DNA of 64,000 nucleotides, taken from positions 134,314,001 through 134,378,000 of the forward strand of contig CM059582.1 of NCBI GenBank assembly GCA_030407085.1, written 5' to 3'. Under the pieces are notes generated by a model. The model saw only the letters and a list, made by a program, of their open reading frames with translations. It ran no database searches and was not told where the DNA came from. Numbering within the stretch: the first letter of the stretch is position 1; each line of letters opens with the position of its first letter. The translations under genes were made by a program, and so were the position numbers. Below are positions 1 to 64,000 of this stretch, piece after piece. The DNA comes from Trichopria drosophilae. Its lineage: Eukaryota > Arthropoda > Insecta > Hymenoptera > Diapriidae.

Positions 1-751
1 TTTGCGTACCGATTTGAGCATTGAGAAAGACCTCCCCTTATACCGCTCTCGATAAACATTATCATGTCTATATCGGTGAGTAATTCCAACTCTACTCGAG
101 TATGCTTGAGAGCGCAGTCCCAAGTATATCCAGGTAGAGTGTAATAATGTGCCGGATCTAACCCGTGTGATTTTAACAGAGTTGTACGAAAATTTTCAAA
201 GATATCCGCAAGTAGAAGGACATCTGTTTTCAAATATAAATCCGAATACTCGCCCAGAGTATTACACTTCAATACGTTCCGCACATTCATCGCATGCACA
301 TAATCATTCTCACTGACATCACACTCGTACAGTTGATTAAAAAATTTGTCTCGTGAAGGAAGATATGATTGCTCTAGGACGTTCATTTCGGTTATGTAAT
401 CATAAGGGAAACCCCCTTTGCGTATTAATAAATTGAATTTTTCCTCATTTGGAAAGTGGGACTTTAAAATTTGTTTTTTTTTTCATTACTTAAATAATAT
501 GCCAAGTTTTCGAGGGAGCAATTCAAAAATCTAATTGAATCTAAAAATGTTAATCTAATTTTAGTTCCTTTAACATACTTAATCATGGAAATGTACTTTT
601 CCATATTACATGGGATAATATGAATATCTCCGTCAAAAGCATTGGCAATGTCGCGAATAATGAAATGAGCATCGTAACCGCTCAAATTGTGGAAGATAAC
701 TGGTATATTAAAACGATATTTATACTTAAGTCGATGAATTCTAACAACTTT
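1..751 (-). pseudogene. Family B (protein-primed, DNA_pol_B_2) DNA polymerase fragment, Polinton/adintovirus type
   Basis: Seen: on the minus strand two overlapping frames encode parts of a viral/organellar type-B DNA polymerase. The upstream part (464-751) contains an exonuclease-domain block with NLSGYDAHFI and TFLDSIRFLNCSLE. After a T-rich homopolymer near 472-482 the reading continues in another frame to the window edge, with the exonuclease III block YLKTDVLLLADIFE and then YYTLPGYTWD. Known: these motifs belong to the 3'-5' exonuclease of protein-primed polymerases of Polintons/Mavericks, adintoviruses and relatives. Inferred: a dead genomic copy. The homopolymer frameshift breaks it, an in-frame stop lies just upstream at 752-754, and the polymerase palm must lie beyond base 1. 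No capsid, integrase or ATPase gene of such an element is visible in the window. The family call is firm; the element type is less sure. Confidence 0.8.
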
Positions 752-1266
752 TTACTCTTATTATTTTTTTTATAAAGTTCATAATTTTTGTGTCAGAGCG
801 TTCTCAAATTTTTCAAGAAAATTTCATTTAGGACGCCATTTTCGGGACCGCCATTTCGAATTTTATAAAAACCTATATAACCATTTTGAAGCTTAGACAT
901 TTTTGTCACGTTATTTATACCGAGCTGAGGCATAGTAATGCTATAAGTGATAAAAAAAAAAACGATAAATGAACAAAAACTTTTAAAATCTCATGATTTT
1001 TGTTAAAAAATGGTCTGTAATTCGTTCATTTTAAAATTGACAGTATTTTACCATCAACCATTCGAAAGAGCGGGGTTCGAGCAATTGGAAACGTATATAC
1101 CACAATTTTTTTCATTGAATTTAAATACTAAAAAATACTGACAAACTTCGTGTCAAATTTTTGTACATTTGGTCCTTAAAGGGTTAATGACCTCATAAGC
1201 GACGGTCAGATTTCCCAATGAGAGAGTCTTGAATTATAAGCCCGCGTACTAAACAGTAAATCAAAA
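752..1266. other. Unassigned AT-rich spacer
   Basis: AT-rich sequence between the polymerase relic and the minisatellite. It holds a short run of the dispersed 'gccatttt' type sequence near 835-890. I see no coding potential, RNA gene or clear repeat boundary. Confidence 0.5.
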
Positions 1267-1360
1267 ATGCGAATCAATCCGCGAATCGGCCCGCGAGTCA
1301 GTCCGCGACTCAGACCACGAATTAGTCCACGAATCAGTCTGCGAATTAGTTCACGAATCT
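1267..1360 (+). repeat. 12-bp tandem minisatellite (about 8 units)
   Basis: Imperfect tandem units of the form gcgaatcagtcc fill this stretch. They make an artificial Arg/Ser/Pro-rich reading frame (repeating R-I-S-P). The period of 12 is a multiple of 3, which is why the frame stays open; I do not regard it as a gene. It sits just before the 3' end of the minus-strand mariner copy. Confidence 0.85.
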
Positions 1361-1466
1361 ACCACCTCGCATGCTGCGACAGCGCCGCGACTGTGGCGAC
1401 GCCTGGTGGCGGCGGCGGGAGTTTCGTGGGGACGGTCACTCTACATCTACTACAATGCACTGTTCT

Positions 1467-2004
1467 TTATAATAATTTTTCAAAATTTCTGCCACTTTGT
1501 TGCTGACATACCCTAACACGATTTATCACGGTATCCACGCTTCGCGAAAGCATTTCTTTGTCTACCGTCGCCACTGCGTCATGCAATTTGCCCAACATCT
1601 CCTCTTCGGTTTCGACTGGCATCTTATAAATAACGTTTTTTATGTGACCCCAAAAAAAGAAGTCCAGTGGCGTGAGATCTGGCGATCGCGCTGGCCAATT
1701 CATTGGTCCTCCACGGCCTATCCATCTTCGTGGAAATGCTTGATCTAGCCCTCTGCGCACCTCTACACCGAAATGTGCAGGAGCTCCATCTTGCTCAAAA
1801 TAATGTTTCCTCAAATCCTTCGGGTAAATAAGCTTCGTCGAGTAGCACAGGAAGCTCGTGGCGAATGAAATCTCGATAATCATGAGCGTTAACTCGTGCC
1901 GGTAAAACCACTGGTCCGATCGAGGTCCGGTCTATCTCATTATATTTTCTTATTTTTAAAAATCGCAAGTCTCTGAGCAACAATTGATTTCGAAATCTAT
2001 CCAA
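1467..2004 (-). pseudogene. DD41D mariner-like (rosa-type) transposase, 3' half, frameshifted
   Basis: Seen: two overlapping minus-strand frames. The upstream one carries IGPVVLPARVNAHDYRDF and a block HELPVLLDE. The second has EQDGAPAHF, RRWIGRGGPMNWPARSPDLT and PLDFFFWGH. Between the Asp of QDG and the Asp of PLDF lie 41 residues, the spacing of DD41D transposases in the Tc1/mariner superfamily (the rosa group). Known: DDE/D transposases cut and paste DNA at TA sites in the nucleus. Inferred: a dead copy, because the frame switches near 1795-1880 and the N-terminal DNA-binding half with the first catalytic Asp is missing. It is related to the intact copy at 27191-28252 and the broken one at 46748-47606. 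Confidence 0.88.
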
Positions 2005-2239
2005 ACGAAAACTTCAAAATTTGTAAATTTATTATTGAACCATTCAATCGGTCTTTATTTAGCTATAAATTTTGTGGAACACGTCTATTATTTCCGTCCG
2101 TTTTGCGCTGTATACATTAAGAACATTTTCGTGGTTTATTTAAAAGATTACAAACACATTGACGAGTCAATATTAAAGTGAATACAAATTTTACGCAATT
2201 GCAAAATTGTTCCTTCACCACGGTAAAGATTGCATATTA
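2005..2239. other. AT-rich spacer, no gene seen
   Basis: AT-rich DNA between the mariner relic and the foldback structure. It may include the missing upstream part of the mariner copy in a form too decayed to read. Confidence 0.4.
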
Positions 2240-4240
2240 ATTTAAACCAAAGCGAATAATTATTAATTATGAATTCCAGTAAAAAACAGTCTTAATTATA
2301 AATGAATTATGAATTCAAGTAAAAATAATCGTAATTGAAATTAAAAAAATCGTAAGTAGCGAAATGACGAAGAATTTAAAATGAATATTCACGAATTTAT
2401 CTGTACAACAGCACACATGACGTTGGTCCTGCAGACGCTAATCATGGGGTCTAGATGACACACTCCATAATGTTTCATGATTTTATCTAAAATATTTTTA
2501 TCCGCAAATGGGTATTCTTAGATTTAACGCCCTTAGAGTCTTAGTATGTGAATTTTGAATTATGCATTTCTTCCAGCAAAAGGAGTATAATCTCGCGTGT
2601 TCAAAAAGGCTTCAAATAATCGTTAGATTTTTTACATAAATGATCTACTGCGATATTCTACGATTTCACGTCCCTAGAGGCTCAGAACGTGAATTTTTAA
2701 GTTCCTAGCAGCTAAGATTTATAATCTTGCATGTTCAAAATCTTTTATGTGAAAAATCTAATGATTATTTCGAGCGTTCTCTTCTGCTTAAAGAAATGCA
2801 ACATTCAAAATCCACATACTGAGCCTCTAAGGGCGCCAACGCGAAAAATATTGCCGTAGACCAGTTATTTAAAAATGTCACGTATATTTGAACCATTTTC
2901 GAACACTCGAGGTTATACCTCCTTCTGCTAGGAGAAATGCAAACTGAAAAAATCAAATACTGAGACTCTAGGGGCGTGATATCGAAAAATATCACAGTTG
3001 ATCATTTATACATGAAGAATGTAATGAAGACAAGAGGTCGGTTATTAAAAACAAGAAAAATATTATACTCAGTTTCTTTTCAAATGTTCTGTCAAAATTT
3101 CAAAAATTATTATTTTATTGCAACATTTCAAATTACGCGACTTCATTCGTCTTACAATTCTTAAAACCTTGATTTCCGAGTTCACCTACATTACTAGATA
3201 TATTTCATAGAAATAATGAAATATTGAAAATAATTATTGTCAATTTTCTGTTATTTTTTTAGTTGTACAAACATGTACATTGGAGCATTCTTCTACAAAC
3301 TAAAATATCATAGGCCATTGAATGTTTCTCTTTAAACAAAGTAAAAGGATATGTATATAGTAATAATTTTGTGAACACTCAAATCAGATGTTCAAAATTA
3401 TGAATGAATTGAAAATTTAAAAAAATAGTAGGCATAATAAGAAACTTCATGATAAGGAACGTTCAAAATATAATTCCTAATCAGTAATGCCTTATGAATT
3501 TTAAAAAGATAAATCACAATACACATGAATCATGAATTCATGTAAATATATTCTAAATGAAAAATGAATTATGAATTCAAGTATGAGATATTCTTAATAA
3601 AAAATCGTCGTGAATAAAAAAGTCTTTTTAAATTCATAATTCATTATTGATTTTGAATTGTATTTTGAATTGCATTGTGAATATTCCTTGCCCTGCCTGA
3701 AATGATTCTTTTTTTTAATATTCCGAATCCATGAATAGTTTTTGAATTTCTGTATTACTAGTCAAATTATGCTCATCTCTGGATAAAAACCTTAAAATAT
3801 TGCTGATGAAATCATGAAACATTACGGAGTGCGTCATCTAGCCCCCACGATTGGCGACAGCAGGATCAACTCCGTGTGTACTGTTATACAGATAATTTCT
3901 TGAATATTCATTTTAAATTTGTAATCATTTCGTGACTTTCGATTTTTTTAATTTCGATTAATAATTCATTTTTGATTACGATTATTCTTACTTGAATTCA
4001 TAATTCATTTTTAATTAAGATTATTTTTTACTAGAATTCTTAATTCATTTTCAATTGTGATTATTTCGCTTGAATTTATAATTTATTTTTATTGTAATTT
4101 ATTTTTATTACATTCATAAGGCATTATTGATTGTGAATTGTATTTTAAATATTCCTTATCACGCGTGATTTTTTTTTAATATTCAGAAGCCATGCATGAT
4201 TTATGTATTTCTAGTAAGATTTTGACCATTTCTGTTTTTA
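2240..4240. mobile_element. Composite foldback-like element with nested inverted and direct repeats
   Basis: Seen: sequence around 2310-2520 (gaattcaagtaaaaataatc; later tctagatgacacactcc and tgtttcatgattttatc) returns inverted at about 3795-4000, making long imperfect arms around a centre near 3150. Inside the left half a second palindrome centred near 2752 holds a ~140-bp unit twice forward (about 2500-2750) and twice inverted (about 2765-2996). A separate direct repeat joins about 3640-3770 and 4115-4235 (cattattgatt, gaattgtatttt, attccttgcc/attccttatc). Inferred: an old foldback or MITE-type DNA element with subterminal repeats. I found no transposase and no certain target duplication. 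Confidence 0.6.
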
Positions 4241-4369
4241 CCAAAATTAGTAATTCAATTTTTTTTTAAAATAAAGAAAATGTTACATTTTTTTTTGCGT
4301 GCCATTTTTTTACCCTTATTAATTATAAAGACAATTAATTTTCGTTTGCTGAATCTCGTACACGGAAAA

Positions 4370-4415
4370 AAATGTTAGTTGGAATAACCAACTGTTGGTT
4401 GGATCAACCATTGGC
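4370..4415. repeat. Short palindromic TTGGTTGG/CCAACC cluster
   Basis: Here agttggaataaccaact, ttggttgga and tcaaccattgg lie side by side. The block can fold on itself and lies just past the 3' end of the readable hAT exons. It could be part of an element terminus; the role is unknown. Confidence 0.35.
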
Positions 4416-4559
4416 TCTGGGTGGGTGTTGTGTTGTGTATGTGCCTAGTTCTGTCATGTACCGTTCAGTCGTTGTCCTGTACCTCTCCACCCGAGAGCCG
4501 ACCCGCAAATCGACTAATAATTGTCATTAACGGGGGGGGGGGGGATTACCTGTCGTTTG

Positions 4560-6930
4560 TCCTTTTTTTGGTCTTTGTCAATTCCAAAAGCAAACTACAC
4601 ATAGGTTTTCTCCAGTGTGTTCGTTATCTAAACGTTGTGCGTGGAGCATTATAGATTCAGGCGTGTAAGTAATATAATCTGCAAAAAAAATTATATTAGT
4701 AAATTTACAGTTTTTCATTAAACTAAAGATTATGAAGTTCATATGTCTTATGTAAGTAGTTTCGAGGTTGTGTTGATAACTCTTCTACTATAGATCTCTT
4801 TAAAAATTATTATGTAATAAATTATGTGACATATAAATAAATTAACCCATTTATTAATAAATTAATTAAATTTGTTTCCAAAGTTGTAACTCGTATATAT
4901 AAATTCCATTTTGTTTTTTAATTTTATTAATTGTTATTTAATTTGATATTTTTCTTCTGCTTTCTGTATTTACGAATGTAGTTGCATACCTATGAAGTGT
5001 GCAGTGAAAACCATGAAACTCCTGGTAGAGTTGGTTACCGTGCACAAGTCAGCCGTTAGAGAAAAATTCTTTACTGTTCGGAATTTCTCTTCCAATTGGA
5101 ATACAGAAACGTTGTATATCGCTGATATCTTTTCAGTTATCTAAAAGTACATAATATTAAATAAAATAAATTAATTTAAGATGGATATAGTTTTCTGCTA
5201 AATTTTTAGTGTTTCGGTTGGGTTTTGGAATAATAGAACTTTCTTAACGGGAAAAGGGTAATAACTTTTATTTCCTAAAATACACTAATTAATTATGATA
5301 AATTTTCTTGATACATGATGCTGGGTTTCGTTTTGGTAAACATGACCAGAGGCGTTTCGAAAAGGCGACGTTGTATTTCTCGTACTCGAGCATGGTTGCG
5401 CGCGCGGCTGGAAACTGGTGGAGTCGCAGGCGGCGTGTGCGGCGAGAGGGTCGGAGGGCCCGGTGAAGTGACTGCGGCCGCGGGGGTGGAGACCATTGGT
5501 TGAGAAGCGGAGCAAGTCGCGGCACTGGACGCCGGATGAAGGACTGGTCCCTGAGCGGATGTCCCACGCTAGATGCTGGAGGTGGACCGGGATGCTGCCT
5601 CTCGTCGGATCTCGTAGGCCGGATTGTTGCGAAGACCCGAAGACGAGGCCGGAAGGCGAAAGCTGCTGATGGCCGGACTGCAGTGGTGAAGATCGCTGGA
5701 GCCGGAGTCTGGATAGCTTCCGCCCGGTGTGTCGGTGGTGGCATCCGCTAGCTGCAGGAAGGAAGGAAGGAATCCCAAAAATATCGCCGGAGATTTTCTC
5801 CCTTTATCGTTCCTTTGAAAGAAGGCGATCGGAATCGGATGCTCGAATCGTCCCCAGAGAGTTTCATTTGATTCCCGGCTGAGTATTCTTTACTTGCGGT
5901 TTGCGTCCCCTGAACTTTAGCGCATACCGCCGTACTCGCGACTCTATGCGTGTATGTACGGTTGCCCTTCCCAGGGGCCGTTACAAATTAAATAAAATTC
6001 AATATAAAAATGTTTTGATATTACATATGTATAAAGTGCAGAAGTATTTAAAAACGAATTTCCATTAGGCATCCTCTTGATTTAAAATATAAGTGTGATA
6101 AATAATACTAATAATTACTGGCAAGCAAGAGCAAATAATTCGAAATATTGTAGTTTTTGGCAACAGAAGTTACAGGGAAATATTTCGAATTTATACTTAC
6201 CGTAATTCTTGATGGTGGTTTGTACAGTGGGACTGTACATATCAAAAAGATCCGAAACTCATCTTTTTCCACAGCCGAATGTGGCATATTATTCTTTGCT
6301 ACCATGTACAATAAAGAATCCGTTATTTTCTTGTCCTTGATCCCACCTTTTGAAATAATAATGATTAACGTTATTAAATTGTATTATTATGTGTGTTATT
6401 AAACCACTGTATTTTTTTAAATTTTATTAATATATTAATGAATTTAGAATTATTTTTGATCTTTTATAACTACCTTTATAACTAGAATTTGGAAGCGATG
6501 TAGACTGATCCTCTGTCGTTAACTCCTGTATTATCGGTTGGTCTTCGTGATCACCAACTGGTCGCTGCATCCTCATTCTTTTAAAATTAGAAATAAATAT
6601 TTTGAAGAATGTATTGGTCCGTAATAAAATTAAGTTTTCAAAAATTTGAGAAAATGCTGTGTAAATTTGCTACGAAACAGTGCATATTGTTACATAGGTT
6701 TTTATGGAAAAGGTGCATATGAATATCTTTGCCGATTATAAGTTACTGAATATCTTCAGAATAAGAATGAAAAGCGAATAGTTAATTTCGAACGAACCTC
6801 TTTTGCCCTGAGAACTGCCTGGTGCTTTGATTTTAAGTGGCTCTTCAAATTTGACGTTCCGTCACCTGTTTTTAATATTTTCCTGCACAAGTTGCACACC
6901 GCAGGATCAGAAGTGCTTTGTTTTTTTTTT
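4560..6930 (-). pseudogene. hAT-family transposase (ZBED-like), five exon blocks split by introns
   Basis: Seen, in gene order on the minus strand: (1) about 6930-6800, a BED zinc finger, CNLC then LKSHLKSKH; (2) 6577-6474, acceptor AG and donor AAAG/GTAGTT; (3) 6346-6201, with AVEKDEFRIFL and PLYKPPSRIT, donor GTAAGT; (4) 5128-4990, with VKNFSLTADLCT and FTAHFI, donor GTATGC; (5) 4678 to about 4590, acceptor tttgcag, with ESIMLHAQRLDNEHTGEN. Exon phases agree across 2-3, 3-4 and 4-5. Known: this order (BED finger, PSR block, LTxD catalytic block, HTGEN block) is the N-terminal half of hAT transposases. Inferred: a decayed transposon. The frame stops near 4590, the C-terminal half and dimerisation domain are not found, and the start of exon 1 meets a stop beside a poly-A run. 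A probable solo LTR (5210-5985) lies in the intron between exons 3 and 4. Confidence 0.8.
5210..5985 (-). repeat. Candidate solo LTR, BEL/Pao-like
   Basis: Read on the minus strand the block starts TGTAACGGCCCC and ends AACCGAAACA, the TG...CA form of a long terminal repeat, with an AATAAA signal close to its 3' end. It is far more GC-rich than the DNA on either side. The TGTAACGG start is shared with the two other LTRs proposed here (12928 and 33026, +). I see no matching 5-bp duplication (left tttag, right aatta) and no internal retroelement sequence. The long open frames inside (5285-5778, both strands) look like a by-product of GC content. An intronic CpG-rich host segment is the alternative. 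Confidence 0.5.
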
Positions 6931-6934
6931 TAAA

Positions 6935-7808
6935 TTTCACACAAAACTTCTACCTGACATTAGGATTGAGGGACACTGTTGGGACAGGAATACAGATGAA
7001 TAAGGTTTAGATGTTAATGACTTAACCTATAATTTTAATAGTATTTTTTGATAGAAATGAGAACATTTTATTCTACGAATGTGAGGACTATGCTCACGCA
7101 TTGAACAAAATTTTTTCTTGCAAATGTACGTAAAATGAATAGGAAAACAAATTGGAAAAGCGTACAGATAATATTATATAAATTTAATATAAATTAATAT
7201 AAATTTACCACAAAGTATCTTCTCAATACAAACAAATCACGAAGTTTTTTATAGCTCTTTTTGCCTCTTTCTAATCTTCTATCAGCTCTAGAATTTTCCA
7301 GAAGTAAGCAAAATGGTGAAATCGCAAATTATCCGAAACTGCAGTTTTCTCCTGTTACCAACTTCTTAATTAAAACCTCCTTAAACTTTATGCCCATATA
7401 GACCATTCCACTTTTGGGGAAAAATCGCCGAATATACATATGTACTGAGAGAACAAGATTGGGCAATGAGTATCTAATTCCCTAGAACGCGGTCTAGCCC
7501 TTTGCGATTATATTGCGCGCCCTATATGTACATATATGTGGACGTCGCTCGATTGGTAAAGTGACATAAGTCGATAAAGAGGGCATTGCGTTGCGTGAGA
7601 AAAATCTAGCCATTTTCACCAATAACCTTACTATGTTCGCGTTGAACGACAATAAAAAATGAACTCTCCTGGACAAAAATAATAAAAAGTGAAAAATCGG
7701 AGGTTGTTGACAGTGAAAACCGGTTTATCGGGTTTTTGGTTGCAAAAAAAATACCGCACAAAACCGGTATTTTACCAGAGAAAAACCGACCGGAGTTTTG
7801 CATCCCTA
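6935..7808. other. AT-rich DNA, no gene seen
   Basis: No coding region recognised. A short self-complementary stretch near 7700-7790 pairs accggttta-type and aaccggtat-type sequence. Otherwise unassigned. Confidence 0.4.
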
Positions 7809-8218
7809 ATGCCCTTTTTTATTTCACTTTACCTTGGGTTAGAATTTAAGAGATGTGATCTATTCATTTTTATGAAGTTCGTGAGAGTCTTATGTAATTG
7901 GAGACCTGGTTATAAAATAAATTTATTGGCAGAAAGTTCTATCTTTTTCATCAAACATATTTCATATCGCGTATATTAATTGCATTTCGGGAAAGTAATG
8001 TTATAGAAACCTATAAAAATAAAATAAAACAATACAATACATGTCGAGACTAAAATTGGAAAAAATACAAAAATTCATTATTGTTACATCTCCCATAATT
8101 TTGAAGAAATCTTAACCCGGTCTCAATTTACTTTAGATTCTGAAGAACCTCAAAAAAAATGAATAGATCACATCCCTTAAACTCTAATCCAACGTAAAAT
8201 GAAATAAAAAAGGGCATC
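7809..8218. mobile_element. MITE with ~65-bp terminal inverted repeats
   Basis: The first ~65 bases (atgcccttttttatttcac, then gatgtgatctattcat) reappear inverted at 8150-8218 with few differences. The total is about 410 bp with no coding capacity, which is typical of a nonautonomous DNA transposon. I found no clear target duplication, so the superfamily stays open. Confidence 0.7.
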
Positions 8219-10052
8219 AAATTGGACATCGACTGTATAATATAATAATTTATTTTCCATTGCATAGAATATATATTTAATATCATGCAATAAAATTTCA
8301 AACATATAAATATAACAATTAAATATTCATTTATTTGAATTTAACACTCAGTCTTATTTGTCTGGAGTTCCGGGAATTTATTTATTTACCTTTGTAACAA
8401 CGACCGATTTCAATTTGGTTATTTTTCGTTTGTGTTTGATTTTACATGAACTCTGAGAACATAAATAGCAAACTTTCTTTTTTTAAATGATTGTATATTA
8501 TCCGAATATTAAATCCCTTAATTTTATTGTTTATAACCAGCTATATATAACTATAACGTGTAACCATTTTATGATAATTTTATCGAAATGAAAAAATGAT
8601 TAATTATTTTCAAAATTTTCTTCTTTTTCTTACTTTAGCTCGGATGCTATTTTATAACTAAGGTGCAAAATCCGAATTTTTAAATTTTATCAAAGTGAAC
8701 GAATTATTGAGTATTAATGTTTTTCTTTTTATATTTGTTTGGGCGTCATTTTGTAACTGTCTTTTGATTATAGACATAAAACATTTGTCGATTAAATAAA
8801 ATTAAATATGTTAGGCTAAATCGTCCCGAGGATAAGTAGCGCGACGACAGTTAGAAAAGGTGGAACGACTATTTGTCATTCGTCCGACGGTTTCGTTCAG
8901 AACGTTGTCGATCGATTTCAAATTTTCTTTTGTTGGACACGTTGATTCAAACGATCGTCTTTTCCCGGATTTATAACGGCACTGACTCTACTCACAATAT
9001 GAAAATAATGAATTAAATACGTGTTTGTGTGTATAAAAAGAAAACTTTTACCTATTTGGGTACAAATATGGCACTAAAGGCAGCAAAATGATGGAATATA
9101 TTTTTTTCTCGTCTCCGTGTTTATATTGCCAAAACCCGTATTTTATCAGCTAATCGATGCTTGCTTTTCATCAGTTTTTATTTCTTTTCGATGTAAACTT
9201 TTTCCCCGATGTTATATAATCAACCATAACTTAGGTCGCCTGTTCCACTTATATAATTTGTTGTTAAGGAAACTAGTTTGCAAGAATTGGTTCATTTGCA
9301 TGAATAAATCGTGCCATCTTGATGTGCACTCTCCTACTCTCTTTCATGCAGCATATTCCTCTCGTGGCAGTGAATTCGGTCTAATATGAACCTCTCCTCA
9401 CGGGCCAGGTACCCTGTGCATTCTGGTTGTTGAAATCGCAATTTTCTGAAAGGAATTTTGGAGGGTTAACCCTTTTTCCTTTTATTTATACTTCTTTCGT
9501 TAGTTACCGACTATGTTACCAATCGGGGCTTGTTACCCAATTTTTAACAAGGTTGTTCAGGTTCTAAGGCTCACAAGCTCAGAAAACGTTTCTGGGAGCT
9601 GAGCAGGCAATTTGGACAGAGGCTAGATTTATTTATTTTTTTTCTTTACGCATGTTGGGAAAACCACCGATGGATGTTATTTGGATACACTGTACCTCGG
9701 ACTACCTTATAATCTGTTAATTTTAAGGTACACTGAATATAACTTTTAACCTCCCAGATTCGATGGCGTATTCGTTTTAACCTATTAACGCCCAAATTGC
9801 CGTGAAACATTGCAAAGAAGATGGATGAAGTTGAAAAGTACCTTGTTGACTAGCTCAAGAGTGCTCTTTCGAATGGAGCTTCTAAAATTTTGCGAAAACA
9901 CTAGACTCGTCTTAATATTGGCGTATTTATATATTGGTGTAAAAACATCGAAACGTCCACATTTTCTCGCACTGATTTTTGTTTAATTTCAAATTTTCCG
10001 CCATATTGAAACCAACGTTTTGAATGTTGACATTCTGCTGAAAATTTCGTAG
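8219..10052. other. Unassigned AT-rich region
   Basis: About 1.8 kb with no recognised gene. A somewhat less AT-rich patch at 8815-8990 (cgtcccgagg, gcgcgacgac, ttcgtccgacgg) stands out but shows no long frame. At 9778-9798 ttaacctattaacgcc resembles the end of the hairpin element at 10053, so a decayed relative may lie here. Confidence 0.4.
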
Positions 10053-10936
10053 TTAACCCATTAACGCCGAGAAGGACACTTTTTAAGCCACCACTTCCAC
10101 GTCGCTATTTCCAATTCATTTGACGGAGAAAAAAATCGTGACATAGTGAATTTTATCGAAAAAAGGGTGCTCTTTCCGATGGTGTCCATGAAATTTTGAA
10201 AAAATTTAAATGTCCATGTGAAAATGGAGGTTTTTCGTAAAAAAACACGATTTTTTTCAAGAAACTTTTTTTTCAACTTTGATTTTCGTCGAGTTTCCGG
10301 TTTGGAATCACTCTAAAATCTTTGTAGATCGTGTACTTTTTGTCTGAACTTAAAGTATCGATGATTTATATAATTAATTTAGGTCCACAAAATTGAAAAT
10401 GGCGGCCAAAACGCCAAATTTTTTACTTAAACATTCAAGAATTTTTTTCTCGAAAACTCTCGGAAACTTCTCGAAGAACGAATCGATATTAAATATTTTT
10501 CGTTGTTACAATTTTTTTCCAAAAGTTCATAGTTTTCGAGAAAAAAATTCTTGAATGTTTAAGTAAAAAATTTGGCGTTTTGGCCGCCATTTTCAATTTT
10601 GTGGACCTAAATTAATTATATAAATCATCGATACTTTAAGTTCAGACAAAAAGTACACGATCTACAAAGATTTTAGAGTGATTCCAAGCCGGAAACTCGA
10701 CGAAAATCAAAATTGAAAAAAAAGTTTATTGAAAAAAATCGTGTTTTTTTACGAAAAACCTCCGATTTCACATGGACATTTAAATTTTTTCAAAATTTCA
10801 TGGACACCGTCGGAAAGAGCACCCTTTTTTCGACAAAATTCACTATGTCACGATTTTTTTCTCCGTCAAATGAATTGGAAATAGCGACGTGGAAGTGGTG
10901 GCTTAAAAAGTGTCCTTCTTGGCGTTAATGGGTTAA
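10053..10936. mobile_element. TTAA-flanked hairpin element, 402-bp inverted arms (piggyBac-like MITE)
   Basis: Seen: arms at 10057-10458 and 10531-10932 are near-perfect inverted copies around a 72-base loop. Both arms read as the same 71-residue open frame on opposite strands, which is a product of the palindrome and not two genes. The element starts CCCATTAACGCC, ends GGCGTTAATGGG and is bordered by TTAA on both sides (10053-10056, 10933-10936). Known: TTAA duplications and CCC... ends are marks of piggyBac elements. Inferred: a piggyBac-type foldback MITE. The arms differ at very few bases, so it is either young or kept alike by gene conversion. Confidence 0.82.
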
Positions 10937-11338
10937 CGACCAGGCAAACCCCTGGTACAATACTTGAAGTCAATCGCATGTAAGAAAAATTTGCGCTAAA
11001 TGGTTAAAAGACATTATTGAAATAAGTCATTTAAATAAATTATAATGGCAAAAGTGAGGTCGAAATTGAATTTAGAGACTGCATAAACACTATACAAATA
11101 TTTATTTCACCTTTATTTATTGAAAATTTGGCAAAAAAAAATTTACCGAATAAACTTTTGAATATTTTATGTAATCCTCGAAAATATTCGAAAATGTATT
11201 TTACAATATTGTTGTCCATCATTATTGTATGTTTTATGGACTGGAAGTTGCACTATGCGAAAAGTACACTTTGGGCATTCATGGTTTAAAGTAAAAATTA
11301 ACCACGACGATGGCTGGCATGCTGGCCATTGTAGTAAC
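10937..11338. other. Spacer without recognised gene
   Basis: AT-rich DNA between the hairpin element and the LINE ORF1 relic; I see nothing to annotate. Confidence 0.4.
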
Positions 11339-12440
11339 CTACAATTTCAGTAGCTTGCAATTCATAGCCAGGTGACTAAAACAGTGGCAGCAGAAGCATC
11401 TTCGGATAGATTATTTGATGCATACTCTGCATCTAACCAAGCCCGCCTTTGAAAAACTATTATTCTGGATTGACATATCCGCAAAATTTTAAACCTGACT
11501 ATTCTATCTGACAGAGATGTCTTGACGCCCTCTTTCCGGTAGTTCTCCAGCTGGGTCTTTACAGCCATCCCGAGTCTTCGTGGTGGCATCGAAGTCTCTA
11601 ATTTCGATATGCACTTTGTGTCCCAGCTGAAAACTTCTGCGTCAGTTCCCACTGCCTGCTGAAGCGCTTCCGTAAAAGTTGCTGTATCCCTAGGAATCGC
11701 ACCTACTTCTACCGGTACGTTGCCCTTCTTAATTTCTCTGATTGCTTGGTTCGTGACTCCCATTTCGTCAGTGCACACTTTTTTCTCATCTCCACGAGAA
11801 TGTCGGCATTAGACCGCGAGTGCTTAGCGTTCTTCGCCCTATTTGTATTCAGTTTCTCTGCGTTCCAGACGTTGTTGTCAAGTTTGTGTTATTTTCTCTA
11901 TGTACACTCTCTTCCATTTTCTTCTGGATTTTGCTCCCTTTGATTGTAGAACTGTGCGCTCTGTGATCTTGATGAGACGTTATCGCTGCTCTTACGTTTA
12001 TCCTTCTGGGAAGTAGGAGTTTGTTTTCCTTGTGCCCCATTACACCTTACCCACTCTCTCTAGAATTTTCGGAAGGCCCGTCGCTCCCTCGCAATTTCTT
12101 ATCTCCAAGAACATATTATTTTTCAGCGCAATACTTGTCTATATCTATGAGCACAACTTCCATGTCATATATGCTCTTTGTGTTCTCCTCCTTATAGAGC
12201 GCACATTTAGTTATAACCTTAATCCGTTCTTCAGCACAGAATTATAGTGCTTTGGATTTACTAAATTAACGATTTTCTCAGTCTTGTCGTCTATCATAAA
12301 AAGATCCTCCTGCTTTGCTGAGGAAGCGTCACGTATCTCCGCCTTACTCCGTCCGCTGGTAGACTTAAATGAAACGGAGGCCAAGTTGTCCATCACCACT
12401 TCACTGTAGTCGCCATTTTCTCAGAAACACCGCCCGATTA
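11339..12440 (-). pseudogene. Non-LTR (R1-like) gag/ORF1 relic with a zinc knuckle
   Basis: Seen: broken minus-strand frames. The longest (11362-11778) is lysine/arginine-rich and contains SKLETSMPPRRLGMAVKTQ. Near 11350-11400 another frame encodes CFCCHCFSHLAMNC, an exact C-x2-C-x4-H-x4-C zinc knuckle. Upstream (12211-12399) is a short polar block. Known: R1- and Jockey-type LINE ORF1 proteins end in CCHC knuckles that bind RNA. Inferred: the 5' part of an R1-like element truncated just after ORF1, with several frameshifts. A retrotransposon gag of another class is possible. The ORF2 C-terminus just upstream (12780-12927) belongs to another copy, because the order is reversed. Confidence 0.5.
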
Positions 12441-12449
12441 TTTTTTTCT

Positions 12450-12927
12450 TTTTAAGAGAAGGACGTCAGGCAGCACACTATGCACAAGTCCCTCTGACAC
12501 CAGATTCCTGGCCTTGGAACTATTACCCCCTTATAGGCTTTCTCTTCCGGGATTAGGAGTTCGGACTCGTCGATTCATCGTTGTCGTCTATAGTTTCCTT
12601 CTCTCTTCGTCGTCAGGCATTATTCTTTCTTCGTCATCGAATGCTTTTCTCTCTTCATCGTCGTTGTTATACAAAATCGATTAAATGCCCTACCACTATC
12701 TGGCTGATCCAGTGGGGATCGGGTCGTCAGACACTAAAAAAAAAAATTAATAAATAACTTACCACTCGCCATCATTCAAATGGGGAGCTGGTCATCTGAC
12801 TCGATTTCCCCTCTTTTTGGTGCACAGCACTTTTTCGACGTACGCAGCTATGAGGTCCCAGTTTCTCTGGGATACCAACATGGGCATTACATTTTCTGGC
12901 ATAATCTCGATGTCCAGGATGGCCTCT
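12450..12927 (-). pseudogene. R1-like LINE ORF2 C-terminus and 3' tail
   Basis: On the minus strand 12927-12780 encodes EAILDIEIMPENVMPMLV followed by NWDLIAAYVEKVLCTKK. This matches the usual end of R1-clade ORF2 (PENxxxxML...W..I..YxxxVLxxK). A degraded 3' untranslated part follows down to about 12450. The coding block stops abruptly at 12927, exactly where the BEL/Pao LTR begins, so the retrovirus-like element seems to have inserted into the LINE. Confidence 0.5.
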
Positions 12928-13608
12928 TGTAACGGACAGAAGCGTTCCGAAAACATTCGTGTTTATTATTATCGTAAACCGTTTGAATATTATATTATTA
13001 TGTTGTACGACGAGAATCTGAGTAGGGGCGGACGGTAGAATTCTAGATCGCAGACGAAAGAAAGGTCCATCCCTTTCTTGTCGAATTGAAAACCTTGTAA
13101 GACATAGAACCTATTAGTAGTACCCCTTCCTTGAACCGCGACATTCAGGCTAGTGCGGAGAGGAACACCCGACGCCAATCTTTCTGAGCACGGTAGATCC
13201 CAGAGGCCCCCGGGGCCAATATAGCCAACCGAATGGCAAACAGCAGATCTCCCCTCTCCTCGGGATAACTTGGTAGGGGGGAATATCGCTCGATGGGGGG
13301 TACGCTAGGATGCGCGGTGCACGGCAGTCAGTACGATAGGACATTCGGAACAGGAAGGTTCGGCTTCTAATTATGAATCAATATTTAACCGAGTTACCAA
13401 CATCGCGGCCAGTTTGAGAGCCGGTGCGTCGCGGTCGCGTCTTCTCGGCCATTTTTGCGACCGACAGATTCGGTCTCGTCACTCGCATTCTGATGTAAGC
13501 GGATCAATAAAATCGATAGCGAACAAAAGATCCTGTGTGTATTATTTTCCAAAAGCATCGAACCATGTAGCCTTCGAGCCGATAAAAATGAACTTAATTT
13601 CAGATACA
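12928..13608 (+). repeat. 5' LTR of BEL/Pao element
   Basis: Starts TGTAACGGACAG and ends TTCAGATACA (TG...CA), with AATAAA at about 13507. A primer-binding site follows 7 bases later and gag/pol in the same direction after that. No 3' copy was found downstream of the integrase, so the right end of the element is lost or unrecognisable. Confidence 0.65.
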
Positions 13609-13615
13609 AATTAAC

Positions 13616-13633
13616 TGGTGCCGATACCCGGGA
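13616..13633 (+). other. Primer-binding site of BEL/Pao element
   Basis: TGGTGCCGATACCCGGGA lies just after the LTR end. It is one base from the TGGTGCCGAAACCCGGGA form seen after many insect retroelement LTRs, where a host tRNA 3' end primes minus-strand synthesis. Confidence 0.65.
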
Positions 13634-13639
13634 CTTCTC

Positions 13640-14680
13640 CAGGTATCTGAGTCGGAGGTGTGACGTGGATAAAGATCGGATGATTATCTGACCAGTGCGT
13701 GTAAGTAAAAATGGAAAAACCGTAATAGATACGTGCAAACAAAGACCCTGGAGAGACGCTATCCAAGCGCGGACGACCGAAGGCTATTAGGATAAAGAAA
13801 GACGGCGTCAGGCCAACGACTTCACGTGACGAGGCTTGTTAACGTTGATAGTGACCGGGTTCAAACACGACATGCAGCGGCGCAAGGAAACAAATAAGTA
13901 ACGCGACGTAGGAATGGGCGGTTGCAAACAACGAAATGTGCAGAAGTTGAATCCGACAATAAAGGGGGGGGGAAGGAAAATATCGCCAGCAGACAGAAAA
14001 AACTTCCTCGTACAACAGAATCAAATATGAATAGATCTCAAAAACGGAATAACCATCGTACCACGCGGTGCGATGATCCCCGGCAATTAAGCTCCCATTT
14101 TAATAGTCTGTAATAACCGGGAATCGGGAAGCTAGACACGAGAGGTAAATGTAGAGAAGACATAGCCATCATCGTAAGGATCAAGGCAGAGCAACATGAG
14201 CGGCCGGGGGAGAAGGAGCATCGGACCAGAAAAAGACACTACAGTGTCCAAACTAGAAAAATTATCGGAATTTGTATCAAGAGGCGGAATTCGCTTCCGC
14301 AGCAGGTATTTTCGATACAATTACAATCGCGAAACCATCTAAGATAACGGTCGGTACGTCACGCGCTTGCTTCCGCGAACAATTAAAAAACGGGATGACA
14401 TGAGCCGTTGTTCCGTTCGTTAGTGGTAAGCAGGCGAAAATGTGCGCATTTGTTTGCATATTGTTTGCTAAAAACCTGGACACCGCGGATTGTAGAAAGT
14501 AGCAAAAATAGACGGCTTTCGGGAAACAAAAACATCTATGCTTCGTTTGCATGAATTCGGGACATATGCGCGAAACTTGCAGAAAACTAGATGCTCGGTC
14601 TGTAGCGTTTCGCATCATTAATTATTCCACGAATTCCCAAAATCCAAACCGGCCATCCTCGTTAATCATGTTCTATGCAG
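13640..14680 (+). pseudogene. BEL/Pao gag relic with CCHC knuckle
   Basis: No long frame survives, but 14539-14580 encodes CFVCMNSGHMRETC, a C-x2-C-x4-H-x4-C nucleocapsid-type zinc knuckle in the right place, between the primer site and the protease. The rest is broken by stops and frameshifts. Inferred role: capsid/nucleocapsid of the element. Confidence 0.6.
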
Positions 14681-14747
14681 CATAGAACCACCTCCGGAAC
14701 AAAGTAATAGCTGCCTAGCCGCGACCGCCGATCGTGTGTGACTAGGC

Positions 14748-15074
14748 GTGAATTGCGCGTTGTTAAAAATAGTGCCACTGCGACCGATAGGACCATATAG
14801 AGCTATCGATACAGATTCGTTACTGGACCAGGGGTCGACCGTTACGCTGATAGACAGGAATGTAGCTAGACACGTAGGATTAAGGCGCCCGTGCCTGAAC
14901 ATATTACTCCGGAGGATTCGGGATAGGAAAACAGTTGCAACAAGCGATGAAAAGTTAGATATAGAGGTCGAAGGGTCATTCGGAAGTAATTTGATTAAAA
15001 ATACCCATATACATATAAAAATAGCCATAACGCTACCCGATCTATACCTGCCCGCGCAATTTGATGTCAGGTGA
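14748..15074 (+). pseudogene. BEL/Pao aspartic protease domain
   Basis: The frame contains SLLDQGSTVTLIDRNVARHVGL, read here as LLDQGSTVTLID then VARHVGL. This is the BEL/Pao protease active-site block; the usual D-S/T-G is D-Q-G here, as is common in this group. Known: it cleaves the gag-pol polyprotein. The frame runs into stops before and after it, so it is now a domain relic. Next in order is the reverse transcriptase at 15213. Confidence 0.75.
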
Positions 15075-15212
15075 TATCGCCGCCCAAATTAGGGACCTGG
15101 CAGCCGTCGCGATTGACCCGTATGGTCACTCTCAGCCCACCATTTTGCTAGGTCAGGACAACTGCGAGTTAAGAGCAACGCGAGAGATACGGGAGCCGGT
15201 AGTACGGAACTC

Positions 15213-17150
15213 ATGGTGTCTCGATCAAAGATAAGATGGGCTCTCCATGGACATGGGAAATGGGACGCGTATGTTGGGATAACGCAGTCGGCATGCATAG
15301 TGGATAATAGCGACTCCATACCGCCCGAGATAGGTGACGAGGAAGCAAGAATGCACGAACTCATGAGACAGTTCTTTCAGGTAGACTGTTCTTTGAGAAG
15401 CGGGAATAACCGGGAATATCAACGACGCGACCGGGTAACGGAAATATTAGATTCAAGAAGCCGATACGTGGGCCACGAATGGCAAATAGGGTTGCTATGG
15501 AAAGAAGCGAATTTTCCTAAAGTCGATAGCCACCTTACGGCCAAAAGAGGCTTTTTTCCTTGGAAAATAAATTAGACCGCGACCCTGCGCATGCCGGGAT
15601 GTATTATCGAGAAATGAATCGCCTAGTAGAGCATGGGTATGCTATAAAAATAGACGCGGACGTATCTCTTTCAAAATGGTACCTCTCGAAATTTGGGGTG
15701 TAGAACAGCGCAGAACCTAACAAAGTACGGTTAGTATTTGGCACGGTCGCAAAAACATCTGGTCTGAGTCTTAAGGGAGAATTCTAGTATTTTTGCCATT
15801 TTTTTAACCATTTTATTTTATTTTTTTAATCTGAAAGTACGATGTCTCAAAAGTATTGTTTCCAAATTTCATACCATTCTGAATGATATTAAGGGAGACA
15901 GGGCATTTTCAGTGCCGTTGCTCCAACCGGTTTTTTCGTACCTGCCAAATCCCTCCAAAACGTTAAATCGATTTTTCCACACTTCATGTTTTCAAAGTCG
16001 GTAGACACTTTATCTCAGGATGTACTGACCCGATCTTTTTAAAATTTTGTACACTTATTCTACACATACCACAAGGTAACGGTGTCAGGTTTCTAATATT
16101 TTCTTTCTTATTTTCCATTTTACAGTACAAAATATTCCGATTTTTTATATCAAAAATCGTATTTTTTACTCAAAGTGTTACCAAAAATTGACAAATCGAT
16201 GGGAAAATAAAAACTCAACAGCGTTACCTCTATAAATCCACGAAGAAACTAATATTTTTTGGCTGTTTGATTTTAGATGATTCGTGAGGGCACTACAGTA
16301 TCCATCGCAAAACGTCTTTTCTTCTAGGTACCTCCGCCAATCGTCCGTCATTTTGTTTTGAGTGGATATTTTTAGCTGTAACTTTGTCAAAATCTTCTCA
16401 AGATATTGTACTTTAATCATAAAAAGAATTTAAATAACTAGAATTGATCACAACTTCACAAAAAATCGTAAATATGTGTCTATTTTTCACCGAATTAACT
16501 AGAATCCTCCCTTAAAGACCAATTGGAATCAGAACTCAACCTATTACAAACGTTGCCCGGAGTCCTCAAGCGTTTTCGCCAATACGATATAGCGATTAAA
16601 GCTGATATGAAGGACATCTTCCTAAAAGTAAACGTTAGTCCGGCGGATCACATGGCCCAAAGATTCCTCTGGCGTGGTAAACAGAGAAACATAGAACCCG
16701 AGACGTACGAAGTGTACGTGTCTGATCTTCGGTGCTAGGTCATCGCCGTATAACGCAATGTACATAAATAATAGAAACGCAAGAATTTTGGGAAGTTCGA
16801 AACCGGAGGCCGCGAGGGCCATAATAAAATATAGTTACATGGATGACTTCTTAGCAAGCCGAGAAACAGAGCAGCAGACTTCGCAGCTCGTTCGCGACGT
16901 CATAGAAATTAACGCGGCCGGTGGCTTTGAAATGCATGGATGGGCGTATAACCGCGACAGAGTATGTCACGAATATTCGTGGAACTTCTCGATGGGCAAC
17001 GGAAACCGACAAGGCGAGAGTATCTAAAGGTTACGATGTTTCACCGTTTGGGGATGCTACTTCCGGTAACTACTACGGATTTGAAAAAGTAAAGTTGGGT
17101 GGGATTTTAAGATACGGGATGAAGAGCATTGGGGATGATGCACGTGGTTA
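15213..17150 (+). pseudogene. BEL/Pao reverse transcriptase, split by a TTAA-flanked insertion
   Basis: Seen: 15213-15575 holds the N-terminal linker (ALHGHGKWDAYVG and EARMHELMRQFFQ). 15576-15774 holds fingers sequence (YYREMNRLVEHGYA; NKVRLVFGTVAKTSG) with one stop. Past the insertion, 16516-16738 has LPGVLKRFRQYDIAIKADMK and QRFLWRG. 16758-17027 has the catalytic YSYMDDFLAS. Stops at 16738 and later show decay. Dropping the insertion and one TTAA keeps the frame at the junction, so the RT was intact there when hit. Known role: copies element RNA into DNA. Confidence 0.85.
15771..16515. mobile_element. TTAA-flanked 737-bp nonautonomous element inside the BEL/Pao RT
   Basis: Bordered by TTAA on both sides (15771-15774, 16512-16515), with inverted ends GGGAGAATTCTAGT (left) and its near copy GGGAGGATTCTAGT (right, inverted). 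AT-rich, with no coding capacity. The TTAA duplication suggests piggyBac mobilisation, although the ends start GGG where piggyBac ends usually start CCC, so I hold the superfamily open. It is younger than the BEL/Pao copy it interrupts. Confidence 0.8.
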
Positions 17151-17216
17151 GGAAGTCTTCACACCATACACAAGATTCGCGTACCTCTCTGCCCTATTCA
17201 GGGAAACCCGTCTCTG

Positions 17217-17500
17217 TCGAATTGCATATATTTTGCGATGCTAGCTTAGAAGCGTATTCGAGCGTGGCCTATTTGCGAATTGCGCGTCGCGGATAACGTT
17301 TGCCCGTCGCGAATTGCGCGTCGCGGATAACCAACCGGTGCGGATAACGTTTCTAATGTCCAATTCCAGAAAAGCCCCCTTAAAACTAGCCGATTCACTG
17401 AAGCTAGAACTAGAAACGAAATATTATTGGCTCCGAAATTCAACCGGCGTGTTTCCGATCAGAACTGGATGCTATCACGGATGGTCGCAAACTAAATAAG
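17217..17500 (+). pseudogene. BEL/Pao RNase H domain
   Basis: 17217-17280 encodes ELHIFCDASLEAYSSVAYLR, the RNase H start with the FCDAS catalytic block; 17314-17499 resumes with VRITFLMSNSRKAPLK. Between them a short GC-rich segment (aattgcgcgtcgcggataac) is present twice in tandem at about 17276-17332, which adds to the damage. Known role: degrades the RNA strand of the RNA-DNA hybrid. Confidence 0.72.
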
Positions 17501-17639
17501 TCTAGCAATGCGTTATATGTAGGTTACGTAGAGGGAAATCGCAGGAACCACGCACGGCTGCGCTTCTGGATTGCCGACTTGCGTACAGGCAGGCTCCACG
17601 TACGATTGTAGGGTGAACTATTTCGGTCCCTTGCAGGTC

Positions 17640-18333
17640 AAGATAGGTAGAACCGATAGGTCTTCGTAGAGAGAACAGATGGGGGGTGTTATTCACCTGT
17701 ATGACTACTCGCGCGATGCACCTCGAATTAGCCCATATTCTTGACGCGGCTCTGCCATTGTGGCGTTGCAATGACATCCTCACGTCGTGGCTCCCCTCGC
17801 GTATTATACAGCGACTACGGGACGAATTTCCGACACGCCAGCAGGGAACTCAGGCCGAAATAATTAATAATGATAAACAAAGACAAATAGATTACGCGGT
17901 AAGCAATGCCTGGAAGCGCCTGATCCGTTTGGTAAAAAATGCACTAGATGTTATACTGAAAGACCATGCGCCAAAGGAGGAAACATTATACACAGGGTTA
18001 ACAAAGATCGAACACATGGTGTTATTCTATTGTTAATAATTGTGTTGTAATAATATTAGTGTTATATATTTAATAGATTTAAAGAAACAATGGAGATTAT
18101 CGTGCGCGTTAGTGGTCATGTTCTGGAAGCGGTGGCTACCTGAATACCTTCTCTCGCTCTTAGCTCCTCAAAAATGGAATAGGGCGGACCGAAAACCATT
18201 ACAGATACGTCACTTAGTGTTGATAGTGGATTATAATGCTCCGCGTAATGTATGGAATAGAGCAACGGTCGTCGGGACGTATCCGGGTAAGGACGAGTCG
18301 CAAAGGTGCGTACTACAACGGGTCGCGAAATGA
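17640..18333 (+). pseudogene. BEL/Pao integrase and C-terminal (DUF5641-like) region
   Basis: 17686-18036 carries LFTCMTTRAMHLELAH, the core of the integrase catalytic domain. It then jumps to the later NAWKRLIRLVKNALDVILKD, so the middle of the domain, including its second and third acidic residues, appears deleted or scrambled. 18040-18333 has MFWKRWLPEYLLSLL and LVLIVDYNAPRN...WNRATVV, the C-terminal domain usual in BEL/Pao integrases. Stops separate the two blocks. Downstream (18334-18600) I find no 3' LTR. Confidence 0.75.
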
Positions 18334-18599
18334 TGCATCTTATTCGCAAAGTTATTCGTTTAACCGGTAGCTAGCGATTTTTATGTATTCGATTACACGT
18401 TTGTACGAGTATTGTTAACTCCTCGACTTCTCTCAGAATCCGCGTTCAGCTTTAAATCGTTTGGATGCGAATTAGTTATAGGGTTCATTATAAATCATTG
18501 TGTGAATAACATAAATGCCACGGCCTTACTTATGACCAGCTAGACGATGTTTGATTATTCCGGTACAAATTTGTTATACAGTTACGTGTCGCTATGCGT

Positions 18600-19411
18600 T
18601 TAGTTTAACGCAACGACGTCCTTGAGAACTTCATATTCCCGTGTGGACCCCCAGATGGGGAGGAGATGTGGAGCATCTTCTGCGGAAGGGTTGAGCCTGC
18701 TCTTCCGTCGGGAAGTTTGTTGCTCCTGGAACAACTCGAGGCAACCTCGGGGAGTCTGTTGGAAAGTGCTGGGCGGCCCACCTGGATGGCAGGCTACGAG
18801 CACATGGTCAGCCCCGTCCCGCCTAGCGGGCGCATGGTTCTAGCGTGCAGGGGAGGGCTTCGGCCGTTCGGAAGGTGGCGACCCCGCATCCCACCGAGCT
18901 GGACGACCAATCCCGTGTAGGCAAGTACTCAACTGGTAGAGGGCTGGTGTTTGAATTATGGCCATTCGTTGTTTCCGCCGCCCATCGTTCTCTCTAAGTC
19001 CGTTACGTGCATCTATGCTCCTGTCTGCTGATAAAATCCCGTGTTACATTCGTTTCATTGTGACACCACTCGTAGATTGTCTACGGAGACGCCCCTACAA
19101 GGAGCAGCACTACCATCTCCGAAACAGTTCTATAAGCACAAGCAATAAGTGTACCCTCGGCAATCTTCCATGCTACGTCTCTATTCTCATGGCATCCAAC
19201 CACACCTTCGCCCCATATAGCATGACGGAGTGGACGCGCTCACGAGAACCCGTCTTTTGCTGCTTCTTGCTCCGGCCACGTTGGGCATGAGACGATACAG
19301 CGCAGCGGCAATCTTGATTGCCCCATCCACCGCTTTCTGGATATGCGGTCCGACTTCAATTTTTAATCGATCGCTTCTGCAATGATTTCGGACAGCAGAT
19401 GCACGAAACAA
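18600..19411 (-). pseudogene. R1-like LINE reverse transcriptase C-terminal relic
   Basis: Seen: the minus-strand frame 19411-19187 has GPHIQKAVDGAIKIAAALYR followed by LMPNVAGARSSKRRVLVS, the post-RT 'thumb' block that is highly typical of R1/TRAS elements. Below 19187 the line continues in other frames with ACAYRTVSEMVVLLLVGASP, the next conserved R1 block. The segment 18600-18920 is GC-rich and may be the end of ORF2, but I cannot confirm it. Several frameshifts show it is dead. Confidence 0.7.
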
Positions 19412-19699
19412 AAATCAGCAGCGCAACTTCTGCTCGGTGTTGTAGCGCTCCCATTTTAAGAGCACTGCGTTCCGTATTGTTCAGCTGTTCTGCTGTTCAA
19501 CAGCCGCCCGAAGCGGTAGTGATGCTGCCATCCTGATCCTGATACAGGGGGCGACCGCATTCAGGATATGCCGTATTACCGCTTTCTGTCTTTGTGTGAT
19601 AAATATACGTATACATTAGCAGCGCTAACTAACTAGGTATTTAAGGCCATTCACGAGGATAGGACGACGGTTGGATGCAAGTGATGAGAGGCCGGGGCA

Positions 19700-19910
19700 T
19701 GGCACGTAGCGCAGCGGTAGAGCGGCGATTTCAGTCCACAGCCCTACGTAGATTTTCCGACAACTCCTCGTCAAAATTTCAGGCGACTGCTGAACGTGGG
19801 TCATGGGGGAGCAGCGGGATGGCCCTGTAGTGTAGCAGCAGTGACAAACGTTTTTGCTTGTACGGATAGGTAATCGAATTCGGGACCTTCGCGCCAATCA
19901 GTTAAGACTG
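19700..19910 (+). repeat. tRNA-like / SINE-like sequence
   Basis: Two stretches look like RNA polymerase III A boxes: tagcgcagcggtagagcg (about 19708-19725) and tagtgtagcagcagtgac (about 19828-19845). The second is followed about 30 bases later by a B-box-like ggtaatcgaattcggg (about 19868-19883), the spacing of a tRNA gene. A tRNA-derived SINE head or tRNA pseudogene is likely. I cannot assign an amino acid or confirm a cloverleaf by eye. Confidence 0.4.
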
Positions 19911-20129
19911 ACGCCTCAGCCCGCGCGTCCATCTCGCCTCTTTGGGGGAGTATAAACCTTTATGTACATGCCTGATGTGTATTGATATATTACATTTATG
20001 ACAGGAAATATTAGGTAAATATATGGAATATTACGCCATAACTAGTACAGTCGTTACTTGCTGTGTCGACATTATATTGTATTCCATATATTATATTCAG
20101 TGTAGCCGGAATACTATCTGCAGAAAAAT

Positions 20130-20484
20130 ATAGGGTGGCCGATTTATCTGAAGACATAGAAATATCTCGAGAACTATGCACAGAATCAAAAAAGGTGTGG
20201 TTTTTATCGATTACAGCGCCACCTGTGAACCAAAATGCAATAGCTCCTAGGTCAAATTAGTGTACTTTTTCCGGAGAACCCAAATCTGCAATAAAAAATG
20301 GGGGTTCCTATTTAAGTTTTATTGTTTTCCCCCACCCCACCCCCAGGAGTATGGGAGGGGGTCAATTTCATTATCACTGGATGCCCCCCTTCGTGTCGAA
20401 CAATTTTCATCCCACATCTTTTTTGATTCTGCCCATAGTTCTCGAGATATTTCTATGTCTTCAGATAAATCGGCCACCCTGTAT
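20130..20484. mobile_element. TA-flanked MITE with ~55-bp terminal inverted repeats
   Basis: Left end tagggtggccgatttatctg continuing to about 20190; the right end is its inverted copy finishing cggccaccctgta. About 352 bp long, bounded by TA, with no coding capacity. The Tc1/mariner-like TA site and CAGGGTG-type ends suggest mobilisation by a mariner-group transposase. A rearranged relative lies at 25966-26360. Confidence 0.85.
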
Positions 20485-20489
20485 AATAG

Positions 20490-22196
20490 TTACCTCTTAA
20501 ATTGATATGCAACGTTTAATAAAACGTTCTGAATTTTCTTAACCGTTTCATTTAAAATTAATATAAATAATAGTATTGGTATTAACGGTTCTTAAACAAG
20601 TTGTGACAATTTCTTTCAAAGAAAGATAACACAATAATTTTACGTTTCGGCCAATCATGAGGGCCCTCTTCAGAAAATTTATTACTTCTAAAATACAAAA
20701 ATAACTTAAGTTTATAAAAAAATAAAATTTACAATATATTATAAAATACAAGTTTCCTCTTACCGAAAATGTTATGTAATGAGCATTTGAAAAATTGGAA
20801 AAAGTCTAGATGTGTAAGCGTTTGAGCGGAAAAAAACTGTTAAAATAAATAAACTATTATTATATTTTATTCAGCGTACCCATCCCAACTTCCAACGTTA
20901 AATAATAAAAAAGGAAAATTAATCACCTTAGTATGACAATTCTTGTTAGAAATATATATGGATATATGCATTATGTCATTTCCATACGCCATATATCTTA
21001 AGTTCAGTTGAATTTAACAATATGCCATGTACTGACATAGTGTTAAGTATCTATAACAATTATTTTTTAGAAATTTATATAAAAAACTTTTTTAGATAAA
21101 ATTGAATAAAAAACATACATTCAGCTCTTCATATTAGTCACTGATTAAAAAATTAAAAATAAAAGAAAACTACATTTAGTCAGTTAGTTTTACATTTTCC
21201 AGTTCTTCAGAGTAGTTGACGTGTCGATGACTTAGACACTACTGTACATTATTACCAACGTATAAGTTCAAAGAGGTAAATTTCGCAAATGCTTAAATTT
21301 AGTATTAATCACTTCTTAGTAAATTGTGCCTTCCGAATATAATTATTTGGAAACTGTTACTATTTTTCTTTATTGAAATAAATTAATGAGTATAAATATC
21401 TGGTAAAGTGGAAGTTTCATCTCTGATGTTCACTGTTTTATTGTTTTTTTTGTTTAATACAAAATTTTTCCAAATGTTGTCTTTTTAATAAATTAAATTC
21501 AGAAGCAAGAATTTTTACATTATCAAATATCGAACCTCTTAATTTCTAGATAAGGTTCTTGCGGATTTTATGTTAGACCAGTGCTGCCTAATCTATTTAT
21601 CATCGGTTTGCACTTGTTTATTAGGAACAAGGATATAAAATGAATTTAGGCAAAGCACGACCCACATAGCGCGAAGTACTTTCCTACATATTTTCATAAT
21701 TCTGAATTGGTATACCATCTATCTCATACTTATATATTTACTTACATTAGCTATAAGTAAAAGCGTCGATGGTGATCATGATCTCGGTGTTGTAGAAACA
21801 ATTGCGCTTACAATACATAATTATATCGAAATTATTTAGAATTATATTTTTTATTTTATTATCGATTCGTTTATCCATTCACACCTTCTATTTGAATATG
21901 ACCGCGATGATAATATTCGTGAATATTTTATAATCCACGCAGTAGAAAACTACTAGACTTCGAATAGTAAAAAATAATCGAATAACTGTAGTTCACTTAT
22001 ATAGTAATAAACCTGGTACTATTTTTCTAAACTTTGTTGGTTATATCTTGTTACCTTAGAGTAGCTTGTAACTATATTTCAAAAAACATAACGAATTTGG
22101 GCTGAATGTTAGACCTTAACTATTTTATCAATAAAGATTGTAAATTATTACGTAATATGTGGAATTTTTGTAACTTATGTGTTTATTAATTGACAG
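20490..22196 (+). other. Probable intron upstream of the REPTOR/CREBRF exon
   Basis: About 1.7 kb of AT-rich DNA with no long frames, ending in the acceptor tttattaattgacag at 22196. Apart from the motif at 20641-20690 I see nothing to annotate. Its status as intron follows only from the exon that comes next. Confidence 0.5.
20641..20690 (-). ncRNA. Hammerhead-ribozyme-like core motif
   Basis: Read on the minus strand: CTGAAGA, then a helix-forming GGGCC ... GGCC pair with loop ctcatgatt, then GAAACGTA. CUGANGA - stem II - GAAA is the conserved core of hammerhead ribozymes, and similar cores are known in Penelope-like retroelements. I could not find a convincing stem III/stem I partner or cleavage site, so it may be a decayed ribozyme or a retroelement tail that looks like one. 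No Penelope reverse transcriptase is visible nearby. Confidence 0.35.
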
Positions 22197-22685
22197 ATTC
22201 AGCGAGTGAAGGTGATGAGTCGATAAATATAAAATTTGGCTGTGACACAGTACAAAGTAAAGATTGTCGTAATTTAAAAAAGGAGAAATTTTTCTGGCAG
22301 TACAACGTACAAGCGAAAGGTCCAAAGGGTCAGCGATTAGTTACTCGTGCGCGGCTTGATGATCCTCATATTTTAAACGAGGTAACAGATCCTGTATTCA
22401 GTCCGTATTGTGCTCTTCGAGGTATAAAACATAGCGGCAAAGCAAGGAAAGGGGATGGAAATGACCTCACACCAAATCCCAAGAAATTACACAGTATTGG
22501 CCGTGAACTTGACAAACTTGCCCGCGTTATTAATGATATGACACCAGTATCGGAACTTCCGTTTCCTGTTAGGCCAAAAACACGCAAAGAGAAGAATAAA
22601 TTAGCCTCTCGAGCTTGCCGGCTGAAGAAGAAAGCCCAACATGAAGCTAATAAGATCAAACTTCATGGTTTAGAGCAGGAACACA
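22197..22685 (+). CDS. REPTOR: REPTOR / CREBRF-type bZIP protein, one internal exon with the basic region
   Basis: Seen: an open 489-bp exon between acceptor ttaattgacag and donor GTTAAGT, entered and left after the first base of a codon. It contains [39 protein letters not shown] and, near its end, a bZIP basic region, [19 protein letters not shown], with the N-x7-R signature, then KLHGLEQEH. Known: this block is highly conserved from human CREBRF to Drosophila REPTOR, a nuclear transcription factor that acts downstream of TORC1 in the starvation and stress response. The frame has no Met start and would reach a stop only by reading past the donor, so it is an internal exon. The other exons lie outside the window or are too short to see. 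This is the only clear host gene piece here. Confidence 0.9.
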
Positions 22686-23036
22686 GTTAAGTTATGCACT
22701 TATTTATTTTATAATTTTAAAAAATTTGAACATATTTAATGACACCAACACTGAGTTTTATTACCTAAGAGAACGAGAAATAGACATATAGATTGTATTA
22801 ATTCGTTAGTAATACAGTGGACACGGTTATCAGAAATTGGTAACTTCACTTTGTCATTAAACAACTGCGTATAGAATGGTGACAAGAATAGCGGATGAAA
22901 TAAACAACAACAAAGCATAAAGTTTTCAATGATTGGGGAAAAATTTTACTCTCCCATTATAATAATTCCTCAAATAAAAGATATAAGTAGCGGGCTAAAT
23001 TTAAGAAATTTAATAATTACATTTAATTTATTGTTT
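22686..23036 (+). other. Intron sequence after the REPTOR exon
   Basis: AT-rich sequence following the GTTAAGT donor. No next exon of the bZIP gene could be recognised up to 24400. Confidence 0.45.
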
Positions 23037-23371
23037 AGAATAAAAAGTCGTGCCCGATATGTTCTAAACATTGTACAATTTTGTTAGTTTCAATATAAGC
23101 ATCGTATTTAGAAACGGTAGTAATTAAACGTTGCTCCAGTCGTTGCTCGGTACGAGCTACTTTTTACTTTAGAAGGTTTCCAACCGTAGCATCCGTGTCT
23201 CCTTGATCTTTTTCCAATTCATCAATAGCTGGACTTTCCGACTACAATACTAAATCTATTGTGCCGACCCTCTGACTGATTATTGTTTCGAGTAAGTTTT
23301 GAAGTAACACACTCGAAAACGTTCTATAAGTTTGACGGATATCGCAGAGAAATATCTCTGAGTCTCCTCTC
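23037..23371 (-). pseudogene. Unidentified protein-coding relic with two in-frame stops
   Basis: Seen: one minus-strand frame reads protein-like for ~110 codons, from EIFLCDIRQTYRTFSS through LLQNLLETIISQRVGTIDLV, ESPAIDELEKDQGDTDATVG, RTEQRLEQRLITTVSKYDAY to IVQCLEHIGHDF. It is interrupted only by a TAG and a TAA. Composition (balanced charge, amphipathic heptads, no low complexity) differs sharply from the AT-rich noise around it. I do not recognise the family. It lies antisense inside what should be the next intron of the REPTOR gene, so a retrocopy or decayed nested gene fits; a transposon gag is possible. Confidence 0.4.
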
Positions 23372-24432
23372 TCTTACTGGATTGTCGAGAATCTAATTGA
23401 TACGAGAATGTATGATAAATTATTTACTACTATATTTATCAAGCAATGGTAGTTTGAAATTAAGTATAATTAATAGTATTTCTCGGTATTAAGGGTCAAT
23501 TAACTAATAATATAAAAATAAAATAATTTTTTGGTTTTCGATGGAAAACACGAAAATGGTAAAAAGATGAACATCGCCGGATTTTGTAAATGGTAGTTTG
23601 AGTAAAATAGTAGTAAGTAATATTTGCTTCGGAAAAATCGGTAATGGCCTGAAAATTGGCTGGTACTCTTTCTACATAGGTATCGAAGCGACTCTCAGCC
23701 TGTATTCTGCGGTATATTATTTGTTTTATGTGAAAGAAATAACATTTAATTGTTATGGTAACTCTACAACAATTCAAATGATTTTCGCCGGAAATTACCG
23801 GTAACGGGTAATTTTATATATTAATGATCCTAAGATAACGATAAATTTAACCTACGACATGGCATAAAGGTTAATAAGCAAAAATGATCTAGAAATCAAA
23901 GCGACATCGAAAATCAAATGAATATTGAATTTCAAATGAATCTTATGACTTTTGAAAAGTTTATATGATATTTTTCCTATTATAGTGCGCAAAGTTCGAT
24001 TTTGCGCACGTATTTGCGTGTGCAAAGTGCCACTTTCCCACACTTTACTGATCTTATAAATTAGCGTGCGGTAATGAAAATTTGCGTGCGGTAATAAAGT
24101 TTTGCGTGCGGTAAAGTAGCGCTATAGGTATACAGACATGCAGAATAGACCTGTTAAAACTTTCATTTGTTTTACTTTTCAATCGCTGTTCTTAGAAACG
24201 ATAGGTGTAGGTTGATTCTATCTAAAATAGTAATGTCATTCAAAATGTACCCGAAAATGCGAATACGAATAATTATTTAAATTCATTAAAATTTGTTCAA
24301 ATTAGTAATTGCATTGTAACAACTAATATTAATAACAATTAACAGTAATAACGATAATAAATAATGTATTACATAGATATTTATAAATTTAGTCTATTTA
24401 TTACAAAAGCATTTACAATTACTGTTTTCGGT
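23372..24432. other. AT-rich region, no gene seen
   Basis: No recognised gene. A short tandem motif gtgcggtaatgaaaatttgc / gtgcggtaataaagttttgc occurs at about 24065-24115, and tttgcgcac-type sequence near 23990 recurs inverted near 24530-24640 as ttgcgcact. Confidence 0.4.
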
Positions 24433-24478
24433 CGGGGGGGGGGGGGGGGGGGCTCTGCCCCCCCCCCCCAACCCCCCT
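24433..24478. repeat. Poly-G / poly-C hairpin tract
   Basis: A run of about 21 G is followed by ctctg and then runs of 14 C and 6 C. The G and C runs can pair into a hairpin, and the G run can form a quadruplex. Such tracts are prone to sequencing error, so the exact lengths should be doubted. Confidence 0.85.
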
Positions 24479-24817
24479 TCTCCACCGCCCTTGCACCTCC
24501 GCTTTAAATGTTGTATATAGGTGTCGAACTTTGCGCACTTAATAGGAAAAATAGTATACGATACTCGTGCGCTGCGTAGGTGTTCCCACAATCGCTGTTT
24601 TATCACACTGCGCTCGTGTGAGAAATACCTACTTTGCGCACTCGTATCGTAATGTACTATTGCATTCCTCGCCACATTCACTTGTCTGAAAACGTCATTC
24701 GGCTGAGATAATTTTCAGTAAAAATGTTAGTACTGTATTATTGCTTTTTTTTTTATTGTATTGTATTTATTTACTGTCGGGGTTATGATCTACTGGGTCA
24801 TGTTACCTTGAGATAGT

Positions 24818-25373
24818 GTAAGGCAGAATTAAGACATAGCATAATATACAAACATAAAAACTATTATAGTGCTTACAAATATAAGTAATTAAATATTAAG
24901 AAATACTAACTAGACTAAGAATATATTAAATGCAAACATTTAAGTACGATTATGATATTAAGCCTGAATGGATTACAAATTGAGACAGCCTGGAAAGTAA
25001 TATATGCAATGCTTGGCTAACTTTTGTTCTTTACCGGCAATTTGCATGAAAGTACACATATTACGATTTTTGAGGTCGCTGATGATGATTCTGATGTAAG
25101 GCAGAATTAAGACATAGCATAATATACAAACATAAAAACTATTATAGTGCTTACAAATATAAGTAATTAAATATTAAGAAATACTAACTAGACTAAGAAT
25201 ATATTAAATGCAAACATTTAAGTACGATTATGATATTAAGCCTGAATGGATTACAAATTGAGACAGCCTGGAAAGTAATATATGCAATGCTTGGCTAACT
25301 TTTGTTCTTTACCGGCAATTTGCATGAAAGTACACATATTACGATTTTTGAGGTCGCTGATGATGATTCTGAT
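24818..25373. repeat. Exact 278-bp tandem duplication
   Basis: 24818-25095 and 25096-25373 read identically as far as I can follow (gtaaggcagaattaagacat ... gatgatgattctgat). The junction falls inside the local minisatellite motif. This is either a very recent duplication or an assembly artefact. Confidence 0.85.
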
Positions 25374-25620
25374 GTCAGATTTCCAAAATTCAAAATGGCC
25401 GATTCAAAATGGCGGTCAGTGCTTGGATAACTGTTTTTCTCGAGCGGCGATTTGCACGAAAGTACACATATTATCATCTTCGACGTCGCTGATGACGATT
25501 CTGTTGTCAGATTTCCAAATTCAAAACGACGGTCAGTGGTTGGCTAACTTTTGTTCTCTAACGGCGATTTGCATGAAAGTATACATCTAACCATTTTCGA
25601 GGTCGCTGATGACGATTCGA
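25282..25620 (+). repeat. ~130-bp minisatellite, about 2.5 units
   Basis: Units share ggctaacttttgttct, the gcgatttgcatgaaagtaca block and gaggtcgctgatgacgattc, followed by cagatttccaaaattcaaa and aaaatggc. An open frame of 102 codons (25282-25590) is a by-product of the repeat. Related sequence occurs at 29035-29300, 46595-46770 and 59760-59880. Confidence 0.7.
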
Positions 25621-25907
25621 ATATTCACACGAGCTTTGTATCGTAATCTACTATTTCACTAATACTGGCACTACCCGTGCCACTATTTCACTAATAGTGT
25701 CATTACTTGACACCACTAGTATTGATCACTGCATCGAAATTACTATTACACTATCACACTATTGATAGCTACTAATAACAACTAGAACACTACTAATATC
25801 AGTAATGACACCACTAAATTTAACAAGTGTCATTACTGCACTACTAAGATGCTATATTATTTTTTTTTACGAGAGACGAGTTATTCAGGGGCTTCCATAA
25901 ATTTGTG

Positions 25908-25965
25908 TCACTCTCCCCCCCTCCCCCCCTCTCTCTCTCGATATATATATATATATATATATATA
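25908..25965. repeat. (CT)n and (AT)n microsatellite
   Basis: A C/T-rich run (ctcccccc..., ctctctctctc) passes into an (AT)n stretch of about 24 bases that ends where the MITE terminus tacagggtggccg begins. Confidence 0.9.
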
Positions 25966-26360
25966 CAGGGTGGCCGATTTATCTGAAGACATCGAAATAT
26001 CTCGAGAACTATGCACAGAATCAAAAAAGTTGTCGGATGAAAGTTGTTCGACACGAAGGGGGGCATCCAGTGATAATTAAATTTACCCCCTCCCCCATCC
26101 CCTGGGGGTGGAGTGGGGGCAAAAACAATAAAACTTAAATAGGAACCCCCAGTTTTCATTGCAGATTTGGATTCTCCGGAAAAAAGTACACCAATTTGAC
26201 CTAGGAGCTATTGCATTTTGGTTCACAGGTGGCGCTGTAATCGATAAAAATCCAAATTTATCTGAAGACATTGAAATACCTCGAGAACTATACACAGAAT
26301 CAAAAAAGTTGTCGGATGAAAGTTGTTCGACACGAAGGGGGGCATCCAGGGGGCAAATAG
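25966..26360. mobile_element. Rearranged MITE (relative of 20130-20484)
   Basis: Starts acagggtggccgatttatct inside an AT microsatellite. The core is inverted relative to the copy at 20130 (it reads gacctaggagctattgcatt where that copy has its reverse complement). A second, direct copy of the left terminal sequence then appears at about 26258 (atttatctgaagacattgaa) in place of an inverted right end. The proper right terminus is therefore lost. A chimera of two copies, or abortive transposition, would explain this. Confidence 0.75.
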
Positions 26361-27190
26361 GGACAATTTTGATCCCTTTATGAAAATTTAATATTAATAA
26401 TTCTAATATTAGAATTTTTAATATTAGAATTTAGTAATATCAATTGCGAAAATTGTTATTCTGAATATGAAATTTTAATAATGTCCATTCGAAAAATTAA
26501 GATTATGAATAATTGATATTCTTCATATTAAACATCAAAACTGATTACATAAAAATTGTGCATACAATATGGAAGCAATTTTATAAATAAGTTTTCTACC
26601 TTCAATAAAATTACATTTTAGGTTTTAAATTTATTATTTAATAAACAAAAAGAGGACATCACGCAATCCATTAAAAAACGCGTCATGTCCCTTCACTCAG
26701 CTCATTCATTCTCTCTCTGTATGTTTTTTCCGAAACGAGAATAAATAAGCTGAGCATTGACGGTCAAACCAGCTTCTATTAAACAAAACGAAACTCTTAC
26801 TTCATTTGGGGATTTCGTCGCCATCTACCGGACCCCGAGAGAACTCACGTGGTTTCATACATGTACATCGCTTGCATTTCGGCCATCACCGGCGCCGGTT
26901 CTGTTACATAACGCTAGAGGGCGACATAACTCGAAAATAAAGTAGCATATCATTTTATACATAAATTGAGTCACACGTAACCAGTTCACCTACATTTTTC
27001 TCTACTTTCCTGAAGGGAAGTAAATGGATATCGCGACTTTCTAATCCCCATATTAAAATTTAGTATTCACGGTCTTTCAGTGTAGGACTGTTTTTGAAGT
27101 CCATTGTATTGGTAGTAATTCGGTCGGAGGTCACTTTGCTTTTAGAATAACAACTTTCCGTTTACGTGACTATTTTTTGTCTACCCTTCA
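26361..27190. other. 5' flank of the DD41D transposase
   Basis: AT-rich DNA with a somewhat less AT-rich patch at 26750-26930. It should contain the left end and promoter of the mariner copy, but I could not find a left terminus matching the right-hand one near 28724. Confidence 0.4.
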
Positions 27191-28252
27191 TTGCTTAAAT
27201 CGAATTGCAAGTTAAAAATGAATCCTGCTACAGTTCCCGAAAAAATCGAAATGATTCTTATTTATGGTGAATGTAAGAGGAATATTGACGATGCTGTTGC
27301 GTTGTATGCTGAGCGTTTTCTAGATAATGCTCGCTCGCGTTCTTTTTTTTACAAAGTTGTGAATGCCTTTCACTCTGATGGCAGCGTACAAATGAAAAAA
27401 AGGAAGCGAAGATTAACAGTTACAGGAGAAGCTAACGAAGTAGCTATACTAGCAGCTATTCACCAAAATCCACATGTAAGCACACGACAATTACATCGCG
27501 ATTCCGGCATTTCCAGAGACAGTATTCAAAAAATATTGCATCGTCATAAGTTTCACCCATATCACATTTCACTGCACCAGGAACTAGATGGCGATGATTT
27601 TCATAACCGCGTGGTGTTTTGTGAATGGGCATTTCAAAAAATGCAAACGAACCACAATTTCTTTGCTAATGTATTATTTTCAGATGAATCTACATTCACG
27701 AACCATGGTGGCGTCAATAGACATAATATGCAGTATTGGAGCGTAGAAAATCCCCATTGGTTACGACAAGTTAATAATCAACGTCCTTGGTCGGTGAACG
27801 TTTGGTGTGGAATCATAGGAAATAATCTCATTGGTCCTTATTTCATTGAAGGTAATTTGAATGGAACAAAATATCGAGATTTTCTAGAACATGAAGTACC
27901 ATTACTACTTGAGGATGTTGCTATGGACGTCCGACGGACAATGTGGTTTCAGCATGATGGTTGCCCAGCACATTTTTCAAGAGTAGCAAGGAAAATACTA
28001 GACCGTGATTACAATGGTAGGTGGATTGGTAGAAGTGGCCCCATTAATTGGCCTGCGAGGTCACCTGATCTAACATCTCCGGATTTCTTCCTATGGGGTT
28101 ACCTAAAAGGTAAGGTTTATGAACAAGTACCAACGACTCTTGAAAACATGGTGGAACGCATAAGAACTGCTTGCGCAGAAATTTCTGCAGATATGATTCT
28201 ATCATGTATAAAGTCATTTGAAGAAAGAATAAATAAATGCATTGAAGTGTAA
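27191..28252 (+). CDS. DD41D mariner (rosa-type) transposase, apparently intact
   Basis: Seen: one uninterrupted frame of 353 codons. An N-terminal helix-turn-helix region is followed by a basic stretch (KKRKRRLTVTGEANEVA) and a second HTH with HPHVSTRQLH-type spacing (NPHVSTRQLHRDSGISRDSI). The catalytic core has D165 in VLFSDESTF, D256 in WFQHDGCPAHF and D298 in SPDFFLWG; the last two are 41 residues apart. WPARSPDLT precedes the third Asp. Known: the enzyme binds terminal repeats and moves the element by cut-and-paste into TA sites in the nucleus. Length and motifs are complete for the family. A second Met at residue 10 (27218), just before NPATVPEKIE, may be the true start. Two dead relatives lie at 1467 and 46748. 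Whether the terminal repeats are intact is unclear. Confidence 0.92.
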   Translation: MLKSNCKLKMNPATVPEKIEMILIYGECKRNIDDAVALYAERFLDNARSRSFFYKVVNAFHSDGSVQMKKRKRRLTVTGEANEVAILAAIHQNPHVSTRQLHRDSGISRDSIQKILHRHKFHPYHISLHQELDGDDFHNRVVFCEWAFQKMQTNHNFFANVLFSDESTFTNHGGVNRHNMQYWSVENPHWLRQVNNQRPWSVNVWCGIIGNNLIGPYFIEGNLNGTKYRDFLEHEVPLLLEDVAMDVRRTMWFQHDGCPAHFSRVARKILDRDYNGRWIGRSGPINWPARSPDLTSPDFFLWGYLKGKVYEQVPTTLENMVERIRTACAEISADMILSCIKSFEERINKCIEV

Positions 28253-28699
28253 GGTCAACATTTCGAACAGTCATGATTCATCAGTTCATTTTTTCTGGTT
28301 GCATCATTCCAACCCAGATGCGTTTTTAACTTTTCTTTTTTATTTCCCTGAAAACATACCGAATACATTCGAAACCCGATACTTTGCAATACTCGACCCG
28401 ACGAATAAAGACGAGAAAAGAACACACGGAAGCGACAATGATCATGCACATCATACGCTCCATTTTGGACTGCTCGGCAAAACAGCTGACGCGACTTATA
28501 CGGAAAGTACGCAAGAGGGGCCGCCGAATGTAGCGCCCGCGGCGCTCTTGGTACAGACGTACCTGACGGCGGGCCTACCGCGCGCTATGATTGGTCAACT
28601 GTTATTGCTCGCCATTCAAATTCTATGCTTCGGATCGAAATTTTGTATGAAACTTTTTTGCTCAGAATGATGTCAATATTCACCCCCTACAATATTATT

Positions 28700-28742
28700 A
28701 GGGAGTTCTCGGACACCCTGTATATATATATATATATATATA
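28700..28742. repeat. Possible right terminus of the DD41D element plus (TA)n
   Basis: gttctcggacaccctgta runs straight into an alternating TA stretch. Its inverse, tacagggtgtccgag, shares its first bases with the MITE end at 25966 (tacagggtggccga), which also abuts (AT)n. These could be the two ends of one 2.76-kb element inserted in a TA microsatellite, but the match is short. Confidence 0.45.
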
Positions 28743-29556
28743 TGTGACGATCCACGTCTAAAGAGCCACCGCTCTTCCCAAAATTTAAATAGCTCAAACG
28801 AAACGTTTCATAACTCAAATGTTCATAATGACAAGTACTTTTGAATCTATAGTGGCATTTTAAAAAATTTCGAAATGGCGACCAAAATATAGTGCCTTTT
28901 TTCAACAATTTTGCAGTCTTATCAGATAGAAGCGGCTTCCAACGGAAATTAATGTCCTTGAAAAATTTGTTCTGGGACTAAAAATATATGGTCAGAAGTA
29001 GTCTTTCGACCGCTACTTTGGGTTTTTAAATTTTCAAAATGGCGGATCCAATATGGCCGATCAAAAATTTTAAAATGGTAGTTTTGTCTCGCATTTGGTA
29101 TACAGGGGTTTTTGAGGTCGCTGATTACGAATATGGTGTCAAATATTCAAAATTCAAAATGGCGGATCCAATATGTCCGACGAAAATTTTGGAAAACGGT
29201 AATTTTGTCTGATATTGGGTATAGAGGACTTTTTTATGTCTCTGATTACGAATCCGGTGTCAGATTTTCAAAATTTAAATTGACGGGTCCCATATGTCCC
29301 ACGAGAATGTTGAAAATAGTGGATCAAAGCATCCTGAGCAATAAAAAGTTTCTTAAAGCTATCTGCGTTAATTATAATATTGTTCTCTGTGATAATATAA
29401 CTTCAAGAACTGGTAAAACTATATCCATAGATACTTATGACAAAGTAATACAATTTTACGAATCGAATGAGACTACGAACATTTTGAGCTATGAAACGTT
29501 TCATTTGAGCTATTTAAATTTTGGGAAGAGGCTCTTTTGACTTGTATCGTCCCACA
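28743..29556. mobile_element. MITE with ~90-bp inverted ends and minisatellite core
   Basis: The left end (tgtgacgatccacg ... ctcttcccaaaatttaaatag ... gaaacgtttcat) returns inverted at about 29470-29556 (atgaaacgtttcatttgagc ... gtcccaca). Both ends border TA. The core 29035-29300 carries the dispersed aaaatggcggatccaatatg / gaggtcgctgattacgaat motif in two to three units. The open frame of 142 codons at 29112-29540 follows the repeat and is not a gene. Confidence 0.78.
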
Positions 29557-29564
29557 TATAAAGG

Positions 29565-31030
29565 GTGTTGTTGCAATAGCGCATGAGAGATACACCATGA
29601 TGAAGATTTTTTTTCTTGAGGCCGATGGCCCCAAAATTAATTTTCAGCAAGGTATGGTTCGTCTGTAAATTGAATTTTAAAGTTTATTTATTTTAGGGGC
29701 ATCCTTCCCACCTAGACAATTGGTGAACTTGTGAATCTTGACTAGATCACATCGAACACGTAACCGGTGACAGTTGAAAACCCAAATCGATATTGCCAGA
29801 AGGATGTTTCGAAACAGTCAGATGTTTTTATTAGAATAACTGGACGCTTGCAGATGAGGTTAAACTCATCAGAAATTTCGAACATTCGGTAGAAAATAAG
29901 TTACGTACTGATTTATTCGTTAATTGTAGCGTTTTCGAAAAGTATAAATTAAATTCCACTTTTTTCATTACTTCTCCTAACTTTAGATCAACAAAAATTA
30001 CATTGGCGTTTGTGATTATTTTTGAACGATTAAAAAAGGAAGATTATAAACTGAATTGTAAGTAAGAAACATTTCACATAGTGAATTAGTTAGATTTGAG
30101 CAGATTGGCACTATTATTAAACATGAATGAATAATAAGTCACATAACTACGTGTTCATTAACTCCAGCTTTTTCCAGTTTTTTTAGAATTAGTGAACGAA
30201 CCGAAAGACGCATTTCTTTAGTGAGTTTGAATTACTGTCACTTAATTAATAAAAATATGTACCATTAGGAATCTTGCACTATCTCTTTTATCTATTAATT
30301 CAGTAATAATTTTTCCCAGGCTTTGTTTGGTTATTGTATGACCGGAAAAAGGAATATGCAAATTGAATTTAAATTATTCAAAATTGAAATGAAAGAATTT
30401 GTTAGGTTAGAGTTCGACGTTGGACACTAAAATTGAGATTATAGACTGAATTTAAATAAGCCCATATCTAATTGAATGAATTTTTTACATTAGGATATTT
30501 CAGTTTAAACGCGCCGATTTTATGTGTATGCAGAAATTACATTGCAGGCTGGTATCTCTTTATGATCCGATTTGGGAAAATACGGATTGATATTTAGTCA
30601 AATAGCTATTAAACAAATGGTAATTTATGATCTTTTAATTATTTCTTGCTACTTTTGAGCAAGTTAAAATTGTCATTTGTATAAATCAACTACTTATTAC
30701 TTCTTTGAGATACATACTGAAGTTATTGTTGAAGTTGTATTAGCTTTTTTTACCGTTTACCGAGATCAGCTTGTTATTGCATTGTATCATCGTTGCCAAC
30801 ATTGATCATTTAAAGTTTTATGCTTTTACCGAATGTTCGAAGTTTCTGATGATTTTAATCTCATCCTCAAGCATCCAGTTATTCGAATAGAGCAATTCCA
30901 CGCCAAGTGATCATACGATTTTTGGACCATCTCTCCAATTTTAACGAAATTGTGTAAATATGTTCTTTTACGTATGTCGAATGAAAACCTATAAGACGAA
31001 TTTCAAAATTGTTTTAGTAGCTCCTGATTT
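29565..31030 (+). repeat. Left inverted repeat of the 16.7-kb element
   Basis: Continuous copy of the arm. Landmarks that recur inverted on the right: tgcaatagcgcatgagagat (end), caaacgccaatgt-type sequence near 30000, ggttattgtatgaccggaaa (30330), aacgcgccgattttatgtgt (30510), catcgttgccaacattgatc (30790) and gtgatcatacgatttttgg (30908). No open frame of note. Confidence 0.88.
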
Positions 31031-31904
31031 AAAATTTTGGTCATTTTTTTTTTAACACGTTTAACTTTTTATCTTCATAGCCTATAAAAATAATTTTGTT
31101 TAAATTGCGCACAATAAGGTGCAGTTTTCACAAAAAAATAACTCATAAAAAAAAATTTTGTTTAACTCGAAAAAAGTTCAAAACATGTTTTTAAATCCAA
31201 TTATTTAAAAAAATAAACCTTCGAATAAAATTTTTTTTGTAGTTGTTTAGGATATACAGAATAAGTCCTGTAAGTTTCATAATGGGAGGGCACTAAATTT
31301 AGTGGAAAAAAATAAAACCTTCCCCGCGCGGCGTGGCGAGAGCGTGCTCCACGGTTCTCGCGTCGTGCCGTCACAGTTTAAAGTGCAAAGGGTTCTGCAA
31401 AATCTATTGCAGTTAGTATTTCTTAATACGCTTTACTATATGGTTCTTAGTATAGAGTAAAATGAAAAAAAGAAGAATACTAAATCTAATTCAATTTAAG
31501 TATCATTGATTACTCAAAGACTACGAGAGTCGATGATTTATAATTTGATGTTACATTTTAAATGTCTAAAACGGTGGATTCAATATGGCGACCAGAAAAT
31601 TACGTAAAAAATGATTAGATTGACCTGTGGTTTATGTTTTATTACCCGGCAGTCTTAAACTGAATATTTATGGCACATTTAAAAATATCAAAATGGGGAG
31701 TCTAATTATGGCGGATAATTAAAAAATTGATATTTGTGTAAATAATAAATGTTTAAAAATTAAGATTTTAATTCCGCTCTCAGCCGGTACCCAGAGTCAC
31801 GAACTAGGACGTGACAGTAATTGACTCCATTTTTTTGCATTTTATTTTTTATGATTTTTTTTTCATTTTATTATTTTTATGTTTTGACTACTTTTCCTCC
31901 TATA

Positions 31905-32725
31905 TACATTAATTTTGTTTTGATGCAAAATGCAAACGCAAACAGTATGAGAACCACTTCCGCCTGCTAGGATGCACTCTTTTGGTCTCAGTGAAGCAAA
32001 TGTCGAAAATCCTATTTTCTCATCCGGAAAAGAATCTTTAAAAGATTTGTATTATTCTTTAAGGTTCCATAACAGCAACCTTTTTTGTTCTTTTACTTTT
32101 TCTCCAAAACTGTTTCAAATTGTTACATAATCCCTCTTACCACACGCATAACACGACTATTGCTGTCGTTTTTTTTTTAAATTTTCAACTATTTGGGCTG
32201 TTGTTACAGAAAGAGTATTCCCTGCTGCTCTTCGTTCAGGAGTCGCTAAAAATTAATTTGAAGAAATCATTTCTTTGGCATGACGTGCCATTCGGTTAGA
32301 GCATTTAAATGTCTCTTCAATTCTTTGAATAGTCCACGATTTGGCTAATACTGTTAAAATGTTTAACTGCAAACATTTGTCAGCAACAGCTTCATTGAAT
32401 GTTTTTGGCAAATGAATAAAAATATTTTCCTCATCTGAAGTTGATTCATCGATTTCAAAAAGTTTCGGATTGATGATACATGTTATTTTTTTCATTAAAT
32501 TTGCTTTTTAAATTTTTATAAGCGGCAAAATCAATTGTAGATTCACCGAGTGTAGACAAACATTTATTTAAATAATAACATGCATTCTCTTTATCGACAT
32601 CAGGAAACTGTACGACTGCTTCTGACTCTTCAACTGCACAGTCTAAAACAATTTCATCCATTTCGGCATCATTATCTGTGATGTCCTCTTCGGCATCATT
32701 ATGTGTGTTTACGTGAGTCACTCAA
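31905..32725 (-). pseudogene. Internal gene of the large transposon, unassigned family, broken
   Basis: Seen: an acidic N-terminal block (32721-32455: HNDAEEDITDNDAEMDEIVL, then DVDKENACYYLNKCLSTLGE). Overlapping in another frame (32495-32253) is LPKTFNEAVADKCLQLNILT with SWTIQRIEETFKCSNRMARH. Below 32253 the line continues, with stops, through LATPERRAAGNTLSVTTAQI, QKRLLLWNLKE and PKECILAGGSGSHTVCVC to ILHQN near 31920. Known: proteins with this order (SWS/T-I...F.. helix, RPK.C...G..GTHSVCVC.IHQN) recur in multicopy invertebrate repeats; I know no agreed enzymatic role. Inferred: the transposon's own gene, since it lies alone between the inverted arms. At least one frameshift and two stops. 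Confidence 0.5.
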
Positions 32726-33025
32726 GAAGCTCGTATGCTTAAATTGTTACTTGAAGCGACATCTCTGACTTTGTGTCAAAAATTGTATATCGAATTTGGA
32801 ATTACGTGTCAATAACGAACGGCTTAATTAGTGATCGGTAGCGGGAGTCGCGATTGTGCAGTTACTTCGAGAACCTTGTCCGAGTCGAAAGCAAATTTAG
32901 AGAATTTACTTTTTACTATCTGCGAAGCTTATAAGTATTAGTGTCATCCGTCGCTTATTATTCGCGAATCTGCTCGAACAATTCTGCTAGACAGCTTCGG
33001 GCGAATAGCAGACCTCGCATTTATT

Positions 33026-33265
33026 TGTAACGGTCTAAGTTTAAACAGTGAATTTTCCACCACACCACGCGGTTCCGCCATATTGCACGCCGCGTGTGAC
33101 TCACACTGTATGCAAAACCGTGTTTGGAATAAAGTGTTGGTGTTCTATACATTTTTTAATCTGCTGCTTGTGAGTCTTTTTTCTGGTGCACCTTATTACT
33201 CGCCGCATCCCGCATTGCATTGGGCATCTGGAGTCGTACTGCTCGATTTCGTGCTCGACGAAACA
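33026..33265 (+). repeat. 5' LTR of second BEL/Pao element
   Basis: Starts TGTAACGGTC and ends CGACGAAACA (TG...CA), with AATAAAG at about 33128. It is followed at 33269-33285 by a primer-site-like TGGCGACCGTGACCGGA. No 3' LTR was found; the element appears cut off after RNase H near 37370. Confidence 0.6.
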
Positions 33266-33728
33266 TTTTGGCGACCGTGACCGGACGAGTTTCATGAGTG
33301 ATAAAATGCAGTGCCATTTGAATTTCGCTTGAAAAAGCGACCGCGCAACAGTGCAAAGGTTTCAGAGAACGCGATCATCTGGTCGGGGCCTTACTAGGAC
33401 GCATCTCATCTTGACGCCACGAGAATCACACCACATCGACTTCCCCCTGCGTCGCCCCACTCCGCATTCGCATCGTGTGTGTTCGGCTGGAGCCGCACAC
33501 CGTTTCAATTCAAGTCTAGGAGTGTATTCCTGCACGCCGAATACTCGCTAAAGTGTGAATGTTGTTCCCTTCCACGCACTTCAAGAAGGGACTCCCCACC
33601 GCTTCATCGCAGGCAAACTGACTGCCTTCCGCCTCCGATCAACGCGTGTCGAAATTGAATCACCTCGCATCAGCTGATACGCTAAATTGCTAAAGCTCGT
33701 ATAGATCAACGGGATTTTCTCCTAAAAT

Positions 33729-34606
33729 CATGTCGCGGCCAAAACGCGGTGACGCACAAAGTGATGAACATCACAAATATGTGAAGATAGTTGCTTCGCA
33801 GTACAAGCATCTGAGCACCAGCGTGCTGTAGCTATCGCGACAGCGGCCGATTGCATATTGGAACGTGCAAATGTCAGGAAATCACTTGGAAACGACTTGG
33901 AAGCAGATACAGAAGGAGGATAAAGATCTTCAACAGTTTGTCGAACTGTTAGATTGCGAACCTGATGCCTACTTCGCGGAAGAATTTATGGACACGGCTG
34001 AAGAAATTTACTTCGACATTCTCGCAACACTGAATTCTGTCATCAACCGGTTGTCACTGACTCAAACGGGTCTATCATCGCCATCTTCATCGAATGCTGC
34101 TCCAGCACCTGCAGAACGTCGACGCACGCAAGTACCTCATGTATCAGTTCCGCGTTTTTCGGGTCGTTATAGCGATTGGATCGAGTATCGCGATCACTTT
34201 CAGGCTCTGATCGTAGATGACACGACGATTACTCCGTTGGAACGATTGTCGCATCTTAAATCAAACTTGGAAGGGCATGTCTCAAAAGTTTTAAAAAATT
34301 GTCCGATACCGCCGAAAACTTTGATCTTGCGTGGAAAATGTTATGCGACCGGTATAAAAATAAACGGCAATTGTTGCACACGCATCTCGCAAAATTGTGT
34401 TGAACGCGGTTGCGTAAGATGATTCCCCAAGTGATCTGCGTTTATTACTTGATACGGCGCAAGAAAGTGTCGATGCGCTGCAAAAGCTGGGTTGGCCAAT
34501 TTCCGACGATATTCTTGTTTTTCTGATTTTGCAGCGGATCGACCGCGCATCGCGTGAATAATTCTATTTTTCATTAAAAGACGCAGAATATGCGACGTAT
34601 GCTCAG
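33729..34606 (+). pseudogene. BEL/Pao gag (DUF1759 region), frameshifted
   Basis: A start-like ATG at 33729 (MSRPKRGDAQSDEHHKY) runs to a stop. The line switches frame by 33865, where 33865-34422 encodes DLQQFVELLDCEPDAYFAEE, PHVSVPRFSGRYSDWIEYRD and LSHLKSNLEGHVSKVL. The PxFSGxxxxWxxxxDxF...LKSxLxG pattern is the DUF1759 capsid-like region of BEL/Pao gag. It then moves frame again (LRLLLDTAQESVDALQKLGW near 34440) before a stop at 34559. Dead, but easy to follow. Confidence 0.8.
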
Positions 34607-35887
34607 TTGCACAAATTATTAACTGCTAAATTGAGGTCGTACGAAGCATCGCGCGCATATGATGTCGAGAAACCACATCGCAGCATCGCGTCCGCAACGC
34701 GCACGAAACCAATCGCGAAAATTCAGTCGCATCATTTAGTTGCCAAGCGGCAAGGTCAGTGCAAAGCATGCTCCGGAGCACATCAATTATTTCAATGTTC
34801 AAAATTTAGAAATATGACTGTCAGTCAACGTCGTAATTTAGTCAAGCAAAGCGGTGCATGTTTTAACTGCCTTTCCACTCAGCATCGGGCATCACGCTGC
34901 AAGAGTGAACGCACTTGTAAACATTGTGGTGCCAACCATAATTCGTTGTTGCACTCGGAAGTGCAACAGAATCGCACGCAGATGTCACCGCAGACATTTG
35001 ACAGCTCCGCGAATGAAACATCGCCCAATCCGAATTCCGTCGACGCGAATTTACTTAATTCGACAGGTATCGCGCATTTAAGTATCGCGCGCGAACCTGC
35101 GCAAGTCGTTTTGTCAACGATAGTCGTACTAATGACAGTGCCATCGAAGCGAACCGTATTATTGCGAGCTTTACTCGATTCGGGATCAGCGCACACGTTA
35201 ATCACGCGTGAAGCTGCAAACGCATTGCAAACGCGAGAATTTCCTGCGTCAAGCATTATAATCGATGTAGGTCGACTGCCGCCGAATACATCCAAAGCCG
35301 TTGTTCCAGTGACGATAATGTCCGCGTCGGATTGCACTAAAGCACTGAGTACCGACGCCGCGATTTTGGACTCGCTTATCGAGTATAAATCCAAATTTAA
35401 ACACCCGCTCACGCAATGGCCACATCTCGCGGGCATTGAGCTAGCCGATCAGTGTCCGACAAATGACGCGCTGATTCACATGTTGCTCGGAGGTGATCTA
35501 GTTCCGTATGCAATGTGTGACGGAAAAATTCGAGGTGGATTGAACGAGCCGGTCGCGATGAAAACGATTTTTGGTTGGATTTTAGCCGGCAGAACCCACA
35601 CAGACGCATCGTCGGTTGAAATGGACGCAATATGCATACATCATGCGCATGTGCAGGATATTCTGCACGACACTCTCGCAAAATTTTGGGAGATCGATGA
35701 AATCGCTCCCATTCGCGCGCTTACGGACGAAGACGAGCGATGCGAACTTCACTTTCAGAAACCGCACTCGCGCGCTCCGGACGGTCGGTACATTGTACGC
35801 ATTCCGTATCGCGATCCCCTCCACTCAATATCGGACAGACGCACGACCGCGCCGTGCAGACACTCAAATCCATTGAGCGTCGCTTAG
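34607..35887 (+). pseudogene. BEL/Pao gag zinc knuckles, protease and RT linker
   Basis: A 426-codon open stretch. Order: CKACSGAHQLFQC, CFNCLSTQHRASRC and CKHCGANHNSLLH (three knuckle-like CCHC/H motifs typical of Pao gag); protease block LRALLDSGSAHTLITREAAN (active-site DSG) near residues 190-210; then LLGGDLVPYAM and PVAMKTIFGWILAGR, the linker before RT; then FWEIDEIAP and HFQKPHSRAPDGRYIVRIPY at the RT start. The frame is lost at about 35820 and picked up again at 35880. Known role: gag-pol polyprotein with virus-like particle, protease and RT. Confidence 0.85.
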
Positions 35888-36752
35888 CCACGCGGCTAAG
35901 TCCGGTGTTCAAGCAATGTATTTACCGCATCACTCTGTAGTGAAGGCTGATAGCGCTACTACGAAAACGCGAATCATATTTAACGCTTCTGCAGCATCAT
36001 CTAACGGACGTTCTTTAAATGACTTGCAATTAACCGGTCCAAAATTGCAATCGGATTTGCCCCTGCTGTATTTACAATGGCGTATGCATCGGTATGTGTA
36101 CACTGCCGATATCGCAAAAATGTATCGCCAAATTTTAATCGATGAACGCGACATCGATCAGCAACGCATTTTATGGCGAATATCACGGCTAAACGCAGTG
36201 AAAGAATTTCAATTATTAACAGTTACGTACGGAACCGCGAGCGCTCCATTTCTAGCGCTAAGAGTTTTGCGTCAACTCGCCCACGACGGAGGTCATGATC
36301 TTCCAATCGGGAAAAGCATCCTCCTCAACAACATGTCTGTTGATGACGCACTGTTCGGTGCCGATTCAGTCAATCAGGCGAATGAAGCTAGGATTCAGGT
36401 CACTGAGCTTCTAGCAAAAGGAAAGTTCGTTCTTCGAAAATGGGCAAGCAACACTGTGAGCCTACTCGACGATATTGACAGCACTAAGCACGGGCTATCG
36501 TGCGACGAAACTCTGCAAACAGATGAGAGTGTGAAGGTACTCGGCCTTTCATGGCAGCCTTCCACGGATACTTATAGATTCACAATCAATCGTGCCGCAA
36601 TGCCTATGATGTCGAAAAGAATTCTGCTTTCGCATATTACGCGACTTTTCGACCCTTTACGTTGGCTCGCACACGTAATCATTATTCGCAAAAATGATTA
36701 TGCAGAAACTGTGGACATAATGACTGGGACGACCCCCTACCGCCGGTTTTAG
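35880..36752 (+). pseudogene. BEL/Pao reverse transcriptase
   Basis: 35916-36752 contains TKTRIIFNASAASSNGRSLN, VYTADIAKMYRQILIDERD, QQRILWR, TYGTASAPFLALRVLRQLA and the catalytic block MSVDDALFGAD, where the family norm is Y-V-D-D. Later KVLGLSWQPSTDTYRF is the connection region. The frame ends about where LFDPLRWLAHVIIIRKN meets scrambled sequence, after which a different frame begins RNase H. Nearly full-length for the domain. Confidence 0.87.
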
Positions 36753-37370
36753 ATATCGCGTGGCGCGAATTCTACGATTTTCTCCCTGAATTGTCCAACA
36801 CTACGGGGCCACGGTGGCTCGGGACCTCGTCCTGTAGTATTTACGAATTGCATGGATTTTCGGATGCGTCCGAGAAAGCATATGCAGTTGTTGTATACGT
36901 TCGAACAAAGTTAAATAGCCACGAATGGCAGACGCGCCTTTTAATCGCAAAGACTCGCGTTGCACCGCTAAAGAAGCTCACAGTTCCTCGCCTCGAGCTT
37001 TGCGGCGCAGTATTATTGGCGCGACTATTGTGTCAAATTGCGCTTCCCTACTTCTCAGACCGCCCAGTTTTTTGTTGGACAGACGCGACCATTGTATTGG
37101 CATGGCTGAATGCTCAGTCCTCACGTTGGAAAACATTTGTCGCGAATCGGGTGGCTGAAATACACCATCATTTGCCCAATACAATATGGCATCATGTTCC
37201 TGGTGCAGAAAACCCTGCAGACCTCGCATCGTGAGGAGTTTCTAGTCAAGATGTGACTAAGTCTTCGTTGTGGTGGCATGGACCGACTTGGCTCACGCAA
37301 CCTCCCAGTTGCTGGCCAACTGTCGTTCCTCCACTTGACGCAAATCCCAAAGAAAAGTGTCACCTAATAG
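36753..37370 (+). pseudogene. BEL/Pao RNase H and truncated downstream end
   Basis: 36791-37234 has ELHGFSDASEKAYAVVVYVR (catalytic FSDAS), then APLKKLTVPRLELCGAVLLA (E), FCWTDATIVLAWL (D) and HHVPGAENPADLAS. This is the complete motif set for Pao RNase H. After a TGA the sense reads on (SLWWHGPTWLT) for about 40 codons and then dissolves near 37370. Integrase and 3' LTR are missing, so the copy is 3' truncated or was deleted. Confidence 0.85.
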
Positions 37371-37814
37371 ACCAGGATACGATTTTAAAAGATTTTCTGA
37401 TATTTTTCAAAGATTATTTTTAAAATTATTATGTTTGGGCTTCCGCAAAGGGTTATAGCAAATCTTAGTAAAAGGCATCTTACACAGATGCCTCCAAACT
37501 CCAAATAAATATTTTCCGGGAACTAAAAATTTTACACAGATCTTAGACGACACATTTTTAAAAACTATGAAAATAATTAACTATAACATGAAAATAAAAC
37601 CGGACGAAATAGTAAGAGTTAATGTATTTAAGAAATACAGATAAGAAATGGGGGAAACGGTTATAAAATCTCCAGGAACGCACTCACAAATTACAATATG
37701 CAAAGCAACATAAAAAAATTTAAACAGAAATCAAAGTAAAGTACATTTTTAACATCTCAGTTATGTACAAACAGATACCCAACTCATATATGAGGTAGGC
37801 TGCCATCTAGTGAG
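37371..37814. other. Interior sequence of the large transposon
   Basis: AT-rich DNA between the truncated BEL/Pao and the right inverted repeat. No gene seen. Confidence 0.4.
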
Positions 37815-38348
37815 GAACTCTCTAAATTCGTCTTATAGGTTCTCATTCTACATACATAAAAGAACATACTTACACAATTTCGTTAAAATTGGAGAAATGG
37901 TCTAAAAATCTAATGATCACTTGGCGTGGAATTGCTCTATTCGAATAACTGGATGCTTGCGGATGGGGTTAAAATCATCAGAAATTTCGAACATTCGGTG
38001 AAAGCATAAAACTTTAAATGATCAATGTTGGCAATGATGGTACAATGCAATAACAAGCTGATCTTGGTAAACAGTAAAAAAAAGCTAATACAACTTAAAC
38101 AATAACCTCAGTATGTATCTCAAAGAAGTAATAAGTAGTTGATTTATACAAATGACAATTTTAACTTGCTCAAAAGTAGTAAAAAATAGTTAAAAGGTTA
38201 TAAATTACCATTTGTTTAATAGCTATTTGACGAATATAGGACAGAAAGTCAAAACCGAAAAGTCCACACCGAAATGTCCAATGAAATCGAAAGTCCACAC
38301 CGAAATTATATTTTATTTATGGACGTTATTTTTTTACATGAACAAATT

Positions 38349-39440
38349 TTACATATGGATGTTGTAACCTATTGTTTTTAAGTTTTGCAATTCATCTTCG
38401 TTATGAACAAATTCCTGGTAATTGTTGAGAACACTAGCAATTCTGTCTTCAGTCTGTATAGTGGTTATCTTGGGTACTTTTTTTACTTTTTTACCCAGAG
38501 ACAAATCTCTCAGCATGTACTCGACATCAGCTTGTTCTTTCTGTAGCTCCGTTAAAAAGTTATAAAAACTTGGGTGATGTCGACCGACAAGTATCTGGAA
38601 GCACTTGTGCCACCCTTCCGACGCGTTGTTGGTGCGTGCAATCCCCTGCAGTACGGAGTTGAAATGATTCCAGAGAATTGGTTCGTACCGAACTTTTACT
38701 GCCTTTCTTCTGCCGATAGCTCGTATCCCGCGCACGTAATTTTTTTCGAAGTAGTTAGCAATAGGTATGAACTCCTCGGGTATGTCATTATAAAAAAAAT
38801 CAAAAACATTTTGGACGTCTTCGGGAAGTACGAACGCTAAGGCGCACATGCTGTGTGCAGCATCTTGTATCGCAGAATCGTTTACATCTCCATATCGCTG
38901 TTGAAGACCTTCAGCTTGTATTCTGCGATACACGCTTTGGCATAGGTGAAATAGGCATAGTTTTATGGTCTCTTCACGAAAATGAAATTTTATGGCCTTT
39001 ATGATCGCCATTTTAAAATCAGACATGATAGTTGTGGGGTGTTGTATGGGAATACCGGCAGATTCAGCATGTGCGATTGTAACCTCTAAAACTTTTGAAT
39101 AGGATACTTCCTTTTTATTTTCCAAAAGAGAGTGTACAAGAGGAACGGCAATTTTTCGTGTTGAACCCTTATAAGTTTGTGTAACCGATCCCATTATAGT
39201 AAAGAGTTGGAAAAAAATGGAGGGAACTCTTTGAAATGTTCCATCTACATACCACACGTCTGATTTGAAAAGGACTCTTAAATTTTCGCGAGTTGCAAAA
39301 ACCAGTATTCTTCCGTAGCTCAAATTATGATCCACATCAGCATGCGAATCGTAAATTAAAAAATTTTTACCGACGAGATTTTTCTTAAATTGATCGTGAA
39401 GGTCTGTGATTCTAGTAGGATTAGAGGGGATGTGTCGCAA
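38349..39440 (-). CDS. MULE transposase, catalytic exon
   Basis: Seen: a 363-codon open frame. It has WYVDGTFQRVP (Asp near residue 66), FFQLFTIMGS, IMSDFKMAIIKAI (Asp near 141), the CxxH motif in KLCLFHLCQSVYRRIQ, and NNASEGWHKCF (Glu near 275). These give the D-D-E triad and CxxH of the MULE transposase domain. Known role: cut-and-paste or copy transposition of Mutator-like elements, in the nucleus. The upstream exon at 39521-39763 carries a FLYWCH finger. A likely intron lies between them (donor GTAATATT near 39496, acceptor gag near 39441-39445). The Met used here may simply be the first in the exon (MRHIPSNP). The catalytic part looks whole. Confidence 0.85.
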   Translation of the reverse strand: MRHIPSNPTRITDLHDQFKKNLVGKNFLIYDSHADVDHNLSYGRILVFATRENLRVLFKSDVWYVDGTFQRVPSIFFQLFTIMGSVTQTYKGSTRKIAVPLVHSLLENKKEVSYSKVLEVTIAHAESAGIPIQHPTTIMSDFKMAIIKAIKFHFREETIKLCLFHLCQSVYRRIQAEGLQQRYGDVNDSAIQDAAHSMCALAFVLPEDVQNVFDFFYNDIPEEFIPIANYFEKNYVRGIRAIGRRKAVKVRYEPILWNHFNSVLQGIARTNNASEGWHKCFQILVGRHHPSFYNFLTELQKEQADVEYMLRDLSLGKKVKKVPKITTIQTEDRIASVLNNYQEFVHNEDELQNLKTIGYNIHM

Positions 39441-39496
39441 CCTCTCTCATTAATGACAATAATATAACCTAATAATTAAAACCTAATCCCTAATAT

Positions 39497-39763
39497 TACC
39501 TTAATTGAAGACATTAAACGTCAAGCTTCCACTTCCTCGGGGTTAGGCCCATGACCGGTATGGGAGTTTGGTAAACCGCCATTTCGGACCAGAAGAGTAC
39601 GTCTCGTGCTTACAGTAGTCAAGCGTGCAGAACAATCTGGCTTTTGTCGACATTTCCAGTATTTAACGTCGCCTCTACTGTAAGAGCCGACGTACAGAAA
39701 TCCGTCAAGATGACCATAAATGCTTCGACCGCACGAAATAATTTCAAGATTTATCAAAGCCAT
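39497..39763 (-). pseudogene. MULE first exon, FLYWCH zinc finger, one in-frame stop
   Basis: The frame starting MALINLEIISC contains FLYVGSYSRGDVKYWKCRQ, then CSARLTTVSTR and HTGHGPNPEEVEA, i.e. a FLYWCH-type zinc finger (Cys-Cys-His-His) that usually binds DNA in these transposases. After PEEVEA a TGA occurs about eight codons before the predicted donor. Either that codon is a disabling mutation or a splice site lies slightly upstream. The element is therefore probably inactive despite the intact second exon. Confidence 0.72.
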
Positions 39764-40329
39764 TACAAAAATTTAAAAATATAAAAATCGTAAAGAAAAC
39801 TTAAAAGTATGTAAAGATGTCAAAAGGTTAAAACTAAAACAAAACACACCTGGAAATTTATTTTTTTTTCGGTGTGCTGTGGATATCAATAGCTGTGGAC
39901 TTTTCGGCGTGGACTTTTCGGTGTGGCCTTTTTGTTCGGATACCCTATTTGACTAAATATCAATCTGTATTTTTCCAAATCGGTTCATAAAGAGATACCA
40001 GCTTGCAATGTAATTTCGGCATACACATAAAATCGGCGCGTTTAAACTGAAATATCCTAATGTAAAAAATTAATTCAATTAGATATAGATAGATAGATAG
40101 ATAATTTATTTCTCATGTATAGGGAGCTACGTCCCATAGAGATTGAGTTCCGGATTTCGTAATACAGAATTACAATCAAATAGGACAAAAAAATAAAGAA
40201 TAACTTAGAATCTAAAATAAACATTTAAGTAATTCACGCAAGTACACAATACAAATCGCAATAATTTAACGAATAAAAATTGAATGAATACGCAGACGCT
40301 AAATAAAAATAAAACGCAATAAATTACAA

Positions 40330-43300
40330 TTAAAAACCCATCATAAAATTTCGCCGCACAAAACACGCTTTAACAAAATTATAAAGACATTTCTGGGAGT
40401 ACGAATCATTCTCACAAATAAAAACACTAATAACATTTTCTGAAAATTTTGCGAAAAGATCTTCACGTATCGAATGTGAAATTGGGCACTCTGAGAGAAT
40501 GTGCAGCAGGTTTTCCTCTTTGCCCATGTTGCATAAAGTAAAAATGGATGAGGGGTCGTAATTGTATCGACATCCAGAGATTATTAATGAGTGCGAATGG
40601 ATCGTAGCTAGCCGAAGCTGCATTTTAAGTTTTAAATGGTCCAGGTGAAAACGCTTTGGATACTGGGAGAAGATCGAGTCTTTATAAACTCGCAAGATAG
40701 GAAGCTGTGGAGAGTCAGAACCATAATACACATCGAGGTCGGCTTTTCTACGCTGTTCCGCAAATTTTGCGACAATCGATGGTCTTAAATACTCCCAGTA
40801 ATCGGCTTCGAAATTTTCCCATAGTCCGAACACGCCAGCATTTCCCAATACAGTCTTCAGCTGGACCATCCAGTTCGCTGGGACCGCATAAGAAGGGTTC
40901 TGTGCCAAGTCATGTAGGCGTAATAATAGGATTCTGGGTATCTTGGAAGCTGACATTCTTAAAACTCTATTAACCCATTTAATGGCTCGGTTCAAAATTT
41001 CAACAGAAATAGGGAATAACCCTAATTCAAGTCTAACCCGATAGGAAGGAGTATTCCTGGAAATATTAAAAAGCCTCTTAAAAAAATAGTAATTGCACAG
41101 CTTCCAGCTTACTCAAGTATCTGAGCGCCCGGAATGGTGCTGAGTACAGTAAAACCGATGTGATTAGCGCATTGTAAATTTTCCAGAGCGCTTCCTAGGC
41201 GTCTATTTTGGCAGTGGAGACAATCGATAACGCTGAGGCGGACGCAACGCTCGTTCTGGAAATAGCATCCTCACAAGGCAGGAGGCCTAGTACAGAAGAG
41301 GCTAACACGACCCCCAAATAACGGTAATTGTTGACAACTTCAACCGGACAGCCATTATAAAAGAAAAGTCTAGAATAAGAATCCAGGGGTCCGGCTTTTC
41401 GGAAGCACATAACCTTGGTTTTATCGGAATTAACAGTAAGAGCATTCAAGGCACAGTACTCGGCAAGAATCGACAACTTTCTTCTCATGTCTGCCGGGGT
41501 AGACGCGAATATCGTAAGATCATTGGCATGTAAAAGTAGTAACAAATCATACGAAGACGTTACATCCACTCCACGAACACCTCTCTCCCTAAAAAAGAAA
41601 GCAATATCAGACAGGTACAGGATAAAGAGCAGAGGGCTCAGTATCTCACCACGGAGCACACCTATAGTGACTTTATGGTCGGGAGAGGAGGCGTAAGTAG
41701 ATTGAATAAATGCAGATGCAGTCTGATACAATGCCCTTAAAACCCTAACAAATTTCGCGCTTACGCCAAGACTGACTAGTTTCTTCCAAAGCAGCATGTG
41801 AGGTACAGAGTCAAATGCCCGTTTAAAGTCGACAAAAAGACTGTATAATTTCGACTTTTCGCGGCGAAGAGAAATCTGGATAGTGGCAAATAGAGAAAAA
41901 TATATTATCCTCTGTGCCTCTTCCGCTACGGAACCCTGCCTGCTCTTCGGGCAAGATGCTCCCTTGAGAGGCCCAATCAGTCAGGCGTGTACACAGTATC
42001 TGCGAGAAAATTTTAGATAACGCATTAGAAATCGCGATCATTCGATAATTGGCCGGATCCTCACGGGAACCCATCTTATCTAAAAGAAACAAAGCTGCAC
42101 GAGCCCAATCTTTTGGAAATATTTCACGCGACAAAATTTCATTAAAGAGATTCAAAAGTTGGGATTGCCAGGAACTATCAAGCAATTTAAATAATTCGCC
42201 AGGCAACCCGTCTGGACCAATGGCTTTTCCAACTCTCAAACTCTTTATGCTGTTGGCTAATTCTAGTATCGTGAACGGAGAATCTAACATGGCAACAACG
42301 GGCTCAGTGACTGACAGATGGAAGACACTTATCTGCGGATAAACCGTCGACATAGGCCCTCCACGACTCAACAGAGACCGATTGACCAACGCTAGGTTTT
42401 GTACGAAACGAACGCACTACATTCCAGAAATCCGCAGAGTTGTGGACCGCCGCGAATTTATTGGAGACTAATTCAGCATGTGAACGCTTTTTATCCCTAA
42501 TTATTGTCAGATACTTTTTCTTGGCAGTCTTAAAAGAAAGAACCGAGCTAGGAGTGTACAGATATTTCTTCATCGCTCTTAAAGATACGTTGTAGTTTTT
42601 CTTAGCTACAACACAGTCCTTGTCAAATCAAGCCATCGCCTTAAAATTACAACGAGGTGTCTTATAAATTTTTGACCTGGACAAAATCTTTGCCTGTACA
42701 TCCGTATCCCGAAGCACATTTGTGAACGATCCACAGGCATTTTCAAAAGAGTTCGCGTCTTGGAAACTTAAATTAATTCGCGTGTGTTTAAGCGCGTTCG
42801 TAAACAGTGCGATCCCGTCATTCGACCGTAAAAATTTTTCCCTCGTTAACACTCCTGATGGAGTGAAGAATTCTCTAACAGGAGAACGATCTGTGCGGAG
42901 ATATAAACTCACGCAAACAGACAGATGGTCCGATCCATACAGATCATCCCCCGTTATCAAATCCTGTACAAAATGAAGGTGGGATGCAGAGATCCACACG
43001 AGATTCACAACACTAAAGCTATTGGTACCGATAAATGTAAAATGAGCGGGTCTGTCGCTACAAGTACGGCCATTTAACAAAATAAAGTTGTGTGAGCGCA
43101 TGAAATCGAGCAAAAGAATACCTCGGCTGTTATGCTGCATGTCATGCGATTTTCTAACCAAATTTACAGTCGAATCTTCAAAAATTTGAGGACAATCTAA
43201 ATGATCATCTAATGTTCCGATTCTTGAATTAAAATCGCCACCAAGCACAAACACACAACCGAGGTACTGGGCTTTCAAAGTATCAATAATATTCTGCAAA

Positions 43301-43731
43301 ATATTAAGATCTTCTTTTAAACTAGAATCTGGCGAAAAATAAAGAGAACCTATTATTGGATTAACCGGATAGGTTTTAACTAAATAAAAGGTCCAATTAG
43401 GCTTGATCTCAAGCTCGGTAGAGTCTATGTTATTTTTTAATAAAGTAAGAAGCCCTCCACTAGCACGACCGTACTTAGAAATACGAGAGGCCGGAGCAAA
43501 AATCTTTGAAAAGCCTACGTCTATATTTTTGACTCGATGACTCGCTTCACACCAAGTTTCCGAGAAATTAAAAATACCGCAAGCCGAATAAAAAGAATTA
43601 CAAGAAATATTATAAATACCGCGCGCATTCCAAAACGCTATTTTTAACATTTCATTTGAAGTAGAAGAATGAGGTGAATTCGAAGACGAAGTAGATCTCG
43701 TTGAGCAGTAGCGTACTGAGGTTGAAGGCAA
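40330..43731 (-). pseudogene. LINE ORF2: APE endonuclease, reverse transcriptase, C-terminal CCHC-like region
   Basis: Order on the minus strand: endonuclease 43650-42850 (LKIAFWNARGI, FSETW, GGDFNSRIG, SDRPAHFTFIG, GSDHLSVCV); RT 42390-41195 (GKAIGPDGLPGELFK, DPANYRMIAISNALSKIF, EEQAGFRSGRGTEDNIFF, GVLRGEILSPLLFILYL); then 40995-40330 with CNMGKEENLLHILSECP, a Cys/His motif common after LINE RTs. Damage: stops or frameshifts near 42600, 41800-41823 and 41195-41000. The catalytic box, normally Y-A-D-D, reads HAND in LLLLHANDLTIF. It is otherwise full-length, so it landed whole and decayed in place. Known role: nicks target DNA and copies the RNA there. Confidence 0.87.
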
Positions 43732-43838
43732 CGGGCGACGACGGGAGCCAATTAAAAAGGACGATTTTCTGAAGTATAAGACTCATCCATAGAGAGTTCA
43801 TATTTGTGCGAGGCGAGCGGCGTTGTGAAAATGACGCA

Positions 43839-44516
43839 TTATTGGTTTGAAAGCCAGTAAGCATTGCCGAGGCCGGAGTAGGATAATCTCGTCCTGAAGC
43901 CTGGTATGGGAAAAAAATCTTGATCATCTTCGGACCAACTGTACCAGACGTTATTAACGGCAATGCTATTTGCCTTCCTTTTGAACGAGTAGCCTTTCAA
44001 AGTTGCCATCCGATGGGCCACCCTTGCCTTATAGGCAATTAGACGATCTCTGTCTGTCAGATCGTTCGAGATATAAATTTTCGAGTTACGTAAGGCTGTT
44101 TTCTTCGCGTTAAAACTTGAAAATTTAACGTCCTTCGATTTCAGTTCGGCAAGGATTACGGGAGGATTGTTGCGTAAGAATCTTGCGTTTAATACCACAT
44201 CCGGTAAAGAAAACTTGGACGTTAACAGATTAATCGCAGTTGCTTTGGCTGAGAGCTGGCCGGGTTCAGCTCTAGAAATAACTATGTTCCTCTTCTTTAG
44301 TAACTTTTCTTGCAATTCAACTCTGTTAGCCAGCTTCTTTAGGGAGGATTCATAAGTCTGAACTCTTTTCTCTAGGACACTTATCCTGCCGGAAAATTCT
44401 TTTTTCATGTCCAGAAGCGTCTGATTGACATTAGAAATGTCTAATATATAGCCACCAATTTCATTGGAAAGAGTGCGAGTAGACTGTTCGATAGAAGCTT
44501 GAAGAGCCTCCTTCAA
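43839..44516 (-). CDS. LINE ORF1 protein (coiled coil plus nucleic-acid-binding domain)
   Basis: A 225-codon frame. Residues ~1-75 form heptads (ISVLEKRVQTYESSLKKLAN, VELQEKLLKKRNIVIS), a coiled coil. From ~75 on comes a globular region: KRNIVISRAEPG, then KIYISNDLTDRDRLIAYKAR and a basic stretch, like the RRM/C-terminal unit of L1-type ORF1. Known: such proteins coat the element RNA and act as chaperones in the cytoplasmic RNP. The frame overlaps the region before ORF2 and ends at 43839. The start is chosen as the first Met; a few more codons upstream are possible. Confidence 0.72.
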   Translation of the reverse strand: MKEALQASIEQSTRTLSNEIGGYILDISNVNQTLLDMKKEFSGRISVLEKRVQTYESSLKKLANRVELQEKLLKKRNIVISRAEPGQLSAKATAINLLTSKFSLPDVVLNARFLRNNPPVILAELKSKDVKFSSFNAKKTALRNSKIYISNDLTDRDRLIAYKARVAHRMATLKGYSFKRKANSIAVNNVWYSWSEDDQDFFPIPGFRTRLSYSGLGNAYWLSNQ

Positions 44517-46296
44517 ATTGTATCTTCCGTTGCAACCATTTTTACCGTAGACCCGGCAGTATTAGCGTCCGACAAGATTTTTTCTTTGGCTCTAAGAGAC
44601 GGAGGCGTTCGTCTACTTCCGACGAGACAGTACCTTTTCGTTTCTTAAAGACGAAATTATCTAGCGTGCCTGTGCTGTTCGTACGCTAGTCGATCCACTT
44701 ACTCGCCGTTGAACGACGGCCAATGGGGGTAGCTAGGAGAGAACTCTGCCCCTCCTTCTTACTGGACAATTGGTGCGACGGTATGTCAGCCTCGTCGAGC
44801 TGAGATTGAGGCGTGGCTTCGTTCGACATATGCAGCTAATACACTATCCGCGAGATGCTGCCGTCTGTTGCATTAAATTTGCAATTAAAGCGAAAGCGGA
44901 TACAAGAGGCGACCTGGAGCGTGCTTCACAGGTAACTAGCCTGACGCCTGCGTAGAACGTAGAAATAACGCACGTGCGCGGCCGCCAGAATAAATAGCTG
45001 GTATGAATATAAAAACGTTAAAATCCAGCCGTAAGACTTTCCAAATTGATGAAACCAAGCCGTTTTAATATTCTTTTACTCTCCCATCTGCATCCATGCG
45101 ACAACAGTCCAAAACCTCAAAAGCCGACCAGGAGTGGCAGATTCGGGTTAAGTCCGTAGCAGAAATTTCTTATTATTGCCAATTACATCCAGACTGCTTT
45201 GTAAAAAAGAGAAGTACTCTTCGCACAGCACTATAAACGTTATAAACACCTCCAGTAACGAGCCAAAAACGCACTATAAATAGTTTGCGAAAAACTTAGT
45301 CGGGAGCAAGTTGTGCTCGACCGGTCGGTTACAAGTCGGAACCGGAACTCCTCAATTAGATATGGGATCATTTAAATTCAGTCTATAATCTCAATTTTAG
45401 TGTTCAACGTCGAACTCTAACCTAACAAATTCTTTCATTTCAATTTTGAATAATTTAAATTTAATTTGCATATTCCTTTTTCCGGTCATACAATAACCAA
45501 ACAATGCCTGGGAAAAATTATTTCTAAATTAATAGATAAAAGAGATAGTGCAAGATTCCGAATGATACAGATTTTTATCAATTAAGTGTAGGTAATTCAA
45601 ACTCACTAAAGAAATGCGTCTTTCGGTTCGTTCACTAATTCCAAAAAAACTGGAAAAAGCTGGAGTTAATGAACACATAGTTATGTAACTTCATTCATGT
45701 TTAATAATAGTGCCAATCTGCTCAAATCTAAGTAATTCACTATGTGAAATGTTTGTTACTTTCAATTCAGTTTATAATCTTTCCTTTTTAATCGTTCAAA
45801 AATAATCACAAACGCCAATGTAATTGTCTTTGATCTAAAGTCAGGAGAAGTAATGAAAAATTCTTAATGAAACGTGTAGGTTAATTCAATACTTACAACA
45901 AAGTGGAATTTAATTTATAGTTTTCGAAAACGCTACAATTAACGAATAAATCAGTATCTAACTTATTTTTACCGAATGTTCGAAATTTCTGATGATTTTA
46001 ACCTCATCCGCAAGCGCCCAGTTATTCCAATAGAAACATCTGACTGTTTCAAAACATCCTTCCTGCAATATCGATGTTACCTTTCAACTGTCACCGGACC
46101 ACGTGTTCAATGTGAAGCAGTCGACACTCACATGTTCACCAATTGTCTCGTTGGAGAGGATGTCCCGAAAATAAAAAAACTTTAAAATTCAATTTACAAA
46201 GGAACCATTCCTTAATGAAAATTAATTTTTGCGCCATCGGCTTCAGGAAAAAAATCTTCATGATGCTATATCTCTCATGCGCTATTGCAACAACAC

Positions 46297-46747
46297 GATG
46301 TATACATACATATGGGACGTTTCACGTCAACCGGTTAATCAGTGTACCCAAAATTTGAATTTACCAATCAAGACGTTTAAGGGCTCAAAATGTTTGTCTG
46401 GTCAAGCACCTTCAAAAAAGTTCTAGCCTTTTGGTAAATTTCATAATGGCGGCTCAAAATGGAGGCTAGAAACCAATCAAAAATGTAGAATTCGAATCAA
46501 AAAGCTTGTGGGAAAGAAAATTTTTGTTCTATTCGATTGGTTTTGGGTTCAAATTGTTGGTTTCTACGTCTTCAAAAAGTTGGTAAGGTAGATTGATGAA
46601 ATCCAAGATGGCGGATTCAAGATGGCGGCTGAAACGTGGAAATCGTCGTGATTTAAAAAAGAATCGTCAGATAAATGCTAAAATTAGTTTATGGAGGTTT
46701 TGTAAGTCGCTGATCATGAATCTGAAGACTGATTTGCAAAACTCAAG
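46297..46747. other. Flank of the DD41D copy with dispersed minisatellite motif
   Basis: Contains catatgggacgtttcacgtc (46310), which has a near copy at 48005 (acatgggacattccacgtca) on the other side of the mariner relic, and aagatggcggattcaagatg / gatggcggatctaatatgg units of the dispersed repeat family at 46608-46765. Confidence 0.5.
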
Positions 46748-47606
46748 ATGGCGGATCTAATATGGTGGACAAATTTTAGAATATTTTTTGATACTGGCTC
46801 TGTCGGTGATCGTCCAAAATCGGGGAGACCAAAAATGGCTCTAAATGAAGATAACAGTTTAGCAGTCTGTGCTTGTGTTGTTGAGGAGGTCCATACTTCA
46901 GTTAGGAAGATTGCGCAACAAACTGGTATCGACAAATCCTCTGTTCATGAAATACTAAGACAAAATAAGTTTCATCCATATAAAATAAAATTTGTGCAAG
47001 AGCTTTCGAAAGACGATTTCGATTGCAGGTTAGAATTTTGTGGGGAAATGATGAGACGGTGTGACGAAAATGAGTTTTTCAAGTTCCGGATATGCTTCTC
47101 CGATGAAGCTACGTTTCAATTGAGTGGAGACGTTAATAGACACAATATGCGATTTCGTGAAATCAAATTGTTGGACCTTTCTTCGTTGAAGAGAATTTCA
47201 CAGCTGTGGCGTACTAAATTTATTGAATACCTATGTTATACCAGCAATCCAAAATAATACTGGTACAGCGTTTGACAATGTCTGGTTTCAACAGGATGGT
47301 GCTCCGTGTCATTTTGATTTGATTGTACGCAATCGATTGAATAATATTTTCTCCGGGCGTTGGATCGGCAGGAGAGGTTCGATTGAGTGGCCACCAAGGT
47401 CACCGGATCTAACTCCTCTGGATTATTTTTACTGGAGTTTTTTGAAGAACAAGGTGTACGAAACAAAGCCTATAGACATTGATGAGTTAAAGGAAAGAAT
47501 AATTCAATGTTCTAATTCGATATCTCAAGAAACGCTGCCAAAAGTAAATGATAACTTCTATCTACGACTGGGATATTGTCAAGTTGCTGAAAGACATCAA
47601 TTTTAA
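46748..47606 (+). pseudogene. DD41D mariner transposase, frameshifted and internally deleted
   Basis: 46748-47257 carries DRPKSGRPKMALNEDNS, an HTH region ending KSSVHEILRQNKFHPYKI and the first catalytic block CFSDEATFQLSGDVNRHNM. It then departs from the family sequence. 47223-47606, in another frame, has VWFQQDGAPCHF, GRWIGRRGSIEWPPRSPDLT and PLDYFYWSFLKN, again 41 residues between the second and third Asp. Compared with the intact copy, about 50 residues between the two blocks are missing and the frame is shifted. Inactive, and well diverged from both other copies. Confidence 0.87.
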
Positions 47607-48638
47607 CATCTCATTCAGTAATTGGCACAAGCTTAATAAAATAGTAGAAATAAAATACATAAAAAGAAAATATTAAACCTAAAAAAAAATAAAACCATTA
47701 CTTTTAGATTCCGTAATTCCATGGCTTTTTCAATGAAGCTAAATTAAAATGCCGAATTATGTGTATTTAAATGTAAAAAAAAAGTTAAAAAAAAAATTTG
47801 TTTAAATAAAATAAAAAAAAAGATTCTTAAAATCAAGGGAAACTTTGAAATAGTCAGAGACAAAGGGCGCCACTACAAATTTAAAAAACGGTATCGTCTA
47901 TTGCAAGTCTGCAACAAACGAATTGCATTCAAATCCGAGTACATTTCAGAAAAATGATCTTACATTTTATTTCAGCCATTTTAAATTAATGAAATGTATG
48001 TATACATGGGACATTCCACGTCAACCGAACACTGCCCACAAAAATGTAATTTTTGTCGACTTATACGAGTAATAAAATGCCAGATATTTGAGTAAAAACT
48101 CTCAAAAACTTACAGTTTCTCGCTCGTATGAAAAACACGTTTTTCCACTCACCGCTGTCAGCCGGAAGTCCCATTATTTTGATAATAATGTAATTGTCTG
48201 AAGTTAATGCTGACATTTGGGTCACATTTTTCCTATATTCTGATTTGTTCATGACATAACCTACGTTTATACCGCTTACGCAGATTTCGTTAACGATAAT
48301 TTCACGGTCCTCAGTTCCCAAAAGAGTGCAAATTGTTATTGGTGGTAAGTATTTGTTTTTATATTTTATAATTTATAGATTTCGGGCGATTGTGATTAAA
48401 AAAAATGTCAAAGAAAAAACAGACAAGAACACGATGAATTAATAAAAAATACCAATCCTATTTATTGATTATGATCATAATCATGATTTAAAAATAAATT
48501 GGGTTCAATTTTTGTAATGCATACTAATTGTGTTTTTTTTAGATTAGTTAGCAGTTTTGTTCTTCTTTCATTATACGGTTCGCACTGAAACATGGTTCAA
48601 GTTTTCGTCGTATTTTTTACAGCTACATTTAGAGTTTT
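47607..48638. other. AT-rich region between mariner and piggyBac relics
   Basis: Mostly A/T runs. An 86-codon minus-strand frame at 48061-48321 could be a piece of the piggyBac element's C-terminal region, but I could not match its residues to any motif. Confidence 0.4.
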
Positions 48639-49336
48639 TTAATTATGTTTATACGAGCAAGTGAATGAGCAACACTTGAAACCACGTTGTACTGGTTTAC
48701 CCGGCATATATTGTTTTAGGAAACTGCGCCCCTTCAATTTAATCATGGATTCGTCTACAGCTTGATATTTGCTTGGTTTCCACGAGTTTTGGAATGTTTC
48801 AGTCAGTTTATTCAATAGTGGTCTCAACATATATAACTTGTCATATTGCGGTTCTCCCTTTTTGGGTTCTTGGCTATTAGCCGAAATATGTATATTTCTG
48901 AAAATAAATAAAAATCTGTTGACCGTCATCAACGAATGTATAAATGGATTATTCAGTTTCGGATCTAACGACCAATGATACGATGGCAATTTAATACTTC
49001 CATTAGAATATCGAGGCCCAAAAAAATAACTAATTCCTCTTTGGTTATGCATGGCTCACTTCTATTATTGTGATGCGTGTAAAGGTTAGTTTGTTCCAAT
49101 ATCATGTCTAGCAGATCATCAGGAAAAAGCGTTAAACATATTTCTGACGGTGATTTTATGTTGTTTGGTGTATTTGGCCCGTAATCTTTAACGAATGGAG
49201 TATCTTCTTTTGGTTTTCGTAACGTAGACCATACCTCATTTTCTGAATCGTCGGCATCAATTTCATCCTCAGAAGAATCATCATCTGTGTTACGTACCAG
49301 TGGTACGTAGCGTCCGTCCCACCCATATTGTATCAT
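48639..49336 (-). pseudogene. piggyBac transposase, N-terminal and first catalytic region
   Basis: 49336-48965: acidic N-terminus (DDDSSEDEIDADDSENEVWS), then YGPNTPNNIKSPSEICLTLF and ITKEELVIFLGLDILMEVLN. 49052-48639, overlapping in another frame: ISYFFGPRYSNGSIKLPSYH, MTVNRFLFIFRNIHI, KLYMLRPLLNKLTETFQNSW and AVDESMIKLKGRSFLKQYMP, which includes the first catalytic Asp (VDE) of piggyBac-type transposases. The frame switches near 48965-49052. Sequence for the second and third Asp and the Cys-rich tail is gone after 48640. Known role: TTAA-specific cut-and-paste. Two TTAA-flanked nonautonomous elements occur in this window (10053, 15771). Confidence 0.87.
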
Positions 49337-49374
49337 TTATTTTAATAAATAAACCTACTATCATTCATCCAACG

Positions 49375-49571
49375 TGAGAATATGCACGAGGTGCATCCTC
49401 GCACGGTGAAGCCGAGTGAAGGAAGTGCACCCTCAGTATAATCCCACAGTTGGAAAGGAATGCGACGACGAACTCCGCTGCTCTCGCATTTCGAGACTGC
49501 ATCGAAAAAGTCAATAAACGTCGCGGATATTAATTAAACAACCTCTTCCATCGCTCCGCCAAACCGTAACA
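49375..49571 (+). repeat. Candidate 5' LTR of a Ty3/gypsy-like element
   Basis: TGAGAATATG ... CCGTAACA, followed 2 bases later by tcggtgtcagaagtgg, close to the TGGTGTCAGAAGTGG primer site found after many insect gypsy-group LTRs. It contains AATAAACG about 55 bases before the end. No 3' partner found. Confidence 0.6.
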
Positions 49572-49886
49572 ATTCGGTGTCAGAAGTGGCCCTTCGCGCG
49601 CGATTTTTTTCGCGTTGGGGTGTCGATCCCATTAACGCGGAGTGATAAAACCCCTCTCACTACTAGGTGTTCTTTTTAAATCGGGATTCGCGAAGATGTT
49701 AATTTTAAAATCGCGCGCGTCGCATAGCTTTCGGTGCGCGTATCCCGAGGAGGACATTTTATCCCTCCCAAAGAATTTTCAAGAAAATATTCCTATCTTG
49801 AGAATTATGCGAGTAAGTGCTTGAAGGGTGTGTGTTTGTGGTATACAGTAATGATGAAAATGGATTTTTAGACTTGCAGTAGGCAC

Positions 49887-50985
49887 ATGTCGACCATACA
49901 GCAGGGTCGGCAGGAGAGCGTTGCAGACTACATAGAACGCGTGGTCAATTTGCATGAACATCGGATAACAGCGCTTGAGTTAGAAGAATACTGTACGAAA
50001 CTCAAGAACTACTTTAGGCGAAACTTTGAGCACAATACACTGGATTATTCTATAGCCCGGTTGAGAGATGAAGAAATATAAATTAGAGTGCTATAAGTCA
50101 ATCCGCAGACCGTGTCTGATGCCATATTTGCCATAGAGAACTTTGCTCAGGTGGATGCAAAGAATGTTGACATTGCAAGCAAATCGCGACGACTGTCACA
50201 GGTTCCGTTGCGAAGAAATGAACGGGCTAGGGTCGAAACTAACTCTGACACCCAAAATACTCTCCAGACGGACACGGAACCCAGGAGCAGGCGGTCACAT
50301 AAATGCTACAAGAAAACCCTTCCTGTAATCTGGCCGATTTCACATGAAATCAGGTCAACTGCGGAGAATACCGCCAGATCCCATCCATCTACATCCGTTA
50401 TGTCACATAAATCTCATACATACTTGTCAAACCACCTTAAGTCCAAAATGCCGGTAACTCAGTACAAGAGATATCAAGAACCAAAATCACCTTTACAACA
50501 GGTATATTGCATACCAACCATCAATTTTGTGGACGAAAATACTGTGGATGAAGAAGTGTCCGAAATTTCAGAATGAAAACTTCCTGAAATTGCACATCAA
50601 CGGGTTATTGTTGAGAATGATGAAGAATCATGACTCATTCCAGATACGCATCAAGTTTTAGATTGCAAAGTTTCGGAGGAAATTATGTCTGGGGATGTGC
50701 TACCTCGCCACCCGTGCCACGCGGTCGATGACGTGGATGTTTCTACGCGGACAGGTGAGTCCGCCGGTACGTTAAATATGGAAACAGAAGAGTTGCTCCA
50801 AAGTGCAACATGCGACAAGGACGGATTGGCTAGAGATGTACAACCTCGCCACCCGAACCACACAGCCAACGGCTGTATCGAACGTTGAGGATATCCTTCC
50901 CACAACCTGCAATAGCAGTGAAGTACAAAATGCTTCACTCCCTAAACTTCCTAAACATCTACGAAAACGTTCATCGTAGTTTGTT
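49887..50985 (+). pseudogene. Ty3/gypsy-like gag region, frameshifted and 3' truncated
   Basis: 49887-50081: MSTIQQGRQESVADYIERVV and KLKNYFRRNFEHNTLDYSI, in the manner of retroelement gag capsid (R-Q-x-x-E-S-V-x-D-Y). After a TAA, 50112-50576 continues with DAIFAIENFAQVDAKNVDI, a polar basic stretch and VYCIPTINFVDENTVDEE. A later block (50685-50888) has two copies of LPRHPCHAVDD / QPRHPNHTANG-like sequence. The line ends near 50985 where a piggyBac fragment begins, so the pol gene is missing. Family level is inferred from the LTR, primer site and gag pattern only. Confidence 0.6.
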
Positions 50986-51320
50986 CCTTCGTTTAGTTTG
51001 TTCCACTGTCATGTCTAGCAGATGATTATGAAAAAGCGTAAAAAATACTTGCGATGGTGATATTATATTGCTCGAATTTGGACCGAAATCTTTAGCGAAT
51101 GAAGTAGCTGCTCTTGGTTTACATAACTTATATCATGCTTCATTTTCTTAATCTCCGGCATCAATTTCATCTTTAGAAGAATCATCATTCAAAGTATCGA
51201 AACGCTGTTCATTTAGTTCTATTGAATTGATTATTTCACCTTGATCTTCAACATTGTCTGAATCGCAAAGACCATCGCCAGACTCAGAATCGCTTGTTAA
51301 TTTTAATTGATCTCCTATAA
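50986..51320 (-). pseudogene. Second piggyBac transposase N-terminal fragment
   Basis: Aligned by eye with 49080-49300: tttgttcca...tcatgtctagcagat, the gaaaaagcgt block, gaccgaaatctttagcgaat and ccggcatcaatttcatcttt appear in the same order. On the minus strand it reads SESGDGLCDSDNVEDQGEII, DDSSKDEIDAGD, a stop, then FAKDFGPNSSNIISPSQVFF. More decayed than the copy at 48639-49336 and covering only its N-terminal half, but it reaches further upstream into the acidic leader. Confidence 0.75.
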
Positions 51321-51494
51321 TTTGTATTAGATAATTGAATTATATACATTATAACTGATAAATATTAATATGCAATTATTCAAATCATTATAAGAATGTG
51401 AAAATAAAAAGAATTTATCTATATGTCTTACTATACTATAAATGGTAAAATAGAAACTGATATTTTTCAATACAGCAATGTATATGAACGTATC

Positions 51495-51730
51495 TAGGAA
51501 CGTGAGTAGTTAGGTCATGCTGAGTCTCTATTGCTACCTATAGTTCACCGTATCATATTTCGCGTTTTAGTAACACGCCTCTGCCGCTAGCACGCCATTA
51601 ATGACGTTACTCCTCATTCGGCGGCGCGCGGCATGTTACGAATAAGCGAAACCGCTTTCCGCAAGAGAAGTACGATTCGGCGGACTATAGGTAGCGGCAG
51701 AGATACGGCATGACTTTACAATTGAATGAA
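51495..51730. repeat. Inverted repeat pair around a GC-richer centre
   Basis: taggtcatgctgagtctct...gctacctatagttcaccgta (about 51510-51550) returns inverted as cggcggactataggtagcgg...cggcatgactt (about 51677-51718). The loop contains gcggcgcgcggcatg. A small foldback or MITE is likely; termini not defined. Confidence 0.55.
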
Positions 51731-52144
51731 CAGCGTTTCGATATTTGAGATTGTTACAATTGGCGGAGTGGTGGGTTAGGATTTGAAATTATCATGCGAC
51801 GTTTATTGTACGTACGCCGTCCACCAACTGACTCCTCGGTGTACCCCGCCGATGTACTAGTCCAGTAAAGTTAACAAAAAAACAACGTCTAGCGGGAAAA
51901 AATCCTACATAAAATTTTTTTTTGTCATGTTTTGGGGACGGGGCTTGAGAAGCTTTTCGGGTCAAAATAGCTTGTGTTCTTCGAGAAAAGTCCAAAAAAC
52001 TAAAAAAAAAACGGCATTTTGTAAATAACTCGGCTCGGAGTTTTTTCATGCTCTACAATTTATGTTCTATGACTTTTTAACAATGCAATTTTTTAGCAAA
52101 TTTTTGGTCGATCATGTTAAAGAGTTCATCTTCATTTGCATGTC
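51731..52144. other. Spacer without recognised gene
   Basis: No coding region or repeat boundary recognised. Confidence 0.4.
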
Positions 52145-53529
52145 ATATGTCGGATCTTTCGATTCCATCCAGACAGTTATCGAAGGCATCGCGTTCTTCG
52201 TCGGTTAATTCCATTGCATCGAGTACAACCGTCGACAAAGCCAAGTGTCCTAATAAGTGCGCACGAATCGCTTTTGAATAAGCGTATCCAGACAATATTT
52301 TCTCAACGCAATTTCCAGCATAAATCAGATTTTTTTATTTTGATTGACATGATTTTTCCAATAGCGCCCAGAAAAGACATCAGCTAGTGAAATCCTCAAA
52401 GCCTCACACCTGCCCTTCATTTCATCTTTCATAGCCTCCACGATATTGCTCGCCTTCCAATACAGTGGCTGCTCGAATGTGACAATGCACGTTTTTTGAT
52501 GACTGTGCTCTGATCTTATTTTGGCCTCCGTGAGTGACGTATATATTGTGTCGTAATCTGATGGCGGTGCATTGATGAAGAGAAGACAAATTATTCGAGA
52601 GCGCTGATACTGCTCGTTACTGATCACTTGTTCCATAAGCCCGTTCTATCCCGGAATGTCTATACGGCACGTCCACTTACCATAAAGCCATATCAAATCA
52701 GGTATGGTTGGTTTAACGTCCGATGTTAGTTGTCGAAGAGTCGCTATGTCTGCAACGTTGATTGCCATCAAGCCTGCCAATTTCTGCTTTACGTAGCTCA
52801 GTACATCTATTCTCCCTAATTCAGCTAGATCTGCAGCCGACGCAGCTTCAAAAAGTCGTGAAACTGCTTTTTCTGGTTGAATACCCGTGCTTGGTGTGAC
52901 GCGATGTATTCCTCCCATTACGTGAAAAGTTCCATGGCCGTCGATTGTATTCGTATTGAAATAAGCATTATCGAATGCAAATTGGGAAAAGGAATTCACC
53001 AATATGTTATAGATGTACTTTCAAAATTTTGTACCTCAGTGTACGATGCAGAAGAGCCCAAAGCTGCGAAAATATCTATGAGATTTCACGATCCGAATCT
53101 TTTATATAAATAAGCTCCTACTCCGAGCTGCAGCGGTGACAGAAAAGAACGTGGATGCACAGCTGTTATTATTGCGTGAGTAATCGAAATACATTTCCGC
53201 TGCCATGATTCTCTATCACATGTCTTACTTTTCGAGATGATTTCTGAAAGTAAGCACTGGAAAGTTTCAGGCACATCATTACAAGCATTTTCCATAAAAT
53301 CATCCGATGGCGAATAACACTCGGTCTCGTATACAGTCGATCTTATGTCGCCGCGAATAATTGCAGCAGCTTCTCGAATAACTCGTAGTTGATCTTGTTT
53401 CGGATCAGTTGCTATTTCTTCGTACCACTTCTCCGTAAGTAATTTGTAACTGATGTTCCTAAAACAAATTCTACAATCACGGTTTGGTCGCACGGTATAT
53501 AAAAATTTGTTGTGGTTTTTTGTTTTCAT
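52145..53529 (-). pseudogene. Relic of a multicopy invertebrate protein family of unknown function
   Basis: Seen in order on the minus strand: 53529-53086 (CRICFRNISYKLLTEKWYEE, VYETECYSPSDDFMENAC, HPRSFLSPLQLGVGAYLYKR); 53002-52646 (FSQFAFDNAYFNTNTIDGHG, then TFHVMGGIHRVTPST and DLIWLYGKWT); 52636-52325 (SRIICLLFINAPPSDYDTIY, KTCIVTFEQPLYWKASNIV); then below 52325 LSGYAYSKAIRAHLLGHLAL and LTDEERDAF. Known to me: this order (FDNADxNxNTxDGxxTFHxMGG, FINxxPxxYxTIYT, VTFDQPLYxKA, GxAYxxAxRAH) recurs in many multicopy genes of ants, cnidarians and other invertebrates with no assigned function, probably borne by a transposon. Frames change at about 53090-53000, 52640 and 52325, so this copy is dead. 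Confidence 0.55.
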
Positions 53530-53879
53530 ATTATATTTTTTTTATTCTATTTGACTTTTTCTTTCTTTACATTTATTATAATTGCATGCTAACAAATCAT
53601 ATTCATATACCAGTTTATTCCAAGTAACTGTCAAATCGAAATTGTATTAACTTTATAGTTATGAATATAGTTTTTATGGTTTATCTTTTTTTCTTTTACC
53701 TTTTTTCGTTGTTAATTTCATTACTAGTTGAGATTATAAATGTTTTGACAAGGCGTTTGAGAATCCGAGCGATTACGACGCAATGAGTTTAAAATGTTTA
53801 GAGATTTTCAAACTATAGCATTTTAACACCTAATGCAATTTGTAGGTCTAATCCGTTAATTATATTTATAGGTGGTATA
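53530..53879. other. AT-rich spacer
   Basis: No gene recognised. Confidence 0.4.
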
Positions 53880-55115
53880 GATTTCATACCGCCATGCCGC
53901 AAAGGGTTAATATCGACTCTCAGAGAAAGCTTGTTTGACATGTCTATCAACCTTCTCATTTTCTCTTATTCCAGTGTTGTGGGATCCAATAAAAATTAAT
54001 TGTAGTGCTGTTACTGTTACTTGTATAGAATTGGTTATATTTTTCTTTAATTTGAAGGATATAGTCACTGGTTTTAATATTCATGTGATGAAGTTGAAGG
54101 CTTTGTAAAACGCTTAAAGAATCAAAGAAAATGAGAATGCTTCTATGTCTAATTTTTAAGGTAATAATGCTTTTTTGTATACAAACATTATGTTCACTAC
54201 ATATGCAAGCGAATCCAACATGTGGCGATTCAGATGATTTACTACCATCTGTAAATATTTTTAAGCCGTCCTGATTCGGTAAGATATCATTAAAAAAGGC
54301 GTCAGATTTTCTAGATTTTTTAAGCAATTGCCCAACGTGGCATTTATCGGAATAGATGTAGTAACTGTTTTATAGTAATGGCAAAAAATGTTAACCTTAT
54401 TCTTTTTGTTTAATTTATCGCTCACTTCCCTGAGCGATTCATAGCATGAAAAATTATATTTTTTTTTATTTCTTTTGGTTTTTTTAATTTTTTTGCAGTA
54501 ATATTTTATGTTTTTTAGTACCAAAGAACTGCTGGTAGATAGAATTTTGAATGGATAGCATTTACATAAATATATAAACCTTTCTTTAATAACGACTAAC
54601 TTAGATTCAGCTATTAATATGATTTTAGGCATACTAATTCTATATCCCAAGGAGGCTCTTATCGCAGAATTTTGAATCTTTTCTACATGACTCTTGTATA
54701 AAGTGATTAAAGTCTCTGGGCCAGCACCCCACCATGTGCCACAAGAAAACTTAATTAAATTTAAAGCCTTATTACATTTTTTAGTAACAAAGTTTAGATA
54801 TGGATTAAGCGACACTTTATAATCGATAAGAATACCCAAGAACCGGGTGGTTTTAGATGAAACAATTTTCGTGTTTCTGATTTGGATACATGTATCGCCT
54901 AGTTTTATGCCTGCCCTATTAAAATGAACGAACGTTTTGAAGGGAGAGATATCTAAGCCAATTTGGTGTAGATTTTTATCAATAGTACTGCAGGAATTTT
55001 GGAGAGTTCTTTTACCCCAATCAATATATTTACATTTGATGTAGAGACAAATATCGTCAGGAAATTCTGAAACGAAAACGGTTTTGGGGAGCTTGGCAGT
55101 GATATGCGATACGTA
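53880..55115 (-). pseudogene. LINE 3' half: RT thumb and C-terminal RNase H (I-group-like)
   Basis: From 55115 down: KTVFVSEFPDDICLYIKC (the RT catalytic box, with F-P-D-D in place of Y-A-D-D) and TRFLGILIDYKVSLNPYLNF; then 54839-54261 with WWGAGPETLITLYKSHVEKI and NSAIRASLGYRISMPK; then RNase H: LKIFTDGSKSSESPHVGFAC (D), ILIFFDSLSVLQSLQ (D) and INFYWIPQH, continuing in another frame as GIRENEKVDRHVKQAF to about 53890. Known: a C-terminal RNase H marks I-type and related LINE clades. 5' truncated just upstream of the catalytic box, as is usual for LINEs. Low GC and many Lys/Asn codons. Confidence 0.8.
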
Positions 55116-55218
55116 GAGTATATAGACAAATTTTTTTTACTCGGGTATGTTCAGGAGGACACCAGTCGGAATCAATATACCACTTCATTATTTTAATCGT
55201 ATCTTTTATATTTACTCA

Positions 55219-55468
55219 TTGTCATCATCGCTTTCACTTACTGCAGTAGCAATATCGTCGTCATGTGTAATTGATTCACTGCAAAATAATGTATATAAAA
55301 TTATTATAAGTAGAGAGATTGCACAAATACCTTTGTGTTTTTCTGTACAATGTTAACGGGACATTAGGCACACGACATGAAAAGATATTGTTTGATATAT
55401 GTGCGAAACTCTTTCTTTTGCGAATGTGAGTATCCCACTTGCCTTTGGATCGCGTGTCAAACTTTCAC
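55219..55468 (-). pseudogene. Possible two terminal exons of an unknown gene
   Basis: A strong acceptor (tattttgcag at 55279-55288, -) precedes a short frame ESITHDDDIATAVSESDDDN ending in TAA at about 55219, an acidic tail. Upstream, AAAG/GTATTTG (55330/55331) closes an in-phase frame that ends CRVPNVPLTLYRKTQ, beginning after an AG near 55468. Joined phases agree. Acidic tails of this kind occur at the ends of some transposase-derived and nuclear proteins. With no family match this is weak. Confidence 0.25.
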
Positions 55469-56285
55469 ATTCGGAGAAAATCCAATGTGACTTCGGCTCA
55501 AAATGTCGAAATAATAAAGTTATACACACAGAAAATTCATTTTTCATCATAAAGGAGTTGTGCAACCACACCTAAAATAATTTGCAAAAAATCGCTATTT
55601 TACGGATTTTTCTGAAAAAAAATGTTTAGTCGTTTGAAAACAGGGAAAAATGGAGGAAACACATCACAGATAGTAGTGATAGTACATCTTTTCTTTTGTT
55701 ATATAAGGTTAAATTTCGTTACCACCCCAGAAAATAGTCCAAAAGTATTTTTTTAAAAACTGCCGATTTTCACCCCTTTGGGCTATTTTATAGGGTGGTA
55801 TTTTATAGTCTCTTTCTACTTACATTGTTCGGAATGAAAAGAAAGTTATGTTGGGGGTACTGAAATGTTGCTCAAATGTCAGCCCGTAAAACATTGAAAC
55901 CTGTTTCCCCTTTAATTTTTATATAAAACGAATAAAATTATTGGCATTCCACTACTTGACATGGGCATTGAAGGATTCTGTGTACATTTTAGATCATTTT
56001 CATGTGATTTTTAGTTACAAAGCGGCGACTTTTGTGTAAAAAGTTTGACAGGTTTTTTAAAATCACCTGTACGATAACAGTATATTTATAAATATGAAAA
56101 GATGTATTGAAATAATGTTATTTTACAGTTCAGAATATTGTGAAACACACCACATAATAATAATCTTTAATATGAAAGAGGTTATTTTCGTTTAATCACT
56201 TGTATTATGTCTATTTTACTACGCAGAAATAAGGTAAACACCGTATTATTATGGGACGCTTTGCAAATTTATGGGACACTTACAA
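55469..56285. other. AT-rich DNA before the satellite field
   Basis: No gene recognised. tatgggacgctttgc and tatgggacacttac at about 56250-56285 recur as tatgggacgcgattc near 59286, possibly marking the outer edges of the repeat field. Confidence 0.4.
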
Positions 56286-59010
56286 AAAACAGGAAATAAA
56301 AATAAAGTGTATATAATATCACACTGAAAAAAATCTTAATGATAATTATACCGTTATGAATTGATAAATTACTGTATTCGGTTATCACGTCGATAAATTT
56401 ATGTCGCGTGTCGTGGACACCTAATAGCCGCTCCTAATAGGTTAGAATCAATAAATAGGGCTCTAAAAATGAAAGTAAGACGAAGTTACTCCTGAAACCA
56501 TTTCTTATGCCTTCGGGAATTAAAAATATAAATTTTCATGCTGACAGGTCAGTCAATATACCCCCGGATCACATGTCGCTGAAGTTTGAGTCGACTATAT
56601 AGTCGAATTTTTAAAATGCGTAAGTTACATATGAAACCTTGACGGATGCATTTTAAATGTGAAAATATAAATTTCTAGTGTGATCAGTTATTCAAGATCA
56701 CCCCGGATCACACTAAAAATTTTAAAAAACAGTAATATAAATGGGGCGATGAACTTGTTACTCAGGAAACCTTCTTGAATGCCTTTTAAATGTGAAAACA
56801 TAAATTTCTAGTGTGATCAGTTATTCAAGATCACTCCGGATCACACCAAAAATTTTAAAAACCAGTAATATCAATGGGCCAATGCACTTATTACTCGGGA
56901 AACCTTCTTGAATGTCTTCCAAATGTAAAAATATATTTTTCTAGTGTGATCAGTTATTCAAGATTACTCCGCTCCTAATAGGTTAGAATCAATAAATATG
57001 GCGCTAAAAATGAAAGTAAGACGAAGTTACTCCTGAAACCTTTTCTTATGCCTTCGGGAATTAAAAATATAAATTTTCATGCTGACAGGTCAGTCAATAT
57101 ACCCCCGGATCACAACGCAATAGGAAACTAAATATTTTGATAAGATGTTACTGCTTCTATTGGACATGAAATAAACTCCATCAGCTGTTTTCTTAAAGAA
57201 TACAAGATTTCAAAAATATTTGGACACCTAATAGCCGCTCCTAATAGGTTAGAATCAATAAATAGGGCTCTAAAAATGAAAGTAAGACGAAGTTACTCCT
57301 GAAACCATTTCTTATGCCTTCGGGAATTAAAAATATAAATTTTCATGCTGACAGGTCAGTCAATATACCCCCGGATCACATGTCGCTGAAGTTTGAGTCG
57401 ACTATATTATAGTCGAATTTTTAAAATGCGTAAGTTACATATGAAACCTTGACGGATGCATTTTAAATGTGAAAATATAAATTTCTAGTGTGATCAGTTA
57501 TTCAAGATCACCCCGGATCGCACTAAAAATTTTAAAAAACAGTAATATAAATGGGGCGATGAACTTGTTACTCAGGAAACCTTCTTAATGCCTTTTAAAT
57601 GTGAAAACATAAATTTCTAGTGTGATCAGTTATTCAAGATCACTCCGGATCACACCAAAAATTTTAAAAACCAGTAATATAAATGGGCCAATGCACTTAT
57701 TACTCGGGAAACCTTCTTGAATGTCTTCCAAATGTAAAAATATATTTTTCTAGTGTGATCAGTTATTCAAGATATTCAGGAAATAAAAATAAAGTGTATA
57801 TAATATCACACTGAAAAAAATCTTAATGATAATTATACCGTTATGAATTGATAAATTACTGTATTCGGTTATCACGTCGATAAATTTATGTCGCGTGTCG
57901 TGGACACCTAATAGCCGCTCCTAATAGGTTAGAATCAATAAATATGGCGCTAAAAATGAAAGTAAGACGAAGTTACTCCTGAAACCTTTTCTTATGCCTT
58001 CGGGAATTAAAAATATGAATTTTCATGCTGACAGGTCAGTCAATATACCCCCGGATCACAACGCAACAGGACACTGACTGACCTGTCAGCATGAAAATTT
58101 ATATTTGTAATTCCCGAAGGCATAAGAAAAGGTTTCAGGAGCAACTCCGTCTTACTTTCATTTCTCGAGCCATATTTATTGATTCTAACCTATTAAGAGC
58201 GGCTATTGGGGGTCCAAATATTTTGGAAATCTTGTATTCTTTAAGAAAAAAGCTGATGGAGTTTATTTCATGTCCAATAGAAGCCGTAACCTCTTATCAA
58301 AATATTTAGTTTCCTATTGCGTTGTGATCCGGGGGTATATTGACTGACATGTCAGCATGAAAATTTATATTTTTAATTCCCGAAGGCATAAGAAAAGGTT
58401 TCAGGAGTAACTTCGTCTTACTTTCATTTTTAGAGTCATATTTAATGATTCCAACCTGTTAGGGACACTGTCATCGGGCGTGATCTTCAATAACTGATCA
58501 CACTAGGTATTTATAATTTCGTATTTGAAAAATATTAAAAAACAGTTCCTGAGTGTCAAATGCTCCGGCCCGGTTATATTACGATTTCTAAACATTTGAG
58601 CGTGATCCGAGGTGATCATAAATAACTGATCAAGCGAGGAATTTATAATTTCATATTTGGAATAGGTGCAGGTATTGAAGAAGGTGTTCTCGGTAATATG
58701 TGCATCGGACCAATTGTGTTACTGGTTTTTAAAATTTTTGGTGTGATCCGGAGTGATCTTGAATAACTGATCACACTAGAAATTTATGTTTTCACATTTA
58801 AAAGGCATTCAAGAAGGTTTCCTGAGTAACAAGTTCATCGCCCCATTTATATTACTGTTTTTTTTAGAATTTTAGTGTGATCCGGGGTGATCTTGAATAA
58901 CTGATCACACTAGAAATTTATATTTTCACATTTAAAAGGTATATGTGAAGGTTTCATATGTAACTTACGCATTTTAAAAATTCGATTATATAGTCGACTT
59001 AAACTTCAGC
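56286..59010. repeat. Palindromic field of ~132-bp satellite monomers and larger direct repeats
   Basis: A ~132-bp monomer containing gtgtgatcagttattcaaga and ccggatcacac occurs in tandem (starts near 56676, 56811, 56942; again near 57489, 57620, 57752). A longer module beginning tggacacctaatagccgctc starts at 56414, 57221 and 57901; the block 56286-56580 is repeated at 57778-58060. From 58066 on, the same sequences appear inverted (58072-58450 and 58735-59000), so the field folds as a large palindrome. No transposase. The 72-codon frame at 58091 is a by-product. Spacing and the GTGTGATC...GATCACAC symmetry suggest a foldback element with internal satellite or a local satellite array. Confidence 0.85.
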
Positions 59011-60087
59011 GACATATAAATTTAGTAAGAAAAAAAAAAATTTTATTGTTCAATCTCTCCATGTTGGCAACAGGCTGCCATGTACTATGTGTCAAAATGG
59101 TAAGAGCACATTTTTATGCATATTAATGAGTTACAATGATTTGAATGGCTGAAAAGAAGTTTATTGGAAAGTTGAGATGTCATAGATATTATTTAAACAA
59201 ACAAAAATCATATCATTACCAGATTTTATTTATTACGATGCGTTTCCCATAATACATTCACTTCATGTGTTATTACCCGTATTTATGGGACGCGATTCAT
59301 AATTATGTCCTATAATTACATGCGTCTCGTTTCAGTCGAAAGTCTCTATGGACGATTACATGTATTCCGATTTTCGGTTTATTTACGGCAAATACAACCG
59401 AATTAACACATTTATAACTTTAAAAGTAATTACCGTACGTTTATAGTCAAATGCGTTATCGAATATCACTATACATATAAATAATTTAACATTTTATCTG
59501 TAAAATGTCAACATAGCCTATAAATACTTTTGATAAAACGCATGTGTTTGATAAACAGTTGAATGTGTTAAATTTTTGTATTAGGCAATTACAATTTTTG
59601 TAATTTTAATATGCGAACTACTAAAAACATTAGAAAAATAAATTAGTTGAATTCAAGAAGAAAAAAAACTAAAAAAATATTCAATAAAGACTCCAATACA
59701 TGTTAAAAAGTAATAATATTTATTTTTAATGGCTACTATCTACTGACTAATAGCTATTATTATTTGAAATTTGGTATATAGAGGTTTTCGAGGTTGCTGA
59801 TCACGAATTTGGTGTCCGATTTTCAAAATTCAAAATGGCAGATCCAATATGGCCGACCAAAATTTCGTAAAATGGTGATTTTTTTCTGAATTTTGGCACA
59901 TATAGGTTTATGAGATCGCTAATTACGAATCAGCTGTTAAAATTTCAAAAATACCATTTCAACATTTTGATTGGCCACAACTAAACTAGCGCAAGAGAGG
60001 AAGAGAATCGTCAAATAAAAAAATAAATGTCGATAAAAACCTCACTATATATAATATAATCTTCATCTCTTCCTTGTGACGTAGTCT
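59011..60087. other. AT-rich region with one unit of the dispersed minisatellite
   Basis: 59760-59880 carries tatagaggttttcgaggttg, caaaatggcagatccaatat and ggccgaccaaaatttcgtaa, a copy of the family at 29035-29300. No gene recognised in the rest. Confidence 0.55.
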
Positions 60088-60484
60088 TCAAAAAATAGAT
60101 GTCGAGCGTTGGAGAGCTTCAACAGCTGTTTGAAGGTTATTGATCTTTGTGTCAATTTTGTTGACCCGTTCTTCGAGGTTTAATATTTTATCAAGTTTTG
60201 CGTTTTGCTCTTTATTGTATTTCTCCTGATTATCGAGGTAAAGTTGCATTGCAGGTAGGATGAGTGCTTTGGCTGACCCATCACTGCTGTCAGACGCAAT
60301 CGACGAGCCGCTATTTGAGTCATTTGGCGAAGTAAGTCATTTGGCTTTCTTTTTTTAGATTTATTCGCTTCGGTATTAATGCAACAAACCAGCTTTCCCG
60401 ATTTTGTACGCGAAGAAGCCGAGGGTATGCAGGTGTAGTGAAATCGTCCTCGATGGGTAATTTGCAAGTGGCGCAGGGATCCAT
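60088..60484 (-). pseudogene. LINE ORF1-like relic: Cys-rich start and coiled-coil end, one frameshift
   Basis: An ATG at 60484 begins MDPCATCKLPIEDDFTT, which looks like the first Cys pair of a PHD-type finger found at the start of some CR1-group LINE ORF1 proteins; its later Cys/His residues are not seen. After a frame change near a T-rich run (~60340-60350) the lower half reads GSSIASDSSDGSAKAL, then QLYLDNQEKYNKEQNAKLD, ILNLEERVNKIDTKINNLQ and TAVEALQRSTSIF, stop at 60088: clear coiled-coil heptads. A different 140-codon frame (60180-60602) runs over the same place and I regard it as a shadow. A host coiled-coil gene is the alternative. Confidence 0.4.
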
Positions 60485-60602
60485 TTTTCAAATACGCGGG
60501 CTTGATAAGTGTAGGTGACTTGAGGTTATAGATGTTTACACGAGCACCACGATTCAAGCGTGTAGTAGTGACACAATGGAGGGGTACGTGAACCGTACGC
60601 AA

Positions 60603-61857
60603 CTACCGCGTCGCGCAGCCTTTGAGTAGTGGGGTTCCTAATACCTCCCGCTAGCAAAGCGCAATACCGACGCACACGACTAGTCCAATACTATTATGTA
60701 CTATCCCGTAAAACCGTGTTAGTGCAAAGACATACGTATATTTATACAAGTAAAGAACTAACCGATAACCTTAAGCACGGATTAATAATTAATAAAAATG
60801 TCTAAATAAATGTTTGAGCGCTTAGTCGTCAAGTACGAAAAAATTAACACACTTACTGCTTAATTATGTAGCTGCTACCAAAAAATAATTTAAGAAATAA
60901 TTTAAGCACGACGAGGAAAGGTTATTGAGGCACGTTGACAGCTGGAGACCGAAGTTTGCGAGACGAACGTCCACTGACAAATAATGTTGATCGGTTCGCC
61001 GTGTCGATGACGTATAATGACGTCAGTGGTCACGAGGTACGTACCCGTGTGTTGACGATCGGGCGCTCCAACGGTTGTAAAATATATGTAGAGATGAATT
61101 TTAATATTTCTCCGGAATAAAGACTCGGAAACACCAAAAGCACTGGATGATTATAATCCGAGTCGTTCCGGATTATTGTCGCTGAAATTTTAACTCCCAC
61201 AAGATGGATTTAGCAACTAAATTTTCCGAAAATATATAGAGCTAGGAAAAATGTGACTGCTCTACTCACCGGTTAACGTATATGTTTTGAAAATATGAAT
61301 GCATTTTAGATTGCAAGTACTAAAAGCTGGCAGAGCATCTACGACAGAATGGAACCAAACTAGTACCAACATTTGTTGCTCAATTGTTGCTCAAAAGTTG
61401 CCCAAATCCAGTATTTGTAGCTCCCATATTTAAAAAAAGCATGTTCCGCTAGCTTGCATAAAAGCTGGCAGAGCATAAGTAGAACAAGAGAAAAAAATAA
61501 TAAATAAACAAAAAAACAAATACTCTGCTAATTGTTGCTCATTCGTTGCTAACAGATTACTTATATTACACGCACCCCCACCAATTGCTTCCGATATTTT
61601 TCAAAAAATATTCAGGTTCTGCTTGTAGAAAAGCTGTCAGTACATAGCTACAAGCAGGGGAATTAAACAATCAACAACAAAAAAGAGGAAAATATTGTTG
61701 TTCATTTGTTGCTGCAAAAATGACCAAATTACACATTTTAGAACAACCGAAAAATAAAAACTGTATATAGTATAAAGAGAAGAGGGAAACAAAAGAACGT
61801 AAAAATTATATAAAATTTTTTGCTCGGTTCTAATTACTTTTTGCGACATAAATAAGT
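60603..61857. other. Unassigned region with decayed satellite near its end
   Basis: No gene recognised. From about 61320 units with aaaagctggcagagcat and attgttgctca repeat loosely, and 61800-61861 (ttgctcggttctaattactt, then gacataaataagtaatt) matches the end of the ~173-bp satellite monomer that resumes at 63063. Confidence 0.5.
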
Positions 61858-61861
61858 AATT

Positions 61862-63062
61862 GAGCACCTGGATGCTAAAACCGGGCGCGCTCTGAAGGGG
61901 AAAAGTCCGGGCGCGTGAGACAAATCGGCCGAATTTATTCAATGAATTCCGTTGACTTCAACTCGCGATGTTTCGGAGAAAAATGCATTAAAAAATCTGA
62001 AATTTTCAGGATATATTCACAATGCATTACCGAAACTGGTAGACAAATATAAAGTAATAAAATGTTAACCAAATTGTTAATAATAATTTATAAAGTTTAC
62101 GTTAATATTTAATGCGAAAAAGTGTGTTAATGGACAAAAAGTGTCTAGGGAAGTTTAGAGTTGAATAAACTTCCAGTGAGACATTTGTTCCTTAGTGTTT
62201 CAGGAAGTTTTCTGGAAAATTTCAGACCAATCGGTTGTAAATTGGTTAAAATACAGATTATTTAATAAAGCGCACGGCGCCGTCAACGGCTGGTTTCCGT
62301 CAGCTAAATTACATAGCGGCTCCTCCTTACCCCTTCTACTTCCTCAGAGATAATTTTATGAATATTTTTATTTTATTTCATTACCACTTTAATGATAAAT
62401 CATATTAATAATATCTAACAAAATTTAACTTGTAAAATGTGTTTATATAAAAAGTAAAATAATGAATTTTTTCATTTTATGTAACGTTTTTAGTACTTCC
62501 ATTTTTTAAATACTATTAATATGATTTATTATTGATGTGGTGATGAAATAAAACAAATATATTTATAAAATTAACTCTGAGAAAATAGAAGGGGTAAGGA
62601 GGAGCCGCTATGTAATTTAGTTGGCGGAAACCAGCCGTTGACGGCGCCGTGCGCTTTATTAAATAATCTGTATTTTAACCAATTTACAACCGATTGGTCT
62701 GAAATTTTCTACAGAACTTCTTGAAACACTAAGGAACAAATATCTCACTGGAAGTTTATTCAACTCTATACTTCCCTAGACACTTTTTGTCCATTAACAC
62801 ACTTTTTCGCATTAAATATTAACGTAAATTTTATAAATTATTATTAACAATTTGGTTAACATTTTATTACTTTATATTTGTCTACCAGTTTCGCTAATGC
62901 ATTGTGAATATACCCTGAAAATTTCAGATTTTTTAATGCATTTTTCTCCGAAACATCGCGAGTTGAAGTCAACGGAATTCATTGAATAAATTCGGCCGAT
63001 TTGTCTCACGCGCCCGGACTTTTCCCCTTCAGAGCGCGCTCGGTTTTAGCATCCAGGTGCTC
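61862..63062. mobile_element. 1.2-kb near-perfect palindrome inserted in satellite DNA (AATT duplication)
   Basis: Starts gagcacctggatgctaaaac and ends with its inverse gttttagcatccaggtgctc. The arms match throughout with few differences up to a centre near 62462, so nearly the whole 1,201 bp is a hairpin. AATT stands on both sides (61858-61861, 63063-63066). The satellite reads on across the insertion: aagtaatt on the left, ctgtcgagg on the right, joined as in other monomers. No coding capacity. Superfamily unknown. Confidence 0.85.
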
Positions 63063-63875
63063 AATTCTGTCGAGGTCCGGTCCATGTGTGCTCGATAGAT
63101 AACAAAATATTCCACATCGAATTACGTAGAAAACAGCTGTTTATGCAGGGTGTACACGTGCCCCTTTTTAAAGGTAACAATAATTATCTAGCATTTGTTG
63201 CTCAGATTGAACGACTTTTCGGGACATAAATAAGCCAGTCTATTTAGGTCCGGTCTGATTCTGCTCGGAAGATACCAAAATATTCCACTTGGAATTGCGT
63301 AGAAAAAAGCTATTTATGCAGGATGTCAGAGTGCACCATTTTAAAGGTAGCAAGAATTATATAGCATTTGTTGCTCTATTCCAATGACTTTTTGGGACAT
63401 AAATAAATAAGTCATTCTATCCAAGTCTTGTACGCATCTACTCGGTAGATAAAAAAATATTCGATATTGAAGATCGTAGAAAACAGCTGTTTAAAGATTG
63501 TGCACACGTGCACCATTTTGAAAGCAGCAACAATTATCTAGCAATTGTCACTCGGTTCCAACGACTTTTTGAGACGTAAACAAGTAATTCTGTCGAGGTT
63601 CGGTCCGATTCTGCGCAGTTGATAAAAAAATATACCACTTTGAATAACGCAGAAAACAGTTGTTTATGCAGGGTGTACAAACGCACCATTTTGAAGGTAG
63701 CAACAATTATCTAGCATTTGTTGCACGGTTCCAACTACTTTTTGGGACATATATAAGTCATTCTGTCGAGGTCCGGTCCAATTCTGCTCGATAGATAAAC
63801 AAATATTCCACTTTGCATTACGTAGAATACAGCTTTTTATGCAGGATGTGCAAGTGCACCATTTTGAAGGTAGCC
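63063..63875. repeat. ~173-bp satellite array, about 4.7 monomers
   Basis: Monomers begin ctgtcgaggtccggtc and contain cgtagaaaacagctgtttat, gcagggtgtaca, ccattttgaaggtagcaaca, the attatctagcatttgttgct block and gggacataaataagt. Starts fall near 63067, 63241, 63419, 63592 and 63763, with 10-25 percent differences between units by eye. Confidence 0.88.
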
Positions 63876-64000
63876 AACGGTATTTAATTTCAATGCATAA
63901 GTGTTACCGGTCGCCATTTTGTTTATGAAGGACGCTTTCTATGTTATCCAACGGACCAATAAAATGAAATTGAGTCTCGACATCTAATTTTTGAAGACAA
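63876..64000. other. Window end, no feature seen
   Basis: Nothing recognised after the last partial satellite unit. Confidence 0.4.

Follow-up and report, generated by a model that had tools for sequence, protein, structure and literature searches.

How a transposon-like unit of Trichopria drosophilae came to carry two long inverted arms is the question raised by the locus described here, which lies in a window of 64,000 nucleotides (C1:134314001–134378000) of an assembly of 936 Mb in 509 contigs. In a preliminary description the unit was taken for one old transposon with inverted repeats of about 1.46 kb, nested with a BEL/Pao element, a MULE and a LINE. Comparison of the window with itself, the pieces of the right arm being left unjoined, revealed four inverted matches: 29565–29965 with 46296–45897 (87.8%), 29961–30475 with 45860–45352 (93.8%), 30464–30605 with 40086–39945 (95.8%) and 30591–31003 with 38238–37824 (93.5%). 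Their order is collinear across all four pieces, also when checked base by base, and once the MULE and the LINE are left out the pieces restore an inverse of the left arm, as the preliminary description had proposed. Each arm is about 1.44 kb long and the whole unit (29561–46300) measures 16.7 kb. The idea of a single old transposon did not survive: the arm consists of one element, A, fused to the end of another, B, and the unit is probably a chimeric palindrome of the form A-B-A'. No match was found for the arm in a phage collection, nor for the window in Rfam.

The fusion becomes apparent when the 180 bp that span it (window 30824–31003) are used as a query. Among the best 40 of 339 candidates, the whole query (1–180) is covered by two matches, both of them arms of the window, while 24 matches end at position 66, 12 start at positions 64–68 and two overhang slightly (55–159 and 1–69). 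The whole arm is held together in no other copy among these matches; the A|B junction occurs at this locus only, twice, as inverted copies, and A and B are separate dispersed families. The junction is the same on both sides of B, mirrored, its two versions being exact reverse complements over 20 bp. On the side of A, 36 non-window loci gave 52 T hits, of which 42 read on across the switch point to B, nine lie wholly outside it and a single one (L040) ends there. Searches with the arm, with 31004–32703 and with 30824–31003 yielded no other copy of the whole unit of about 5 kb, expected from the preliminary description, among the best 40 candidates of each, and in the arm search none of the non-window matches passes arm position 1325 (127 matches; best 40 of 531 candidates).

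Element A is built of a terminal repeat T (334 bp), the stretch u (929 bp) and an inverted T', parts of which are mostly missing at the 36 loci mapped. Its left copy (29561–30889, forward strand) holds T, u and 66 bp of the opposite repeat (30824–30889, the inner end of T') and is cut by B; its right, inverted copy (37938–46300, reverse strand) is interrupted by the MULE and the LINE. The ends of A read CAGGGTGTTGTTGCAAT beside TATA, with terminal repeats of about 330 bp, and the outer terminus, in which TATACAGG precedes GTGTTGTTGC, is common to many copies. This agrees with the termini first placed at 29565 and 46296 in being shared, but the TATA at 29557–29560 (a target duplication or a consensus flank) and at 46301–46304, beside the right end, puts the true ends 4 bp further out, at 29561 and 46300. 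By manual reading TATA adjoins a CAGG-like start in 15 of 21 non-window A ends, two being ambiguous and four without it; since most copies of A have TATA anyway, the pair in the window argues only weakly for a duplication flanking the entire unit. Insertion at TA, with TATA at both window ends, gives A Tc1/mariner-like ends, by which it is tentatively placed in that group. The mapped copies look short and non-autonomous, and A is common, with 37 non-window places mapped or fetched from the arm search alone. An inversion between the 66-bp repeats was considered for the T-u orders seen elsewhere and rejected, these orders fitting the other half of T-u-T'. An extension of the arms into the outer flanks was likewise discarded: the flanks share 74.5% over 51 bp and are most readily interpreted as two copies from one MITE-like family, each at a TATA site.

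Element B (30890–37937) carries the end GAGCAATTCCACGCC on both sides and holds the BEL/Pao relic. Its family was found by a genome search with 31004–32703 (best 40 of 180 candidates), and comparison with six stretches from five copies assigned the last 114 bp of the arm to it: these copies begin with GAGCAATTCCACGCC/GAGCAATTCC or a close variant, next to unrelated flanks. Thus, the left terminal repeat of B is the inner 114 bp of the left arm (30890–31003, forward strand); the right one (37824–37937, reverse strand) is joined directly to inner B sequence. No match to T or u was found in 20 fetched B stretches (L051–L070). The right terminal repeat is without the inward extension of about 360 bp present in other B copies, and in L069 the inner sequence of the right-hand side runs into an inverted extension of the terminal repeat, which the window lacks; to judge from these sequences, the left side of the window B looks more native, or complete, than the right. 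AGAT lies on both sides of the one B copy with both ends read. A second target duplication was not obtained, no other copy having a usable end pair and the right terminal piece of L070 (C1:90.467 Mb) not being recovered. The window B is flanked by AATA and TATT, and the absence there of a 4-bp duplication, itself taken from one copy, counts against the repair proposed below.

The inner part of B contains the middle of a decayed transposase-like gene, with a frameshift and stops (31917–32721, reverse strand, profile positions 108–356). With X placed at the breaks, this gene retrieved 17 proteins at 31–47% identity, 16 of them unnamed. A profile built from 15 of the 17 relatives, themselves found with the window relic, matched the centre over positions 108–356 with an E value of 2.6e-58 in 18 frames, and the stretch nearest the BEL/Pao element matched weakly in another frame (E 0.0024). 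On the far side of that element a probable N-terminal piece (37383–37478, reverse strand) matches positions 1–30, with an E value (0.017) that is suggestive only. As pieces of the gene lie on both sides, the BEL/Pao element probably split it, about 60–80 codons being unaccounted for. Pfam gave nothing above cut-off for two pieces of the gene or for 10 of the 17 relatives, nor did a homologue search with one piece of 88 aa return anything.

By its domains the element inside B is a truncated BEL/Pao relic (32706–37360, forward strand, the right limit being approximate). Peptidase_A17 was found in it with an E value of 1.7e-31, as in Pao peptidases, together with a DUF1759 match below the Pfam cut-off, and a single LTR, read by eye, occupies about 32706–33265. 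No integrase was found among four frames tested and no second LTR, there being no direct repeat of more than 100 bp for this element within the window. With one LTR and neither an integrase nor a second LTR, the relic is not datable by its LTRs nor can it be excised exactly.

The two remaining insertions lie in the right arm. The MULE (38232–39944, reverse strand, 1713 bp) has FLYWCH (PF04500, E 1.1e-7) and MULE (PF10551, E 4e-13) domains in two frames and is bordered by the 9-bp duplication CTATTTGAC (38223–38231 and 39945–39953), within the 8–11 bp of MULE targets. The LINE (40087–45351, reverse strand, 5265 bp) is an APE-type non-LTR retrotransposon with an endonuclease (PF14529, E 6.1e-8) and a reverse transcriptase (PF00078, E 4.7e-18) in broken frames and a tetranucleotide repeat as its 3' tail, placed between two copies of the 12-bp duplication TCAATTAGATAT (40075–40086 and 45352–45363). 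Among the 30 loci fetched in the arm search three are the window itself (L001, L003 and L019); in the 27 others, not all independent (L005 and L006 are near-identical neighbours), the MULE site is without insert in 21 and the LINE site in 22, the remainder having no spanning match. Both insertions therefore rest on insert-free sites as well as on duplications. The nesting first described is in this respect confirmed, since both elements and their duplications were located at the sites proposed and the MULE, the LINE and the BEL/Pao element each interrupt older sequence; the exact unwinding that was claimed fails for the BEL/Pao element, which shows one LTR and no 3' half.

The window MULE is without about 154 bp at 39448/39449, between the FLYWCH and transposase frames, which are present in two other copies. 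Its best relative, at C1:213.93 Mb, is 96% identical over 1217 bp and 91% over the remaining 496 bp, and another, at C2:71.95 Mb, 94% over 293 bp and 96% over 496 bp. At 96% over 1217 and 496 bp these copies have diverged from it by no more than the inner arms have from each other, which is compatible with an insertion of the MULE after a copied tract had formed, but does not prove it.

A closer inspection of the arms showed differences at 104 of 1432 aligned sites, 48 in the outer 398 and 56 in the inner 1034 (Fisher p 3.4e-5, for a split that follows the BLAST break and was chosen once that break was known). A single step fits best at 29799, with about 16–16.5% divergence outside (the outer ~240 bp) and 5.4% inside, and none of 1000 permutations reaches it. 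Its 2-unit support interval (29784–29880) contains the B entry point (29828), and a step at this point fits a history in which the inner part of one arm was copied from the other by repair. Another possible source of the step is a mutation rate that differs locally. Within single copies of A the divergence between T and T' is 6.6–12%, with one value of 17% (seven loci, some pairs having 75–103 sites); that it is mostly below the 16% of the window was counted against the repair. The right outer end is closer to three u1-type ends (63 versus 34 of 108 cells), 30 u929-type ends are even between the two outer ends (461 versus 470) and so are eight untyped A ends (115 versus 124). The signals of direction conflict, the right outer end being nearer the u1 type and the left side of B more native, and this too speaks against repair. 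With a step in their divergence the two arms do not serve as a single clean clock. The preliminary description had seen in them a clean way to date each insertion, an expectation that fails, as arm divergence is uneven and gives an age for the copied tract rather than for the inserts, and a second BEL/Pao LTR was not found.

The best history, and a likely one, is that B inserted into the repeat of A and that repair on an inverted template followed, the repair step being inferred. B would first have entered a terminal repeat of A, 268 bp from the outer end (29561–29828 in the left arm). On one side of B a gap would then have been repaired with the opposite flank as template, the inverted repeats of B itself having allowed strand invasion in inverted orientation, to give A-B-A'. 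Synthesis would have moved outward, passing t and u to reach T, and have stopped on annealing with the outer remnant of the terminal repeat of A. In this scenario the copied tract would be the inner part of the arms, which differs by 5.4%, and the outer ~240 bp, 16% apart, would be the original ends. The MULE and the LINE would be later than the repair should the right arm be the copy, and whichever arm is the copy they did not pass to the left; the BEL/Pao element would be later than B, with no order relative to the repair. No intermediate of such a history was found.

The entry site itself also bears on another course of events. It bears a short palindrome, TTATTCGAATAA, and at L040 the terminal repeat of A is cut within about 3 bp of it, beside unrelated DNA with no match to B; the site may thus break easily and be a weak point in itself, which counts against repair from the opposite flank. 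Could B have inserted at the centre of a palindromic, tail-to-tail dimer of A that already existed, duplicating TA? The flanks of B (...GAATA|B|TATTC...) fit a palindromic target with TA duplicated, and L040 indicates that A can break there. However, the other B copy with both ends read shows the 4-bp AGAT and not TA, none of the 36 mapped loci holds a dimer of A joined at the base where B lies, and this course, which we regard as rather unlikely, would require two rare events to fall on one base.

That the unit belongs to one family with terminal inverted repeats of about 1.46 kb, the other copies being internally deleted derivatives, is improbable. The collinear arms that end on a common terminus would suit such a family, and the T-u-T' of A could come from a deletion between the 66-bp repeats, but the end of B stands without A in 12 of 40 matches (best 40 of 339 candidates), the 20 B stretches have no T or u match, and A reads past the switch point in 42 of 52 T hits. 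Still less credit can be given to two independent copies of A that flank B by chance and were made alike by gene conversion: A is common enough for this (37 non-window places), yet B interrupts both copies at one and the same base, as mirror images. Palindromes are a known type of assembly artefact, but a fold-back of the assembly is extremely improbable for arms that are 5–16% apart and carry the MULE and the LINE in one of them only.

The pieces named here are of known kinds, and it is the formation of the composite that is of interest. What is worth keeping is that a single inverted arm unites two families and that its divergence changes stepwise at the place predicted. What is called a long "terminal inverted repeat" on the strength of one locus can consist of unrelated transposons fused together, and where arms are fused in this way at one locus, family annotation and arm-based dating mislead. 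We propose tentatively, as a possibility that falls a little short of an even chance, that after a nested insertion a single repair event may turn a transposon with short terminal repeats into a long-armed foldback unit: the inverted repeats of the inner element would prime copying of the outer element's flank on an inverted template, and the surviving terminal repeat of the outer element would stop it. If this is true, the locus would preserve a snapshot of the repair of a nested insertion, and the process would be a general route to foldback elements; should the repair route hold, it would offer a testable origin for them.

According to a study on Galileo (PMC4168063), defective copies can arise when gap repair is aborted, slips or switches template. 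With its long inverted arms the window unit resembles the foldback-like elements with long terminal repeats described there; unlike in those elements, its arm joins two unrelated transposon families, and only one such unit was found. Among the papers listed in literature searches, none describes a chimeric palindrome of this kind in its title or the opening of its abstract. Element A resembles the non-autonomous Tc1/mariner elements known as Bari MITEs, as presented in PMC4877112, in that its ends adjoin TA/TATA and many of its copies have internal deletions, whereas no transposase was found for A, whose place in Tc1/mariner is read from the ends alone. The window MULE shares with the animal MULEs (Phantom and others; PMC6446971) the 9-bp duplication and the FLYWCH and MULE domains, and differs from them in being without ~154 bp. 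As in ordinary nested transposon clusters, the successive insertions of the window are ordered by interruption; in contrast with such clusters, one of its steps is best read as an inverted duplication and not as an insertion.

The left end of element A, a dispersed family with Tc1/mariner-like ends beside TATA, directly adjoins a MITE-like element of 824 bp (28737-29560), which has inverted ends of about 90 bp and contains a tandem repeat of 121 bp. Beside the right end of A, the stretch 46314-47600 carries a MITE-like end related to this element. After this end comes a mariner-like transposase frame, broken, that covers 46733-47257 and continues beyond; its Pfam match lies below the cut-off.

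Further to the left, positions 27170-28720 hold an open Tc1/mariner-like transposase frame of 360 codons, with domain matches to DUF4817 and, below the cut-off, to HTH_Tnp_Tc3_2. The frame is followed by an end, ACACCCTGTATATA, that shares the start ACAGGGTGT with element A; a left end matching ACACCCTGTATATA was looked for and none was found for this transposase unit. An inverted pair at 20198-20488 and 25958-26254 (92.6% identical), in which the ends CCACCCTGTA / TACAGGGTGG point inward, probably represents two copies of another element with TA ends.

At another locus of the genome (L040, 4657-4740) the terminal repeat of an A copy is cut in the absence of element B, the second transposon family, at most about 3 bp from the site at which B enters A in the window. 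The MULE inserted in the right copy of A lacks about 154 bp at 39448-39449, between its FLYWCH and transposase frames, that are present in two other MULE copies.

Elsewhere in the window, a unit of about 278 bp forms two perfect tandem copies (24817-25375), either a recent duplication or an assembly artefact. Direct and inverted repeats, partly made of a unit of about 133 bp, build a complex cluster at 56290-59015, and a unit of about 173 bp is arrayed in tandem in about 4.7 copies at 63064-63874.
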